A stretch of DNA of 64,000 bases from Norana najaformis (Eukaryota; Annelida; Clitellata; Crassiclitellata; Hormogastridae): assembly GCA_964023275.1 (NCBI GenBank), contig OZ029914.1, forward strand, positions 9,989,561 through 10,053,560, given 5' to 3'. Of the stretch, positions 1 to 64,000 are shown in pieces. The notes under the pieces were generated by a model that made no database searches, was not told where the DNA came from, and worked only from the letters and a program-made list of their open reading frames with translations. The first letter of the stretch is position 1; each line of letters starts with the position of its first letter. The translations under genes were made by a program, and so were the position numbers.

Positions 1-164
1 TATATATATATATATGTACGTATACAAATACGACTGTGTATTTGATATTGCCACCTTCCATAGCTCATAAGTGCGCACAGCCACGCACGGTTTTTTGCGC
101 ATCGATGGCGCTGATCAGTTGTGAGTGAAGGATTTGCTGAGGTCCCTACACAGGGACCGCCTCG

Positions 165-230
165 TATAAGGTTCGAACCCATACTTTCCGCGTTACAAGT
201 CGAACGCTCAAACCAATCGGGTACCGTGCC
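165..230 (-). repeat. tRNA-Thr(TGU)-like relic
   Basis: Read on the minus strand this stretch resembles a tRNA: an A-box-like D arm, an anticodon loop reading CTTGTAA (anticodon TGT), and a T arm with GGTTCGAACC. The acceptor ends do not pair convincingly, so it is more likely a tRNA-derived SINE head or a pseudogene than a working tRNA. Similar TGT-type relics occur near 11.9, 23.7 and 42.1 kb. Confidence 0.35.
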
Positions 231-302
231 CCACTTGTATGTACCTGAGCCCTTTTCAGGAACCTTTCGAAACCCTGCGTACGTGGCTGTCGAAGAGATT
301 TA

Positions 303-1011
<709 letters not shown>

Positions 1012-1106
1012 AGAATGAGGTTCAAAAAATATTTTTTTGAACCTCTAATCTCTGACCTCTCCTAGTTTCACATTATCCGACTCAACCCTCTTACTCAGTC
1101 ACTTAG

Positions 1107-1738
1107 ATGACCAGTTGTTTCACCTCTTGTGCAACAAGCAAGACAAGGTGCCAGTGTCTCGTCTGCTTAAGGGCCTCCGGAAGGCAGGACTCTGGAGGAA
1201 CGACCCGCGACTGTTCGAGTCAATGAATAAGATCATTGCGTACCGACACCAGGGTGACCTCGACGAACACGGTGAAGTCCAGCTTGACAAGGAGAAATTT
1301 ATTGATTGCATAAGGGACAACATTGTTCTCATCAGACGCGCATTCACCGGCGACTTTGCCATTCCAGAATTTTATAAGTTCTGTTCTTCCATCGATAGCA
1401 TCTACTGGGCATGTCGAACCAATTCCCAAGGTAAGGTCGAATCCTACCTACCACAACTGGCCAAGTACAGCCCAGACTACTGGAACGTCGCACTTTGTAT
1501 ACACACACACACACACATGTATATATATATAATATATATATAGGCTCTATAGCTAACGGCTAGAAATATAGCACTGGAGATGTGAAGGTTCCATTCACAC
1601 TCCAGTCGAGTGGGAAATCCATCAACTATGCTCTTGCAATTACTGAGCTCGGAGCGGATTCTGTCTGCAGTTATGTTGGACACAGATCGAGCGGCGAGAC
1701 CGTCAACTGTATCAAGCTTAGCCCAGAAAATAAGCCGT
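1107..1738 (+). pseudogene. GLS: glutaminase (kidney-type) gene fragment A
   Basis: From family knowledge, animal glutaminase turns glutamine into glutamate in mitochondria. The fragment follows an AG acceptor-like site and matches the helical EF-hand-like region (VPVSRLLKGLRKAGL, DPRLFESMNKI, CIRDNIVLIRRAF, VIP-like AIPEF), then SYLPQLAKYSPDYW. It next enters the catalytic domain at GDVKVPFTLQSSGKSINYAL, which includes the Ser-x-x-Lys catalytic motif (SSGK). A CA/TA microsatellite (about 1497-1543) and a few odd bases break the frame between the two parts. The match ends at SPENKP directly before GTGATG, which looks like a natural splice donor. The rest of the catalytic domain is not found in the window. 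It is a broken copy and the longest of five. Confidence 0.85.
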
Positions 1739-2730
1739 GATGTATGAAACCGAAAGTGTAAGAGACTTCCTCCCAGATGCTTACCCACAACTCTCTGTTC
1801 GCCACTACGTCAATTTTAGCTGGCATGAGCAGTCTGCTAAATAAATACTCGTGATCTGTATGGTTTGCAGTGGAATTTGGCTTATCGCGGTTCGTGGTAT
1901 GCAGCACTCTACACAGTTTGTAAAGAAAACAACTTACAAAGATTAAGAGTATCATAGAAACGGTAATATTATACTGTGCTTCGTTTGGAATCTTTTGTCG
2001 TGACTTTTTGTAAATTGAATGAATATTTGGGCTTATTTTATCGAAAGATTCAGGTTCCGCTTCAAGTGATAGGCCTACGTGTATATTGTGGCATAGGGAC
2101 AAAATGGAACCTGTCTGGTCCAATTTTGCCCTAATATATATATTTTACGCAATGTTTCTATAAACCCAAAGGTTAGGGCTCCAAATCCCGTGCAGGACAA
2201 AACGATATTTCAAGATTTCTGTTTGCTTAGAATCTCTAGCGGATTCGGACATCAACTGCTGTACTAAACCTAGGCCTATATCTGACCTAACTTTAAACAC
2301 CGGCCCCTAGTTTTGTGTATCCTTTGGGCGGACGACATGAAAAATTGCTGTTACCTTGCCAGAGTCAGATATTTCCTGCGAGTGCATTCAAAGTTGATAG
2401 CCTGTATAGTCTTCTCAGGATTTATTTGGAAATTGACTTTGTCATAGACTCATAGCCTTGTGCTCGCTTAAATTCAGCAGTTTATAGACTTTAAAGACGC
2501 TCGGTCTAGATATCAAATTGACTAAACAAAGTGATTTTGGCCTCCACTTAGTCCTTCCTCTGCAACCCATACACTCCACTCATCTATGTTAATCGTCAGT
2601 CTCCTCATCCCATGACATCTCTCATCGTTTCTGATGGTCTCCGGCCACTACATTCTTGGTCTTTCTCTTCTCCTTTTCCATTTTGGGATCCAATTCATCA
2701 CTTGGTTGGCATCATATATCCTATCCTATT
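1739..2730. other. no gene; intron-like DNA shared between glutaminase fragments
   Basis: No coding exon. The first 300 bases after the glutaminase match recur after each of the other four glutaminase fragments. Positions about 2030-2560 recur with good similarity at about 27110-27690, following fragment C, so fragments A and C belong to one duplicated type. Confidence 0.5.
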
Positions 2731-2734
2731 CATC

Positions 2735-3590
2735 GTAATCGTAATCTCGAGATTTCTACAGCGCCCAACGAAAACTAAGTCGCGGGGACCAGCTTATTCA
2801 CAGGAGCTCAGTCAAAACAAAATCGATAGGCAAAAGGGTTCGGTTCCAGCTCAAGATCCAGGAGACAGACAGTAGGACGGCTACGGTGGATGGTGTTTGA
2901 AATTGAAGCGAGAAGAAAGGTAAGGCGGAGAAGAAGATTCAGAATAAGATTTTTGGAAAAGAAATTTTTCAGTTTTGAGTGAAGGTGAAGCGTTGGTGAG
3001 TTCGTATGATGTATCAGATAACTGTCGTAATTCTGGCGGGAGCTTATTCCAGAGGGGTGAGGCAGCTATAGCTATAGAGCGATTTCCAAATTTTAAGGAT
3101 GAGGTGACGGGAGGGTGAAGAAGTGTTAGGACAGACGAGGAGCGGGTTGAACGGAGTGGTTGGATTTTAAATAATTGACGAAGATATTACGGTTGAGAGA
3201 GAGGACTGAAGTGTGTTGTAGGTAAGGGATTAGACTTTGTACTCTATTCTTTCAGGTATTTTAAGCCAGTGAAGTGATTTGAGAACAGCGGTGATGTGAT
3301 GGTGTTTGGGAGTTTTGGTGACAGCACGAGCGAGAGCATTCTGGATAGCTTGAAGGCGGCTTATCTGGGTTGTGTCTATATTGAGGAAAAGTGAATTACA
3401 GTAATCAAGTTTTGCATGGACTATGGATGTGGCGATGGTAGATGCAGTTTTGAAGTCAAGCATAGGGCGGATTCTGCGAAGGTCACGGATTTGCATGAAG
3501 CAAGAGCGGGAAAGATGGGTGATATGATCAGAAAAGGTGAGGTTTTGATCGAATATTACACCTAAATTATGGATAGGAGAGCTAGTATTA
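2735..3590 (-). mobile_element. L2/CR1-like LINE, 5'-truncated
   Basis: The minus strand encodes the end of a non-LTR reverse transcriptase at 3230-3496 (IRDLRRIRPMLDF, LDYCNSLF, LQAIQNALAR, ITAVLKSLHWL), in degraded frames. The element's 3' end lies near 2740 and reads, on the minus strand, GGCGCTGTAGAAATCTCGAG followed by short ATTACG repeats, the type of 3' end known for L2-like LINEs. Eight related 3' ends occur in the window. Confidence 0.75.
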
Positions 3591-3599
3591 AATGTGTCG

Positions 3600-5040
3600 G
3601 TGGAGGCAGGGTCTAGGGTGAGGGAGAAAGAGGGGTCAGAAATTTTCTTCAGTCTTCGCTTTATGATGATATTCTCAATATCCCCTTGTGCTGTCGTTTC
3701 TCTAACGGTTTATAAGTCAGGAAGACAACATGATACTAGGGTAGAAATCGTCGGTGATGGTGTTCGTGAGATGGTGCAGGAGCGCATTTCGATATCTGAA
3801 GCTACATGTACAAAAATTTGAAGAATTCTTGTTAAGCGGCTATGTTTCCAGTCCTTTCTTGTTTGTCACCATATAATTGACGAGGTTTCAGATCCATACA
3901 GCAGTGTGCTTAATACTTTAGCTTCGTAGACGAATGGCCGATAGACATTTTATTTGGCCTTTCGAAATGATTCTGCAATTATACTGTCTTGCAAAAATAC
4001 AGTGAATTAGCTCAGCTATCAGACACTTTATGTCCATGAGAGTTCTATCCAGCATCCAGTAATATTTACTGTATCCATGCTGTACTGTCAATCATCATTC
4101 CATGTCGCCGAGACCATCAGCATCTCTCCTAATTAAAATTAACGCTGCTCAGTGTACGCCATGGGTCTCTCTGTCTATGGGCATTATTATCAACAACTCC
4201 GTCGCTGTCGTTTTAATTCAGGTTGTCAGTTTGTCCACTTCTAAATTTATAACTAGATAATTAAGATTCGTCTACGCCTTTAGTGGAACGATTACAATTA
4301 GGAAGCGATTTAAGTGTTGTCGGTCAAGTTGATCATACAGAAAACTGAACCCTCCTGATATAATTTTATTCGGTTCGTATACCCAAGAGGCGGTGAGTGG
4401 CTATGTGCTTGAATGCTTGTGCTTGCTGATAGCTTGGTTACTTCCGCTTACGAAACTGTGTAGAAGCTACGGAAAACGCTTGACGAGTTGTCAAATTTTG
4501 TCAAGCAGAACTACTAAGGCCCACAAGCTGTATGAAACTCAGACTTCTTTATCTTTCACGGCGCCTGTCGTCCGCTGTGACCACCACGCAATACCTACTG
4601 TACATCCACAATTTGATGTGTATTATTCAAATAATGCTTGCATACTGTGGAGGTTCTTTTATCAGGCCAGGCGCGATGACAACGCAGCTGTACAAATGCA
4701 TGTCCTCTAATGCAGTGGTTCTCAAACTTCTTCAGACTGTGGCACACTTGGCATTGCAAATTTCTGTGGCGGCACACCTGTGTTCTTAATGCTGGACTCT
4801 CGTGTAACCGTAAATTTATAGTAGGCCTATTTTACAGTTTGCACTACAGTGACTGTATTACAATATAACAAATTTTACATAAATATTAGGTTGACGAAAG
4901 TTTTTATACAAATATGATTGCATAAATATGAAAAAGTGCGTTGTAATTTAGACGAAAATATTTTTAACTATCAAAATTTGGCGACACATCGCTGGTTCTC
5001 TCGCGACACACGCGGCACAAAGTTTAAGGAACTCTGCTCT
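3600..5040. repeat. dispersed repeat blocks without genes
   Basis: No credible exon. Three blocks recur elsewhere: 3680-3830 resembles 27870-28020, 3850-4180 resembles 57880-58245, and 4190-4410 resembles 48240-48560 and 58395-58605. 4590-4690 resembles 51170-51260. These are probably pieces of old transposons or of a segmental duplication. Confidence 0.45.
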
Positions 5041-5470
5041 AATCTGTGACCGGCCCTAGTTTCGGATTACTCGACTCATCCCTCCTTACTCATCTATCAA
5101 TGCGAGCACACCTCCGCTTGCGCTCTCACCTGCAGCTTTTCAGTCAATGACTGAGAACCGAACTTTCCAAGCCATCCTCTCCTGCTTCCGTTCTTGCACC
5201 ATCACCAACGATTTCCACCGTTGCACCATGTTGTATCCCTGACTTGACCCCTCCACTATTCTTACCTGGCACCAAAAATAAACAGACAAAAATTTAGCTC
5301 TTGCGGACTTTATTACTTCCGTGATTGGGCCCAAGACTCGCAGGCCGTAATACATAGGTCAGCAGACCCGTCATTACTGCCTTCAGAGAGGTATGTCTAC
5401 TTAACATCTGTGTGGTTTTCGGTATGTTTGCAGTTAATGGTTGTAATTTGTGATGATATTTTTGCATAAA
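5040..5470. repeat. dispersed duplicated block upstream of glutaminase fragment B
   Basis: 5040-5110 resembles 1040-1100 (upstream of fragment A) and 51280-51350. 5320-5470 resembles 56885-57030, sharing the phrase GATTGGGCCCAAG and ACATCTGTGTGGTTT. No coding content is seen. Confidence 0.45.
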
Positions 5471-5483
5471 CCCATCGTTATGA

Positions 5484-5856
5484 GACAACATTGTTCTAAT
5501 CAGACGCGGATTTACCGGCGACTTTGCCATTCCAGAATTTTCTAAGTTCTATTCTTCCAACGATAGCATCTACTGGGCATGTCGAACCAATTTCTGTGGT
5601 AAAGTCGCATCCTACATACCACAACTGGCCAAGTACAGCCCCGACTACTGGAACGTGTCACTTTGTACATGTAGGTCCTAAAGCTGACATTGGAGATGTG
5701 AATGTACCATTCACACTCCAGTCGAGTGGGAAACCAATCAACTACGCTCTTGCAATTACTGAGCTCGGAGAGGATTCTGTCTTCAGTTATGTTCGATATA
5801 GACCATGCGGCGAGACCTTCAACTGTATCAAGCTCAGCCCAGAAAATAAGCCGTGA
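5484..5856 (+). pseudogene. GLS: glutaminase gene fragment B
   Basis: Begins abruptly inside the helical domain (DNIVLIRRGF, IPQLAKYSPDYW), without the upstream part present in fragment A. After one frameshift it continues into VNVPFTLQSSGKPINYALAI, keeping the Ser-x-x-Lys motif of the glutaminase active site. It ends at SPENKP before GTGATT, a plausible donor. The leader exon of the CARD/NHL gene G1 starts 371 bp after its end. Because the 5' edge is abrupt and the frame is broken, this is a duplicated fragment, not a gene. Confidence 0.85.
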
Positions 5857-6227
5857 TTTATGAAACCGAAAGTGTAATAGGCTTTCTGCCAGATGCTTAC
5901 CCACAACTCTCTGATCGCCCCTGCATAAATTTTAGCTCGCATGTGCAGTCTGCTAAATATTTATGATCTCTATTTAATTGCTGTGGAATTTGGCTTATCG
6001 CGGTTCATGGTACACGACACTCTACAAAGTTTGTAAAGAAAACAACTTACAAAGATCAAGAGCATCAAAGAGAAACGTTAATGTTACCGTGAGCTCCGTT
6101 TGGTAACTTTTATATTTATTTTTTTAATTTGATTGAATATTTTGGCTTATTTTATCGGACGATTCAATTGTTGTGGAATCTGCGTTGTATTACAGTTTTG
6201 CATCGCACTGTGTGCTGTGTAAAAGAG

Positions 6228-6276
6228 ATGGCAGAAGGTGGTATACAAGACAGTCCTCAGCCACCAGGTGGAATAG
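6228..6276 (+). CDS. leader exon of CARD/NHL-family copy G1
   Basis: A start codon opens MAEGGIQDSPQPPGGI, matching the leaders at 28577 and 33654. A GT donor after ATAG leaves one base over (phase 1), as the downstream exons require. An alternative donor 15 bases later (GAAG before GTCAGT) is also phase 1 and is stronger here. No CARD exons were found between this exon and the exon at 9595, so G1 looks degraded. No signal peptide is visible. Confidence 0.5.
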
Positions 6277-6765
6277 GTCTACAGGCTGAAGGTCAGTACT
6301 GCTGGACATTGTTCAGATGATCAAGAAAGTGCTATCTATTTCTATTACATTACGAACCAGTTTCTAAACAGTGGATTTCTATTCTCCGTGGTTTTTTTGT
6401 ATTAAATTTGGAGTCATTGTATATTTGGGCAATGAATGATGATGAAAAGTTGAGCATAATGGACTGTCAACATAAAGGTCAGGGGTTAAAATTCTCACCA
6501 AAGTAGAATGATATTTAAAGATGTGTGCTCGATTAACACTTTCCAGGGCTGAAGTTCTGAACTTTGAATGGACTAAACGATGGTACTTTAGTGCTTGATA
6601 CCTGGCAGTTTTCTTATTGTTAAAAATTCGTTTGATTCCAGTCCGCCTACTTTCTATGGGTTGAAATTGTATATTTGATTATGTACATATGTATGTATGT
6701 ATTTATGCATGTATGTATATATATATGTTTGTATATATGTATGAATGTGTTAACAGTGACCATTG

Positions 6766-6823
6766 GTTTATTTATTTATTTATTTGTTTATTTATTTATT
6801 TATTTGTTTATTTATTTATTTAT
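6766..6823. repeat. (TTTA)n-type microsatellite
   Basis: A run of TTTA with scattered TTTG units, following TATG-rich sequence from 6680. The TATG-rich stretch recurs in the equivalent introns at 28970 and 34050; the TTTA run is specific to G1. Confidence 0.85.
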
Positions 6824-6839
6824 TTTAAAGAACTTGTAA

Positions 6840-7615
6840 CGCACGCAATGTCAGTACACCTGAATCTAAAGTGCGGATGTATATTCGCTAGGGGCCAAGA
6901 TGGAATTTTAACCAAGTTAATTTAAGGATATACGCAAGTATGAAAGTATTGCCATACTCACTCATTAGTAGTTGTTGAAGTTTGGGAGAAAGAGAGGGGG
7001 CAGCTAGTGCAGAAACTTCAACTGATGTCAACGCCTGGTCGTGAAGTAAGGGTAGGACGCCTGATTAATTGTTTTGTTCAGACAGAGAGATGAGATCTGA
7101 AAACTGGCAAGTGAATCACCGTGCCCACACAGAGAGCGATTGCGTAATCAGATGCAAGAGAGACAGGAAGACAGACGGGTTCAGATACAGGGAGAGATAT
7201 GCAGACAGACCACGCTGAGTAAAGAGTCCGCTTAGACGCGAAAGAAGTCAATCGAGAGTTAGGCGTCAGAGAACACAGTCAAAATAACTCTGAGAGGTTC
7301 CACTCTCGGGAATATAGGCGCAGTTGAAAACGTAGGCTCTTATAGAGTCTAGAGTCTTCTGGCACTATAGCAATCGTTACGGGTAGAATTAGTTTGTCGT
7401 AGACAAAGGTTCATCGCTCGCTCCGTGATGTACTTTGATTGAACTAGAATCACGCTCGCGTTGTCAGACATTGATTGAAAGATATGCATGTGACGAATGA
7501 CAATCCGAAATAAACGATGGAAAACTGAACAATGCGAATCGGATGTGAACCCAATATCGTAGCTGGTAGTAGCAGAAACAATATCCTAATCGACGCTAGA
7601 AAAGAACACTATCAC
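6840..7615. other. no gene seen (intron of G1)
   Basis: No coding exon is recognisable. In G2 and G3 the CARD exons lie in the corresponding interval. Here they are missing, apparently replaced by unrelated sequence and the LINE that follows. Confidence 0.4.
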
Positions 7616-7619
7616 AGAA

Positions 7620-9290
7620 TCATGCAAAAGCCAAGATGAGGTAGTGAGTCTTAACAAGTGATTTAAAAGATGATAGCGAGTTTGCAAGTCGGGCCTTTTG
7701 TGGTAGACGATTCCAAATGCGAGGAGCACAGCAGCTAAAGGCACGTGATCCTACAGATGTCCTGAACCTAGGTTCTTGCAACAAACCAGTATCAGAAGAA
7801 CGCAAAAATCCAGGAGGGCGATTTGTAGTCAGCAAAGTATTAAAATATGATGGAAGGCCAGTGTTCTGAATCCTTCGGAAGGTCAAGCATGCAATTTTAA
7901 ACATAATACGCCACTCAACAGGAAGCCAGTGAAGTTCACGAAGACGATCTAATGCACTTGATGAAGATGAATATGTAACAACCCTAGAAAAAGAGTTTTG
8001 AACCCTGTGGAGCTTTTTTACATTAAGAGAGGATATGCCGTACAACACTGCATTTGCATAGTCTAATCGAGAACCAACAAGTGCACATGCCACTGTCTTA
8101 GCCATGTCATTAGTCATGGAATGTATGATGTAACGAAATGCCTTGATGTGATAGAAACAAGACTTGCAAATCGAAGATACGTGTGAAGTCATAGTGAGCG
8201 AGTTTTCAAGGGTGACGTCAAGAGTTTTAATTTTGTCTGATAGTTGGATTTTGGTTCCTGCAAGGTCAATAGATGAATGCGAAGTGAAAGACTGCATACG
8301 CTGGTGAGTTGTGAAAAGAATTTGCCTCTGACTTATCTGGATTGATTGCAATATCATTATAGTTGTGTATCATCAGCATATTGCTGAACCAATGTATTAT
8401 GCGTGGGTGCAATTTGACAAATGGGTGAAATAAAGATTGAAAATAGGAGAGGCCCAAGGACAGAACCCTGAGGTACACCTGAACGACAAACAGTAGGATC
8501 AGAGCGAGATGAGTTTATTGCAACTCGGTGAGAACGATCATTGAGATAAGAAGATACCCAGTGAAGAGCAGAACCAGTAATTCCAGAGTCGCGACAACAA
8601 AATACCATGATCTACAGCATCAAATGCAGCACTCAAATCAAGAGATATAAGAAGAGATGCTTTGCCAAAATTCACTGAATTAAATATAATGCTAAGTGTG
8701 CCAGTAAGAGCAGTCTCAGTTGAATTATATTTACGATAAGCCGACTGAAAAGGACTAAAATTTGGAGAAGATGTTACATGCCCTGAAGACGTATGAGAAA
8801 TAGGCGTTCAAGCGGTTTGGAGATATTATTCAGCTTGAAGAGAGGTAGATATAATTAGCAAGACAGTCCTTATCAAGATTAGGTTTTTTGGTAGAGATGT
8901 CACAAGAGCAGTTTTAAAAGCAGAGGGAAACGACATTCGCAAAAGGAGAGATTAGCCAGGTGAGCAATGAGGATAGAAAACATGCGGCAGACAAGTCAAG
9001 AAGCACAAGTTTTTTCACCCTAATCTCATCCATAGAACACATGATGTCATTATTATGTCATTACAGCCAGCAAGAAGGACGGATTTTGTTTAATGAAACC
9101 TATGATATGTAGACTAAAAGGGGAATATTAATGAGATGAGATAGATGGGTTTGCATACAATTCATAACTAGCATTCAAGAATTTTATATAGAAACTTCAA
9201 AGTGGAGATGGATCTGTAATTAAACAGGTCGCCGGGGTCAAGAGAAGGTTTAGCAGAGAACGAACTATGAGCAAAAGCAGACGGGAAGGA
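7620..9290 (-). mobile_element. L2/CR1-like LINE reverse transcriptase relic
   Basis: Reading leftward on the minus strand, the order is that of a LINE reverse transcriptase. A DPDDLSNFRPIS-like start lies near 9240. Then come SGVPQGSVLGPLLFSIF and YADDTQL (8608-8357) and a thumb region with SRLDYANAVLYG, LHRVQNSFSRVV and LHWLPVEWRI. The C-terminal end is AFSCCAPRIWNRLPQKAR (to 7620). Several frameshifts separate the parts, so it is inactive. Shortened relics of the same insertion lie in the matching introns of G2 (about 30860-32060) and G3 (about 36540-36760), so it predates the tandem duplication. Confidence 0.85.
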
Positions 9291-9594
9291 ACATTATGAG
9301 AAATTTATTATTGATGTAATGATTGTGCTATACGGTACGTGTGGTATGACGACTTGTATTTGTTTACATTATTGTAATACCATACTTATTTATATCGTGA
9401 TATTATATGCAGAGTTAAACATTCTGGTCTTCTTGCATGACTGTCCTGAGATATGAATCAATTTGCTGAGCCCGAGGAAGCTGTCAAGTCTAATGACAGT
9501 GTGAAATCTTCATTTCCATTTACTTTTTAAGCCAGTAAGCATGTAACTAATTGTAACTATGTGACAATTGTTGATATTAATATTGTTGTTTCAG

Positions 9595-9954
9595 TGTTGG
9601 TACAGGTGCATGTTTCCAATGAGAGAGATCCCGAACAAGTGAATGCGGAGGAAGACCACATTGTTGAAGCCTTGGTTAATATACTTCAGAACACAACACT
9701 TCCCCAGTACCAAAGAATAAGAGAGCAATTGGACCTGCGAACAATGCGAGCTAGGAAAGGCCAGAGTATTGTTTTCTTCATCTACTGCAAGACTCTAAAG
9801 GAGCTTTTATATCTGTATGAGTTGCTGACGAAAGGAGAGTTCAAGAAAAATATTGCAATAGTCTTCGATCTGTTGATTACCAGAAGAAAAACAAGAGTAT
9901 CGACAGTGAATTGGTCAGAAGAAGAGTTCACAAAAGCCAAGACATACTTTGAGA
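9595..9954 (+). CDS. alpha/beta death-adaptor-like exon T1 of G1
   Basis: An open 360-nt exon between TTTCAG and GTAAGT, phase 1 at both ends. It encodes 119 complete codons. The reading has an acidic start, a helix (IVEALVNILQNT), a strand (LDLRTMRA), a hydrophobic strand (SIVFFIYCKT), a helix (LKELLYLYELLTKGEFKKNI) and a last helix (SEEEFTKAKTYF). This pattern reminds me of the TRADD-N-like domain found with CARDs and NLRs in invertebrates, but I cannot confirm the family. Near-identical exons occur at 32393 and 37133. Strong conservation of this exon contrasts with the damage elsewhere in G1. Confidence 0.75.
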
Positions 9955-10024
9955 GTAAGTTTTCTCTGTCGTTTTCAGTTTCACAGCCTGCATTTAGATT
10001 GAAAACCACTTTTGGGAAACTTTG

Positions 10025-10900
10025 ATGTTTGGGTTATCTGAAACTGTAAAAAGTCAGTTTATTGCTAATATATTATTCTTGTGTATATATATATATTCAC
10101 TTTAAAATAACAATATGGGTTAGGTATACATACACACATATATATATTCACATTTCAAAAACAATATGGGTTATGCCTACATTTTCAAAGCTCAGCAGTG
10201 CATATGCTATTATCTGATGACATTGTCCAGGAAATCATCTTTATATTGAGCAGTAATAGCCATAAATAACAACAACAGTAATATTAATATTAATAAAATG
10301 TCAAAATCTGAGTTGCCATTCATGAGTGTTCTCAATTCTTAGTTGATGATCACCTGCTTGTCGACGATATTTCGAAGTGTCAATCGATCGGACATCGAAC
10401 TTTCGATTTGCCCAATTCGTAGCATGGATAAGAAAAGTCGTTGACTTTCGTATGTATAGGCCTACCTTTAATAGACGATCAGTTCAATGACAACAGTACT
10501 TGGAGCGACAACATGCAGTTGCTAAATATACGCATCTTTCAACAACATTTGTGACTAACATTCAGCTTAACACACAACAGACTACTGCTACAAAATCTTA
10601 TTTGCGCTCTCATAACAAAGCATTATCGAGTGCATTTTATAGGCTCTTTCCCGCCACAAAGCAGACCAGTTCAGACAGTTCTGAACCAGTCCTTGACTCA
10701 TCACAACGTACGTATTGGTTGGTTCCCACAGTTTAACGACATCTTATAGCATAAAAGGCCGTTGATGTCGCCCTTCTCCTATATCCAGGCTTGGGACCGG
10801 CACTACCCGAGTACGTTAGTTGCGGAGTTGCACCGTACGGTCGTCGTTCCCGTACGGGCTACGTTCCCGGGCACTTTAATTTTTATTTTAAGCGCGAGAC
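10025..10900. other. intron, no gene seen
   Basis: AT-rich intron between exon T1 and the NHL exon. From about 10590 onward it parallels about 40780 onward in G3, showing that the two introns descend from one ancestor. A CGTACGG-rich stretch at 10830-10870 corresponds to the expanded minisatellite at 41022-41089. Confidence 0.5.
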
Positions 10901-11640
10901 ACAGCCGTGTGCGTACGGGGTTTAATCAAGCGCATCAGGCGTTTTTCACCAAGATTGCATTCATTACATTGGTTGCCTGTCGAACAAAGAATCCAGTTTA
11001 AAATCTGTCTTACAGTCCGCACAGGACTACATTTAAATCAGCCGACCTATCTCTCTTGCATGTTGAACCGTCGTACCAACAAATATTGCACTCGATCAAC
11101 TGACACTACGATTCTTGGCATTTGCTGCCAAGTTCTAGTTGTTGTGTCAGTTCTGTGATATCATTCAGGTCTAAAGTTAAGACCCGTCTATTTCAACTTA
11201 CTTAAACGCCGTTGCATATAGTTTCAGGTATTTCTGACCTATCGGAATTCTACCTTGCTTCTCATATAGATTATGATTTTGAATTCGATTTCCCTTGAAG
11301 CGGCCATCGACTGATGCCTTCAGCATTATGTTAATAAACCGATCTATATCCGATGCCAGCACTGCACCTTTTGACTTTGGAACTCTCTCCCACATAAAAC
11401 CGCCATTAAAAATTAAGTCCCACTTTTTAAGAAGTCTTACTCTGATCCATCCAATCCGCCTCATTTCCATTTATGTCAACCTAAACATAACGCACCGTCC
11501 GTCTCCTCTGTTTAGACTTCTCTGGCAATCAGATTTTGTTCTCCACACGGCGTCTCTGACCAACCCTTTAACATGACTCAGCGATCTTGAATAAGTTGTT
11601 GCCTTGCTTTTAAGTAGCGCTTTAGAAATCTTAGAGTTTA
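10900..11640 (+). mobile_element. LINE C-terminal fragment
   Basis: The + strand retains LHSLHWLPVEQRIQFKICLTVRTGLHLNQPTYL, the hallmark end of an L2/CR1/jockey-like reverse transcriptase, in broken frames. The same fragment, at the same intron position, lies at about 41140-41860 in G3. Confidence 0.7.
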
Positions 11641-11729
11641 TGGCTACGATTTTTATGGTTCATGATACAAAAACGTCAACAAAGGTTGTCATGACAACAT
11701 TTGATTTAGCCAGTTAAATGAGGATGTGG

Positions 11730-11935
11730 TTGGTGATGAATTCTCTGCTCGAAGAGCTTTATGCCACACGGGGATAAGATGGTTGAGGTGGTTTCCCGTT
11801 GCCTTCCTCGCAGACAGTTGTGGTGAGCAACTTTTCCAAAGTCGCTATGCAATGTCTTGAGGCAGATTTGCACCTCCGACCCTCCGGTTACAAGACACAG
11901 AACACACCGCTACACCACAGCGTCCAGCCACATAA
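11730..11935 (-). repeat. tRNA-derived SINE
   Basis: On the minus strand, about 11860-11930 reads as a tRNA head with an anticodon loop CTTGTAA and a box-B-like GGAGGTGCAAATC. It is followed by a constant body containing CCGTTGCCTTCCTCGCAGAC (written here as the + strand). The paralogous copy at 41930-42125 keeps a better box B (GGGTTCGAATC). Confidence 0.5.
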
Positions 11936-13195
11936 ATTTAAACAGCAAATTAACGATTTACATTAACATTGTGTAGTTCGATTTGCCGCCAGTTGATCGC
12001 CGATTTTCTGAGAAGAACAGATGAAAGAAACTTGAAATATCCTCTTAAAATTAGTTTTGCGAATAGCAGATCGAAGAGCAGCGTTTATCGATGATGTTCG
12101 ATAATAGATATTCGTTGCCTTCATGACCAAAGCGATTGAAACCTTGAGAAGATTAGTCCGTCGACTAAGTCGGTGTCGGAAGAGCTGGTGATATTTGAGC
12201 CGTATTATCTGCAGCTTCTGACTCCTTGAGTTAGATGGTCATCTTAGTGACATTGCATACTAGCTGTTCGATGAAGTCTGCTTGCATTGTGAAAGGCTTT
12301 CAGTCTTGTGTCTGAAGAATATGTATTTTGTCACGTTCACATTGTCAATTGGTGTTTCTTTGCGAAAAAACCAAGAACTTTGAAGCCTGATGAACTGTTC
12401 TACGGGTTGCGATACATGATCTCTTGTAGTTCTATGATATTGAAGTCATAGGCTGCTTGTGGTAATGTTTTAACCATTTTGCTTCCAAGCTAATATTTTG
12501 GTCAACTAAATAAAATAAAATCAGTTGAAATTGTACAGCATAACATTGTACTGTGGTTACATCTTATTTCACACAGTTTACTAATGACTTAATATCCTAG
12601 TACCAAGTAGAAATCTCCGAAATTATTGGACCCCTATTACCATTGGTAAAACGTGTTTGCCTTCAACAGTATTTCCCACTGGAAACGTAGTTCGGAAAGA
12701 TTACGTTATCTTGCTTTGTTTGCAAACTGTGAAGTACGTGAAGATGACGTCTGCTGCAAATGCATTTGCATGAACCGATCATTAGATTCACAATTAAGCT
12801 CGTTACAAAATCTGAGGATTCAATTATGAAGAATTATAACACTCCTTGTTTAATTTTAAACAAGCATTTTCCTTCACAAAACGTCATTGGATCAGTGGTA
12901 TACTTTTTTCTCCAAATAAAAAAATAAACTTTTTTCTCCAAGACTTCTATATCTTATTAAAATTAGTAGTATTAGAAGTAATTCCCCAGTGTTGCAAGGC
13001 ATCTGCAATATAACAACGTTCCAAACTTTTCAAGTTTATGGCCTTGAAAATGCACTTGGAAACACACTCTCCCTGTTCTTCTCTCTGTATCCGTGTGTTT
13101 CACTTTATATATCACTGTTTCTTTCTGTTACTAATTCTTCCTCTCTGCTGTTATTGCTGTCCATGTTCCCATGTTCTCTAGAATATCTTTGGCAA
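11936..13195. other. intron, no gene seen
   Basis: No exon. The segment is collinear with 42125-43150 of G3 (for example a shared GCCAGTTGATCGCCGATTTTC), so it is duplicated intron. Confidence 0.5.
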
Positions 13196-13199
13196 ACGC

Positions 13200-13545
13200 C
13201 AAAACAAATGTTTCAAAATATGAGCATATAACTGCTGTGCTTAAATCTTTGTATTGGCTTCCTGTTCAGCAAAGGATTTGTTTTAAATTGGGACTTACAG
13301 TTTATAAAACATTGAACGCTGGCCAGCCACAATACTTAATCAGTCCTTTACCCCAGACTTACCATTATTCTGCAAGGTCTTCTGCTTGTATTTCTTATAC
13401 CTTGGACTAGAATTCTTCTCGGTGAACGAGCACTTTCGATTGCTGGACCTAAATTTTGGAACTCCCTCTCTGTGTCTGTTCGTTCTCTTCAGTCAATTCT
13501 GTTATTTCGTTCTCAGCATAAAGCTTACCTGTTTCAAATTACTTA
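13200..13545 (+). mobile_element. LINE C-terminal fragment
   Basis: Contains HITAVLKSLYWLPVQQRICFK, LGLTVYKTLNAGQPQYL and, after a frameshift, ERALSIAGPKFWNSL. These are the usual end of a LINE reverse transcriptase. It is absent from the G3 intron, so it inserted after the copies separated or was lost there. Confidence 0.7.
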
Positions 13546-13874
13546 GGCACTATAGGCTGCCTCTCTGTCTTGTGACCTTTTGCATATATACCTGATTGTG
13601 GCTTGCTTTGGTGTGCCACCAATTGATGCCTTGTGCATTAGACACGGGCGCATTAGATATTATTAATTATTATTTCTCTCCCATTCTTTTTCAATGTGTG
13701 CTTCATTTCCTCAGCCTCTGTTTTTCTGTGTCTGTCTAGCGATTATCATCACAACAACCGGATGTCAATCGGTTTGATTGAGAATTTCTATTACTCTACA
13801 ATATAGTAGCATCAGTTTTTGATACAAAATATGGATATATTTTTAATTAGTTACCGGTTTTGTTTTATTTTCAG

Positions 13875-14774
13875 CGAAACTTCTACAAAAATTGGATCCG
13901 GTTTTAGTTCAGACGATCAAAACAAAAGCCTCAGAACAACAAAGACATATTCGTGGATTGACGATCTTAGACAAAGAATTGTTTGTTGTGAATTACAAAA
14001 GTTCACAAGTTGAAGTTTACGATTCGATTAAATTCAGTTTCAGTCGTCAATGGAATTTGAAGGAATTAATTGATCCAAAGGACATAGGATCCTGCAACAG
14101 AAATAAATGTATATACATCTTGGATTTCAAAGACTACTCTGAATCGAAAGAAATCTTCAGAGTTCATCCAAATGGAAAATTAATTAAAAAATGGTCAACA
14201 GGAAAAGATTGGGGTCACAGTTTGTCTGTTACAGAAGAATCGAATGTCATTTTAACTGTTTCGGTTGAAAACAAATTAAAAGAATATTCGCCAGATGGAC
14301 AGTTGATCCGTGAAATAAATCTTTCACGCACAGGATTTTATTATCCATGCCATGCTATAAAACTGACCAATGGTGATTTCGTGATCAGTCATCGCGATAA
14401 TTTAGTTAAGGCTTGTTCAGTGGGGTTCGAAAACGCCGAATCTGCATGGGGTTTGTGTAGTGGATGCACACGGAAAAATTAAGAAGTCATTCGGTGGAAA
14501 ATTTGAAACGACCATCAAACAAGTGGATGGGCCAGAATATTTGGCCGTCGATGGAAATGGATTCGTGATGGTCGCCGATCGAATGAATGGTCGAGTTTTG
14601 TTACTGCATTCAGATTTGCAATTTCAGAGAGAAATTCTCCCAAAAGGAAAACACGGATTACAATATCCATCGAGGATACTTCTGGACCAGACAAATAATC
14701 GACTGTTTGTGGCTGATGACGGAAAATGGGACCCTAATAAGGGCAGACAAATTTTAATTTTTGAGTTTAGATAA
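13875..14774 (+). pseudogene. NHL beta-propeller exon N1 (frameshifted)
   Basis: Starts after TTTTCAG in phase 1 (CG AAA CTT CTA...), the same border as exon N3, and ends at a TAA after ILIFEFR. It encodes a six-bladed-type NHL propeller, seen in repeated units such as LAVDGNGFVMVADRMNGRVLLL and RILLDQTNNRLFVADDG. NHL propellers bind protein or RNA partners, as in TRIM-NHL proteins. One frameshift at about 14440 (near CATGGGGTTTGTG) splits the frame into 13892-14482 and 14460-14774. Apart from that it is well preserved, so damage is recent or is a sequence error. It would be the terminal exon of G1. Confidence 0.85.
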
Positions 14775-14970
14775 TTAAGTGAAATATAACAAGAGACCAC
14801 ATTAACTTGAAACCCAGATAATATATATATTACTGGTCTGTTAAAAAAAAGGGAAATGGACAACGTTTGTTCTTTCTATGCGATGATTGTCATCTGTAGA
14901 GGCGACTACTAAGTTTCGAAGAAAACGGCTTCCATACTTGTTGAATGGACGACCTTGACAATGCACTTGA

Positions 14971-14973
14971 TGA
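14971..14973. repeat. target-site duplication TGA (left)
   Basis: TGA lies directly before the CACTGG end of transposon 1 and again directly after its other end (17602-17604). Confidence 0.7.
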
Positions 14974-17601
14974 CACTGGCCAACAGAAAAAAAATTTTTT
15001 CTTGTTGCCTTCGGTTTTAGACCTGTTCTTGGGGTAATTTTGGGCGCTGATTCAGAAAATGTCATTGGATTGAGTGCATCAGGTCTAGTTTCTGAGATAT
15101 CGTCGATTTTGTAAAGAAAACCCAGTCCACTCTTTAAACGATGTCTTTGGCAAAACTAAAATGTCATAATAAGCTTTATTTATGGCTAATTATAATTCTT
15201 GCTGATTCATATAATGCCTACATCCTTATAATGTAAAATCAGCATATCTTGCCGCGTGCTGAGATATTGCTGATTCAACGAAATAACTATTCCGTAGCCT
15301 ACAGCTTACTCAGCACTAAATTCATGGCCTCATTTAGAATTTATTTGTGCTTATACAGCGTTTCATGGTTTCGAACTATGTAAATAGATTATGCTGAAGT
15401 CAGCATTTATAGCCTATATAAACCGCCTCCTGAAAGCTAGAGCAGCCGCAGTCGTCTTAGGGCATATTAAGAGTTGGTCGCAAGAACAATCTGTGAATGT
15501 GAGCATTAAATAACTACATGTTCTTACTATTTTTTAGGTTAGTCATTTAATTCCTCAGATGCGAACATCCTTAAGGTTATGGCTACTTCCAGACGGAGCT
15601 GCATTAACCATCCAGACATATTCTGCTACATTTGTGGGGAATACACACTAAAAGCAAACAGGAAACCGATTTCTGAGTTTGTAAAAAGAGCATATGTAGG
15701 TTATTTTGGTGTCAAACTTGGAGATCAAGATAAGCAATGGGCTCCTCATACAGTATGCAAAACTTGTATTGAACAATTGCGCCACTGGACAATTGGAAAG
15801 AGAAGCTGCCTGAAATTTGGTGTACCGATGGTTTGGAGGGAAGAGATAAACCACTTGGACGACTGTTACTTTTGTATGGTTAATATCATAGGCATCAATC
15901 GAAATAATCGTCACAAGTTGTCTTACCCTGATATACCTTCAGCCAGGAGACCTGTTCCGCATTCGGATATTGTACCAGTTCCACCTTTTCGCGAACTACC
16001 TCAGCTCTCAGACGATGACACTTGCATGTCCAATATCGGACAAGATGACGAAAGTGAAGAAAGTGGGGGCAGTGACAGTGATTTCCAATCAACTTCACAC
16101 AGTGAACGTTTTGACGAAAAAGAGTTGAGTGATCTGATCAGGGACTTAAATCTTTCCAAAGAGTCCTCTGAATTGCTTGCGTCCAGACTAAAGGAAAAGA
16201 ATGCACTTCAGCCTGGAACGAAAATTACAATTTATAGAAACAGAGAAAAGGATTTGCTGCCATTCTTTACCGAAGACAACAACCTAGTATTCTGTAATGA
16301 CATCAGCAACTTATTGAAGAAAATTGGTCTGTCGGATTACAGCCCAGATGAGTGGCGTCTTTTTATCGACAGTTCAAAACGTAGTCTGAAATGTGTGCTT
16401 TTAAATAACGGCAACAAATTTGGTTCTATTCCAATCGGTCACTCCACCAGGATGAAAGAAGAGTACAATGCCATCTCTTTAGTACTGGAAAAGATAAAAT
16501 ACAAAGAACATCAATGGGTAATTTGTGTAGACTTGAAGATGGTAAATTTCCTCCTTGGTCAACAAAGTGGCTACACAAAGTATCCCTGCTTTTTGTGTCT
16601 TTGGAACAGTAGAGCCAAGCATGAACATTGGACAAGAAAAGATTGGCCTTCGAGGAAAGACATGGTGGTTGGAGCTCAAAATGTAATCAAGGAATCTTTG
16701 GTGGCACGAGATAGGATCATACTGCCACCACTACATATAAAGCTAGGCCTGATGAAAGAATTTGTCAGGGCTTTGAATAAAGAAGGTTCATGCTTCGAAT
16801 ACATAGTACACAAGTTACCAGGAATTACAATGGAAAAATTGAAGGCTGGAATCTTCGATGGTCCACAGATCAGGCAACTTATGAATGACCCACTTTTCAT
16901 ACCATCAATCAATGAAATCGAATCTTGTGCCTGGTCTTCCTTTGTTCTTGTAACTAAAAATTTTCTTGGCAACAAGAAGGCAGACAATTATGCACAACTA
17001 GTAGAGGATATGCTTCTTCATTTCAACAAGCTTGGCTGCAACATGAGCATTAAAGTCCATTATCTCCACAGTCACTTAGATCGCTGATTTCCAGAGAATC
17101 TTGGTGACTTCAGCGAAGAGCAAGGTGAAAGATTTCACCAAGACATCAAAACAATGGAAAATCGATATCAAGGAAGATGGGATGCACACATGATGGCAGA
17201 CTATTGCTGGAATATTATGCGCGATTGTTCCGGCAGATGCCACACTCGGAAATCGTACAAAAGGAGCTTCTTCGGTGTCGAATGACTTGAAATTTTTATA
17301 ACAAACTTGTTCTGTTTGGTATCATATAAGTACAGTTTCAGGTACTACCATTTTCTTTCAAGTATTTGTATTATTATGTTTATTTAGTGTATCACATAAT
17401 AAATTGAGCACTACATAATTATAGCTATAGCCTTATGTTTTATGGGCGAGCAGAGGCAAGGACTGGTATATGGCATAATGTTCTATATCTCGAAAACTAG
17501 ACCTGCTGGGAGAAAACTGGTGCCTTTTCTGGAATCAGCAGGTCAAATATACCCAGAAACAGTTCTAACATTTGAGGCAACAAATTATGTGTTGGCCAGT
17601 G
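14974..17601 (+). mobile_element. CACTG-terminated DNA transposon, copy 1 (2628 bp)
   Basis: Both ends carry the inverted repeat CACTGGCCAACA. Beyond these 12 perfect bases the similarity continues imperfectly for about 110 bp (shared TTGTTGCC, GCTGATTC, CAGGTCTAGTTT and GAGATAT, in order). GCTGATTC also recurs subterminally near 15200 and 15270. It is flanked by TGA on both sides. CACT(A/G) ends, subterminal repeats and a 3-bp target duplication are features of the CACTA (EnSpm/CMC) superfamily; the assignment is inference. It carries one gene (15579 onward). It lies 200 bp beyond exon N1, in the same orientation. Confidence 0.9.
15579..17285 (+). pseudogene. putative transposase of the CACTG element, one in-frame stop
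   Basis: An open frame of 502 codons ends at a TGA (17085-17087). The same frame then continues with FPENLGDFSEEQGERFHQD and RYQGRWDAHMMADYCW to a TGA at 17283-17285, which is clearly the rest of the protein. N-terminal cysteine pairs C16/C19 and C60/C63, and then C96/C99, suggest zinc binding. Next come an acidic linker (about 140-180) and a core with LFID264SSKRSLK, ICVD318LKMV, YPC337FLC340LW and LPPLH386IKLG. I propose D264 and D318 as two members of a DDE triad, with the Glu of SEEQGERFH after the stop as the third. The family is widespread in animals as 'uncharacterized protein'. The ATG at 15579 is chosen because copies 2 and 3 align from MxxxRRxCxNxPD. Confidence 0.8.
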
Positions 17602-17604
17602 TGA
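17602..17604. repeat. target-site duplication TGA (right)
   Basis: Matches 14971-14973 across transposon 1. It merges into the following ATCT microsatellite. Confidence 0.65.
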
Positions 17605-17745
<141 letters not shown>

Positions 17746-17889
17746 ATCTATCGATGTGTCTTTCGTTGCTGTAGTTTTCTATCACCGTTTATATGTCTAT
17801 AGCTGTTCGTCTGTCTCCATTCCTCCGTGTCTCAATCGCATGCACTTATCATGTTGGTCGTCTTTGCGTGCTTTAGTAAGCCTATTAAT

Positions 17890-18238
17890 GTTCCACAGAC
17901 GTTTAATAAATTCGTTACACAATTTGGATACAGTTTTAGTTCAGACGATCGAAACAAAAGCTTCACTAAAACGAAAGAAATCGACTCGTGGATTGACGAT
18001 CTTAGACAAGGAATGGTTAGTTGTGAGTCATTTGAATTCAGAAGTTGAAGTTTACAATTCGATAAAATTCATTTTTAGCGTCAATGGAATTTGAAGGTAA
18101 TTCGTCCAGACCTTGCAACAGAAATAAATGTTTCTACATCTTCGATTACAAAGACTCTTCTGGGAAATCGAATGAAATCTTGAGAGTTGATCCATTTAGA
18201 AAATAAGTAAAGACGTGGTCAACAAAGAGTCGATTATA
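17890..18238 (+). pseudogene. NHL exon relic N2 (truncated)
   Basis: Matches the first third of the NHL exons: LDTVLVQTIETKAS, RGLTILDKEWLVVS and VEVYNSIKFIFS. It then has frameshifts through the region matching GSCNRNKCIYIL, and stops at a LINE near 18245. The 5' border has an extra base relative to the phase-1 start of N1 and N3. No function is likely. Confidence 0.75.
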
Positions 18239-18244
18239 ATAAGA

Positions 18245-19230
18245 CACTTTATATGGCCCCGTAACCCGGCCCAGGCAGAAGGGCTTTGTGCATGAGTTCA
18301 AAAATCAACAGCAGTCATAAGATATCTTAAAGAGATATGTCTTGAGCCATGACTTGAATGTGTCCAGGGATGAGGCAGTCGTCACATGGTCAGGAAGATT
18401 GTTCCTCGCATTAAGTCCGGCGACAGAGAAGGAACATTCGCCGAACCCCGTGAAAGACCGCGGAACATGCAGTTGATTCCTCGATGAGGACCGCAGCTGA
18501 TAAGTGTTCTGGATGAACGCTGCTCGAATGCAGAAGTCGGATATAAATAGTTTAGAATAAGACGATTCTGAACCTTGTATGTGATTAGGCACAGTTTGTA
18601 GGTGATCCGCTGAGGAACGTGCAGGCAGTGCAGGTGTCACGCAGCAGATCAATGACTTCATTAGATAGTGTCCGGCCATAGATGGGGCGGGCAGCAGAGT
18701 TTAGGTCATACAGCTGTCAAAGTGAACTCAAACATTGCGAATGGTGTCATCTGATCGAAGTTCAGCATCATTGAGGGCGAAGTTACTCCAGTCAAGTGAA
18801 GTTACTGCAGTCAAGTAGATGGCGACGCCAGAGGGTAGTGCACCATAGGAACTCGGACTTTGATGGATTGAGTCTCAGACGGCTGGACGCTTTCCACTCT
18901 GAAATTTCCGCGATACACAGCAGCACTCTCTGTTTCAGCTCAGCGGTTTCTGATGGTACACAGAAGTAGCAAAGCTATGTATCATCCGCATAGCAGTGGT
19001 GAAGGAGACCATGCGCTTGTGTAATTCTCTTCACATCAGTCGTGTATAATACGAAGAGGAGGGGCCCGGCCACAGATGACCAGCCTGGGGACCAAGTGGG
19101 CTGATTGCGTGCACCCTTTCACATACGATTCAAGCCAACTGAGTACTTTTTCTCTGACTCCAAACAAGCGAGACATTCGCTGAATTCGAATGTCGTGGTA
19201 GACTGTATCGAATGCATGTCACGGTTTCGT
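18245..19230 (-). mobile_element. LINE reverse transcriptase relic
   Basis: On the minus strand the order is a FDTVYHDI-like motif near 19210, then FGVREKVLSWLESYVKG. The C-terminal end lies at 18679-18305, with TYQLRSSSRNQLHVPRS, GECSFSVAGLNARNNLP and DTFKSWLKTYLF. Frames are broken. It cuts off NHL relic N2. Confidence 0.8.
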
Positions 19231-19454
19231 GGTTGATGGCGAGTTATGCCCTGTATGTAAATAGCAAGGAGTTTTGTGAGGTGTCGGCAATTTAAAACCT
19301 CAGACAGACCTTGGTATTTTATTTTAGCATTAGGCTATTTATTATTGATATAAACTGAAATAGACCTATTAATAGCAACGAAACAAAATAACTGTCAGTT
19401 AAAGTCAAGACCACATATAATAGAGGTCGACGGCCGTTCCCTTCCCCAAGGCCC

Positions 19455-19764
19455 ACCCCCAAACAACGATCTTAAGACTGTGGCGCCCTCGGGTGAGGCA
19501 TCTGAGGCCAAGAAACTGTATAATGAGGGCATCGTATCATTAAAGGCGATGTTGCCGCTTTTTGATACAGGGTCAGGGTCGGTGTACGACCTGCGTCACT
19601 TCACTCTGTCCGGCACAGCACCAAACCTGGCACGGTGGGACTACCATGCGACACATGTCAACCAGCTGCTTCTGCTGAGCAACATCGATCCCGATAAACT
19701 GTTCCAGTCGATCTGGCAGCGATGGATCGGTTACATGAAGGGAAAGAGAGCACCCCATAATTAG
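19455..19764 (+). CDS. GLCE: last exon of D-glucuronyl C5-epimerase
   Basis: The frame reads [22 protein letters not shown], then [38 protein letters not shown], a run to the WIGYMKGK stretch, and RAPHN before TAG. This is the conserved C-terminus of heparosan-N-sulfate-glucuronate 5-epimerase, a Golgi enzyme that converts glucuronate to iduronate in heparan sulfate. The animal proteins end in a very similar -RAKHN. One residue is inserted in LSGTAPN. The exon is more GC-rich than its surroundings and fully open. I could not place its 5' border: an AG follows a pyrimidine-rich stretch near 19450. No upstream exons of this gene are visible in the window, so it is either the end of a gene with a very long intron or a stranded exon. 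Confidence 0.85.
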
Positions 19765-20324
19765 ATCGAAGAATTATATTCAGTGTGCCCAAAACTGGAT
19801 CATGGGAGAGAGTAGCGTTGTGTCGTTATTATGGATCAGGGTCGTGAATGAATCAAGAGAGCTTCTGGATAGAGGACCAAACTGGTTTCTACATCAGTTG
19901 ATACATTTGCAGGATTGAGCAAATTTCATGAAATCAGCTGCCGTCTCATTCTTGCATCATCAGGGCATACATTTCAGTAAATGAGTTTGAACGGTGCTTG
20001 CATTTAGGGAATTTAAGTTTGATGAAGCAGCTAAGCAAAATTTATGAATTGAAGGAGGATGTGTATGTTGATGTATGTTGTTAAAGGGGGTAACCATCTC
20101 TTGGATCAAAGTTGAAGGGACTGCTGATCTTCTATCTGGGGAGATTAAACAGCTGTTGATAACTTCTTGGTGCCTGGCAATTGAAATCGTGCTTTCACTG
20201 AACCAAAGTTGGCATTCATTTTAATTTCCAACATTCCGAAAAGCTGCCAACCTCCGATGTTCTCTCAGCTCTTCAGTGAACCAATTTAACAACCATCGTA
20301 CAGTTTTTTAGTTTAACCACTGTA

Positions 20325-20475
20325 CCAAATCGTAATCTGGAGATTTCTACAGCGCCCAACGAAAGCTAAGTCGCAGGAACCAGGTTATTCACAGGCGCTC
20401 AGTCAAAACAAAATTGATAGGCAAAAGGGTTCCGTTCCAGGTCAAGATTCAGGTCAAGATACCAAAGTAGACTAA
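20325..20475 (-). mobile_element. L2-like LINE 3' end
   Basis: Shows the GGCGCTGTAGAAATCTC-type end (read on the minus strand) and about 120 bp of the preceding 3' untranslated sequence, matching 2735-2880. Confidence 0.7.
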
Positions 20476-21429
20476 TAGTAGTAACAAGTGTAAACTCCAG
20501 GGCTTTGCAGTCAAAAGACTAGTCTGTTTCACGATCGGTCAATGAGGACAAACTTGCTAATGCAACATATTGAGACTGATCTTGTGACGAGTTGACTTCC
20601 ATAGGGCAATCACCAGCTTCTGTGATCTTATGATGTGACAGGATCAGTTTCGTCATAATTGCTTCATCATTCTGTTTGCTTTTCATTCTTCATCTTTCAG
20701 TAGAGTTTTCTCTTTCATGTCATGTGAGGGCAAATTTGCCAGGATTTCTGAGCAAAATAAATTTTCTGTTTTTGTACTTATTTATTATCTGCAGCTAAAT
20801 CTGTTTAAATGATGCCTATCAGTATAAGTATCAGTTGGCACTTGCCGTTGAAAACAATATAACAGTGCTTACTGGGCTTCGCTTATAATTTATCATTGAC
20901 TTTAGTTTCACTCAGAATTCATTTGCGCCTATGAGTACAAATTTCATGCTTTCTTGAATATAATAAAACTGGTGGTCGATACGTGTTAATAAGATTTCAA
21001 AGCATTGAAGCATGCATAGTGTTATAAAGGTCTAAATACAGTTGCAGTTTTAAGTGTGGCCCATTATGTTAGATTGGCTCATCATTTTGTAGTCTCACCT
21101 AGAGCTTCCTCACTAAGCTAAAGCTGTTTAGTAATTCATTAGGAACTCCCTCTGTCCACAGTTTGAGCTGGTTACACGATATGAATTTGATATCGAGCAG
21201 AAACGCCCTATTTTACATTTGAATTGAACTCATGTGGTCTAACATCAAATACTTTGGGACAGTTTAATTGTTGGGAAAGTCCAAGTACAAATGATTATCT
21301 GAATGCGTTTACATTTTCAAGAGCTAGAAGGCAGAGTGCAAAGGAACAGTTCAAAACAATTGCTTTATGTGAACCACAGGATACAATCTTGTGCAGTAAT
21401 TCAATGTATTAATTAGTATGATCGTAAGA

Positions 21430-21560
21430 ATAATTGTAAACTTGAGATTTCTACAGTGCCCAATGAAAGCCAAGTCGCTGGAAGCAGCTTATTCACGGGC
21501 GCTCAGTCAAAACAAAACCGATAGATTGGAAGGGTTTGGTTTCATGCAAAAGATATCTCC
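21430..21560 (-). mobile_element. L2-like LINE 3' end
   Basis: A short, more diverged copy of the same 3' end. Confidence 0.6.
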
Positions 21561-23459
21561 ATATGTGGAGGTAACAAGATAATAACCAAATGAGTTTCTG
21601 CCAAGGACAGTGGATTTGCTGACTAATTTTAATATGGATAGTTAGTGTCCTGAGTCTAGTGAGTTCGTGTAGAACTGCTTATTTGTCAGTTAATAATTTC
21701 CTTCCAGAATTGATTTGATTGAAAAACCAGTGAATAGGCAATTTCTTTTATACAGCTTTGACTTGGTTTCTAAAAGTCACAAGATTTCACAACCAATGTC
21801 ACTAACTTAGAATGGCTTTCAAAAAGTCTTCTCATACCTCATACTAAGATGGGCTTGGTGCTCAATAGGCGTTTGAGTGTAAAACTGCCATGTTACCTCT
21901 ATTATAGAGTTCCTTTGGAGGTCACGGACATCTCATAATTCTACGGGTGCTTGTAAATTCTGTATATTTAAGCCATGAGAATCAATCACAGATGTCTGTT
22001 CCATCAAAGAAAAGTTAAGAAAATATTGGGTCAAGTTGAATCAAGGATGAGATCCATGAACAAACATGTTAAAATAACAATGTACTGTGTAAAAAATTGC
22101 CTGGTAATGTTTTTCCTGTTGCTGTGTTTAATTTGTTGCAACAATTCCATTGCCTCCCTTAAAATTTCAACTCATTGAGTAATTGTTGTTTAACACTGGC
22201 AAGTGCTATTGGTATTGCTTCAGTTCATATTTAATTTGACAGATTTGCACTCCTCTTTATAAACAATATTGTATGCAGATGTCGTATAACAGTTTGAGCC
22301 ATGCTATGAGAATTTCAACCAAGGTGTATCAGCTTATGTCATCGTCAGTCAAAACTGATTCTAACTGGCTGAAATGTGAACTTTGAAATATTAGCAGGTC
22401 AAGTTCAAATTTTGTTGTTTTTTATTTTGTCAAATTCAGTGATTTCGTGAATTCATGTTTCATCGTTTTTAATTGAAGCTGAAATCATGCAGCAGAATTA
22501 CCTGGACTGTAATTTTAAATAGCATCATTTGGGGTCAATGCTTTTGACCCAATCTGCCCATTAAAGCATTTGTATTGGTTGTTTGATTTCCATGTTGATG
22601 TGGTCAAGCGAGTCAAGCAGGAGGCTGTGATAGCCTAACAATTCTGAGCCGTTATGTGGCGTTATTTCGAAATTTTGTTCTAAATCTATATTTCGAAATA
22701 TTGATATGATTTAAGGTCTGTTTCAACAAATAATCATACTTTTTGAAACTTCTGTGAACTTTAAAATAAGGAAAGAAATGTAGAAAATATGAAAATGAGA
22801 ACAATTCTGGATACTTGAGTGTAAGCAATGTTCAGAAATCTACTGCAAATCAAGTCTTATTCGCAAATATGGTTTAGTGATTATTTCTATACGAATCAGG
22901 AACAGTTTGTAAGTATTGCATAAGACTATGTGAGTTTTGAGAAGACCTTTGTATACACATTATGATGATGCAGAGGTGTAAACATCTGCCTTGATTTAAA
23001 ATTGCAAATAAGAGTTTCCTGTGTCATGCTGATTTAGTTTTCATTTCTTACTTTTATCATTGTTTTCGCATCATATTCTATTTGCAGTATTTAAAGTTGA
23101 AAAACCGCTAAAGAGTTTTTAGGCCTAGTATTTGTGGTGACATTAAGTGGAATTTGCTTATTGTTTATCTTTTAAGGCAAAGTTCATCTGGTTATGGTTT
23201 TAGAATTTGGAGTTTGTCTATGAGTTTATTGTTGAGTTTTGAAATGTATTCAGTTTATCATTCATAGTTAGTATTTCTAGATTAAGTCTCGGTTGTTATA
23301 TCGGATATTTCTGTTTGAAAAGTTTAGTCGAAAGTACCAGTAATAAGTTGTACCCTCAGCTTCTGTCACAGTCCTGTCCAACGCACAACTATTGGTGGAT
23401 CTTAGTGATACAATACAATAATCTATAATTTAATAATACCCTCCTTACATAGTTCAGAA

Positions 23460-23660
23460 GTGCACATTGAAGCCCGGAAACAGGAGACATTAAGAGCTAT
23501 AAACAGACAGAAAGAGGTAAGTTTTCAGCTTGGAGTGGAAGGCAGACACAGTAACAGAGTTGCAAATGTGATTAGGTAGAGAGTTCCAGATGGATGGACC
23601 AGCAACAGTGAATGAACACCGGCCAAACACTATACGTCTGCCAGGAACAACTTAAGTGAA
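23460..23660 (-). mobile_element. LINE C-terminal tail (weak)
   Basis: The + strand wording (AGAGTTCCAGATGGATGG and neighbours) is that of the reverse complement of LINE tails elsewhere in the window. No frame survives. Confidence 0.4.
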
Positions 23661-23727
23661 CTGATTGATTGCAAAGTAACTCAGTAGTGATGTAGCATCT
23701 TAATAAGGCCATGTACACATTTTGTTT

Positions 23728-23800
23728 TGGCATGGTAGCAGATTGGTTAAAGCATATGGCTTGTAACACAAAGATTACGGGTTCAAGCCGCACCCCGAAG
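23728..23800 (+). repeat. tRNA-Thr(TGU)-like sequence
   Basis: Shows a D-arm-like TAGCAGATTGGTTAAAGCA, an anticodon stem-loop with CTTGTAA (anticodon TGT) and a T arm GGGTTCAAGCC. Stem pairing at the acceptor end is poor, so it is probably a tRNA-derived SINE or pseudogene. Confidence 0.45.
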
Positions 23801-25689
23801 CGGTAACTTTGTATCGACCTCAAACAGTTCTTTATGCAGAGTTGTGCAGTGGCATTAATGCATTATTTTATGGTCATGTGTGCGCTTCCAAGCATTGGAA
23901 GGAAGGCAGTATCAAATTAAATGATGTTTGTAGTTTAAGAGAGTACTGATCTGCTCTGTAGAGGGTTGTTCCATTCGTTTCATAGGCAAAAGCAGATGAG
24001 CCCAAAAAACCTGCAGCCTGTCAGTGGTAAAAAGATTCTTCTGAGTGAAGAGCCTATTTGGGCTATAAGTTCAAATTTTTAATATATCTTGATTCATGTA
24101 GCCAGTTCCATGATGGCTTGCAGTTTTACTTTCCACTTTAGTTTTGAATCAATGCCTTTTCTTTTGTAACATCTTTTAAACTCGTAAAATTTTCTACATT
24201 AGTTTTAAAACATACCTTTTTGATGTTAGGTAGTCAACTCAGTGGATTGGTATTGATAAAATTAGGATGGTCCTCGCTGGTTTCAGGTGATAATAGTCCT
24301 TGTATTTTAGCAGCAATTTTGATGCTACAAGAAACTGTGCTTTGGCTTTCTGGTTCTAACACGGAGAATAAGTTGAGTTTTATCAAAATTTTTATGTTCC
24401 GTGATGATGCTTTTTGCATCAATTCTTTTGCATCTTACTGGCTGGAGGAACTGTTGCAAAACTTCCGATAAGTGCTTTGACATTTTTGTGTGATAAACAT
24501 CTGGTTTATAAATGCCGTGCCATTGTGTGTAGTGGATCCCGTTTTGTGGGATACATAAATTATTTTCACAAATGGTATATGTTGAATTTTTAGTTTCTTC
24601 TAAAAAGGCTTAGAAAGATGCTTTTATCTGCAGTTGGGGCTTGATCATAAATTGAGGGAAATGACAGATGTTGAAAAATTTTGATTTACCTTTGTATTCT
24701 TAAGTTTTTCCATTTTAACATCTTAGGAGTCGTTGATTTAACAGTGTCAGTTTTCTAGTTTTGATTAACTTTAGGAATTATTTTTTTTTATTTTTAGTTA
24801 GTTAAAATTCCTGTGTACTGTAGACAGTTGTAAGTAATGTTAACTAACTTAATTTGTAAAAAATTCCTAAGTACTGAAAGGGTGATGAGGATTTGCTTTA
24901 GCTGAGCTTGAGAATTGAGATTTTCCAGCAGTTTCGTTAACTTAGGTTGTAAGATTTTGTGTTATGTAACTTGGCTGTTACTGTTATTGAATAAGACATG
25001 AGAATAGGAAGTAATGTCTGTGTGTACATGTTGCAACTTTGTCTTAATTACCAAATGAACTGTGGATTAAAAAAAACAATTTAATTGACAGCTGTACATA
25101 TTTCCTTTGTTAAAGATTCTAGAAAGATTGTGAGAGTCATGGGTTATGGTTATAATGTTTGTCGTCTTTCTGCAAGCTTAATTAGGGTCAAAGTTAAATT
25201 AATTGTTTTAATTTATCCTCATTGAGCCGTGATAGTATGGTGTTTGCCAGTAATTAAGTAAAGCAGTGTGTGGAATAGCAATGATGCATATAAACCCTTG
25301 GTTTAATGCTTAATGAAATGACGGACGGCTATAAAAAGCATTCATGTATTAAATTGGGACATTTGGTTTCCCGAGCAGAGGGCATATTACGAAAATACAC
25401 TTTGAATTTGATTCAAAGAGTCTCTCAACCAATCAGAAGTCGTCAATTATCTTATGAATATTCATTGCGTAATGAATATTCATTATTGATAAGCGCTTGG
25501 CGTTTGCGGTGAGAGACTGCTTGGAGCAATTTCAATGTATAATTTCGTAATATGCTTCCCGAGCGTTTGTAGTACCCTACCCTGTTAGTACGAGATGAAC
25601 GGAAATCTAGGCCTTAGCACTCCGTCTGGGTGCGGATGTCCGCAAAGGGGAATGGGGATGGTAAGGCGAACTCTTCCCCTTATCTCTCT

Positions 25690-25882
25690 TCTCGCTTCAA
25701 TTTCAAATATCATCCACCGTAGCCGTCCGACTGTCTGAGTGCCTGACTCCTGGATCTTGACCTGGAACCGAACCCTTTTGCCTATCGATTTTGTTTTGAC
25801 TGAGCGCCTGGGAATAAGCTGGTTCCCGCGACTTAGCTTTTGTTGAGCGCTGTAGAAATCTCGAGATTACGATACGATTACG
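25690..25882 (+). mobile_element. L2-like LINE 3' end (plus orientation)
   Basis: Same family as 2735-2880 but on the + strand, ending GCGCTGTAGAAATCTCGAG plus an ATTACG-like tail. Confidence 0.7.
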
Positions 25883-25904
25883 AACTGGACAAAGGGACGG
25901 ATGA

Positions 25905-25905
<1 letters not shown>

Positions 25906-25952
<47 letters not shown>

Positions 25953-25962
25953 CACACACATA
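25906..25962. repeat. (TA)n(CA)n microsatellite
   Basis: A TA run followed by a CA run, 20 bp beyond the LINE tail. Confidence 0.9.
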
Positions 25963-26214
25963 AAATTAGAAAGCTTCACAGTTTAATTAAGAATGAGTGT
26001 TAATGGGAACAGAATACATACCACGCCGATAAAACAGAATATTTTAAGCGCCTGTAGCTTACTTTCAAACTTTACCGTTGTACGTACCTGAGATTGGAGC
26101 AAATGCGCCCGGCGCTTAATTGAGATAATCAGGTCTCTGTCTATGTAGCTCTGTCTCGCCGACGCTCATCCTGGTTCTACGTTGGGTAGCCTACTAACAA
26201 CACTACGCCTTGTA

Positions 26215-26440
26215 ATCGAAAACTCGAGATTTCTACAGCGCCCAAATTCGCGGGAACCAACTTAATCACAGGCACTCAGTCAAAACAAAATAGACAAGCA
26301 GGAAGGGTCGAATTCGGTTCCAGATCAAGATTCAAAGGGCAGGCAATCTGGGTGGCTACGATGAATGTCCTTTACAATTGGAGCGCCGAGATAGACAAGG
26401 GGAAGAGAAGGAATAAGGTAGAATTTGTGGGAGTGTACCC
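26215..26440 (-). mobile_element. L2-like LINE 3' end
   Basis: Minus-strand copy of the same 3' region. It abuts glutaminase fragment C almost exactly, so it may mark the duplication or insertion edge. Confidence 0.65.
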
Positions 26441-26441
26441 A

Positions 26442-26819
26442 GCTCGACAAGGAGAAATTTATTGATTGCATAGGGGACAACATTGTTCTCATCAGACGCG
26501 CATTCACTTGCGACTTTCTAAGTTCGAGAGCAGCTACTGGGCATGTCAAACCAATTCCCAGGATAAGGTCGCATCCTACATACCACAGCTGGCCAAGTAC
26601 AGCCCCGAATACTGGGGGTATCACTTTGTACAGTTGGTGGCCAGAGACACAGCATTGGTGAAGTGGAGGTTCCGTTTACATTACAGGCGATTGAGAAACC
26701 AATCAACTATATGATCTTGCAATTAATGAACTCTGAACGGATTCTGTTCACAATTATGTTGGACATGAACCGAGTGGCGAGACCTTCAACTGTATAAAGC
26801 AAAGTCCAGAATGTAAACC
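26442..26819 (+). pseudogene. GLS: glutaminase gene fragment C
   Basis: Begins inside the helical domain (QLDKEKFIDCI, NIVLIRRAF), has internal deletions after CDF, then SYIPQLAKYSPEYW. The catalytic entry that follows is frameshifted (matching VPFTLQ and KPINY) and damaged around the Ser-x-x-Lys motif. It ends before GTGATG, as in fragments A and B. It is the most decayed of the five copies. Confidence 0.8.
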
Positions 26820-28020
26820 GTGATGGATGAAAATGAAAGTGTAAGAGGCTTTCTCCCAGATGCTTCCCCAGAACTCTCCGAGCGCCACTGCATAAACTTT
26901 ACCTCGCATGAGCAGTCTGATAAATATTCATGATCTCTATGGTTACCTGTTGAATTTCGCTTATCGCGTTTCATGGTACTCAGCACTCTACACAGTTTGT
27001 TAAGAAAACAACTTACAAAGATAGATTAAGAGTATCACACAAACGGTAATATTACACTTTACTCCGTTTAGTAACTTTTATCTTGATTTCTTTTGTAAAG
27101 TGAGTGAATATTTTTGCTTATTTTCTCGAAAGATTCCTGATCCGCTCCAGTGAATTTAGGTCAAGTGATACCTGTATATTGTGGTATTGGGACAAAATGT
27201 TGCCCAAATACTTTTATACACAATGTTTCTATTAACCCAAAGGTCTGGACTCCAAATCCCGTGCAAGAAAAAAAGATATTTCAAGATTTATGTAAGATTA
27301 GAATCTCTAGTAGACTCGGACGTCAAGTGCTGTACTAAACCTAGGCCTATATCTAACCTAACCTTAAACACCAGCCCCTAGCTTTGTGTATCCTATGGTC
27401 GAACGACATGAAAAATTGCAGTTACCTTGCCAGTCAGACATTTCCTGCGAGTGCATTCGAAGTTGATAGCAACAGCCAACACAGAGCTAGCCTATATAGT
27501 CTACTCAAGATTTACTTGGAAATTGACTCGGCCATAGCCTCATGGCCTTGAGCTCGCTTAAATTCGGCCGTTCATAGACAATAAAGACGCTCCCAGACAT
27601 CAAACTGTCTAATGACTAAACAAAGTGATTTGGCCTTTACTTAGAACTGAGTCCTTCCTCTTGAGGTCTACACTTTGGGCAACCCAGACTCTCCGCTGAT
27701 CTATGTTCATCGTCAGTCTTCTTGCCTTATCGACATCTCACATCATCTCTGATGGTCTCCGGTCAGTACATTCTTGGTCTTTCTCGCATTCTTCTCCCTT
27801 TATCGTTCCAATTCATCACTAGGTTGCATCATATATCCTATCCGCTCCAGTCTTCGTTTTCTGAAGATATTCTCATGATCCTCTTGTGCTGTCCTTTCTC
27901 TTACGGTTTACAAGCCAGGGAGACAACATGGTACTAGGGCAGAAATCGTCGGTGAAGGTGCTCATGAGATGGTGCAGGAGGGCATTTAGAAATCTGAAGC
28001 TATCACGTAATAAAATTTGA
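26820..28020. other. duplicated intron-like DNA, no gene
   Basis: 26820-27690 parallels 1739-2600. 27870-28020 parallels 3680-3830. No coding exon is seen. Confidence 0.5.
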
Positions 28021-28035
28021 AGAATTCTAACACAG

Positions 28036-28200
28036 CATTGGAGATGTGAAGGTTCCATTCACACTCCAGTCGAGTGGGAAACCAATCAACTATGCTCTTG
28101 CAATTAATGAACTCGGAGCGGGTTCTGTCCACAATTATGTTGGACATACACAGAACTGCAAGACCTTCAAATGTATCTAGCTGAGCCCAGAAAATAAGTC
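28036..28200 (+). pseudogene. GLS: glutaminase catalytic exon, fragment D
   Basis: A 165-nt exon-shaped piece between ACACAG and GTAATA, encoding IGDVKVPFTLQSSGKPINY with the Ser-x-x-Lys motif. One in-frame TAG (TGT ATC TAG) breaks it. The leader exon of G2 starts 377 bp after its end. Its end phase (2) does not fit the phase-1 CARD exon, so an in-frame fusion is not supported. Confidence 0.85.
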
Positions 28201-28576
28201 GTAATATATGAAATCGAAAGTGGTAAGAGGCTTTTTGCAAGATGCTTACCTACAACTCTCTCTGATCGCCACTGCATAAATTTTAGCTCGCATGAGCAGT
28301 CTCAAATATTCGTGATAGCTCTGGTTAGCTGTGCAATACGGCTTATCGCGTTTCATGGTACTCAGCACTCTACACAGTTTGTTTTAGAAAACAACTTACA
28401 AAGCTTAAGAGTATCACACAAACGGCAATATTACACTTTGCTCGGTTTGGAAACTTTTATCTTGATTTTTTTAAAAATTGAGTGAATATTTTGGCTAATT
28501 TTATCGGACAATTGAATTGCTGGGGAATCTGCGTTGTATTGCAGTTTTGCATCGTACTGTTGGCTGTGTGGAAGAG

Positions 28577-28625
28577 ATGGCAGAAGGTGGTATACAAGAC
28601 TGTCCTCAGGCACCAAGTGAAATAG
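28577..28625 (+). CDS. leader exon of CARD/NHL-family copy G2
   Basis: ATG opens MAEGGIQDCPQAPSEI. A donor after ATAG (GTACAAG) leaves phase 1, which fits the CARD exon at 29647. A second phase-1 donor lies 15 bases later. The start is supported by conservation of the leader in all three copies. Confidence 0.65.
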
Positions 28626-29646
28626 GTACAAGCACTGAAGGTCAATACTGCTGGACATTGTTCATGAAAGTGCTATCTATTTCTTTGACATTATATACTA
28701 GTTGCTAAACAGTGGTTTTCTGTCCTCCATGATTTTTTGGGATTTAATTTGAAGTTCTTGTATATTTGGGCATTAAGTAATGATGTAAAGGTGAGCATGA
28801 TCGACTGCCAATCTAGAGGTCAGAGGTTCAAATTCTCACCAAAGTAGAGTGATGTTTACAGATGTCTGTCCAATTTAGTGCTGAATGTCTTGCAGTTTTC
28901 TTATAGTTCCAAATTCGTTTGATTTCAGTCAGCATACTTTCTCCGGGTTGGAATTGTATATTTGAGTTTGTACATATTTATGTATGCATTTATGTATTTA
29001 TGTATATATGTATGTTTGTGTGTATGTATGTATGTATACACAGAACAGTGATCATTGATCTATATACCAAAAGCCTTAAATTACCTTTAAAATCGGATGT
29101 AGTTGGGATGTTGAGAATTCAACTGAAAGGAAAGATAAGATAAGGCAGAGTAAACATTCCTTTATTAAAAGTGTTTATCAGCTTTAGACCTCAGGGACAT
29201 AGTCTTTAGGTTGAAGGATCCTTTAACTGAAGCATAAACATCAAAATTACCAGATAACCTATTCTTTTCAATTGTCAGTGTCTCTTGAGACATAAGGATT
29301 GGAACTCTTGATGCAAAGGTGACACATTAGCTATCTTCAACTATGCCATCCAAATTGGCAGTAAAGTGCTGCTAGCTATCTGCTTGAAAATAGAAGCAGG
29401 AAAACAGCTTTTAAATAAGAATAATAAATATCAATTCTTTTAACTTCTGCATTAAGATGTAATGGCTCAATATAAATGCATTAAAGTAAAGCTATTTACT
29501 TCCTTACTTTAGAGGTCTATTTTGATCGTCCAAAAATCAGTCTGAAAGTCAGTATACTCGTAGTTACATTTGTATTTGCATGAGATGCAAAGGTGAAATT
29601 AAATTATATTAAATTTTCTGTTTCGTTATCCTACATTGTGTTTTAG
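28626..29646. other. intron 1 of G2
   Basis: No exon. It is almost base-for-base the same as 33703-34724 in G3. It includes a TATG-rich stretch near 28980 and a tRNA-like box-B motif (GGTTCAAATTC) near 28825, also seen in G1 and G3. Confidence 0.6.
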
Positions 29647-29910
29647 GAAATGATGAGGAAAATATGACGAATGTTAGGCATCTGCTTCTTCAGCAAATCG
29701 ATCCGGATTCAGGCCTCGTAGATAAGTTGCTTCAGTTGCGTGCCTTGACTTATCCTGAAACCGTAAAAATTAAAAGCGAAAAGGTAATATTTGATCGGAA
29801 TGAAAAAGTATTGGAGCTAATTTTCAGAGAAAAGAGACACCAGGCCTTGATGACAGCACTGACTGACACAGGGCAGCAACACCTCGTCAACTTCGTGAGA
29901 GGAAATGGAG
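29647..29910 (+). CDS. CARD exon 1 of G2
   Basis: 264 nt between TTTTAG and GTATGC, phase 1 at both ends. It encodes a single six-helix CARD: VRHLLLQQIDPDSGLVDKLL, LRALTYPETVKIKSE, KVLELIFREK, then HQALMTALTDTG and QQHLVNFVRGNG. CARDs bind other CARDs in apoptosis and innate immune signalling, usually linking sensors to caspases or adaptors. The closing TGQQHLVNF is typical of caspase and adaptor CARDs. No transmembrane segment is visible, so a cytosolic protein is likely. Confidence 0.85.
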
Positions 29911-30419
29911 GTATGCTGGTCTTGGTCACTGGAGGTGAAGGACGTGTGCGAGACTGCGGTTTTTCTTATAATGTATGCATGTATGTGAAGATACTTAATT
30001 CAGTGCCTTTCAAATACCTCTCAAAAGGGCCTGAAATTTTAAATAAATTTGTTCAATGTATTGTGATCGAGGTATCCTACGAGTTTATAAGTAGGCTGCG
30101 CATTTGTGTCCTAAAGTCGGAGAAAATTGTCACAGAATGCATGGAATGGGTTTGCAAGATAGTAGGATGTCAGAACAAAGCATGATGAGCATTAAGGTTA
30201 TTTCTCATTGAGAAAGCTTTATCTTATGCATTTTGGCCCTTTTGCCTGTTGGTGTAATATCAGATGTGTAAGTGATGATGGAAGAAGTGATGATTGTTGA
30301 ATTGGTAGGGGTGGTTGTGCGCAATGATAAAACAACAGCAAAACAAAAACAGCAGTAGTTGCAATACTTGTTGCTTCTAGCCTTCCATATCATTCTTTTT
30401 TTTTTTGTTTTTTCCACAG

Positions 30420-30725
30420 TTCATAGACCAGAATATGGCGCAGTTTGGCCACTTCGAGAGAGACAAACAGATATTTTGGATGTGAATCGGTTGAATCTAG
30501 TTCAAGTTATAGATCCATGCGACCTTATTATCGTAATGTTTAGTAAGCGTGTTATCAATGACAGGCAACAGAAGTACATCAGCAGCCTACCCAATGACAC
30601 TGATAAAGCTGAAGCACTGTTGGATATTTTGAGGCGTGGCAGTAAAGAGAATTACTGGAAGACAGTCTTGTGTCTACGCGAGTTAAATCAAGAACACGTT
30701 GAAGAAATTATGGAGGATGGAGGAG
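30420..30725 (+). CDS. CARD exon 2 of G2
   Basis: 306 nt between TTCCACAG and GTTGGT, phase 1 at both ends. It starts with a short linker (VHRPEYGAVWPLRER), then a second CARD: ILDVNRLNLVQVIDPCDL, MFSKRVINDRQQKYI, LPNDTDKAEALLDILRRGS, YWKTVLCLRELNQEHVEEIM. It is only distantly like CARD exon 1, so it is a distinct module and not a recent repeat of it. Confidence 0.8.
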
Positions 30726-30859
30726 GTTGGTTTTACAGGGTTTTATGAAAATGCAGTGTAGCAAACAGGGCACTGCCTAACATATGGATAAAGAAGATGT
30801 GGTAAAATCTGAGAGAAGTAATTTATTATCATTTTTTATTATAATTACTAACTTCTATC

Positions 30860-32060
30860 GCGCCGATGTGTAATGCGCAAATCATCAACCGATGGAGCGC
30901 CAGAACCAAAGCCGCAGTCAGTTCACTATCAAGATCAGTCCATTCAGACAGGGCAGCCTATGATGGATGACCGATATGAAAGAAGTAAGTCTTAATCTAA
31001 GAAGGAAATGACACAAGTAATTCAGCAGCCTGATCAAATGCAGGGAGAGGGTTCCGAAATCTAGGTCCAACAACCAAAAAAGTCCGCCTACCATAAACGG
31101 TTCTAGCTTTATGTATCACCTAAGAAAGACAATCAAACGTCTTCGATGAATAACGGTAAGTCCGGGGAATATGGACTCATTTTATTTATTTTCAAACATT
31201 AAGTATTGTGGTTGGCCAGAGTTCAATGTTTAAAATACTATAAAACCCCAGTTTTAAACAAATCCTTGCTGAAGAGGAAAGCAGTGCAGAGATTTAAGGA
31301 TTTAAGTACAGCGGTTATAGTTTTTATAGATATAGTCAAAGAGTTCTGAACTCTGGAGTTTCTGAGTGTTTGTCTTTAAGATACCAGTAAGAAGTGAGTT
31401 ATAGTAAGCAAGGCTACGCGAGACCCATGTTTCTGCCAGAGATATCCTTGGACATGGGGACATAATGCATAATTCTGCATACATCAAGAAATATTCATGC
31501 ATGACGACTTACAAAAGCCACTTACACCATTGTTGAGAGACATATCTGAATCAAAAACAATGCCAAATTTTGAGCAGAATCAGCCAAATTAACAAGTGAG
31601 TTACCCAGTATTAAAGATTTAAGTCATTCAAACCTCTGAAGTTGCTGTGGAGTGCTCAGTGGTAGAAATACAGTTTCTGACAGGTTAAAGAGGAGTTTAT
31701 TAGATGCCATCTAAGATGCACTTCAACAACAGTGGATAACAGCTGCACAGGACAAACTGTCAAACAAAATGTAGATTTGAGTATTATCAGAATATAAAGG
31801 ATATCCTACTGAATGGTTGTTCAGCAACGTATATAGTGACTTGGTGTATAATTTAAGAAGGGCGGATTCTGTTTAATGAAATCTGCGAAATGTAGAGTTA
31901 AAGAGGATTATTAATGAGGTGAGATAGGTGAGTTTGCATACCATTCATAACTACCCATTCAAAACTTTTAGACACAAAATTCAAAATTGAGATGGGTCTG
32001 AAATTAGACAGGTCGTCGGGATCGAGAGAAGGTTTAGCAGAGAATTAACTATATGGCATG
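30860..32060 (-). mobile_element. LINE relic in G2 intron
   Basis: The minus strand keeps degraded LINE pieces: SRSLAYYNSLLTGI at 31502-31302, and a DPDDLSNFRPIS-like block near 32020-31985. It is a shortened relative of 7620-9290. Confidence 0.6.
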
Positions 32061-32392
32061 AGTAAAAGCATATGGGAAGCATCATTATAAGAAATTTATT
32101 ATTGATGCAATTATTGGACTGTTAGGCACGTGTGGTATGACGACTTCTGATTGTTTACATTATTGTAATGCCATATTTATATCATGATATTATATGGAGA
32201 GTTAAACATTCTAGTCTTCTTGCATGACTGTCCTGAGATATGAATCAATTTGCTGAGCCCGAGGAAGCCGTCAAGTCTAATGACAGTGTGAAATCTTCAT
32301 TTCCATTTATTTTTTAAGCCAGTAAGCCTGTAACTAATTGTAACTAATTGTTGACTATGTGACAATTGTTGATATTAATATTGTTGTTTCAG

Positions 32393-32752
32393 TTTTGGTG
32401 CAGGTGCATGTTTGTAATGAAGGAAATCCCGAACAAATGAATGAGGAGGAAGATCACATGGTTGACGCCTTGGCAAACATACTTCAGAATACAACACTTC
32501 CCCAGTACCTAAGAATAAGGGAGCATTTAGACCTCCGAATAATGCGTGCTAAGAAAGGCCAGAGTATTGTTTTCTTCCTCTACTGCAAGACTCTAAAGGA
32601 GCTTTTGTATCTGTATGAGTTGCTGACGAAAGGAGAGTTCAAGAAAAATATTGCAATAGTCTTCGATCTGTTGATTACCAGAAGAGAAACAAGAGTATCG
32701 ACAGTGAATTGGTCAGAAGAGGAGTTCACAAAAGCCAGGACATACTTTGAGA
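32393..32752 (+). CDS. alpha/beta death-adaptor-like exon T2 of G2
   Basis: 360 nt between TTTCAG and GTAAGT, phase 1 at both ends. Core motifs are LRIMRAKKGQSIVFFLYCKT, LKELLYLYELLTKGEFKKN, VFDLLITRRETRVSTV and NWSEEEFTKARTYF. See exon T1 for the structure argument. No NHL exon follows before the next leader exon, so G2 must end differently or splice onward into G3. Confidence 0.75.
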
Positions 32753-32999
32753 GTAAGTTTTCTCTGTCGTTTTCGGTTTCACAGGCTGCAATTAGATTGA
32801 AAACCACTTTTGGGAAACTTTGATGCTTGTGTTATCTGAAACTATAAAAAGTCAGTTTCATATAGACCTATTGTTCTCATATGTCTATCTGGCGAGTATC
32901 ATCACAATAACCGGATATAAGTCGGTTTGATTGAGAATTCCTAATACTCTACAATATAGTGGCATCAGTTTTTGATACAAAATACGGAAGTATTTTAAA

Positions 33000-33040
33000 T
33001 TAGTTGCCGGATTTGTTTTTATCGACGGTGAAGGTGCTCT
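33000..33040. other. rearrangement junction at about 33020
   Basis: Up to about 33020 the sequence follows the intron that precedes NHL exon N1 (CATCAGTTTTTGATACAAAA, then GGTTTTG-like). It stops a dozen bases short of the splice acceptor. From there it follows the sequence upstream of glutaminase fragment D (GGTGAAGGTGCTC...GAGATGGTGCAGG). The join deletes the NHL exon of G2. Confidence 0.75.
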
Positions 33041-33111
33041 TGAGATGGTGCAGGAGGGCATTTCGAAATCTGAAGCTATCAAGTAATAAAATTTGAAGAA
33101 CTCTAACACAG

Positions 33112-33276
33112 CATTGGAGATGTGAAGGTTCCATTCACACTCCAGTCGAGTGGGAAACCAATCAACTATGCTCTTGCAATTAATGAACTCGGAGCGGGTT
33201 CTGTCCACAATTATGTTGGACATACACAGAACTGCGAGACCTTCAAATGTATCAAGCTGAGCCCAGAAAATAAGCC
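33112..33276 (+). pseudogene. GLS: glutaminase catalytic exon, fragment E (open)
   Basis: The twin of fragment D, without the TAG: an open 165-nt exon ending SPENKP before GTAATA. It carries the Ser-x-x-Lys motif (LQSSGKPINY) but stands alone, without the helical domain or the remaining catalytic exons. It ends 377 bp before the leader exon of G3. Confidence 0.85.
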
Positions 33277-33653
33277 GTAATATATGAAATCGAAAGTGGT
33301 AAGAGGCTTTTTGCCAGATGCTTACCTACAACTCTCTCTGATCGCCACTGCATAAATTTTAGCTCGCATGAGCAGTCTCAAATATTCGTGATAGCTCTGG
33401 TTAGCTGTGCAATATGGCTTATCGCGTTTCATGGTACTCAGCACTCTACACAGTTTGTTTTAGAAAACAACTTACAAAGCTTAAGAGTATCACACAAACG
33501 GCAATATTACACTTTGCTCGGTTTGGAAACTTTTATCTTGATTTTTTTTGTAAATTGAGTGAATATTTTGGCTAATTTTATCGGACGATTAAATTGTTGG
33601 GGAATCTGCGTTGTATTACAATTTTGCATCGTACTGTTGGCTGTGTGGAAGAG

Positions 33654-33702
33654 ATGGCAGAAGGTGATAAACAAGACTGTCCTCAGGCACCAAGTGAAAT
33701 AG
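33654..33702 (+). CDS. leader exon of G3
   Basis: ATG opens MAEGDKQDCPQAPSEI. The donor ATAG before GTATAAG is the best of the three copies. The alternative downstream donor of G1 and G2 is lost here (GAAGTTC), which favours the first donor for the family. Confidence 0.65.
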
Positions 33703-34724
33703 GTATAAGCGCTGAAGTTCAATACTGCTGGACATTGTTCATGAAAGTGCTATCTATTTCTTTGACATTAAATACTAGTTGCTAAACAGTGGTTTTCTGT
33801 CCTCCATGATTTTTTGGGATTTAATTTGAAGTTCTTGTATATTTGGGCATTAAGTAATGATGTAAAGGTGAGCATGATCGACTGCCAATCTAGAGGTCAG
33901 AGGTCCAAATTCTCACCAAAGTAGAGTGATGTTTACAGATGTCTGTCCAATTTAGTGCTTAATGTCTTGCAGTTTTCTTATAGTTCTAAATTCGTTTGAT
34001 TTCAGTCAGCATACTTTCTCCGGGTTGGAATTGTATATTTGAGTTTGTACATATTTATGTATGCATTTATGTATTTATGTATATATGTATGTTTGTGTGT
34101 ATGTATGTATGTATACACAGAACAGTGATCATTGATCTATATACCAAAAGCCTTAAATTACCTTTAAAATCGGATGTAGTTGGGATGTTGAGAATTCAAC
34201 TGAAAAGAAAGATAAGATAAGGCAGAGTAAACATTCCTTTATTAAAAGTGTTTATCAGCTTTAGACCTCAGGGACATAGTCTTTAGGTTGAAGGATCCTT
34301 TAGCTGAAGCATAAACATCAAAATTACCAGATAACCTATTCTTTTCAATTGTCAGTGTCTCTTGAGACATAAGGATTGGAACTCTTGATGCAAAGGTGAC
34401 ACATTAGCTATCTTCAAACTATGCCATCCAAATTGGCAGTAAAGTGCTGCTAGCTATCTGCTTGAAAATAGAAGCAGGAAAACAGCTTTTAAATAAGAAT
34501 AATAAGTTTCAATTCTTTTAACTTCAGCATTAAAATGTAATGGCTCAATATAAATGCATTAATGTAAAGCTATTTACTTCCTTACTTTAAAGGTTTATTT
34601 TGATCGTCCAAAAATCAGTCTGAAAGTCAGTATACTTGTAGTTACATTTGTATTTGTATGAGATGCAAAGGTGAAATTAAATTATATTAAATTTTCTGTT
34701 TCGTTATCCTACATTGTGTTTTAG

Positions 34725-34988
34725 GAAATGATGAGGAAAATATGACGAATGTTAGGCATCTGCTTCTTCAGCAAATCGATCCGGATTCAGGCCTCGTAGA
34801 TAAGTTGCTTCAGTTGCGTGCCTTGACTTATCCTGAAACCGTAAAAATTAAAAGCGAAAATGTAATATTTGATCGGAATGAAAAAGTATTGGAGCTAATT
34901 TTCAGAGAAAAGAGACACCAGGCCTTGATGACAGCACTGACTGACACAGGGCAGCAACACCTCGTCAACTTCGTGAGAGGAAATGGAG
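34725..34988 (+). CDS. CARD exon 1 of G3
   Basis: Differs from its G2 twin by only one visible residue (Lys to Asn in KSENVIF). Same length, same splice borders and same phase. The intron before it is also nearly identical, pointing to a very recent duplication or gene conversion. Confidence 0.85.
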
Positions 34989-35178
34989 GTATGCTGGTCT
35001 TGGTCACTGGAGGTGAAGGACGTGTGCGAGACTGCGGTTTTTCTTATAATGTATGCATGTATGTGAAGATACTTAATTCAGTGCCTTTCAAATACCTCTC
35101 AAAAGGGCCTGATATTTTAAATAAATTTGTTCAATGTATTGTGATCGAGGCATCCTACGAGTTTATAAGTAGGATGTA

Positions 35179-35345
35179 CTGGCGGCTCCAGGACTCTTTG
35201 CATGGAAGGGCAAGAGCATTTCCAGAGGGGCGCCACATTCGGCAGTCCACCATGCAGGCGTATATCTTGAGGGGCTCAGGCATGTAACCAAGAGGACTGC
35301 TTGGGGGAACCCCTCCCCCACGTCTATAGCCAAATCCGCCACTGG
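35179..35345. mobile_element. MITE-like insertion with 9-bp target duplication
   Basis: TAGGATGTA occurs at 35170-35178 and 35346-35354 around a 167-bp insert. The insert's ends are CTGGCGGCTCC and, inverted, CCAGTGGCGGATT, so TGGCGG forms a short terminal inverted repeat. The G2 intron lacks the insert but also lacks about 90 bp beside it. Long target duplication and GTGGCGG ends suggest a hAT- or P-like non-autonomous element. Confidence 0.65.
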
Positions 35346-35768
35346 TAGGATGTACATTTAGTGTGCTTCTCAGAACTGGCAACTGTGATTGAGAGTATCA
35401 GTGGTTTTCAAGATTTCTTATCCCAGAATGGTATTTTGCTACAGCTGCACATTTGTGTCCTAAAGTCGGAGAAAATTTTCACAGAATGCATGGAATGGGT
35501 TTGCAAGATAGTAGGATGTCAGAACAAAGCATGATGAGCATTAAGGTTATTTCTCATTGAGAAAGCCTTGTCTTGTGCATTTTGGCCCTTTTGCCTGTGG
35601 GGGTAATCAGATGTGTAACTGATGGTGGAAGAAGTGATGATTGTTGATTTGGTAGGGGTGGTTGTGTGCAATGATAAAACAACAGCAAAACAAAAACAAC
35701 AGTAGTTGCAATACTTGTTGCTTCTAGCCTTCCATATCATTCTATTTTTTTTTTTGTTTTTTCCACAG

Positions 35769-36074
35769 TTCATAGACCAGAATATGGCGCAGTTTGGCCA
35801 CTTCGAGAGAGACAAACAGATATTTTGGATGTGAATCGGTTGAATCTAGTTGAAGTTATAGATCCATGCGACCTTATTACCAGAATGTTTAGTAAGAGTG
35901 TTCTCAATGACAGGCAACAGAAGTTCATCAGCAGCCTACCCAATGACACTGATAAAGCTGGAGCACTGTTGGATATTTTGAGGCGTGGCAGTGAAGAGAA
36001 TTACTGGAAGACAGTCGCGTGTCTTCGTGAGTCAAATCAAGAACACGTTGCAGAAATTCTAAAGCATGGAGGAG
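35769..36074 (+). CDS. CARD exon 2 of G3
   Basis: 306 nt, phase 1 at both ends. Sequence ILDVNRLNLVEVIDPCDL, MFSKSVLNDRQQKFI, LPNDTDKAGALLDILRRGS, YWKTVACLRESNQEHVAEIL. It shows clearly more replacements from its G2 twin than CARD exon 1 does (about a dozen against one), so the two exons have diverged at different rates or one was homogenised. Confidence 0.8.
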
Positions 36075-36539
36075 GTTGGTTTTACAGGGTTTTATGAAAA
36101 TGCAGTGCCAGTTTTTCCACTGCAGAAAAATTCTGACTCCAGTTGAGTATCTCCTGTTAACAGGAGGTCCCATGCAATTGCCTATATTGCACACTGGTTA
36201 ATCCATCTTTGTCCATACTCTCTGAAGGTGCAGTGTAAGGCAATTGCGTTGAAATACTAAATAGTTAATGATAGGTTAAGCTTTGAAATAGAGATCGATA
36301 CTAGAATATCAATAATAGCTACATTCCAGGCCGACTATAGTTACCCCTCCTAAATGTAAATGTACGCGTTTTCATATAGCGACAGTACGGCCTTGGTTTT
36401 AATAAAGAGATTACCTTGCACATTAGCGGGATGGAAAATATCTGCTGGATGGCCAATATGCACATATAATAATAAGTGATAATAATTTTGCAACTTCTAA
36501 TGCGCCGATACGAGAATAACATCTGTCACCCTACTCTTA

Positions 36540-36760
36540 TTCATAGAACACATGATGTCATTATAATGTAATTATTACCAGCAACAAGGGCGGATTCTGT
36601 TTAATGAAACCTACGACATGTATAGTTAAAGGGGAATATTAATGAGGTGAGATTGGTGAGTTTGCATACAATTCATAACTACCCATTCAAGAATTTTAAA
36701 TAAAAAAACCAAACTTGAGATGGATTTTAAATTAGACAGGTCGCCGGGGTCGAGAGAAGG
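36540..36760 (-). mobile_element. LINE relic in G3 intron
   Basis: Short remnant of the same reverse transcriptase N-terminal block (DPDDLSNF-like on the minus strand) as at 9055-9290 and 31855-32060. Confidence 0.55.
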
Positions 36761-37132
36761 TTTTGAGAACTATGGCATGAGTAAACGCAGATGGGAAGGA
36801 TCATTATGATAAATTTATTATTGATGTAATTATTTAACTATTAGGTACGTGTGGTATGACGACTTCTGATTGTTTACATTATTGTAATACCATATTATAT
36901 CATGATATTATTTGGATAGTTAAACATTCTAGTCTTCTTGTATGCCTGTTCTGAGATATGAACAATCTGCTGATCTCGTGCAAGCTGTCAAGTCTAGTGA
37001 CCGTGTGAATCTTCATTTTCCATTTATGTTTAAGCCAGTAAGAATTTTAGCCTCTGCAACTGTGCCATTCCATTATACCATCTGTCCATTGTAACTATGT
37101 GACAATTCCTGATATTAATATTCTTGTTTCAG

Positions 37133-37492
37133 TTTTGGTACAAGTGCATGTTTCTAATGAGGAAGATCCTGAACAAGTGAATGAGGAGGAAGACAACATT
37201 GTTGAAGCCTTGGTTAATGTACTTCAGAACACAACACTTCCCCAGTACCAAAGAATAAGAGAGCGTTTAGACCTGCGAATAATGCGAGCTAAGAAGAGCC
37301 AGAGTATTGTTTTCTTCCTCTACTGCAAGACTCTAAAGGAGCTTTTGTATCTGTATGAGTTGCTGACGAAAGGAGAGTTCAAGAAAAATATTGCAATAGT
37401 CTTCGATCTGTTGATTACCAGAAGAAAAACAAGAGTATCGACAGTGAAATGGTCAGAAGAAGAGTTCACAAAAGCCAAGACAAACTTTGAGA
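37133..37492 (+). CDS. alpha/beta death-adaptor-like exon T3 of G3
   Basis: 360 nt, phase 1 at both ends, open. Reads VSNEEDPEQVNEEEDNIVEA, LQNTTLPQYQRIRERLDLRI, SQSIVFFLYCKT, LKELLYLYELLTKGEFKKNI, VKWSEEEFTKAKTNF. The central part (SIVFF to TRRKTRVSTV) is the same in all three copies, while the N-terminal acidic segment varies. Confidence 0.78.
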
Positions 37493-37729
37493 GTAAGTTT
37501 TCTCTGTCGCTTTCAGTTTCGCAGGTTGCAGTAGATTGGAAAATACTTTTGGGAAACTTTGTTGATTGTATTATCTGAAACTGTAGCAGTCAGTTTCATA
37601 TATTGTTCTCGCATATTTATATATCTTCACACTAAAAATAACAATATGGGTTAGGCCTAAATTTTCACAGGTCAGGAGTGCATATGCTGTTATCTTACTA
37701 CATTTTGCATCATCTTTATATTGAGTAAT

Positions 37730-37965
37730 AATAACAATAAATAAATATTAATAACAATTACAAAACAACAATAAAAACAACAGCAACAACAACAAAACAA
37801 CAATAAATAATAATAATAGTAATAATAATAATAATAATAGCAATGACAACAAGAATAAGAAGAAGAAAAAGAAGGCGAAGGAGAAGAAAGCGGAGAAGTA
37901 CAGGAAGAAGGAAGTGAAGGAGGAGGAGGAGTAGAAGAAGAAGGAGAAGAAGAAGAATTTGTGAA
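37730..37965. repeat. low-complexity AAC/AAT then GAA/GGA-rich tract
   Basis: Purine-rich simple sequence running up to the left end of transposon 2. The Ser/Pro/Tyr-rich reverse-strand frame here is an artefact of it. Confidence 0.9.
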
Positions 37966-38002
37966 AATCCTGAGGGACCTTTCTAGTTCAGAAACAAAAT
38001 AA

Positions 38003-40608
38003 CACTGGCCAACAGAGAAATTTTTTTTTCTTGTTGCCTTCGGTTTTAGACCTGTTCTTGGGGTAATTTTTGGCGCTGATTCAGAAAATGTCATTGGATT
38101 GAGTGCATCAGGTCTAGTTTCTGAGATATCGTCGATTTTGTAAAGAAAACCCAGTCCACTCTTTAAACGATGTCTTTGGCAAAACTAAAATGTCATAATA
38201 AGCTTTATTTATGGCTAATTATAATTCTTGCTGATTCATATAATGCCTACATCCTTATAATGTAAAATCAGCATATCTTGCCGCGTGCTGAGATATTGCT
38301 GATTCAACGAAATAACTATTCCGTAGCCTACAGCTTACTCAGCACTAAATTGATGGCCTCATTTAGAATTTATATGTGCTTATACAGCGTTTCATGGTTT
38401 CGAACTATGTAAATAGATTATGCTGAAGTCAGCATTTATAGCCTATATAAACCGCCTCCTGAAAGCTAGAGCAGCCGCAGTCCGTCTTAGGGCATATTAA
38501 GAGTTTGGTCGCAAGAACAATCTGTGAATGTGAGCATTAAATAACTACATGTTCTTACTATTTTTTAGGTTAGTCATTTTAATTCCTCAGATGCGAACAT
38601 CCTTAAGGTTATGGCTACTTCCAGACGGAGCTGCATTAACCATCCAGACATATTCTGCTACATTTGTGGGGGAATACACACTAAAAGCAAACAGGAAACC
38701 GATTTCTGAGTTTGTAAAAAGAGCATATGTAGGTTATTTTGGTGTCAAACTTGGAGATCAAGATAAGCAATGGGCTCCTCATACAGTATGCAAAACTTGT
38801 ATTGAACAATTGCGCCACTGGACAATTGGAAAGATAAGCTGCCTGAAATTTGGTGTACCGATGGTTTGGAGGGAACAGATAAACCACTTGGACGACTGTT
38901 ACTTTTGTATGGTTAATATCATAGGCATCATCGAAATAATCGTCACAAGTTGTCTTACCCTGATATACCTTCAGCCAGGAGACCTGATTCCGCATTCGGA
39001 TATTGTACCAGTTCCACCTTTTTGCGAACTACCTCAGCTCTCAGACGATGACACTTGCATGTCCAATATCGGACAAGATGACGAAAGTGAAGAAAGTGGG
39101 GGGCAGTGACAGTGATTTCCAATCAACTTCACACAGTGAACGTTTTGACCAAAAAGAGTTGAGTGATCTGATCAGGGACTTAAATCTTTCCAAAGAGTCC
39201 TCTGAATTGCTTGCGTCCAGACTAAAGAAAAAGAATGCACTTCAGCCTGGAACGAAAATTACAATTTATAGAAACAGAGAAAAGGATTTGCTGCCATTCT
39301 TTACCGAAGACAACAACCTAGTATTCTGTAATGACATCAGCAACTTATTGAAGAAAATTGGTCTGTCGGATTACAGCCCAGATGAGTGGCGTCTTTTTAT
39401 CGACAGTTGAAAACGTAGTCTGAAATGTGTGCTTTTAAATAACGGCAACAAATTTGGTTCTATTCCAAATCGGTCACTCCACCAGGATGAAAGAAGAGTA
39501 CAATGCCATCTCTTTAGTACTGGAAAAGATAAAATACAAAGAACATCAATGGGTAATTTGTGTAGACTTGAAGATGGTAAATTTCCTCTTTGGTCAACAA
39601 AGTGGCTACACAAAGTATCCCTGCTTTTTGTGTCTTTGGGACAGTAGAGCCAAGGCATGAACATTGGACAAGAAAAGATTGGCCTTCGAGGAAAGACATG
39701 GTGGTTGGAGCTCAAAATGTAATCAAGAAATCTTTGGTGGCACGAGATAGGATCATACTGCCACCACTACATATAAAGGTAGGCCTGATGAAACAATTTG
39801 TCAGGGCTTTGAATAAAGAAGGTTCATGCTTCGAATACATAGTACACAAGTTACCAGGAATTACAATGGAAAAATTGAAGGCTGGAATCTTCGATGGTCC
39901 ACAGATCAGGCAACTTATGAATGACCCACTTTTCATACCATCAATGAATGAAATCGAATCTTGTGCCTGGTCTTCCTTTGTTCTTGTAACTAAAAATTTT
40001 CTTGGCAACAAGAAGGCAGACAATTATGCACAACTAGTAGAGGATATGCTTCTTCATTTCAACAAGCTTGGCTGCAACATGAGCATTAAAGTCCATTATC
40101 TCCACAGGTCACTTAGATCGCTTTTCCAGAGAATCTTGGTGACTTCAGCGAAGAGCAAGGTGAAAGATTTCACCAAGACATCAAAACAATGGAAAATCGA
40201 TATCAAGGAAGATGGGATGCACGCATGATGGCAGACTATTGCTGGAATATTATGCGCGATTGTTCCGGCAGATGCCACACTCGGAAATCGTACAAAAGGA
40301 GCTTCTTCGGTGTCGAATGACTTGAAATTTTTATAACAAACTTGTTCTGTTTGGTATCATATAAGTGCAGTTTCAGGTACTACCATTTTCTTTTAAGTAT
40401 TTGTATTATTATGTTTATTTAGTGTATCACATAATAAATTGAGCACTACATAATTATAGCTATAGCCTTATGTTTTATGGGCGAGCAGAGGCAAGGACTG
40501 GTATATGGCATAATGTTCTATATCTCGAAAACTAGACCTGCTGGGAGAAAACTGGTGCCTTTTCTGGAATCAGCAGGTCAAATATACCCAGAAACAGTTC
40601 TAACATTT
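38003..40608 (+). mobile_element. CACTG-terminated DNA transposon, copy 2 (right end missing)
   Basis: The left end begins CACTGGCCAACAG and the whole length matches copy 1 almost base for base up to ACATTTGA near 40610. There the last 28 or so bases of the element, with the inverted repeat, are absent. The 12 bases GAAACAAAATAA occur just left of the element (37991-38002) and at the truncated right edge (40609-40620). The flanks differ from those of copy 1, so this was a separate insertion. It lies in the last intron of G3, in the same orientation. Confidence 0.88.
38611..40320 (+). pseudogene. broken transposase of copy 2
   Basis: Same protein as in copy 1 but interrupted by many single-base insertions or deletions (for example in TGTGGGGGAATAC, ATCATCGAAAT, GGGGGGCAG, CCAAATCGG, GCCAAGGCATG, CACAGGTCAC). 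It also has a stop at FIDS (GACAGTTGA), next to the proposed first catalytic Asp. It cannot encode a full protein as written. Confidence 0.85.
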
Positions 40609-41021
40609 GAAACAAAATAATTAACACCTTTGCTTTCTGTGGCATTTTGCTCTACTGGATCTTGGTAAACTATAACCATTCAGCAATTTTCTGTTCTCCA
40701 AAGAACTGTTTGGCTCATGAAGTATCTTTTCTACCCCGGAGAAAAATAATACTTTACTCTTAATCTGATTTGCTACAAAATTTTATTCGCGGTCTCATAA
40801 CAAAGCTTTATCGACTGCATTTTGATAGGCTCTTTTCCGCCACAAAGCAGAACAGTTCAGACAGGTCTGAACCAGTCCTTGACTCTTCACAACGTACGTG
40901 CTGATTGGTTCCCACAGTTTAACGACATCTCCTGGCATAAAAGGCCGTTGACGTGGCCCTCCTGCTTTATTCAGGCTTGGGACTAGCAATACCCGACTAA
41001 AGGCAGTGGCGGAGTAACACC

Positions 41022-41089
41022 GTACGGGCGTCGTTCCCGTACGGGCGTCGTTCCCATAAGGGCGTCGTTCCCGTACGGGCGTCGTTCCC
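41022..41089. repeat. 17-bp minisatellite, four units
   Basis: Units GTACGGGCGTCGTTCCC, repeated four times with only the third altered (ATAAGGGCG...). The parallel place in G1 (about 10832-10870) has about two diverged units. Confidence 0.9.
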
Positions 41090-41139
41090 AGACACTTTAA
41101 TGTTTATTTTAAGCGCGAGATACAGCCGTATGCGTACGG

Positions 41140-41860
41140 GGTTTAATCAAGGGCATGAGACGTATTTCACCAATATTGCATTCATTACATTGGTTGCCAG
41201 TCGAGCAAAGAATCCAGTTTAAAATCTGTCTTAAAGTTCGCACAGGACTACATTTAAATCAGCCGACCTATCTCTCTTGCATGCTGAATAGTCGTAACAA
41301 CAAATATTGCACTCGATCAATTGACGCTACGATTCTCGGCATTTGCTGCCAAGTTCTAGTTGTTGTGTCAGATCTGTTATATCATTCAGATCTAAACTTA
41401 TGACTTTTTTTCAACTTACTTACCCGCCGTTGCCAATAGTTTCTGGTATCTCTGACCTATCAGAATTCCGCTTGCTTCTCCAATATATTATGATCTTGAA
41501 TTCGGTGCCTTAAGCATTATGTTAATAATCCGATCTATATCCCACGCATGCACTGCTCCTTGACTTTGGTACGATCTCCCACATAAAACTGCCATCCAAA
41601 ATTAATTCCCACTTTCCAAGAAATCTTACTATGATCCATCCACTCCGCCTTCTTCCCATTTATGTCAACCTAAACTAACACACTGCGACAGTTACTCTTT
41701 CTCCTCTCTCTAGACTTCTGTGGCAATCACAATTTGTTTTTCATACGGTGTCTTTGACCAACACCTCTAATATGACGCAGCGATCTCGAATAAGTTGGTG
41801 CTGGCACTAAGCTTTAAGTAGCGTTTTAGAAATGTTTGAATTTATGTCTACGATTTTTAT
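41140..41860 (+). mobile_element. LINE C-terminal fragment (paralogue of 10900-11640)
   Basis: Contains LHSLHWLPVEQRIQFKICLKV and HLNQPTYLSCML. It is the same insertion as in G1, carried along by duplication. Confidence 0.7.
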
Positions 41861-41929
41861 GCACAGTAACGTCAACAAAGGTTACGATGACAACAAAAAC
41901 TGATTTAGCGAATTAAAAAATGTTGATGC

Positions 41930-42125
41930 TGATGATGAATTCCCTGCCCGAAGGTAGGTCTATGCCACAAGGGGGTGGATGGTTGAGGTGGTTTCCCGTT
42001 GCCTTCCTTGCAGACAATTGTGGTGAGCAACTTGTTCAAGGTCGCTACTTAGTGTCTTGAGGCAGATTCGAACCCCCGACCCTCCAGTTACAAAGCACAG
42101 AACATACCGCTACACCACCGCATTC
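41930..42125 (-). repeat. tRNA-derived SINE (paralogue of 11730-11935)
   Basis: On the minus strand it has a tRNA-like head with a GGTGTAGCGG D arm, an anticodon loop TTTGTAA and box B GGGTTCGAATC, plus the shared body. Confidence 0.55.
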
Positions 42126-43218
42126 AGCCAATTAAATTTAAATAGCAAATTAACGAGTTACACTAACATTGTGTAGTAGTTCGATTTACCGCCAGTTGAT
42201 CGCCGATTTTCTGAGAAGAACAGATGCAAGAAACTTGAAATATCCTCTTTTACAAATGAGTTCTTAGTGAATAGCAGATCGAAGAGCAATAATGTTCGAT
42301 AATATATATTCGTTGCGTTCATGACCAAAGATAGTGAAACCTTGAGAAGATTAGTCCGTCGTTGACTAAGTCGGCATAGGAAGAGGTGGCGATATTTAAG
42401 CCGTATTATATTCAGCTTCTGACTGCTTGAGTGAGATGATCATCTTAATGACATTGCAATACTAGCTGTTCGATGAAGTCTGTTTGCATTGTCAAAGACT
42501 TTCGATCTTGTGTATGAAGAATATATAGTATTATGTCACGTGCACGTTTTCAATTGGTGTTTCTTTGCGGAAAAACTCAGAACTTTTAAGCTGGATGAAT
42601 TGTTTTACGGGTTGCGATACGTGGGCTCTTCTAGTTCTATGAAAATGAAGTCATAGGCTACTTGTGGTTAATGTTTTAACCATTTTGCATCCAAACTATT
42701 TTTTGGTCAACTAAATATAATAAAATCAGTTGAAATTGTACAGCCTAACATTGTACTGTGGTTACATCTTATCTCATACAGTTTACTAATGACTTAGTAT
42801 CCTAATATCCAAGTACAAATCTCCGAAATTATTGGACCCTATTGCCATTGATAAAACGTGTTTCAGTTCAACAGTAGTTCCCAGCGGAGACGTAGTTCTG
42901 AAAGATTATGTTATCTTGTTTTGTTTACAAACTGTCAAGTGCGCGAGGATGACATGTGCTGCAAGTGCATTTGCATGAACCAATAATTAGATTCACAATT
43001 AAGCTCGTTACAAAATTTGAGGCTTCAGTTATGGAGATATGCAGTGCCCCTTGTTTAGTTTTATGCTACAATTTTTCTTCAAAAAACGTCATCGGATCAG
43101 TAATATAATGCATTTCTCTTGTGGACTGACCTAATTGTGGCTTGGCTTTGCTGTGCCAGTGCTTGATACAAAATATGGAAATAATTAAATTTCTTAACGG
43201 CTTTGTTTTTATTTGCAG
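42126..43218. other. last intron of G3, duplicated sequence
   Basis: Collinear with 11936-13030 of G1. No exon. It ends in a good acceptor (TTTTTATTTGCAG). Confidence 0.55.
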
Positions 43219-44123
43219 CGAAACTTCTTTACAAATTGGATCCAGTTTTAGTTCAGACGATCAAAACAAAAACCTCAGAAGAAGAAAAACGGATCTGTGC
43301 ATTGACGATCTTAGACAAAGAATTGTTTGTTGTGAGTTTCAGAAGTTCAAAAGTTGAAGTTTACGATTCGGTGAAATTCAGTTTCAGTCGTCGATGGAAT
43401 TTGAAGGAATTAATTGATCCTTGGGACATAGGATCCTGCAACAAAAATAAATGTCTCTACATCTTGGCTGACAAAAGCCACTTTCGGTCACAGGAAATTT
43501 TGAGAGTTGATCCGAATGGAAAATTAATAAGCAAATGGTCAACAGGAGAAAAATATTCGGGTTGGAGTTTGTCTGTCACGGATGAATCAAATGTCATTTT
43601 TACTGTTTATGATAAAAAAACATTAAATGAATATTCACCAGATGGACAATTGATCCGTGAAATAAATCTAGCACACGCAGGTATTTATGGTCCACGCCAT
43701 GCTATAAAACTGACCAATGGTCATTTCGTGGTCATTGATGGCAAATCATTTTTGGCTAGGTCAGTTGGGCCGCCGATTGAGCCGACTGTTTGTGTAGTGG
43801 ATGGAGATGGAAAACTTAAGAAGTCATTCGGTGAAGAACTAGGATCGACCATTGGACAAATGAATCATCCAGGCTATTTGGCCGTCGATGGAAGTGGATT
43901 TGTGATGGTCGCTGATGAGGAGAACAGACGAGTTTTGTTACTGGATTCAGATTTGCAATTTCAGAGAGAAATTCTCACAAAAGAAAAACTCGGATTGCGA
44001 CTTCCAAGGAGGATTCTTCTGGATCAGACAAATAATCGACTGTTTGTGGCTGACAGGGGACAATGGGACTATAAGAAGCACATTTACAAAGATACACAAA
44101 TCTTGATTTTTGAGTTTAGATAA
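43219..44123 (+). CDS. NHL beta-propeller terminal exon N3 of G3 (intact)
   Basis: 905 nt from the acceptor to TAA, open throughout, starting in phase 1. It encodes about 300 residues: a leader helix (KLLYKLDPVLVQTIK), then propeller blades with repeats such as ILRVDPNGKLISKWSTG, LNEYSPDGQLIREI, CVVDGDGKLKKSFG, YLAVDGSGFVMVADEENRRV and ILLDQTNNRLFVADRG. It closes with ILIFEFR, which probably completes the first blade. The PxxLAVDxxGxVxVADxxNxRV pattern is the NHL signature. It is the only one of four NHL exons in the window without damage. Confidence 0.88.
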
Positions 44124-46030
44124 TTAAGTTAAATATAACAATACATTAACTTGAAACCCAGGTATTGTGTATTTCTGGTATATTAAAAAGAGAAATGAAC
44201 AATATCTGGACAATATATGGACAATATAAATACCTGGTTTGTTCTTTTCATGCAATGCTTGTATTCTCGAAAGGCGACAACTAATTTTCGAAGAAAAAGG
44301 CTTCCATACTGTTGTGTTGTAATTCAGAGATTAGATTCAGGATTTATTAGCTTAATAATGTTTTTCTAACATCTAGTTAAAACCAAACTACAAAGAACAG
44401 AACCTGAACTTTAGGGTCATTCCAGCTCAACTCAACCAATTCCGAGGAAAGTTCCGGCCCGACCATTTCAGAATTGGCTGAAATTTTAATCACATGTTGC
44501 AAGATGTATTGGATGGAAAAGCCCAAACTTTTTCTGCAATATATCAAATACTTTCCAAGACATCGTTGATTCCGTGACCTCACCCTCCGAAGGCATTTCG
44601 CGAAACTTCACAATGTCCACTTTTTGAGAATTGATTTCTCTAGAGCTTTTAAACCAATTTAGATGATTTTTTGTGTCCAGTTTCTTGTGCAGATTACAAA
44701 AATATAATTATTATTTCTGTGTGTCCTATGATTTCAGCTGTATTAAATGTCAAAAGTGCCTTCAAATTCATTTTATTTCTAAATTTTGCAATATTCAGTG
44801 ATCAATATCTCCACAATTACCAGGCACAATGCAATCAATTTTTATAGGTATACTGTCTATTTAGCTGGCAATTACTTGGCAGAGTTTGACTTGATTACTT
44901 AGTCGCATCTGCTGGATATAGTAGGTCAAAGTTCACCAAATCTGACAAGGGGGATCAGAGAGAAAAAATATTCCCAAAAAGGGTCAGAGAAATATTGTTT
45001 TTTATTGCATTTTCTGATAGAACATAGATCATTTGATAAGTGATCCAAAATTCCCGATGGCTTTTTTGTTTTAAGGAGTTTACAGAGTGTCAAATATGGT
45101 CATTTTTTGGCATCACGAGTTGCAGTTATGGGCGGTATTAACAGACTTGTTACCCTAACATATCAATATCAAAACTGTGAAATCAATGTGATCACTTTTT
45201 AAAATATAAATGCAACATATCTAAGTAATTTTTATCTAAAATACAGTTAACATAAACATTTCTTTATCATAATTAAAGTGAATTTATGAACAAATTTCAT
45301 GTTAATTGGTGGTCTATGAAACTACATATGATAAAATATTCTGTGGAGCTGCTAAACACCTAAAAATATCAAAATAGTGTCAGTTATGCATACAGCATCA
45401 TATTTTGGGAGTTTTCTGTACATAAGGTGAAAATTTAGTTGTTACAGCCTTCCAAACTGCATCGTCCAACTGATACTGATACCGACGTGTGTTATTACTG
45501 CGTGCTCAAGGTGCTGGTACAAAACGAAGGATATGTTGGAATGGAACCCAGCATGTGTCATCATGTCTTAGATGTGTTAGATGATAGCTTCCCCTGCTCT
45601 GTGTACTTGACGATTTTCTTGGTGAACAGTCAAAAGAAACTTCAAATGTTATCTTTGAAAAATTAGTTTTGTCAATGTGACATCGAAGAACGACGTTGAT
45701 AGTGTTTGATAATAAATCGTTGTTCGTTGCGTTCGTGTCAGAAGCGAGTTAAACTACTGTACACAGTTGTTAGTTCGTTAGTTAGTTGTTAGTTAGTTAA
45801 TTAGTTGTTAGTTAGCTAATCAGTTGTTAGTTAATTAGTTGTTAATTAGTTAATTAGTTGTTAATTAGTTAATTAGTTGTTAGTTAATTAGTTGTTAGTT
45901 AGGTAATTAGTTAGTTAGTTAATTAGTTAGCTGCTGACTAAGTCGATGTCGGAAGAGGAGGTGATGTCTGAGGCGTATCATGTTCAGTTTCTGACTGCTT
46001 AAGTGAGACGATCATCTTCCTAACAAAAAA
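44124..46030. other. gene-poor AT-rich region
   Basis: No convincing exon. The short Thr/Asp-rich frame at 45439-45666 has no recognisable domain. A TTAGTTAG-type tandem tract is listed separately. Confidence 0.5.
45762..45935. repeat. TTAGTTAG/TTAATTAG-type tandem repeat
   Basis: Irregular array of TTAGTTGTTAG, TTAATTAG and TTAGTTAG units over about 170 bp. Confidence 0.85.
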
Positions 46031-46298
46031 GCGAACTTTTGATAAAGTCTGCTTGCCTTGTGAAAGATCGATTCTTGTATCTGATGAATCTTTTCCTGTC
46101 GATGGCCTTGAATATGCACTTCAAAACACTCCCTCTATATTCTACTATCTGTATCTGTGTGTCCCACTGCATATCTGTGAATGTCTCTTCTATTGCTCTC
46201 TCTTCAGCCTTGCCGTCTATCGCGCTCTCTCTGTCTCTGTCTTTCTCTGATTTTCTCTTCATTACGTATTCCCTATTTTTCTGTCTGTCTTGTGATTA

Positions 46299-46317
46299 CA
46301 CTGGCCAACACATAATT
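46299..46317 (-). mobile_element. orphan right end of the CACTG transposon
   Basis: CACTGGCCAACACATAATT matches, inverted, the last 19 bases of copy 1 (17583-17601), including the part beyond the inverted repeat. No further element sequence follows. It lies 124 bp before the acceptor of NHL exon N4. Confidence 0.65.
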
Positions 46318-46440
46318 ATCCACATAGCCTCTCTATGTCAATTGCGTTGGTTTCGAATTGCAATATCTGCAATAATAAAATAACAGTTCTTTTACATGGG
46401 AATACTTTAAATTAATTACCGAATTTGTCTTGATTTTCAG

Positions 46441-47312
46441 ATAAACTTCGAAGTGTATATGAATCGGATCCAGTTTTAGTTCAGACGATCGGAACAAAAG
46501 CCGCTGAAGAGGAAAAGAAATCGATCGTTGGATTGACGATCTTAGACAAAGAATTGTTTGTTGTGAGTCGATGGAGTTCAGAAGTTGAAGTTTACGATTC
46601 AGTGAAGTTTAGTTTCACTTGTCAATGGAATTTGAAGGAATTTATTCACCCGGAAGACATAGGATCCTGCAACTGAAATAAATGTCTCAACATCAGAAAT
46701 TACGACGACCAACAGAAGTCGAGTGAAATCTTGAGAGTTAATTCAAATGGAAAATTAATAAACAAATGGTCAACTGGAGACGATTCGGGATGCGGTCTGT
46801 CTGTTACAGAAGAATCGAATGTCATTTTCACTGTTTTTACTAAAGACAAATTAAATGAATATTCATCAGATGGACATTTGATTCGTGATATAAAACTATC
46901 ATCAGATGCCGGTGTTCTTCATCCATGGCATGCTATAAAACTGACTAATGGTAATTTCGTGGTCAGTCATGGCTTTGATGATGATGATGATCTGCACAGA
47001 GTGTGTGTAGTGGATGCAGATGGAAGATTTCAGAAGTCATTCGGTGGAAAACGTGGATCGACCATTGCACAGATGTATTGTCCTGCCTCTTTGGCCGTCG
47101 ATCGAAATGGGTTGGTGATGGTTGCTGAGCGAGGAAACAGTCGAGTTTTGTTACTGGATTCAGATTTGGAATTTAAGAGAGTAATTCTCTCAGAAGAGAA
47201 ACACGGATTACGACGTCCACTAAGGATTCTTCTGGATCAGACAAATAATCGACTGTTTGTGACTGACAATAAAACGGACAATGAGCGGATTTTGATTTTT
47301 GAATTTAGATAA
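46441..47312 (+). pseudogene. NHL beta-propeller exon N4 (one in-frame stop)
   Basis: Begins after TTTTCAG in phase 1 (AT AAA CTT CGA...) and runs to TAA after ILIFEFR. One in-frame TGA (46674-46676, at GSCN-stop) precedes a clean frame from 46731. Propeller repeats are clear: YCPASLAVDRNGLVMVAERGNSR-type, split as LAVDRNGLVMVAERGNSRV and ILLDQTNNRLFVTDN. An Asp-rich stretch (GFDDDDDLH) is specific to this copy. No leader, CARD or T exon is seen for it nearby. Confidence 0.85.
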
Positions 47313-48240
47313 TTAAGGAAAATATAATCATATTTTAACTTGCAGTCAAAGTAATTTTATTTTTATTAGTAGATTGAAGGATATGGTGTAATTACATGTA
47401 ACTTTTTTGGGTTTTAAAAACCTGTGAGAACTTAAAAGCAAATGCTTTATCACTTTTAGTTAAGAAAATTATTAAATCTTGTCTAGTGTTAACAGAGTGA
47501 TATCTGTCTGTGGCTGTGGCATATTTATCCCAAAGTGGCGCTAAATAAATGCACTGAATGAACAAATGACTATTTTCTTTTGTCCAGTTCTTGCAAGCAT
47601 TTCGGCCGCCTCTTAGGATAAGCCAAACATTGTTTTAAATGACATAAATCTTTTTAATCTTGGAACTTCTACAGCGCCATAGTTTAAAGTAGAAAACCTG
47701 TGTTGACTGCTAAGGGATCGTCCATAAAGGACGTCCACAAACAGTGACATGCTATGGACCCTTCCTCCCCTTGTCCGGGTTTGACATTACCATCCCATCT
47801 CCCTCGTGGACGTCTGCACTGCAGCGCTAATTCCTAGATTTGACTACCCTGTTGAGTTTCCAGGGCGAAATGTGGTACGGGGTATAATACTTTGATACTG
47901 CCTCGTCGAGCAAAGGGACTAATTAGATCCAAAGCAGTACCAACTGTCTGTTCAAATTGAGATGCGTACGTATGGATTGGGTTTAACCCCATCCATGTCA
48001 GCATTTGGATTACACCCAGACTCTCTCTCTTTGTGAAACAACCTTTCCATATGATATCTGAGTGAAAGCAAAAAGCAAGCGGTCGAAATATGTTTAACAT
48101 CAAATACAGGTACTTTTTCAATTCAAATTTACCTCTTCAAATCTGACTTTGCACTGATGTTGACAATTGACTGGCGGAATCGGGAACTCATCACCATGAA
48201 TGTCAAATGAAGACATATGTATATATATATATATATATTC
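47313..48240. other. no gene seen; possible MITE at 47700-47825
   Basis: No exon. At 47705-47815 GGATCGTCCATAAAGGACGTCC and, inverted, GGACGTC-containing sequence bracket C/T-rich DNA, resembling 545-640. It may be a non-autonomous DNA transposon relic. Confidence 0.4.
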
Positions 48241-48560
48241 AGCAGCTTCGTCGCTGTCCTTTTAATTCAGGAAATATCAAATAATTCGCTCCTTCGATTC
48301 AGATTTAGGAATACTGAACTTGCGCGCAATAATATATAGTCTAAGTGCTTTTAATAAAATAAATGAATAACAAATAAATAAGCTTTCCCACTGATAATTA
48401 GATAATTAAGTCCACGACTTTAGTGGAATGAATACCGTTCACAAGGGAGTTATCTGTACAGTCAGTCACCTTAGTATAGATTCTGGAGTTAAAAGAAAGT
48501 TCCTGAGATTATTTTATTCGGTTGATACGCCCAAAAGGCTGTGAGTGGCAATGCGTTTCG
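48240..48560. repeat. dispersed block (copies at 4190-4410 and 58395-58605)
   Basis: Shares phrases such as GTCTACGACTTTAGTGGAATG and CCCAAAAGGC-GTGAGTGGC with the other two copies. At 48.5 and 58.6 kb it is directly followed by an L2-like LINE 3' end. Confidence 0.55.
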
Positions 48561-49480
48561 TAATTGTAAACTCGAGATTTCTAGTGCGCCCAAAGAAAGT
48601 TAAGTAGCGGGAATCAGCTTATCCATAGACGCTTAGTCAAAACAAAATCGATAGGCAAAAGGGGTCATATTCGGTTCCAGGTCAAGGTCCAAGATTTAGG
48701 CAGGCAAGTAGGCAGTCAGGAGGCTACGATGGATGGTGTTTGGAAATGTAGCGGAGAGATAGATAAGGGGAAGAGGAAGAATCAGGTTAGGATTTGTGAA
48801 AGAGGAGCGTTTTCGATTTTGAGTGAAAGCCCTAACCAGAGATTGCAGAGGCAAAGTGTTAGTAAATTCGTAGAATGGGTCAGGTAGTCGTTGCAATTCT
48901 GGTAGGAGTTTAATTCCAGAGCTACGGCTTTGGAACGATGTCCGAATTCTATGGATGAGGCGACGTTAGGGCAGTGGAGAGGTGGTTTGAACGGAATGGT
49001 TGAATTGTAAATAAGTGACGAAGATAGGAAGGTTGGAAGGATTGAAGGTAAGTGATAGGACTGTGTACTCTATTCGTTCAGGTATTTTAAATCATGCCTA
49101 AGCCTGTGAAGTGATTTGGTAACAGAAGTGATTTGATAGCTCGAAGGCGGATTATTTGGTGGTGACTATATTCAGGAATTTCAGTGTCTATATTAATGGA
49201 ACTGCAGTAGTACTGTGGATGTGGCGATAGTAGATGCGATTTTGAAGTCAATCATTGGCCGGAATTTGTGAAGGTTCTGGATGTACACGAAGCAAGAGCG
49301 GGAAAGATGAGTGGGAGGCCTAACCTTCAGTGAAGCTGAAGTTTTTGTCGAACAGTACACGTAGGTTGCGGACAGGAGAATATGTTGGTGGAGACAGAGT
49401 CTAGGTTGAGAGTGATAGAGAGATCGGGAATTTTCTTAAGCTGGCCACGCTCACGCAGGCCTATAAGTATGAATTCGACC
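48560..49480 (-). mobile_element. L2-like LINE, 5'-truncated
   Basis: Collinear with 2735-3600 on the minus strand: same 3' end, same 3' untranslated region, and the same degraded reverse transcriptase tail (DPFYEFTNTLPLQSL-like). Confidence 0.7.
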
Positions 49481-49779
49481 TTACATGGGTTCAAGCAAGT
49501 GCTTGCTGCTAGCATTGTTAAGCCAAATTCCGCTCAAGGATATGTGGATGCGCTACAGAAATTTGAGAATTAAAAACCAGGTGAAGGGAAATAATCGCAC
49601 CGACCCCAAAAGACACTCATTCAAATGCATTTCCTTTCAAACGCTTGACGAGTCGTCAACTTTTGTTAATTCGAATTACTAAGGTCTAGATATGAACAAC
49701 AGACTTCTGTATTTTTGACGAGTTGTCATCTTTTGCTAAGAAGAACTCATAAGGAATACACTGAATTAAAGACCTGTAT

Positions 49780-51172
49780 TTGTCAGGCGCCCTATTATCC
49801 AGTGAGAACAAAATGTGGAGTCCCCCAGGGTTCCATTCTTGGCCCTTTGTTATTTTTGATATATATATAAACGATTTGTTATTTTTGATATATATAAACG
49901 ATCTTCCACAATAATCTAAATTACTTCATTCACACTTTTTGCTGATGATACCAATGTATTTTTCTCACATAAATCACTTAATCCTCTGTTTGAAACTGTT
50001 AACAATGAGCTTATTTTAATCACCGAATGGTTTCATTCTAATAAGCTGTCGTTAAATTTAAAGAAAACCAACTTCATTCTATTTTTCTTACATAGGAAAT
50101 CTGTATTTGATTCGAATCTGGGTGCTAGTATTGACGGATATAGGGTTTCTCAGGTCACTTCGTGTAAGTTTCTCGGCGTATATATTGATAACCATCTCAC
50201 ATGGAAAGACCATGTGTATCATATATCTTGTAAAATTGCTAAAAGTATTTGAATATTTTATCGTATTCGCCACATTTTGCCAAGTCACATTTTGTTAAAA
50301 TTATATTATTCATTAATTTATCCATACCTAACATATTGTAATCTCGTTTGGGCATCTAATTACCACTCCAGAATATCAAGTTTATCTATTTTACAACGAC
50401 GTTTGGTTAGAATAATCGCGGGGAAGTTGCATGGAATGACTACTGAACACTGTTTTAAAGCTCTTAATATTATGAACACATAAATAAGTATCAAATATCT
50501 TTGTTCATGTTTACATATTACCAAAATGCATTGCCACCTGTATTCAGTAATTATTTTATATGTGTTGCTGACTGTCATTCATATTCCACGAGATCTCAGT
50601 GTAACTATTATAAACTTTTTACCAGAACTAACCAGACAAGACAGTTTGCTTTGAAATATGCAGGTCCATCATCATGGAACTCAATTCCCAAGAATTTTCG
50701 TTCTTTACCTAGTTTAGACTTATTTAAGAAGCAGATTATTCGGTATTTTAATATTTCTTGCGACTGAACATAGTATAATCTATTTAAGTTTTAATTATGC
50801 CAAAGTAATAGGCTATTTCTTTTCTTCATGAAGAGATGCTGTTCTCGTTTTAGTTAAGAATTGATTAATTGCTCGTATATAAGATATTAACAATCCATAT
50901 CAAGTGTAATTTATCTGAATTCTTTTATGCCAAAGTAATAGGCTATTTCTTTCTTTATGGACAGATGTTGTTCTCATTTTAGTTAAGAATTGATTAGCTG
51001 CTCGATGATTAGACATTAGCCATTGTTATATTATTGTGTTATAGGCTGCCCTAAATTAGCGGGACCTCGGCCCCTTTTGGGTAGACCTTTGCATCCAAAC
51101 AAGTGTATTTTTTGTTATTTGCAATGTTTTTATTCTGTTCTTCTTTGGAGCAATAAACTTACTTACTTACTT
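49780..51172 (+). mobile_element. jockey/Daphne-like LINE, 5'-truncated
   Basis: Encodes CGVPQGSILGPLLFLIY, ADDTNVFF, LSLNLKKTNFILF, CKFLGVYIDNHLTWKDHV, YPYLTYCNLVWASNY and LSILQRRLVRII in three frames. It ends FALKYAGPSSWNSIP, followed by a 3' region closing with ACTT repeats. A 28-bp stretch near 49850-49900 is tandemly doubled. It is a different family from the L2-like copies. Confidence 0.85.
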
Positions 51173-51174
51173 AC

Positions 51175-52793
51175 CTACATCTACAATATGATGTGTATGA
51201 TTTGCATTCTGCTTACGTACTGTGAAGGTTCTGTTACTTGGGCAGCGCGAAGCTGTACAAACGCCTGAACTATAATCTCTGACCTGTAGGTTATGACCTG
51301 CTCTAGTTTCACGTTATCCGATTCATCCCCTTTACTCATCTGCCAATGCGATTACTTGTCCGTTTGCCCACCATAACCACCGACGTCCACCATAGCACCA
51401 TGTTGTCTGCCTGGCTCAACCCTCCAGATTCTGACCTGGAACCGAAACTGACCAAACAACCTGGCTCTTGAGGACTTGTTTTGATGTAGCGCCGTTTAAT
51501 AGGCTGGTCTCTGAGGGGACGTTTGTTGGCGCTGAGATATTTGGGAGATTTACATGTACACTTACAGTCTATTTACCCTCCTGTATGATCTATTTTCATT
51601 TCAGCCTTCGGCACCTCAAATATAAGATAACAGATCATCACACGCACTAGAGCCTGCAGAGTATAGAAGGATATCGTGGAGTAATGGTTACGATCCGAGT
51701 GAGGCTTGGTGACATCAGTAGTTCTAAAGACAAGACTAGTTTACTAGTTTAATAATGTCAGCCTTAAGATAAGTTCTATGGAACAGATTTATTGGATATG
51801 ACTGTGGATGTCCTTCGAACTTTAATGTAAATATAGATAGATCTTTGATACATTGCAGAGGACAAGGACGTTTGCTTTGATGAATTTTTATTCTCTTCTA
51901 CCCAAAACGATTAACTGACCGACACCGTCGACTATCTTGTCTGTATACTGTCCCGCTAAGACTGAGTAACAGAGGGCACGTCCGCCTCTCACAGACGCTT
52001 TTATAATGTTATCAGTACTTATCCGGCGCTGGCATCCTTCCTGCAATTATTCTGAGATAAGTCGAAGCATAGGCCTACGTTGCCTTTCTGTGCTTAGGGA
52101 GTCTAGCTCTTCTTCACATTACTAGCTTACACGATAGGTCGTCCTTTGCCAGATTCTAATTTCACTTCATCTCTAGACTCTTTAGGGGTAATTATTCTGA
52201 GCCTAGTCTATACCTGTCTTTTGCAGCGCTGGTGTTGCGTATGGGTTTCTGCTTAGGTCGTATCTTGTACGACTCCCCATCCGGGATGACAAACCTGTTA
52301 TAAATGGGACACCAGCTGTTCCTACTTTTTTACTGCTTCCAAATCCTCACTCCGAAACCTAAACCTTCTTTGGCGTCCAGGCCGACTGCTCAGTGTAATA
52401 CAGGCCTACTACAGCAACTTACTTACTTAGATCAACTCTGTTATAGTTGTCACATTTTCATTTTCTTAGTACGGTTTTAATGGCTGTGCGAATATGATCC
52501 CTACGTACCGTACCTAGTGCAATTAAGACGACGAAAGGTGTTAATGAGGACTGCGTAGGGCAATTTCGAAATAAATGTAAATGTACGCGCTTTGCCATAG
52601 TGACCGTGTGGCCTTGACCTTGCTAATTATTCATCGAATCTGTTGTTGTATTTATGGAGAAAAGCCGGAGTCGTACTCGTTTAACGGAACATTTGTATAG
52701 CGCTATTACCGAGTCTCATATAGGCGCTGTCAACGTGGCTATCATCAGCTACAAATAGAAATGTCTTTATTGTTGTTGAAGATTAGAGGAGGA
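51175..52793. other. no gene seen
   Basis: 51175-51480 holds pieces similar to 4590-4690 and 5040-5110. The remainder to transposon 3 has no recognisable exon or repeat. Confidence 0.45.
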
Positions 52794-52796
52794 TTA

Positions 52797-55183
52797 CACT
52801 GGATCACACGAAAAAATGTTTCGCCTGCTACTAGTCATATGTTATGTGTACTACACTAAATCGAATCTGCTGATTCCAAATCTGAAGTCAGATTTTGTGT
52901 AGCACGTCAGGATCTTAAGATATGCAGCATACATGCTAATAATTATGCAAACTCTTTACAGAACTAGTATTTCCTTATAACTGTGTAATTATGCAAACTC
53001 AGAGTATTCATAACAAGAAACAAAATGTTATTCTTTTATAACTTGAAATTAAAATATGTTTTAAAATGTAATATAAATATATGTATGTTACTCAGATGAA
53101 AGCATACATTTCGAAATTTTGTCTCTAGCTTAACTCTATACGAGTTCAAAAGTGCTTTAGACACTTGCTCTTGCGCTTGTGAGTGGCCGCTGTTGCCCGC
53201 TGCAGAAACCAGCAGTAATCGCCCATCATGTTGGAATTGCAGTGGCCCTGATTATCTTGCTTCAAAGGTGGAGATGTCTTGATGGAATCTCTGTCCATGC
53301 TCATCGCTTACATCACCCAAGTTTGGTGGGAAAAAATCCAGATGGGAATGTAAGAAATGTATTTTTAGTGACTTCCGGCAGCCGAGTTGCTTATATGCTG
53401 TTAGCATGTTGCTAACGAGTTCAGCATAGTTCTCAGCTCGGTGATTCCCAAGGAAGTTTTGCACCACCAACGTACATGCATCCCAAGCGGCAAATTCCAG
53501 TGGGTTGAGCTTGGTTCTAAATACAGTATCACGCATTAGTTCGCGGATTTCTGGCCCAATAAAAATTCCAGCCTTCAGCTTAGCATCAGTTTTGACGGCT
53601 CCAAATTTATCTCTCAGATACTGGAAGCCTTGTCCAGTACGATCCATTGCCACTACGAAATTCCTCATGAGGCCCAGTTTAATGTGAAGTGGTGGTAAGT
53701 ACACTTTCAATGGATCAACCAATGGTTCGTGTTGCACGTTGTGCCGACCAATAATGTGCTCAGATCTAGGAGGCCACAGTTTCACTTTGTAATGGTTGCT
53801 GTCATCACGACTGTTCCACAAGCACAAAAAGCACATATGTTATGTGTACCCCAGCTGTAGGCCTAGAATAAGTGCTACCACTTTAAGGTCCGCACAGATG
53901 TTCCATTTGTGGTCTGAGTAGTTGATCACTTTCAAAATGAGTTTCATTGAATCATATGTCTCTTTGAGGCCTACAGCGTGGGCTATAGGAACAGACGGTT
54001 TTTCGTTACCATTGTGCACCAACACAGCTTTCAAGCTCGCTTGAAAGCTGGAATCTATGAACAGTCTCCACTGATCAGGAACGTATTCGCAACCTAAATT
54101 CAGCATGAGATCGTTCACGTCAGTACAGAAACAGATATCATTTTCCAGTTTGTAATATGTAGCTAACTGTTTGTGACGATAACGGAAGTGTGATGTTGTG
54201 GTACCTTTTTGAAGCAAGTTCCACTCCCCTTTGACAAAGATAGGTCCCTCATCAGATCATCTAACTCACCTTGCCTTATCAAATGCGGCCTACCCTCTTC
54301 CAAATCTTGATCACTGGATTCATAAACAGTAACGTCATCTTCTGTATTACCATCAGAACTGTCCGTTTCATCAGCACCCGCAGCAGGCGGAAATGGTACT
54401 GGATTCTCTTCATCATGCGGCAGTGGCTTTAGAGCGGACTCGCAATCAGGATAAACGATTTTAGACTTATTTTTCTTTGAAAATCCAGCAACTTTAGTAA
54501 TGCAGAAATAACAGTCTGCATGATGATTTCTTGGCTCGCGCCACACCATAGGCACAGCAAACGGCATTGAATTCCTTTTGCCATTCAGCCACTGTGTAAG
54601 CCCAGAGTAGCACACGGTGCAGCAGACATGAGATGCCCAACTTTTATCCTGGTCTCCGATTTGACATCCAAAATAATACTTGTAAGCAATCATCACTCTC
54701 TTAGTTAACTTCTTGCGCTGGTCACAAAGAGTATATTTACCACAAACATAGCAAAAATTGTCTGGACGGTTAACACAGCCTCGCCTATTCATTTCAAAAT
54801 TAAATCTCACACACTAGCTACAGCTATATAAAAAAACTTCACCTTCGTTCTACGCAATCTCGCCTTATATACTGGTATTGATGCTGACGTCAGCTCGCTG
54901 ACATGCCCAATCATGTCTAGCGGCTGCTGCCGGCTTGCTGTTAGGAATATTTCAGGCGACACTTGCAGGCATGCACGTATCACTGGCAGCAATCGTGGAG
55001 ACACATACAACAGAATGTACAGACATAACCGGAAACGAGTCCTTACGTCATTACTTGATTGCATGCATAACTTAAAATCTAAACGTGCTGGGCAGATTCT
55101 GACTTCATATTTGGAATCAGCACATTTGAATCAATATAAGGCACATGCATTACTTTTAGTAGCAAAATCGTTGTGATCCAGTG
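52797..55183 (-). mobile_element. CACTG-terminated DNA transposon, copy 3, diverged subfamily (2387 bp)
   Basis: The ends are CACTGGATCACACG and, inverted, CACTGGATCACAACG. TTA flanks both sides (52794-52796 and 55184-55186). Both ends also contain GCTGATTCCA-type motifs at matching distances, as in copies 1 and 2. The gene is on the minus strand. The CACTGG start, 3-bp duplication and gene content put it in the same family as copies 1 and 2, in a clearly different subfamily. Confidence 0.9.
53146..54792 (-). pseudogene. putative transposase of copy 3 (frameshifted)
   Basis: Minus-strand frames in order: MNRRGCVNRPDNFCYVCGKY (54792-54163); then WRLFIDSSFQASLKAVLVHNG and ICADLKVVALILG (54217-53840); then CFLCLWNSRDD, LPPLHIKLGLMRNF, LKAGIFIGPEIREL and DEHGQRFHQDIS (53836-53252); then MMGDYCWFL and a basic end to 53146. 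Three frameshifts or breaks separate them. The cysteine pairs and the FID and CADLK motifs of copy 1 are conserved at low overall identity. The Glu of S[DE]E[QH]G is kept, while GERFH is GQRFH here. Confidence 0.85.
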
Positions 55184-55186
55184 TTA

Positions 55187-55870
55187 TAATGCTGCTGCTG
55201 ATGATGATGATAATAATGAGTGTTACTGTGTAAAAGCGTTTTTCATCACAGAATTTGTACATATATAATTTTTAACGAAAAACTGGTTATCCGATTTTTA
55301 AAATGGTTCAGTAATTAATTTCATTTTCAGGCCTATTATTTCCCAATGTAGGCCTACTTATTCTAGCTAACAGTATCTGCTTCTTCAGTTTAATGCAATG
55401 CACTTGGGCTAGTTCATTTTTAAGTCTGCATCAGAGTGTAGGATGATAAGACTGCAATTTGTGATTGTGGACAAACATAGTCGCTGTAACAAGAATTTAT
55501 TAGTGAACAAACAGGTTGAACAAGCATTCGTTGTATCTACTCAGCTCACTCTGCCAGCTCAAGTACACTACACGAGTACACTCCAAGCATGCTCGAAATT
55601 GCCGGGCCATTGTCTTCTGTCTGTAGTGACTTTATCGGTATAGGTAACAGTCAACACAACTTCGCTCCTGGCAAAGATCTTCTAGATTAAACTAAAAGAT
55701 CGTTGCCCTTACGACTATAGGTTTATGGACTAATTGCTCACCCAGAGTGACTAAGCCAATGAAATTTGTTTTTAGGTAAGTGATAAAGGATATCGCACGG
55801 AATAAAAATAATTTTCTGCGCATTTTACTTTAAGGTAAGTAGGCCTAAGTGTTGTAAATGTACATGTTTT
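55187..55870. other. no gene seen
   Basis: AT-rich sequence with several TAGGCCTA-type motifs. No exon is recognised. Confidence 0.4.
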
Positions 55871-55879
55871 CAGAGTAGA

Positions 55880-56290
55880 TAATGAAAATAACAATAAAGA
55901 TCGTCAGAAATTTTGAATCCAATTGATGAAGAAATGGCATCCAAATGTGATGAAGGTAAAAACAGCCATAAGCAAATCTCCAGGTAGATCGTCCACCCAC
56001 TAAACAGCTCATTGCTGCATTGTCGAAGTGGATGCAAAAACCACAACTTCAACTCGGCTTGTGGAACGAAGATTTCTGCTCCAACCCAAACCTGGAACTG
56101 GACAATGAATTGTGCAGGCGAATTCCCAAATCGCATTTCCACATTCCGCTATTTATGTGAGATATGGTCAAATTTTGTACTGCGACCAACAATCCTAGCA
56201 GCTGCACACAGAACGAGCTCAAGTTTTTCAAGCCCCAAAGATGGTCTTCAAAAATTGACACTACAGTAATCAACCCTATTGCTGATTTAC
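55880..56290 (-). mobile_element. LINE reverse transcriptase tail
   Basis: On the minus strand, a DYCS start is followed by GLEKLELVLCAAARIV and KFDHIS. These are the usual thumb-region motifs of CR1/L2-type LINEs. The frame is broken. Confidence 0.6.
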
Positions 56291-56299
56291 GTGCTCTAA

Positions 56300-57600
56300 A
56301 ATAGCGATCTATCGTCTGGGGTCAATGCAGTGCTGTAACTGCAGCCCAGTGCGCCCACGGGTGGCGGATGGTGGAATGGCTTCCTTCACAAAGGCTCCTA
56401 TTGCTAAATAAGTGGGGATTTCCATGACGGATACGCATTCGCGGTCCTACAGCGGCAGATATACCAGGATGCGGTAGGGTGGCGAGGGTGTTGTCATCCT
56501 GTAAAATTGCTGGAGACAACCGATGAAGAAGGTGTGACATGGCGAGTACAGGCCGTCACTCAATAAGAATGGTCCCCACTACTTCGTGGATGACCTCGGG
56601 AGAGGAAGAGCGCTATGGTAGACAATTCAGACAGTTAATTCCGGTAGGATGGCTTGCTGGAAAGGCTTATTAGATTATGTCAAACAGGCCGGTCACCTGC
56701 CTCACGCTTTCCAGTCTAGTGGCTGGCGAAAACAGTTTTTCATAAACATGTCTGACAGCCGTGTTGTGGAAACGGCAGCGCTGCTATCTGGTATCAACTT
56801 ATTAGGCCAAGTAGGTCTAAAAAACTACAGCCCTTGATTGGACCCAGGCTGATATCAGCGTATTAGGCCAAGAAGATCTAGATAACTAGAATCAATGATT
56901 GGGCCCAAGCTCGCAGGCCGTAGGACATAGGTCAAAAGAGCAGCCATCGCCGCTTGCTGATAGGTATTTAACATCTGTGTGGTTTGTTTTCAACGATGTT
57001 CGCAGTTAATGGTGTAACTCTTGGTCATCATTGTGCCTCGTGGCACGCGATGTAATAACTGTATTTGAGATTGAACTTATACTTATATTTTATGTGATGG
57101 ATTGTTTCGACAAATGACCAATGGACATCACGACTTTAGATTTACAGACATCAGTTTGTCCTAACGTACGTACCACACTCCAGAGAATGCATGTAGTTAA
57201 ATTGACAGCATAGGCATCACACGCCCTATGCGTGTTGCGTACTATAAATAGACTTAAGGATATGATGAATAATGTGCAGAACACTAGAATGATATATATT
57301 AGAAACAAATATCTTTGTCGAATTGTTGGGCTGTGGGCTAAATCATTTGTATATGAAGCACCTTTATGCTAGTGAATTAAGACTGGACTTCATCAATGGT
57401 AACGAGTTTTGACTACGATTTAACTTCAAAGGGTCATTGATTGTTGCCTTATGCTTTATAATAAGGGCGTAAGATTAATAATTAAAATAGTATGAATAGC
57501 AGTATCTACGTGTCGGATCCAATATCGCCGTGAACCCACACAGCCACATTACTGTTAATCTGTAGTGTCTTCCGAAACCCAAGTAGTTAGAAAGATAGCG
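56300..57600. other. no gene seen; one duplicated segment
   Basis: 56885-57030 matches 5320-5470. The rest has no recognisable coding exon. Confidence 0.4.
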
Positions 57601-57604
57601 AGTA

Positions 57605-57862
57605 ATGAAGAAGAGATTCGAGCAGCACAGGGAATATCTGGTGAATCGAATTTATCCGGATTTGGGGCTGTTAGATAAGTTACTGACCTGCAGGACATTG
57701 ACGAGAGAAGCCCTGCATATGATCAAGCTCAAAGACAACACAACCGAGGATAAAAATAGGATACTTCTTGATTTTATACTAAAGAACAAAAAGGCTAAGC
57801 AATTGGTTACGGGTTTTTCAATAAAAACTGAAAACACTCCTCTACCACAGATCCTTTCCTGA
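57605..57862 (+). pseudogene. stray CARD fragment
   Basis: ATG opens FEQHREYLVNRIYPDLGLLD, KLLTCRTLTREALHMIK, NRILLDFILKNKKAKQLVTG. This is the first four to five helices of a CARD, related to CARD exon 1 of G2 and G3 at the family level only. The sixth helix (the HLVNF part) is missing, and a dispersed repeat begins near 57880. It could be the first exon of another CARD gene or a relic. No splice donor in the right place is evident. Confidence 0.6.
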
Positions 57863-57879
57863 TTCCTCTCCTTCACCGG

Positions 57880-58605
57880 CCTCCAGTCTTTTCTTGTTTG
57901 CCACCGTCATTGGCCAGTTTTCATATCCATTCAGCAGTGTTTTTAATACTATGGCTTTATATAGACGAATGTCCTAGAGCTAGACGTTTTGTGTGGCCTT
58001 TAGAAATGATTATATAATTAATTGTATGGCAGAAAGATACAAAAAATGGGCTCTAATGTCATATATTTTATGGCTGTGAGCGTTCTATCCAGTAATATTT
58101 ACTCTCTTCACGCCCTGCTGTCAATCATCTTTAGCATGTCGTCGACGAATGGGCGTCTCTCCTTTTAATTTGGACTAACGCCGCTAAATATAGGCCTATG
58201 CCATAGGCCTCTGTGTATCGACATTAATTAATCGTTGTCGTAATCGTAAACTCGAGATTTCTACAGCGCCCAACAAAAGCAAAGTCGCGAGAACCAGCCT
58301 ATACACAGGCGCTCAGTCAGAACAAACTCGATAGGCAAGAAGAGTTCGGTTCCAGGTCAAGATCCAGTAGTCAGGGAGATAGACAACAACTCAGGCGCTT
58401 TTCTTTTAATTAAGATTATCAACTCATCCATACTATTGCACGGCTAAATTAATAACTGGATTATTAAGATTGGTCTACGACTTTAGTGGAATGAAAAAGA
58501 AGCGGGTTAACATGGTCAGTCATCTTAACTTAGATAGTAGAGTTAGAATAAACCTCCTGAGATAATTTGATTTGGTTCATATGCCCAAAAGGCGCTCAGT
58601 GGCTA
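57880..58605. repeat. dispersed repeats and L2-like LINE 3' end
   Basis: 57880-58245 resembles 3850-4180. 58250-58385 is a minus-strand L2-like 3' end. 58395-58605 is the block also seen at 4190 and 48240. Confidence 0.55.
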
Positions 58606-58621
58606 ATATTTTCATAATCGC

Positions 58622-59095
58622 AAACGTAAACTTGAGATTTCTACAGCACTCAAAGGGAGCTTAGTCCTGGAAATCAGCTTATTCGCAGACGCTCAGTAGA
58701 AACAAATCGATGGTAGGAAGGGTCAGATTCGGTTCTAGGTCAAGTTTCAAAGGGCAGGCAGTTAGATGGCTACGATGTATGAAATTTAGAATTGGAGAGC
58801 CGAGATAGACAAGGGGAAGAGGAGGAATCAGGATAGGATCTGTGGAAGAGGAATGTACTCAACTTCGAGTGAAAGACCTGCGCAGAGATTGCAGACGGCG
58901 AAACGTTGGTCAGTTTGAAGGATGGGTCAGATAATTGTCTTAATAAATTCTGGTGAAATTTTATTCCAGAGGTTGGAGAAGCTATAGCTATGGAGCAAAT
59001 TCCGAATTTTAAGGATGATATGTTGTAAGGGCAAAGCGTTAAGGTAGAAGAAAACCTTCTCTGACCCTGAAACAGCCTGGGCATGTTAAGAGAGT
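58622..59095 (-). mobile_element. L2-like LINE, 5'-truncated
   Basis: Minus-strand copy of the same family as 2735-3590, with the C-terminal reverse transcriptase tail. Confidence 0.65.
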
Positions 59096-59197
59096 GAGTA
59101 AGTAAGTAATGCATTTGTTACCACGCCATATGTCCATCGACTGAGCGAGAAATCGTAGGCGTAGAATGTAGTATATAGTATGTAGAACATGCTTTTA

Positions 59198-59470
59198 TCA
59201 TCTGCGCCAGATCCGCAAAATACGTCGTTCGCTCTCTTCTAAGGCTGCTTCTAATCTGATGCACGAATTCATGTGTAGTAGGGTCGACTATGGCAACGTC
59301 ATATATGCATGTATCGCTATTTTTCGTATTGGCCTGCTCCAATCTGTCTGAAATGTTTCTGCTCGGTTAATCGTGAGGATTCCACATTTTCGTCATATTT
59401 CTACTTACACTTGCCTACCCGTATTTGTATTTCAGTGTCATCTGTCTCTGGCCGTAGATCTTTTCATTCT
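59198..59470 (+). mobile_element. LINE reverse transcriptase fragment
   Basis: The + strand reads RQIRKIRRSLSSKAASNLMH, CSRVDYGNVIYA, LLQSV, a stop, then NVSARLIVRIP. It is a decayed thumb region of a LINE. Confidence 0.65.
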
Positions 59471-59479
59471 GCAGTACAG

Positions 59480-60600
59480 GGTGTTCTGGTTGTCCTTCCG
59501 TCCCGTTCTTTCGCAATGCAACAATGTAGCTTTAAAATTATTTCCTGATGAATTTGAGAAAAGTAACTTTATCAAACTTCTCAGTATTTGGATGATTTCG
59601 TCGTTTTTGACTTTCTGCTTGAACTTGTCCATGAATTTACAATTAAATCGTTCGAAAATCAACAGCAGAAATGTCATTGCAGTGATTGACCTCACTGCCT
59701 CGCATATAATGGCATTAAGAAGTCAGTTACCTAAGGTCCAATTCATAGCAAGCTAAGTAAGCTAAGAAATTGAAATTAAACGCTACGGAATAGAAGGCAG
59801 ATATCAGAAGCTAAATACGACCTCTGATTTCGGAAGGAAATAAGTACGTGCGGTGGCGAAGGATCTCACCCGATAAATTAACTGGAATATGAGCAAGGTC
59901 GAGGCCATATGGTCGCAAGGGAAAACCGTGTACATTTATATTTACATTTATATACGACCTCTGGTTTCGGAACGAAATAAGTCCTGTTAGAGGGCTAGTG
60001 ACAATAAGTGTGTTACACAATTTTATTTATAAAGGCGGATTGGAATGCTGACATAGGATAAAGGCTATGCTAAATGAATTCTGCATGTTATTAATACCCA
60101 AAGGTTCAACTTCAACATGATATTATGATATTTTATACCAAATTATAGTGATATTTTGAGGCAACGCACTGATTCTAATAATACTTCTCTTCTATAATGT
60201 TTTTGCAGTTTGTGTAAATGGATTCAGAACAGCGATTTACTTCTATCAGGATTGTCTACTGCTCATGCATGTGTTAAAGGTATATAAGAACGGTATCCCA
60301 TAAAAGATGTCTAATCTGTGGAATCTGTATTAGACACACCGTTATGAATAGTACAAACGTACTTGAGCTATGCACCTATTTTCCTATTTCCTGCTTGAAC
60401 GTTGAATTTGGATTTCGAAGAGAACCTGATCATACCTACCTTACCGATTTCGATTTTGTTTTTGACAAAATATATGCGAATAAGTGGTATCCTAGGACTA
60501 ATCATTTTAGGCGTTGAATAAACCTCTAAAATACGATTACAACTGCGAATTATAGCAACAACGCATGGTGCGAATTGGAAACCGACATTGAGTTATCGAC
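59480..60600. other. no gene seen; upstream of the TRIM gene
   Basis: A 30-bp phrase (TACGACCTCTG-TTTCGGAA) occurs twice, near 59815 and 59954. No exon is recognised. The TRIM promoter should lie at the right part, but no clear core element stands out. Confidence 0.4.
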
Positions 60601-60620
60601 TTTAGAATTCAGACAATAAA

Positions 60621-61758
60621 ATGTCTGTCGGAGATTCCAAAATTACTGAATTCGAAATGCAAGAACTCGACGACACAATTAGTTGTTGCATATGTCTCAG
60701 TGTCTACACTGATGCAAAAGCCTTACCATGCATTCATACATTCTGCATGAAATGTCTCCAAGATACCGGGTTTTCAACCCACAAAGGGCCCGGTGATGAG
60801 ATGCCTTGTCCAATCTGTAGGCGACAGTTTAAGATTCCTGAAGAAGGGTTTCGTGCACTACCTAACAATATTTTCATTGCGAAGCTGATACAAGTAGCAA
60901 ATGTTTTGAACCCATCCTCATCATCAACACCTTTATGCGATTCATGTCTGGAGGATAAGGAGAAAACGGGAAAGGAAACCCCTACAGCTGGCATGCACTG
61001 TAGTGATTGCAAGCAGAATTTGTGCGAAGAATGCTGCAAACATCATAAAAAATTAAAGTTACTAAAGAATCATAAACTAACGCCAATAAATGAGCATCAA
61101 GAAGAGAACGAAAATGTGATGGCAAATCTAGCATCGAGTGTTTGTGAACTCCATGAGCAAAAAGTTCTCGACATATACTGCGTTGAGTGCAAAACCGTCG
61201 AATGCGCTGTATGTTTCATTGAGAGCCATAAAAATCACGAAGGTTCTCATGTCAGCAAACTTGTGGATGGATTTCGTAAGCAGATAGAAAATAATATCGA
61301 AAAAATAAATCATTGCAGCTCTCAGACCCAGAAGAAAAAATATGAACTCGTCAAGATAAAAGAGGATATGGAGCAGAGAGTGAAGAGGTTGGAATGTGAT
61401 GTTATGAACAGAAGAGATGAGCTGAAACAGTTTGCGGATACACAGGCGAATTCTCTTTTGCAAAGCCTCTGTTCAATTAGAGAAAGCAAATTGAAAGAAA
61501 TCGAAATGGAAGATGGTGATATTGATTCACAACTGTCGCGCTTACAAGCTTACAGTTCTGATTGCCAGAAAATAATGGTTAAAGGATCGGCTAGCGATAT
61601 ATGTCGGGCAGCTTTGGACTTATCCGTCAGGGCAATCGAATTGGAAGAATGGTGCCAGTCTTTAATCGAACGAGAAATTGTACCCCTTAAGTCCTGCTTC
61701 ACGAAATCAGAATTCGAGAAGTTTTTGGAAGATAAAAATTTGATTGGGGTGATTAAAG
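60621..61758 (+). CDS. TRIM (RBCC) protein, first coding exon
   Basis: An intact tripartite-motif N-terminus. RING C3HC4: C22/C25, C37/H39, C42/C45 and C63/C66 (CCIC, CIH, FCMKC, CPIC). B-box 1: C107/C110, C128/C131, C136/C139 and His. B-box 2: C176/H179, C188/C191, C196/C199 and His. A long coiled coil runs from about 210 to 330. TRIM proteins are E3 ubiquitin ligases that dimerise through the coiled coil. The exon ends in a strong donor (AAAG before GTAAGT) in phase 1. Downstream partners of this type often carry an NHL propeller, and the NHL exons in this window start in phase 1. The ATG at 60621 is the first in frame and precedes the RING at the usual distance. Confidence 0.9.
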
Positions 61759-62228
61759 GTAAGTGGCTTCCATTGCTACAGATAATATGCATTCTTTATC
61801 GTTTTTGGAAGATAAAAACTTGATTGGGGTGATTACTACCGCCACAACTAATACTATTGCTACTACTGCTACTACTGCTAGTATTACCATTATGATCATC
61901 ATTATCATCGTCAACAAAAACAACAGTGACTTTCACTCTTCCAATTATTTCTTTTAACTAGAGCAATATGCTAATTTTAGGCCAATGCATGTCAATAGCT
62001 AAGGCTTAAAAAACTTGCTGTTTTCACGAGGTGCCTGCTTTTATCACGATCTTTGCTAAAATTTATATTATACAAATTAGTTATTTGATGTTTATCTACT
62101 ACAAATTACCCAAATGCTTCATTTTGAGGTGGTTTCTAATCGTTAACGTTAATATCTGCATTCTGATATACACTGAATATCCACTTGTTTCATATAAACA
62201 AATTTTTAGGATCGATTTTATGTTGTAG
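61759..62228. other. TRIM intron with copied exon end and simple repeat
   Basis: 61801-61835 repeats 61721-61755 (the exon end) with one base change. A TAC/CAT-rich simple repeat runs from about 61840 to 61925. Confidence 0.75.
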
Positions 62229-62402
62229 ATGGCACGGTGTCAGAACTCACAGAGACACTGGAGGAAGAGACGACAGAATGGGTAGATGCGGTAGAGGAGT
62301 TGGTAGAGGAGGAGAAGGAGGAAGAAGAGGAGGTGGTGGTAGGGGAGGAGGAGGAGGAGCATTTCGTGAATCAAATGCAAAAACATCAGAACGAGTTCTC
62401 AG
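62229..62402 (+). CDS. acidic second exon of the TRIM gene
   Basis: 174 nt between TTGTAG and GTAGAT, phase 1 at both ends, so it fits the preceding exon exactly. It reads DGTVSELTETLEEETTEWVD, then almost pure Glu/Val (EEEKEEEEEVVVGEEEEEHF) and FVNQMQKHQNEFSG. Coding for an acidic low-complexity linker between coiled coil and C-terminal domain is plausible. The same DNA read in another frame is Gly/Arg-rich, which I consider a shadow. Later exons are not visible before the window ends. Confidence 0.6.
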
Positions 62403-63320
62403 GTAGATAATTTATGTTTCGCAATTTAATTTAATCATACGGTTTTAATCATACTATATTTAAAATTTTGGTGAGCACCCCGGCATTGAGAACTGACTGC
62501 AGCGGGACATCACAAAGTCGGCACAGAATCTTAATGGAAGTCCGAACAAATTGAGAAATGTGCCATGAGGACAATTTGCACAATGTAGGTGTCCTTGAAG
62601 GCCTAGCCACAAAGTGAAGGTCTAGCCACAAAGTTCTGAATGTTCTATTTTTCTGTGTTAAAGAGAACCAAAGCAGAGTACTTTCACCATGCTAAGTAAG
62701 AGGATTTTATTTGAACAATTGTTGACAATAATGTACATGTAGTTATACAGTGTTAAATTAGAACCAAACATTTGGGAGGCGAGCAGGTCAGTGGATGGAT
62801 TCATCCGGACCGCCCCAAGATCTGAGATCGGGAACCTCAGATTTGAGATCCGCCACCAGAACAATGAGATCCAAAACCTAAAAGCGAATTCTCCTCACAT
62901 AAAAGAGGAGATCCAACACCCAAAATCCGATCTTTGAGTAATCCTTGTATTTTCTGTTTCATTATGATAACATAATGAAGCAGTCTGTTATCACTGAAGC
63001 AGTATTATCACATTTGACATTTCAACCGGTCTAGTCTTTTGTAACGTGTTATTTCATGCTTTTTAGTGAGTTTGTTTTTGGTTACAATAATTAATCGACG
63101 TTAGGCGTCGTGTTTCACGCACTGTAATGTACCCGAATGGCGAATAGCTGGTACTACTATTGATCTACGGGCGTATTAACTGCAGCCTGATAGGCTTAGG
63201 TTTCAGATTTGCAAAAATGTGGTGTTGCACGATTTCTTTTGGAGCAAGTTAGTCTTTGAAGCATGTCGAGTGTGTTTGGCACATTTGGAAGTCATCAGCA
63301 TGACAATTACGTCTAAGGTG
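62403..63320. other. no gene seen
   Basis: No exon. Around 62820-62940 the word GAGATC(C/G)-rich sequence and a small hairpin (CTCCTC-ACATAAAA-GAGGAG) occur. Confidence 0.4.
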
Positions 63321-63324
63321 ACGA

Positions 63325-63610
63325 ATGACGGCTATTAAACTTCTCCTTATCCAATCAAAGATTGAATTTCTACTACTGGGCACTCCACAGCAACTTAATA
63401 AATTTGAATGGCTTAAATCCTTGAAGCAAAGTGACTCACTTGTTGAGTCGACTGTTGCTGCTTGTGACTTGGGTGTTGTTTTTGATTCAACTATGTCTCT
63501 GACTGACTATGTAATAAGATGGAGCGAAAGTAATAGCAAAAAGTATTTTTTCCGAATCTGCATTTGGCAGGTGTGCAAAGCTTGTGTTTTGGTACTAGTT
63601 TTGCTAGGCT
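63325..63610 (+). mobile_element. L2-like LINE reverse transcriptase fragment
   Basis: Reads LLLIQSKIEFLLLGTPQQLN then DLGVVFDSTMSLTDYV, the conserved segment after the YADD motif in L2/CR1-like LINEs. The frame then diverges. The last 390 bases of the window show nothing recognisable. Confidence 0.7.
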
Positions 63611-64000
63611 AAGATATCGTCCCTGCAGTATTAAGTTTTGAGATGCCCCAACTGTCAAAACCTATCTCATTATAGCACAAAAATTGAGAATTTCCAGAAA
63701 GTATACATATACTCTAATCCCACGGATACGAATCCACTAAGCTTTGCAAAATTACTGTCACATGAGCAATGCAAGTTGCTTAACTTAAACTGATTTGATT
63801 AAAAACGTTTGCTGAAAATGTCTCTGTCAAATTGCTTGTTCATAGTCTGGCATCAATCGTGCCTACGTCGCTCGAAAATCAGATTTTTATCCAAGGTTTT
63901 AATTAAGCCCCTGGATTCTATTCTTGCCCGTATAAATCCATCTCTTTGATCCTCATAATAAACAGATGCTGATGCTTCAGTTACCAGTCTGATACATCTT

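Follow-up and report, generated by a model that had tools for sequence, protein, structure and literature searches.

Tandem CARDs, an unassigned alpha/beta domain and an NHL propeller encoded on phase-1 exons in Norana najaformis: a gene family that may serve innate immune recognition

Introduction

A 64-kb stretch of the Norana najaformis genome (hereafter the window) carries exons for CARDs, for a small alpha/beta domain and for NHL propellers, which raises the question of whether these exons form one gene family and what the encoded proteins would do. CARDs in known systems signal in cell death and immunity. Tandem CARDs are the output module of RIG-I/MDA5 and NOD2, while Apaf-1 and CED-4 carry a CARD at the front and Apaf-1 has a propeller at the back that acts as its sensor. 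Germline repertoires that work without somatic recombination, such as the NLR, SRCR, FREP and B30.2-TRIM proteins, are thought to be a route to the recognition of many threats in animals that lack antibodies. Among these, finTRIM and other vertebrate TRIM B30.2/SPRY repertoires combine tandem expansion with a fast-evolving C-terminal recognition domain.

An open five-exon gene in the window

The splice borders in the window were read again, and the results confirmed the architecture of the original prediction, in which a leader, two CARDs, an alpha/beta domain and an NHL propeller each sit on one exon. The predicted gene, G3, extends from 33654 to 44123 on the forward strand and consists of a leader exon with the ATG and a phase-1 end (33654-33702), CARD1 (34725-34988), CARD2 (35769-36074), the alpha/beta domain, whose family is unassigned (37133-37492), and a six-bladed NHL propeller with the stop codon (43219-44123). 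All introns are GT-AG and in phase 1, and the coding sequence adds up to 1884 nt including the stop codon, with no internal stops. This open, phase-1 CARD-CARD-alpha/beta-NHL arrangement is a real observation and more than a chance alignment of exons, because the same order and the same phase-1 borders recur across the genome. The NHL exon lies 5.7 kb beyond the alpha/beta exon, across an intron that contains a transposon copy; the gene would be transcribed with these two exons spliced together, as their matching frame and phase suggest.

The CARD and NHL assignments were borne out by Pfam searches, in which the G3 copies scored above the cut-offs. The CARD model (PF00619) matched all 15 CARD1 and all 19 CARD2 exons submitted to it, with E no higher than 0.1 (best E-values 1.1e-11 and 1.3e-10, respectively), the CARD1 scan omitting two of 17 rows, the partial L029 and the near copy L033. 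In G3, CARD1 reached 24.0 bits (cut-off 23.9) and CARD2 33.0 bits, while CARD1 taken as a longer ORF fell under the cut-off at 22.0 bits. The G3 NHL exon scored 21.5 against a cut-off of 20. Its predicted fold (pLDDT 85), with six blades by our own strand assignment, resembles solved TRIM-type NHL propellers (Foldseek E down to 1.3e-15). In Pfam searches with a threshold of E = 1, the ORFs of the G3 exons gave no RING, B-box or filamin match and no NB-ARC or NACHT ATPase match, and no helicase or LRR was found in the G3 exons.

Truncated and decaying copies next to G3

All the other elements of the original prediction, namely a copy without CARDs, a copy without an NHL exon, and stray NHL and CARD exons, were located again. 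The upstream neighbour G2 comprises a leader (28577-28625), CARD1 (29647-29910), CARD2 (30420-30725) and an alpha/beta exon (32393-32752), all on the forward strand, and has no NHL exon of its own ahead of the G3 leader. It lies within the upstream copy of a forward-strand tandem unit (27945-32864), running from a glutaminase exon remnant to the alpha/beta exon, whose blocks are 87-98% identical to the downstream copy (33021-37602), the front part of G3. The simplest account of the missing NHL exon is that this duplication of about 5 kb stops just past the alpha/beta exon. G1, also on the forward strand, has a leader (6228-6276), an alpha/beta exon (9595-9954) with no CARD exon found between the two, and an NHL exon (13875-14774) with a shifted frame between about 14386 and 14451. 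Further forward-strand elements are a degenerate NHL fragment (17900-18230), a stray NHL exon (46441-47312) that has a phase-1 acceptor and is interrupted by a single in-frame TGA at 46674, a stray partial CARD1-like ORF (57599-57859) and a TRIM-type RING/B-box exon with a phase-1 end (60621-61758). The last was the sole TRIM exon found in the window, and an NHL match follows it by about 5.1 kb, beyond the window (G000:C2:10056442-10057281).

Most of the stray exons are copies in decay, and G2 fits a truncated tandem duplication. The window therefore does not by itself demonstrate the frame-safe domain shuffling that the original prediction read from it; support for that idea comes from the genome copies described below. 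The damage also invites the view that the whole array is decaying, with G1, G2 and the strays as pseudogenes and G3 as a functionless lucky survivor. The frame shift in the G1 NHL exon, the stop in the 46.4-kb NHL exon, the degenerate 18-kb NHL and 57.6-kb CARD elements, and the recency of the duplication (98% identity) are in keeping with this view, as is the CARD2 comparison of G2 with G3, in which no constraint was seen (dN/dS 1.8, p 0.38). The NHL exons of G1 and G3, compared over their 5′ part, gave a dN/dS of 0.70 (p 0.22), with an exon divergence of 17.4% that exceeded the 12.3% of the neighbouring intron. The alpha/beta copies of the window, however, showed a dN/dS of about 0.3 (p about 0.003) in two of three pairs (0.50, p 0.23 in the third), and in neutral simulations the G3 NHL exon stayed open in just 0.2% of runs with substitutions and indels, or 6% with substitutions alone. 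Together with genome relatives that are nearly all open and constrained, these results make general decay very improbable.

A large, constrained family across the genome

The window's own genome (608 Mb) was searched for exons of this family, and the resulting copy numbers are lower bounds. The alpha/beta exon had 74 matches, that of G3 among them, and CARD1 had 114, all without stops, while four of the 127 CARD2 matches contained stops by our own count. A CARD2-like exon was found within 10 kb upstream on the same strand at 71 of the 74 alpha/beta exons, versus nine downstream and one on the other strand, and both CARDs were present upstream at 68/74. Among the exons read, a phase-1 GT was found at the conserved end in 14/15 CARD1, 17/17 CARD2 and 20/20 alpha/beta exons (counted when among the three best candidates at that end), and phase-1 acceptors preceded 20/20 NHL exons. 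Paralogue pairs with dS of 0.05-1 gave median dN/dS values of 0.41 for CARD1, 0.28 for CARD2 and 0.46 for the alpha/beta domain. G3 is thus one member of a large family under constraint, built from phase-1 exons that encode a leader, CARD1, CARD2 and the alpha/beta domain, followed by a variable C-terminal part.

The NHL exons form a huge array of 830 candidates in the genome; 131 of these were scored, and all 131 lie on chromosome C2, interleaved with TRIM exons, for which there were 512 candidates, and also among CARD-CARD-alpha/beta exons. The full order of G3 was found at two further C2 loci. At 5.324-5.334 Mb, the alpha/beta and NHL exons were read and are open, 5.1 kb apart, with CARD1 and CARD2 known from matches; at L043, the gap is 4.9 kb and the NHL exon was partly read, as it runs off the end of the sequence read at that locus. 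A scored NHL exon lies downstream on the same strand within 6 kb at 2/21 C2 alpha/beta exons, to which L043, whose NHL exon is outside the scored list, adds one case, and within 12 kb at 3/21, the third being the G2 alpha/beta exon followed by the NHL exon of G3. Given so few scored NHL exons near C2 alpha/beta exons, most family members would end in another or unseen C-terminus.

This scarcity bears on a rival view, in which the CARD-CARD-alpha/beta genes are separate from the NHL exon and merely adjoin it: they would end in other exons, not seen here, while the NHL exon at 43219 would be part of a TRIM-NHL gene or an orphan. Most CARD-CARD-alpha/beta loci indeed lack an NHL exon within reach, judged by the loci retrieved and by the scored list, and that of G3 is 5.7 kb away across its transposon-bearing intron. 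NHL exons usually sit behind TRIM exons, an order that the scored lists only mildly favour (24/43 downstream versus 15/43 upstream, within 8 kb). Nevertheless, the G3 exons match exactly in frame and phase, no TRIM exon turned up in the window apart from that at 60621, a similar arrangement recurs at both C2 loci with similar gaps, and none of the 21 C2 alpha/beta exons has a scored NHL exon within 6 kb upstream. We therefore regard separate genes as unlikely, though the least unlikely of the alternatives.

An alpha/beta domain without a Pfam match

The original prediction had suggested TRADD_N as a search target for the alpha/beta domain, but that suggestion found no backing in three Pfam models: none of the TRADD-N models PF09034, PF13820 and PF20694 matched any of 23 alpha/beta members at E up to 10, and none of the 74 genomic alpha/beta exons was among their genomic hits at the same threshold (six, six and five, respectively), while elsewhere in the genome PF13820 (five hits) and PF20694 (two hits) exceeded their own cut-offs. 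Pairwise alignment to TRADD was no better than shuffles. Comparisons by hhalign with TRADD and with NCOA6 TRADD-N gave probabilities below 1% and are uninformative, because the positive control, NCOA6 against TRADD, failed likewise. The TRADD-N hallmark given in the main text of PMC8195603 is a tiny residue plus Ser (uS) at the beta2-beta3 turn; in the alpha/beta domain Ser57 is invariant in 23/23 members and Gly55 is present in at least 90%, with one residue between them (G-x-S). The predicted model has an RRM-like beta-alpha-beta-beta-alpha-beta order, but at a pLDDT of 59, and fold searches gave no clear match. With no Pfam match, the domain is a candidate new signalling domain.

One-sided diversification of the NHL propeller

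In 20 NHL exons chosen as intact, compared in non-independent pairs, the top-face loops had a dN/dS of 0.92 (95% interval 0.72-1.21), against 0.38 (0.26-0.57) for the bottom-face loops and 0.39 for the strands, a difference reached by 0 of 10000 permutations of the face labels. Thirty sites picked in one half of the data had a mean dN/dS of 1.27 in the other half (range 0.93-1.85), versus 0.43 for the rest, and the variable sites often carry W, Y, H or R. Constraint on the top face may simply be relaxed, since its interval spans 1 and the held-out values run from 0.93 to 1.85. The original prediction left open whether the protein is a sensor or a scaffold, and gave it a death fold at the front and a propeller at the back; that anatomy stands, and the one-sided diversification favours the sensor.

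The propellers might instead have developmental ligands, either RNAs or proteins of the animal itself, as in Brat, TRIM71 and Mei-P26, with copy number reflecting germline or regulatory conflict and not immunity. Several of the closest solved folds are indeed NHL domains of RNA-binding, developmental TRIM-type regulators, and known NHL domains bind RNA by their top surface, according to PMC9070667. The many divergent copies and the diversified binding face are, however, unlike conserved developmental regulators. The signalling of known CARDs in death and immunity also speaks against a developmental role, which we consider improbable.

Discussion

G3 shares an adjacent CARD pair with RIG-I/MDA5 and NOD2, but no helicase, NACHT or LRR was found in its exons. 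With Apaf-1 and CED-4 it shares a front CARD, and with Apaf-1 a rear propeller, but it has two CARDs, an NHL instead of a WD40 propeller and no detected NB-ARC ATPase. Its propeller resembles that of the TRIM-NHL E3 ligases (TRIM2, TRIM3, TRIM71, Brat, Mei-P26, Thin) in fold and sequence, and in the neighbouring array exons of this NHL family are mixed with TRIM exons; the front, however, is CARD-CARD-alpha/beta in place of RING, B-box and filamin. The combination of tandemly expanded TRIMs with a fast-changing C-terminal recognition domain resembles that of finTRIM-type repertoires, but here the variable domain is an NHL propeller that also stands behind CARDs. SPRY-TRIMs are amplified in fishes, as mentioned in PMC3503706. 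A close parallel in architecture is given in the main text of Kaur et al. (2021; PMC8195603), which describes proteins with death-fold, TRADD-N and beta-propeller domains expanded in marine invertebrates, for example DED-TRADD-N-WD40 in Branchiostoma. Both groups show lineage-specific expansion, a death-fold front, a small alpha/beta bridge, a propeller back, variable C-terminal domains and transposon association. The proteins described here differ in having two CARDs in place of DED, NHL in place of WD40 (the word NHL is absent from that main text) and an alpha/beta domain that TRADD-N models do not recognize.

We propose, as the probable reading, that G3 belongs to a family of intracellular innate immune sensors in which the propeller is diversified and the CARDs supply the output. 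The tail of G3, like that at two or more other C2 loci, would be drawn from the large TRIM-type NHL array. The top face of the propeller, formed by the DA and BC loops and diversified between copies, would read a ligand whose binding gathers molecules; the paired CARDs would then nucleate a CARD assembly and recruit a CARD-bearing effector, such as a caspase or a MAVS/BCL10-type adaptor, with the alpha/beta domain acting as bridge or switch. Because every module begins and ends in phase 1, one pool of propellers could serve both this CARD-bearing front and that of a TRIM ubiquitin ligase. The frame-safe shuffling of the original prediction thus draws its support from the phase-1 rule in the genome copies read and from the placement of the NHL array among both kinds of exons. 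A wider form of this proposal, which we put forward tentatively and hold at somewhat less than even chances, is a germline-encoded combinatorial recognition repertoire in an invertebrate, in which a very large set of C2 propellers with differing top faces plug interchangeably in phase 1 onto TRIM ligation or CARD assembly, with an unnamed alpha/beta coupler.

The G3 family may therefore represent an undescribed innate immune receptor repertoire. If so, such repertoires would gain a further recognition fold, the NHL propeller diversified on one face and placed behind ubiquitin-ligase as well as paired-CARD fronts, and the pairing of propellers with fronts would make the separability of ligand choice and output directly testable. 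The alpha/beta domain, conserved across 74 exons, matters in its own right as a possible new signalling module.

Structure of the G3 gene

The five exons of G3 lie in order on the plus strand, each carrying one domain: a leader at 33654-33702 (49 nt), CARD1 at 34725-34988 (264 nt), CARD2 at 35769-36074 (306 nt), an alpha/beta domain at 37133-37492 (360 nt) and an NHL propeller at 43219-44123 (905 nt). Together they comprise 1884 nt with a frame open throughout and internal borders of AG and GT, and the introns all interrupt a codon between its first and second base (phase 1), exactly as the original prediction had reconstructed from the splice borders. The Pfam CARD check proposed with that prediction gave 24.0 for CARD1 and 33.0 for CARD2 against a cut-off of 23.9 when the exons were trimmed; on the whole ORF, CARD1 scored 22.0, just below the cut-off, and CARD2 31.7, above it. 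Structure prediction of the NHL exon (pLDDT 85) yielded a model that, in our strand assignment, comprises six four-stranded blades, of which the last is closed by the first strand. Foldseek aligned this fold with the NHL domains of Thin, TRIM71, TRIM2/3 and Brat (E down to 1.3e-15), and phmmer gave 2.5e-19 against TRIM71.

A genome-wide family with phase-1 borders

The window corresponds to G000:C2:9989561-10053560 in an assembly of 608 Mb and 17 contigs. The G3 alpha/beta exon gave 74 matches at E up to 1e-3, all of them free of stops (98 of 98 candidates scored), spread over 12 of the 17 contigs, mostly C2, C8 and C11. The CARD2 query gave at least 127 matches (150 of 258 candidates scored; four with stops by our own count), and CARD1 at least 114, all of them stop-free (150 of 192 scored). 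A CARD2-like exon lies at most 10 kb upstream on the same strand of 71 of the 74 alpha/beta exons, within 1.4 kb at 59 of these; one lies downstream at nine and on the opposite strand at one. CARD1, CARD2 and alpha/beta follow in order at 68 of the 74.

The window aside, the genome has 71 of these loci, and 20 of them were read for splice phase; they yielded 15 CARD1, 17 CARD2 and 20 alpha/beta exons, and the exons absent there may lie beyond the stretches read. When sites were judged among the three best candidates near the conserved exon end, a phase-1 GT was found for 14/15 CARD1, 17/17 CARD2 and 20/20 alpha/beta exons, at a nearly always identical offset. A phase-1 AG was found for all CARD2 and alpha/beta exons (17/17 and 20/20), though not as top candidate in a few; CARD1 acceptors were resolved unevenly. 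Since these copies share only 29-48% identity with the G3 exons, the common phase-1 borders reflect conservation and not coincidence. A phase-1 acceptor was also the best candidate in 20 of 20 NHL exons read, and the window TRIM exon likewise has a phase-1 end. Among pairs with dS of 0.05-1, median dN/dS across the family was 0.41 for CARD1 (27 of 136 pairs), 0.28 for CARD2 (49 of 171) and 0.46 for alpha/beta (91 of 253).

A second centre lies on C8 at about 0.1-12.5 Mb, with 39 CARD1 and 48 CARD2 matches and TRIM exons, and with no NHL among the 131 scored NHL matches; the CARD1 match at C8:12451085 is within a 1068-aa open frame.

Duplication, decay and constraint in the window

Self-comparison of the window revealed a single tandem duplication of about 5 kb, pairing 27945-30095 with 33021-35173 (98%), 30095-30758 with 35444-36107 (95%) and 31855-32864 with 36583-37602 (87%). 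G2 (28577-32752) is its upstream copy, and the similarity stops just past the G2 alpha/beta exon; most simply, this explains the absence of an NHL exon from G2. G1 consists of a leader at 6228, an alpha/beta exon (9595-9954), one of the three in the genome without an upstream CARD2-like exon, and a frame-shifted NHL exon (13875-14774). Elsewhere in the window are an NHL exon with one in-frame TGA (46441-47312), a degenerate NHL at about 17.9-18.2 kb and a partial CARD at 57599. The variant copies in which the original prediction saw domain loss, gain and shuffling are present, but within the window loss and decay account for the pattern no worse than shuffling.

Glutaminase pieces occur at 1049-1540, 1570-2050, 5500-5853, 26647-27135, 28034-28506 and 33112-33590, the first with a Pfam match to EF-hand_14, a domain that marks kidney-type glutaminase, and the third to Glutaminase. 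A remnant resembling the latter lies upstream of each of the three leaders; the leader was hence duplicated along with a piece of a glutaminase gene. A 2.6-kb element is present at 14970-17587 and 37999-40623 (98.5% identical), the latter copy inside the G3 intron separating alpha/beta and NHL. Its first copy starts with CACTGGCCAACA and ends with the inverted repeat of CACTGGCCAACA; the encoded protein has a weak zf-AD match, below cut-off, and by eye similar ORFs occur at 53252-54813 on the minus strand. Long simple repeats of TA and CTAT units lie at 645-1065 and 17600-17740.

By Nei-Gojobori counts, alpha/beta dN/dS was 0.28 for G1-G2 (p 0.0025), 0.30 for G2-G3 (p 0.003) and 0.50 for G1-G3 (p 0.23), and that of CARD2 was 1.8 for G2-G3 (p 0.38). 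The alpha/beta exon diverged less than its flanking introns between G2 and G3 (8.1% vs 14.3%, p 0.003) and between G1 and G3 (5.6% vs 12.6%, p 0.004); the values for G1-G2 were 8.1% vs 9.8% (p 0.42), those for CARD1 0.4% (1/264) vs 2.0% (p 0.08) and those for CARD2 6.2% vs 3.4% (p 0.10). The NHL copy at 46 kb gave dN/dS of 0.60 against G3 (p 0.005) and of 0.64 (p 0.07) and 0.53 (p 0.035) against two parts of G1, and the 5′ part of the G1 NHL gave 0.70 against G3 (p 0.22). The G3 NHL frame stayed open in 0.2% of simple neutral simulation runs, and in 6% with substitutions alone. In the direction opposite to constraint, the G1 and G3 NHL exons differ by 17.4% and the intron block upstream by 12.3% (p 0.0004); a 2-kb block upstream of both exons (10833-12896 and 41054-43101, 84% identical by BLAST) is less diverged than the exon itself, possibly through gene conversion or unequal histories.

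NHL exons and their proposed joining to CARD genes

The G3 NHL query gave 830 first-look candidates, of which 131 were scored, so that the total and spread are lower bounds; all 131 lie on C2 at 3.99-18.26 Mb, six with stops by our own count. The TRIM RING/B-box exon of the window (60621-61757) gave 512 candidates; the 108 scored lie mostly on C2 and C8, and 14 of them have stops (own count). Between 7.4 and 13.9 Mb on C2 there are 43 scored TRIM exons; a scored NHL lies on the same strand within 15 kb downstream in 28 and upstream in 23, and on the opposite strand in none (within 8 kb, 24 and 15). This is the layout expected of interleaved TRIM-NHL genes, the pairing into single genes being putative; downstream of the window TRIM exon, an NHL match follows after 5.1 kb, just beyond the window.

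A second locus with the G3 order lies on one strand of C2, with CARD1 at 5324242, CARD2 at 5326938, alpha/beta at 5327574 and NHL at 5333060; reading of its alpha/beta and NHL exons showed that both are open and that the NHL has a phase-1 acceptor. At a third (L043), CARD1, CARD2 and alpha/beta are followed 4.9 kb on by an NHL exon, partly covered because the stretch ends within it. The join of alpha/beta to NHL is a gene model that draws its support from the three loci and from phase and frame. The 5.3-Mb group stands apart in the alpha/beta tree (100/100), and the window group is nearer to genes on C17 and C8 (89/68 and 89/83); no NHL turned up in the stretches read around those genes. This arrangement suggests that NHL was joined to CARD-CARD-alpha/beta genes more than once, the alternative being that it was lost elsewhere; the concatenated tree joins window and C17 genes at 83/78, flagged as a possible long-branch effect, and the NHL tree is nearly a star. 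Possible CARD-CARD-NHL genes lie on the minus strand of G000:C2 between 10.36 and 10.77 Mb, where four NHL exons have a CARD1 and CARD2 pair 4.6-12.4 kb upstream and no alpha/beta match.

One-sided diversification of the propeller

Twenty intact NHL exons were aligned (G3 and 19 from the genome, 12 of the latter hand-picked among stop-free matches), leaving out L015, a near copy of L011, and the disrupted or incomplete copies at G1, 46 kb, 18 kb and L043. Strands and loops were classed on the predicted G3 model, the "top" face being named by the usual propeller convention. dN/dS was 0.92 in top-face loops (BC, DA; 95% 0.72-1.21, 97 codons), 0.38 in bottom-face loops (AB, CD; 95% 0.26-0.57, 50 codons) and 0.39 in strands (0.30-0.49, 145 codons), and in 10000 permutations of the labels a nonsynonymous difference this large never arose. 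When the 30 most variable sites were picked in one half of the sequences and tested in the other (ten repeats, two near-duplicates dropped), their mean was 1.27 (0.93-1.85) vs 0.43 at the remaining sites. Each of the six blades contributes to the 40 positions of highest variability, which for the most part lie in BC loops and around the DA-to-A turn and show an enrichment of Trp, Tyr, His and Arg; the BC4 loop varies strongly in length. To our knowledge, one-sided diversification of an NHL array was previously undescribed. RNA is bound by the top surface in those NHL proteins for which binding is known (PMC9070667).

The alpha/beta domain and a proposed mechanism

Across 23 alpha/beta members, E19, A52, S57, C64, L70 and L73 are common to all and G55 is nearly always present. 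The original prediction had suggested TRADD_N; none of the Pfam models TRADD_N, NCOA6_TRADD-N and TRADD-like_N finds the domain, and a profile comparison with TRADD-N gave no match, its positive control failing as well. TRADD-N is described in PMC8195603 as an RRM-like fold with a conserved Ser; the beta-alpha-beta-beta-alpha-beta order predicted for alpha/beta at low confidence agrees with it, and the invariant Ser lies near the conserved one, in G-x-S vs G-S of TRADD-N. The alpha/beta domain is left unnamed and may be a distant relative of TRADD-N. NCOA6_TRADD-N itself exceeded its cut-off in long open frames at C1:38529738, C3:6286413, C10:8476285, C2:21908412 and C14:6503081, five matches where one NCOA6 orthologue is expected.

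Genes of the family combine paired CARDs with a conserved coupler; three loci also have a propeller exon, whose own family is diversified on one face. CARDs nucleate assembly with a CARD effector in RLR and Apaf-1 signalling. In the proposed mechanism, the diversified NHL face would bind ligands, binding would cluster the protein, and its CARDs would nucleate such an assembly, probably in an immune setting. The combination of two CARDs, alpha/beta and NHL is named in no title found in the open-licence literature, which does not itself prove absence. The theme of death-fold, small bridge and propeller, expanded in marine invertebrates, is already published (PMC8195603).
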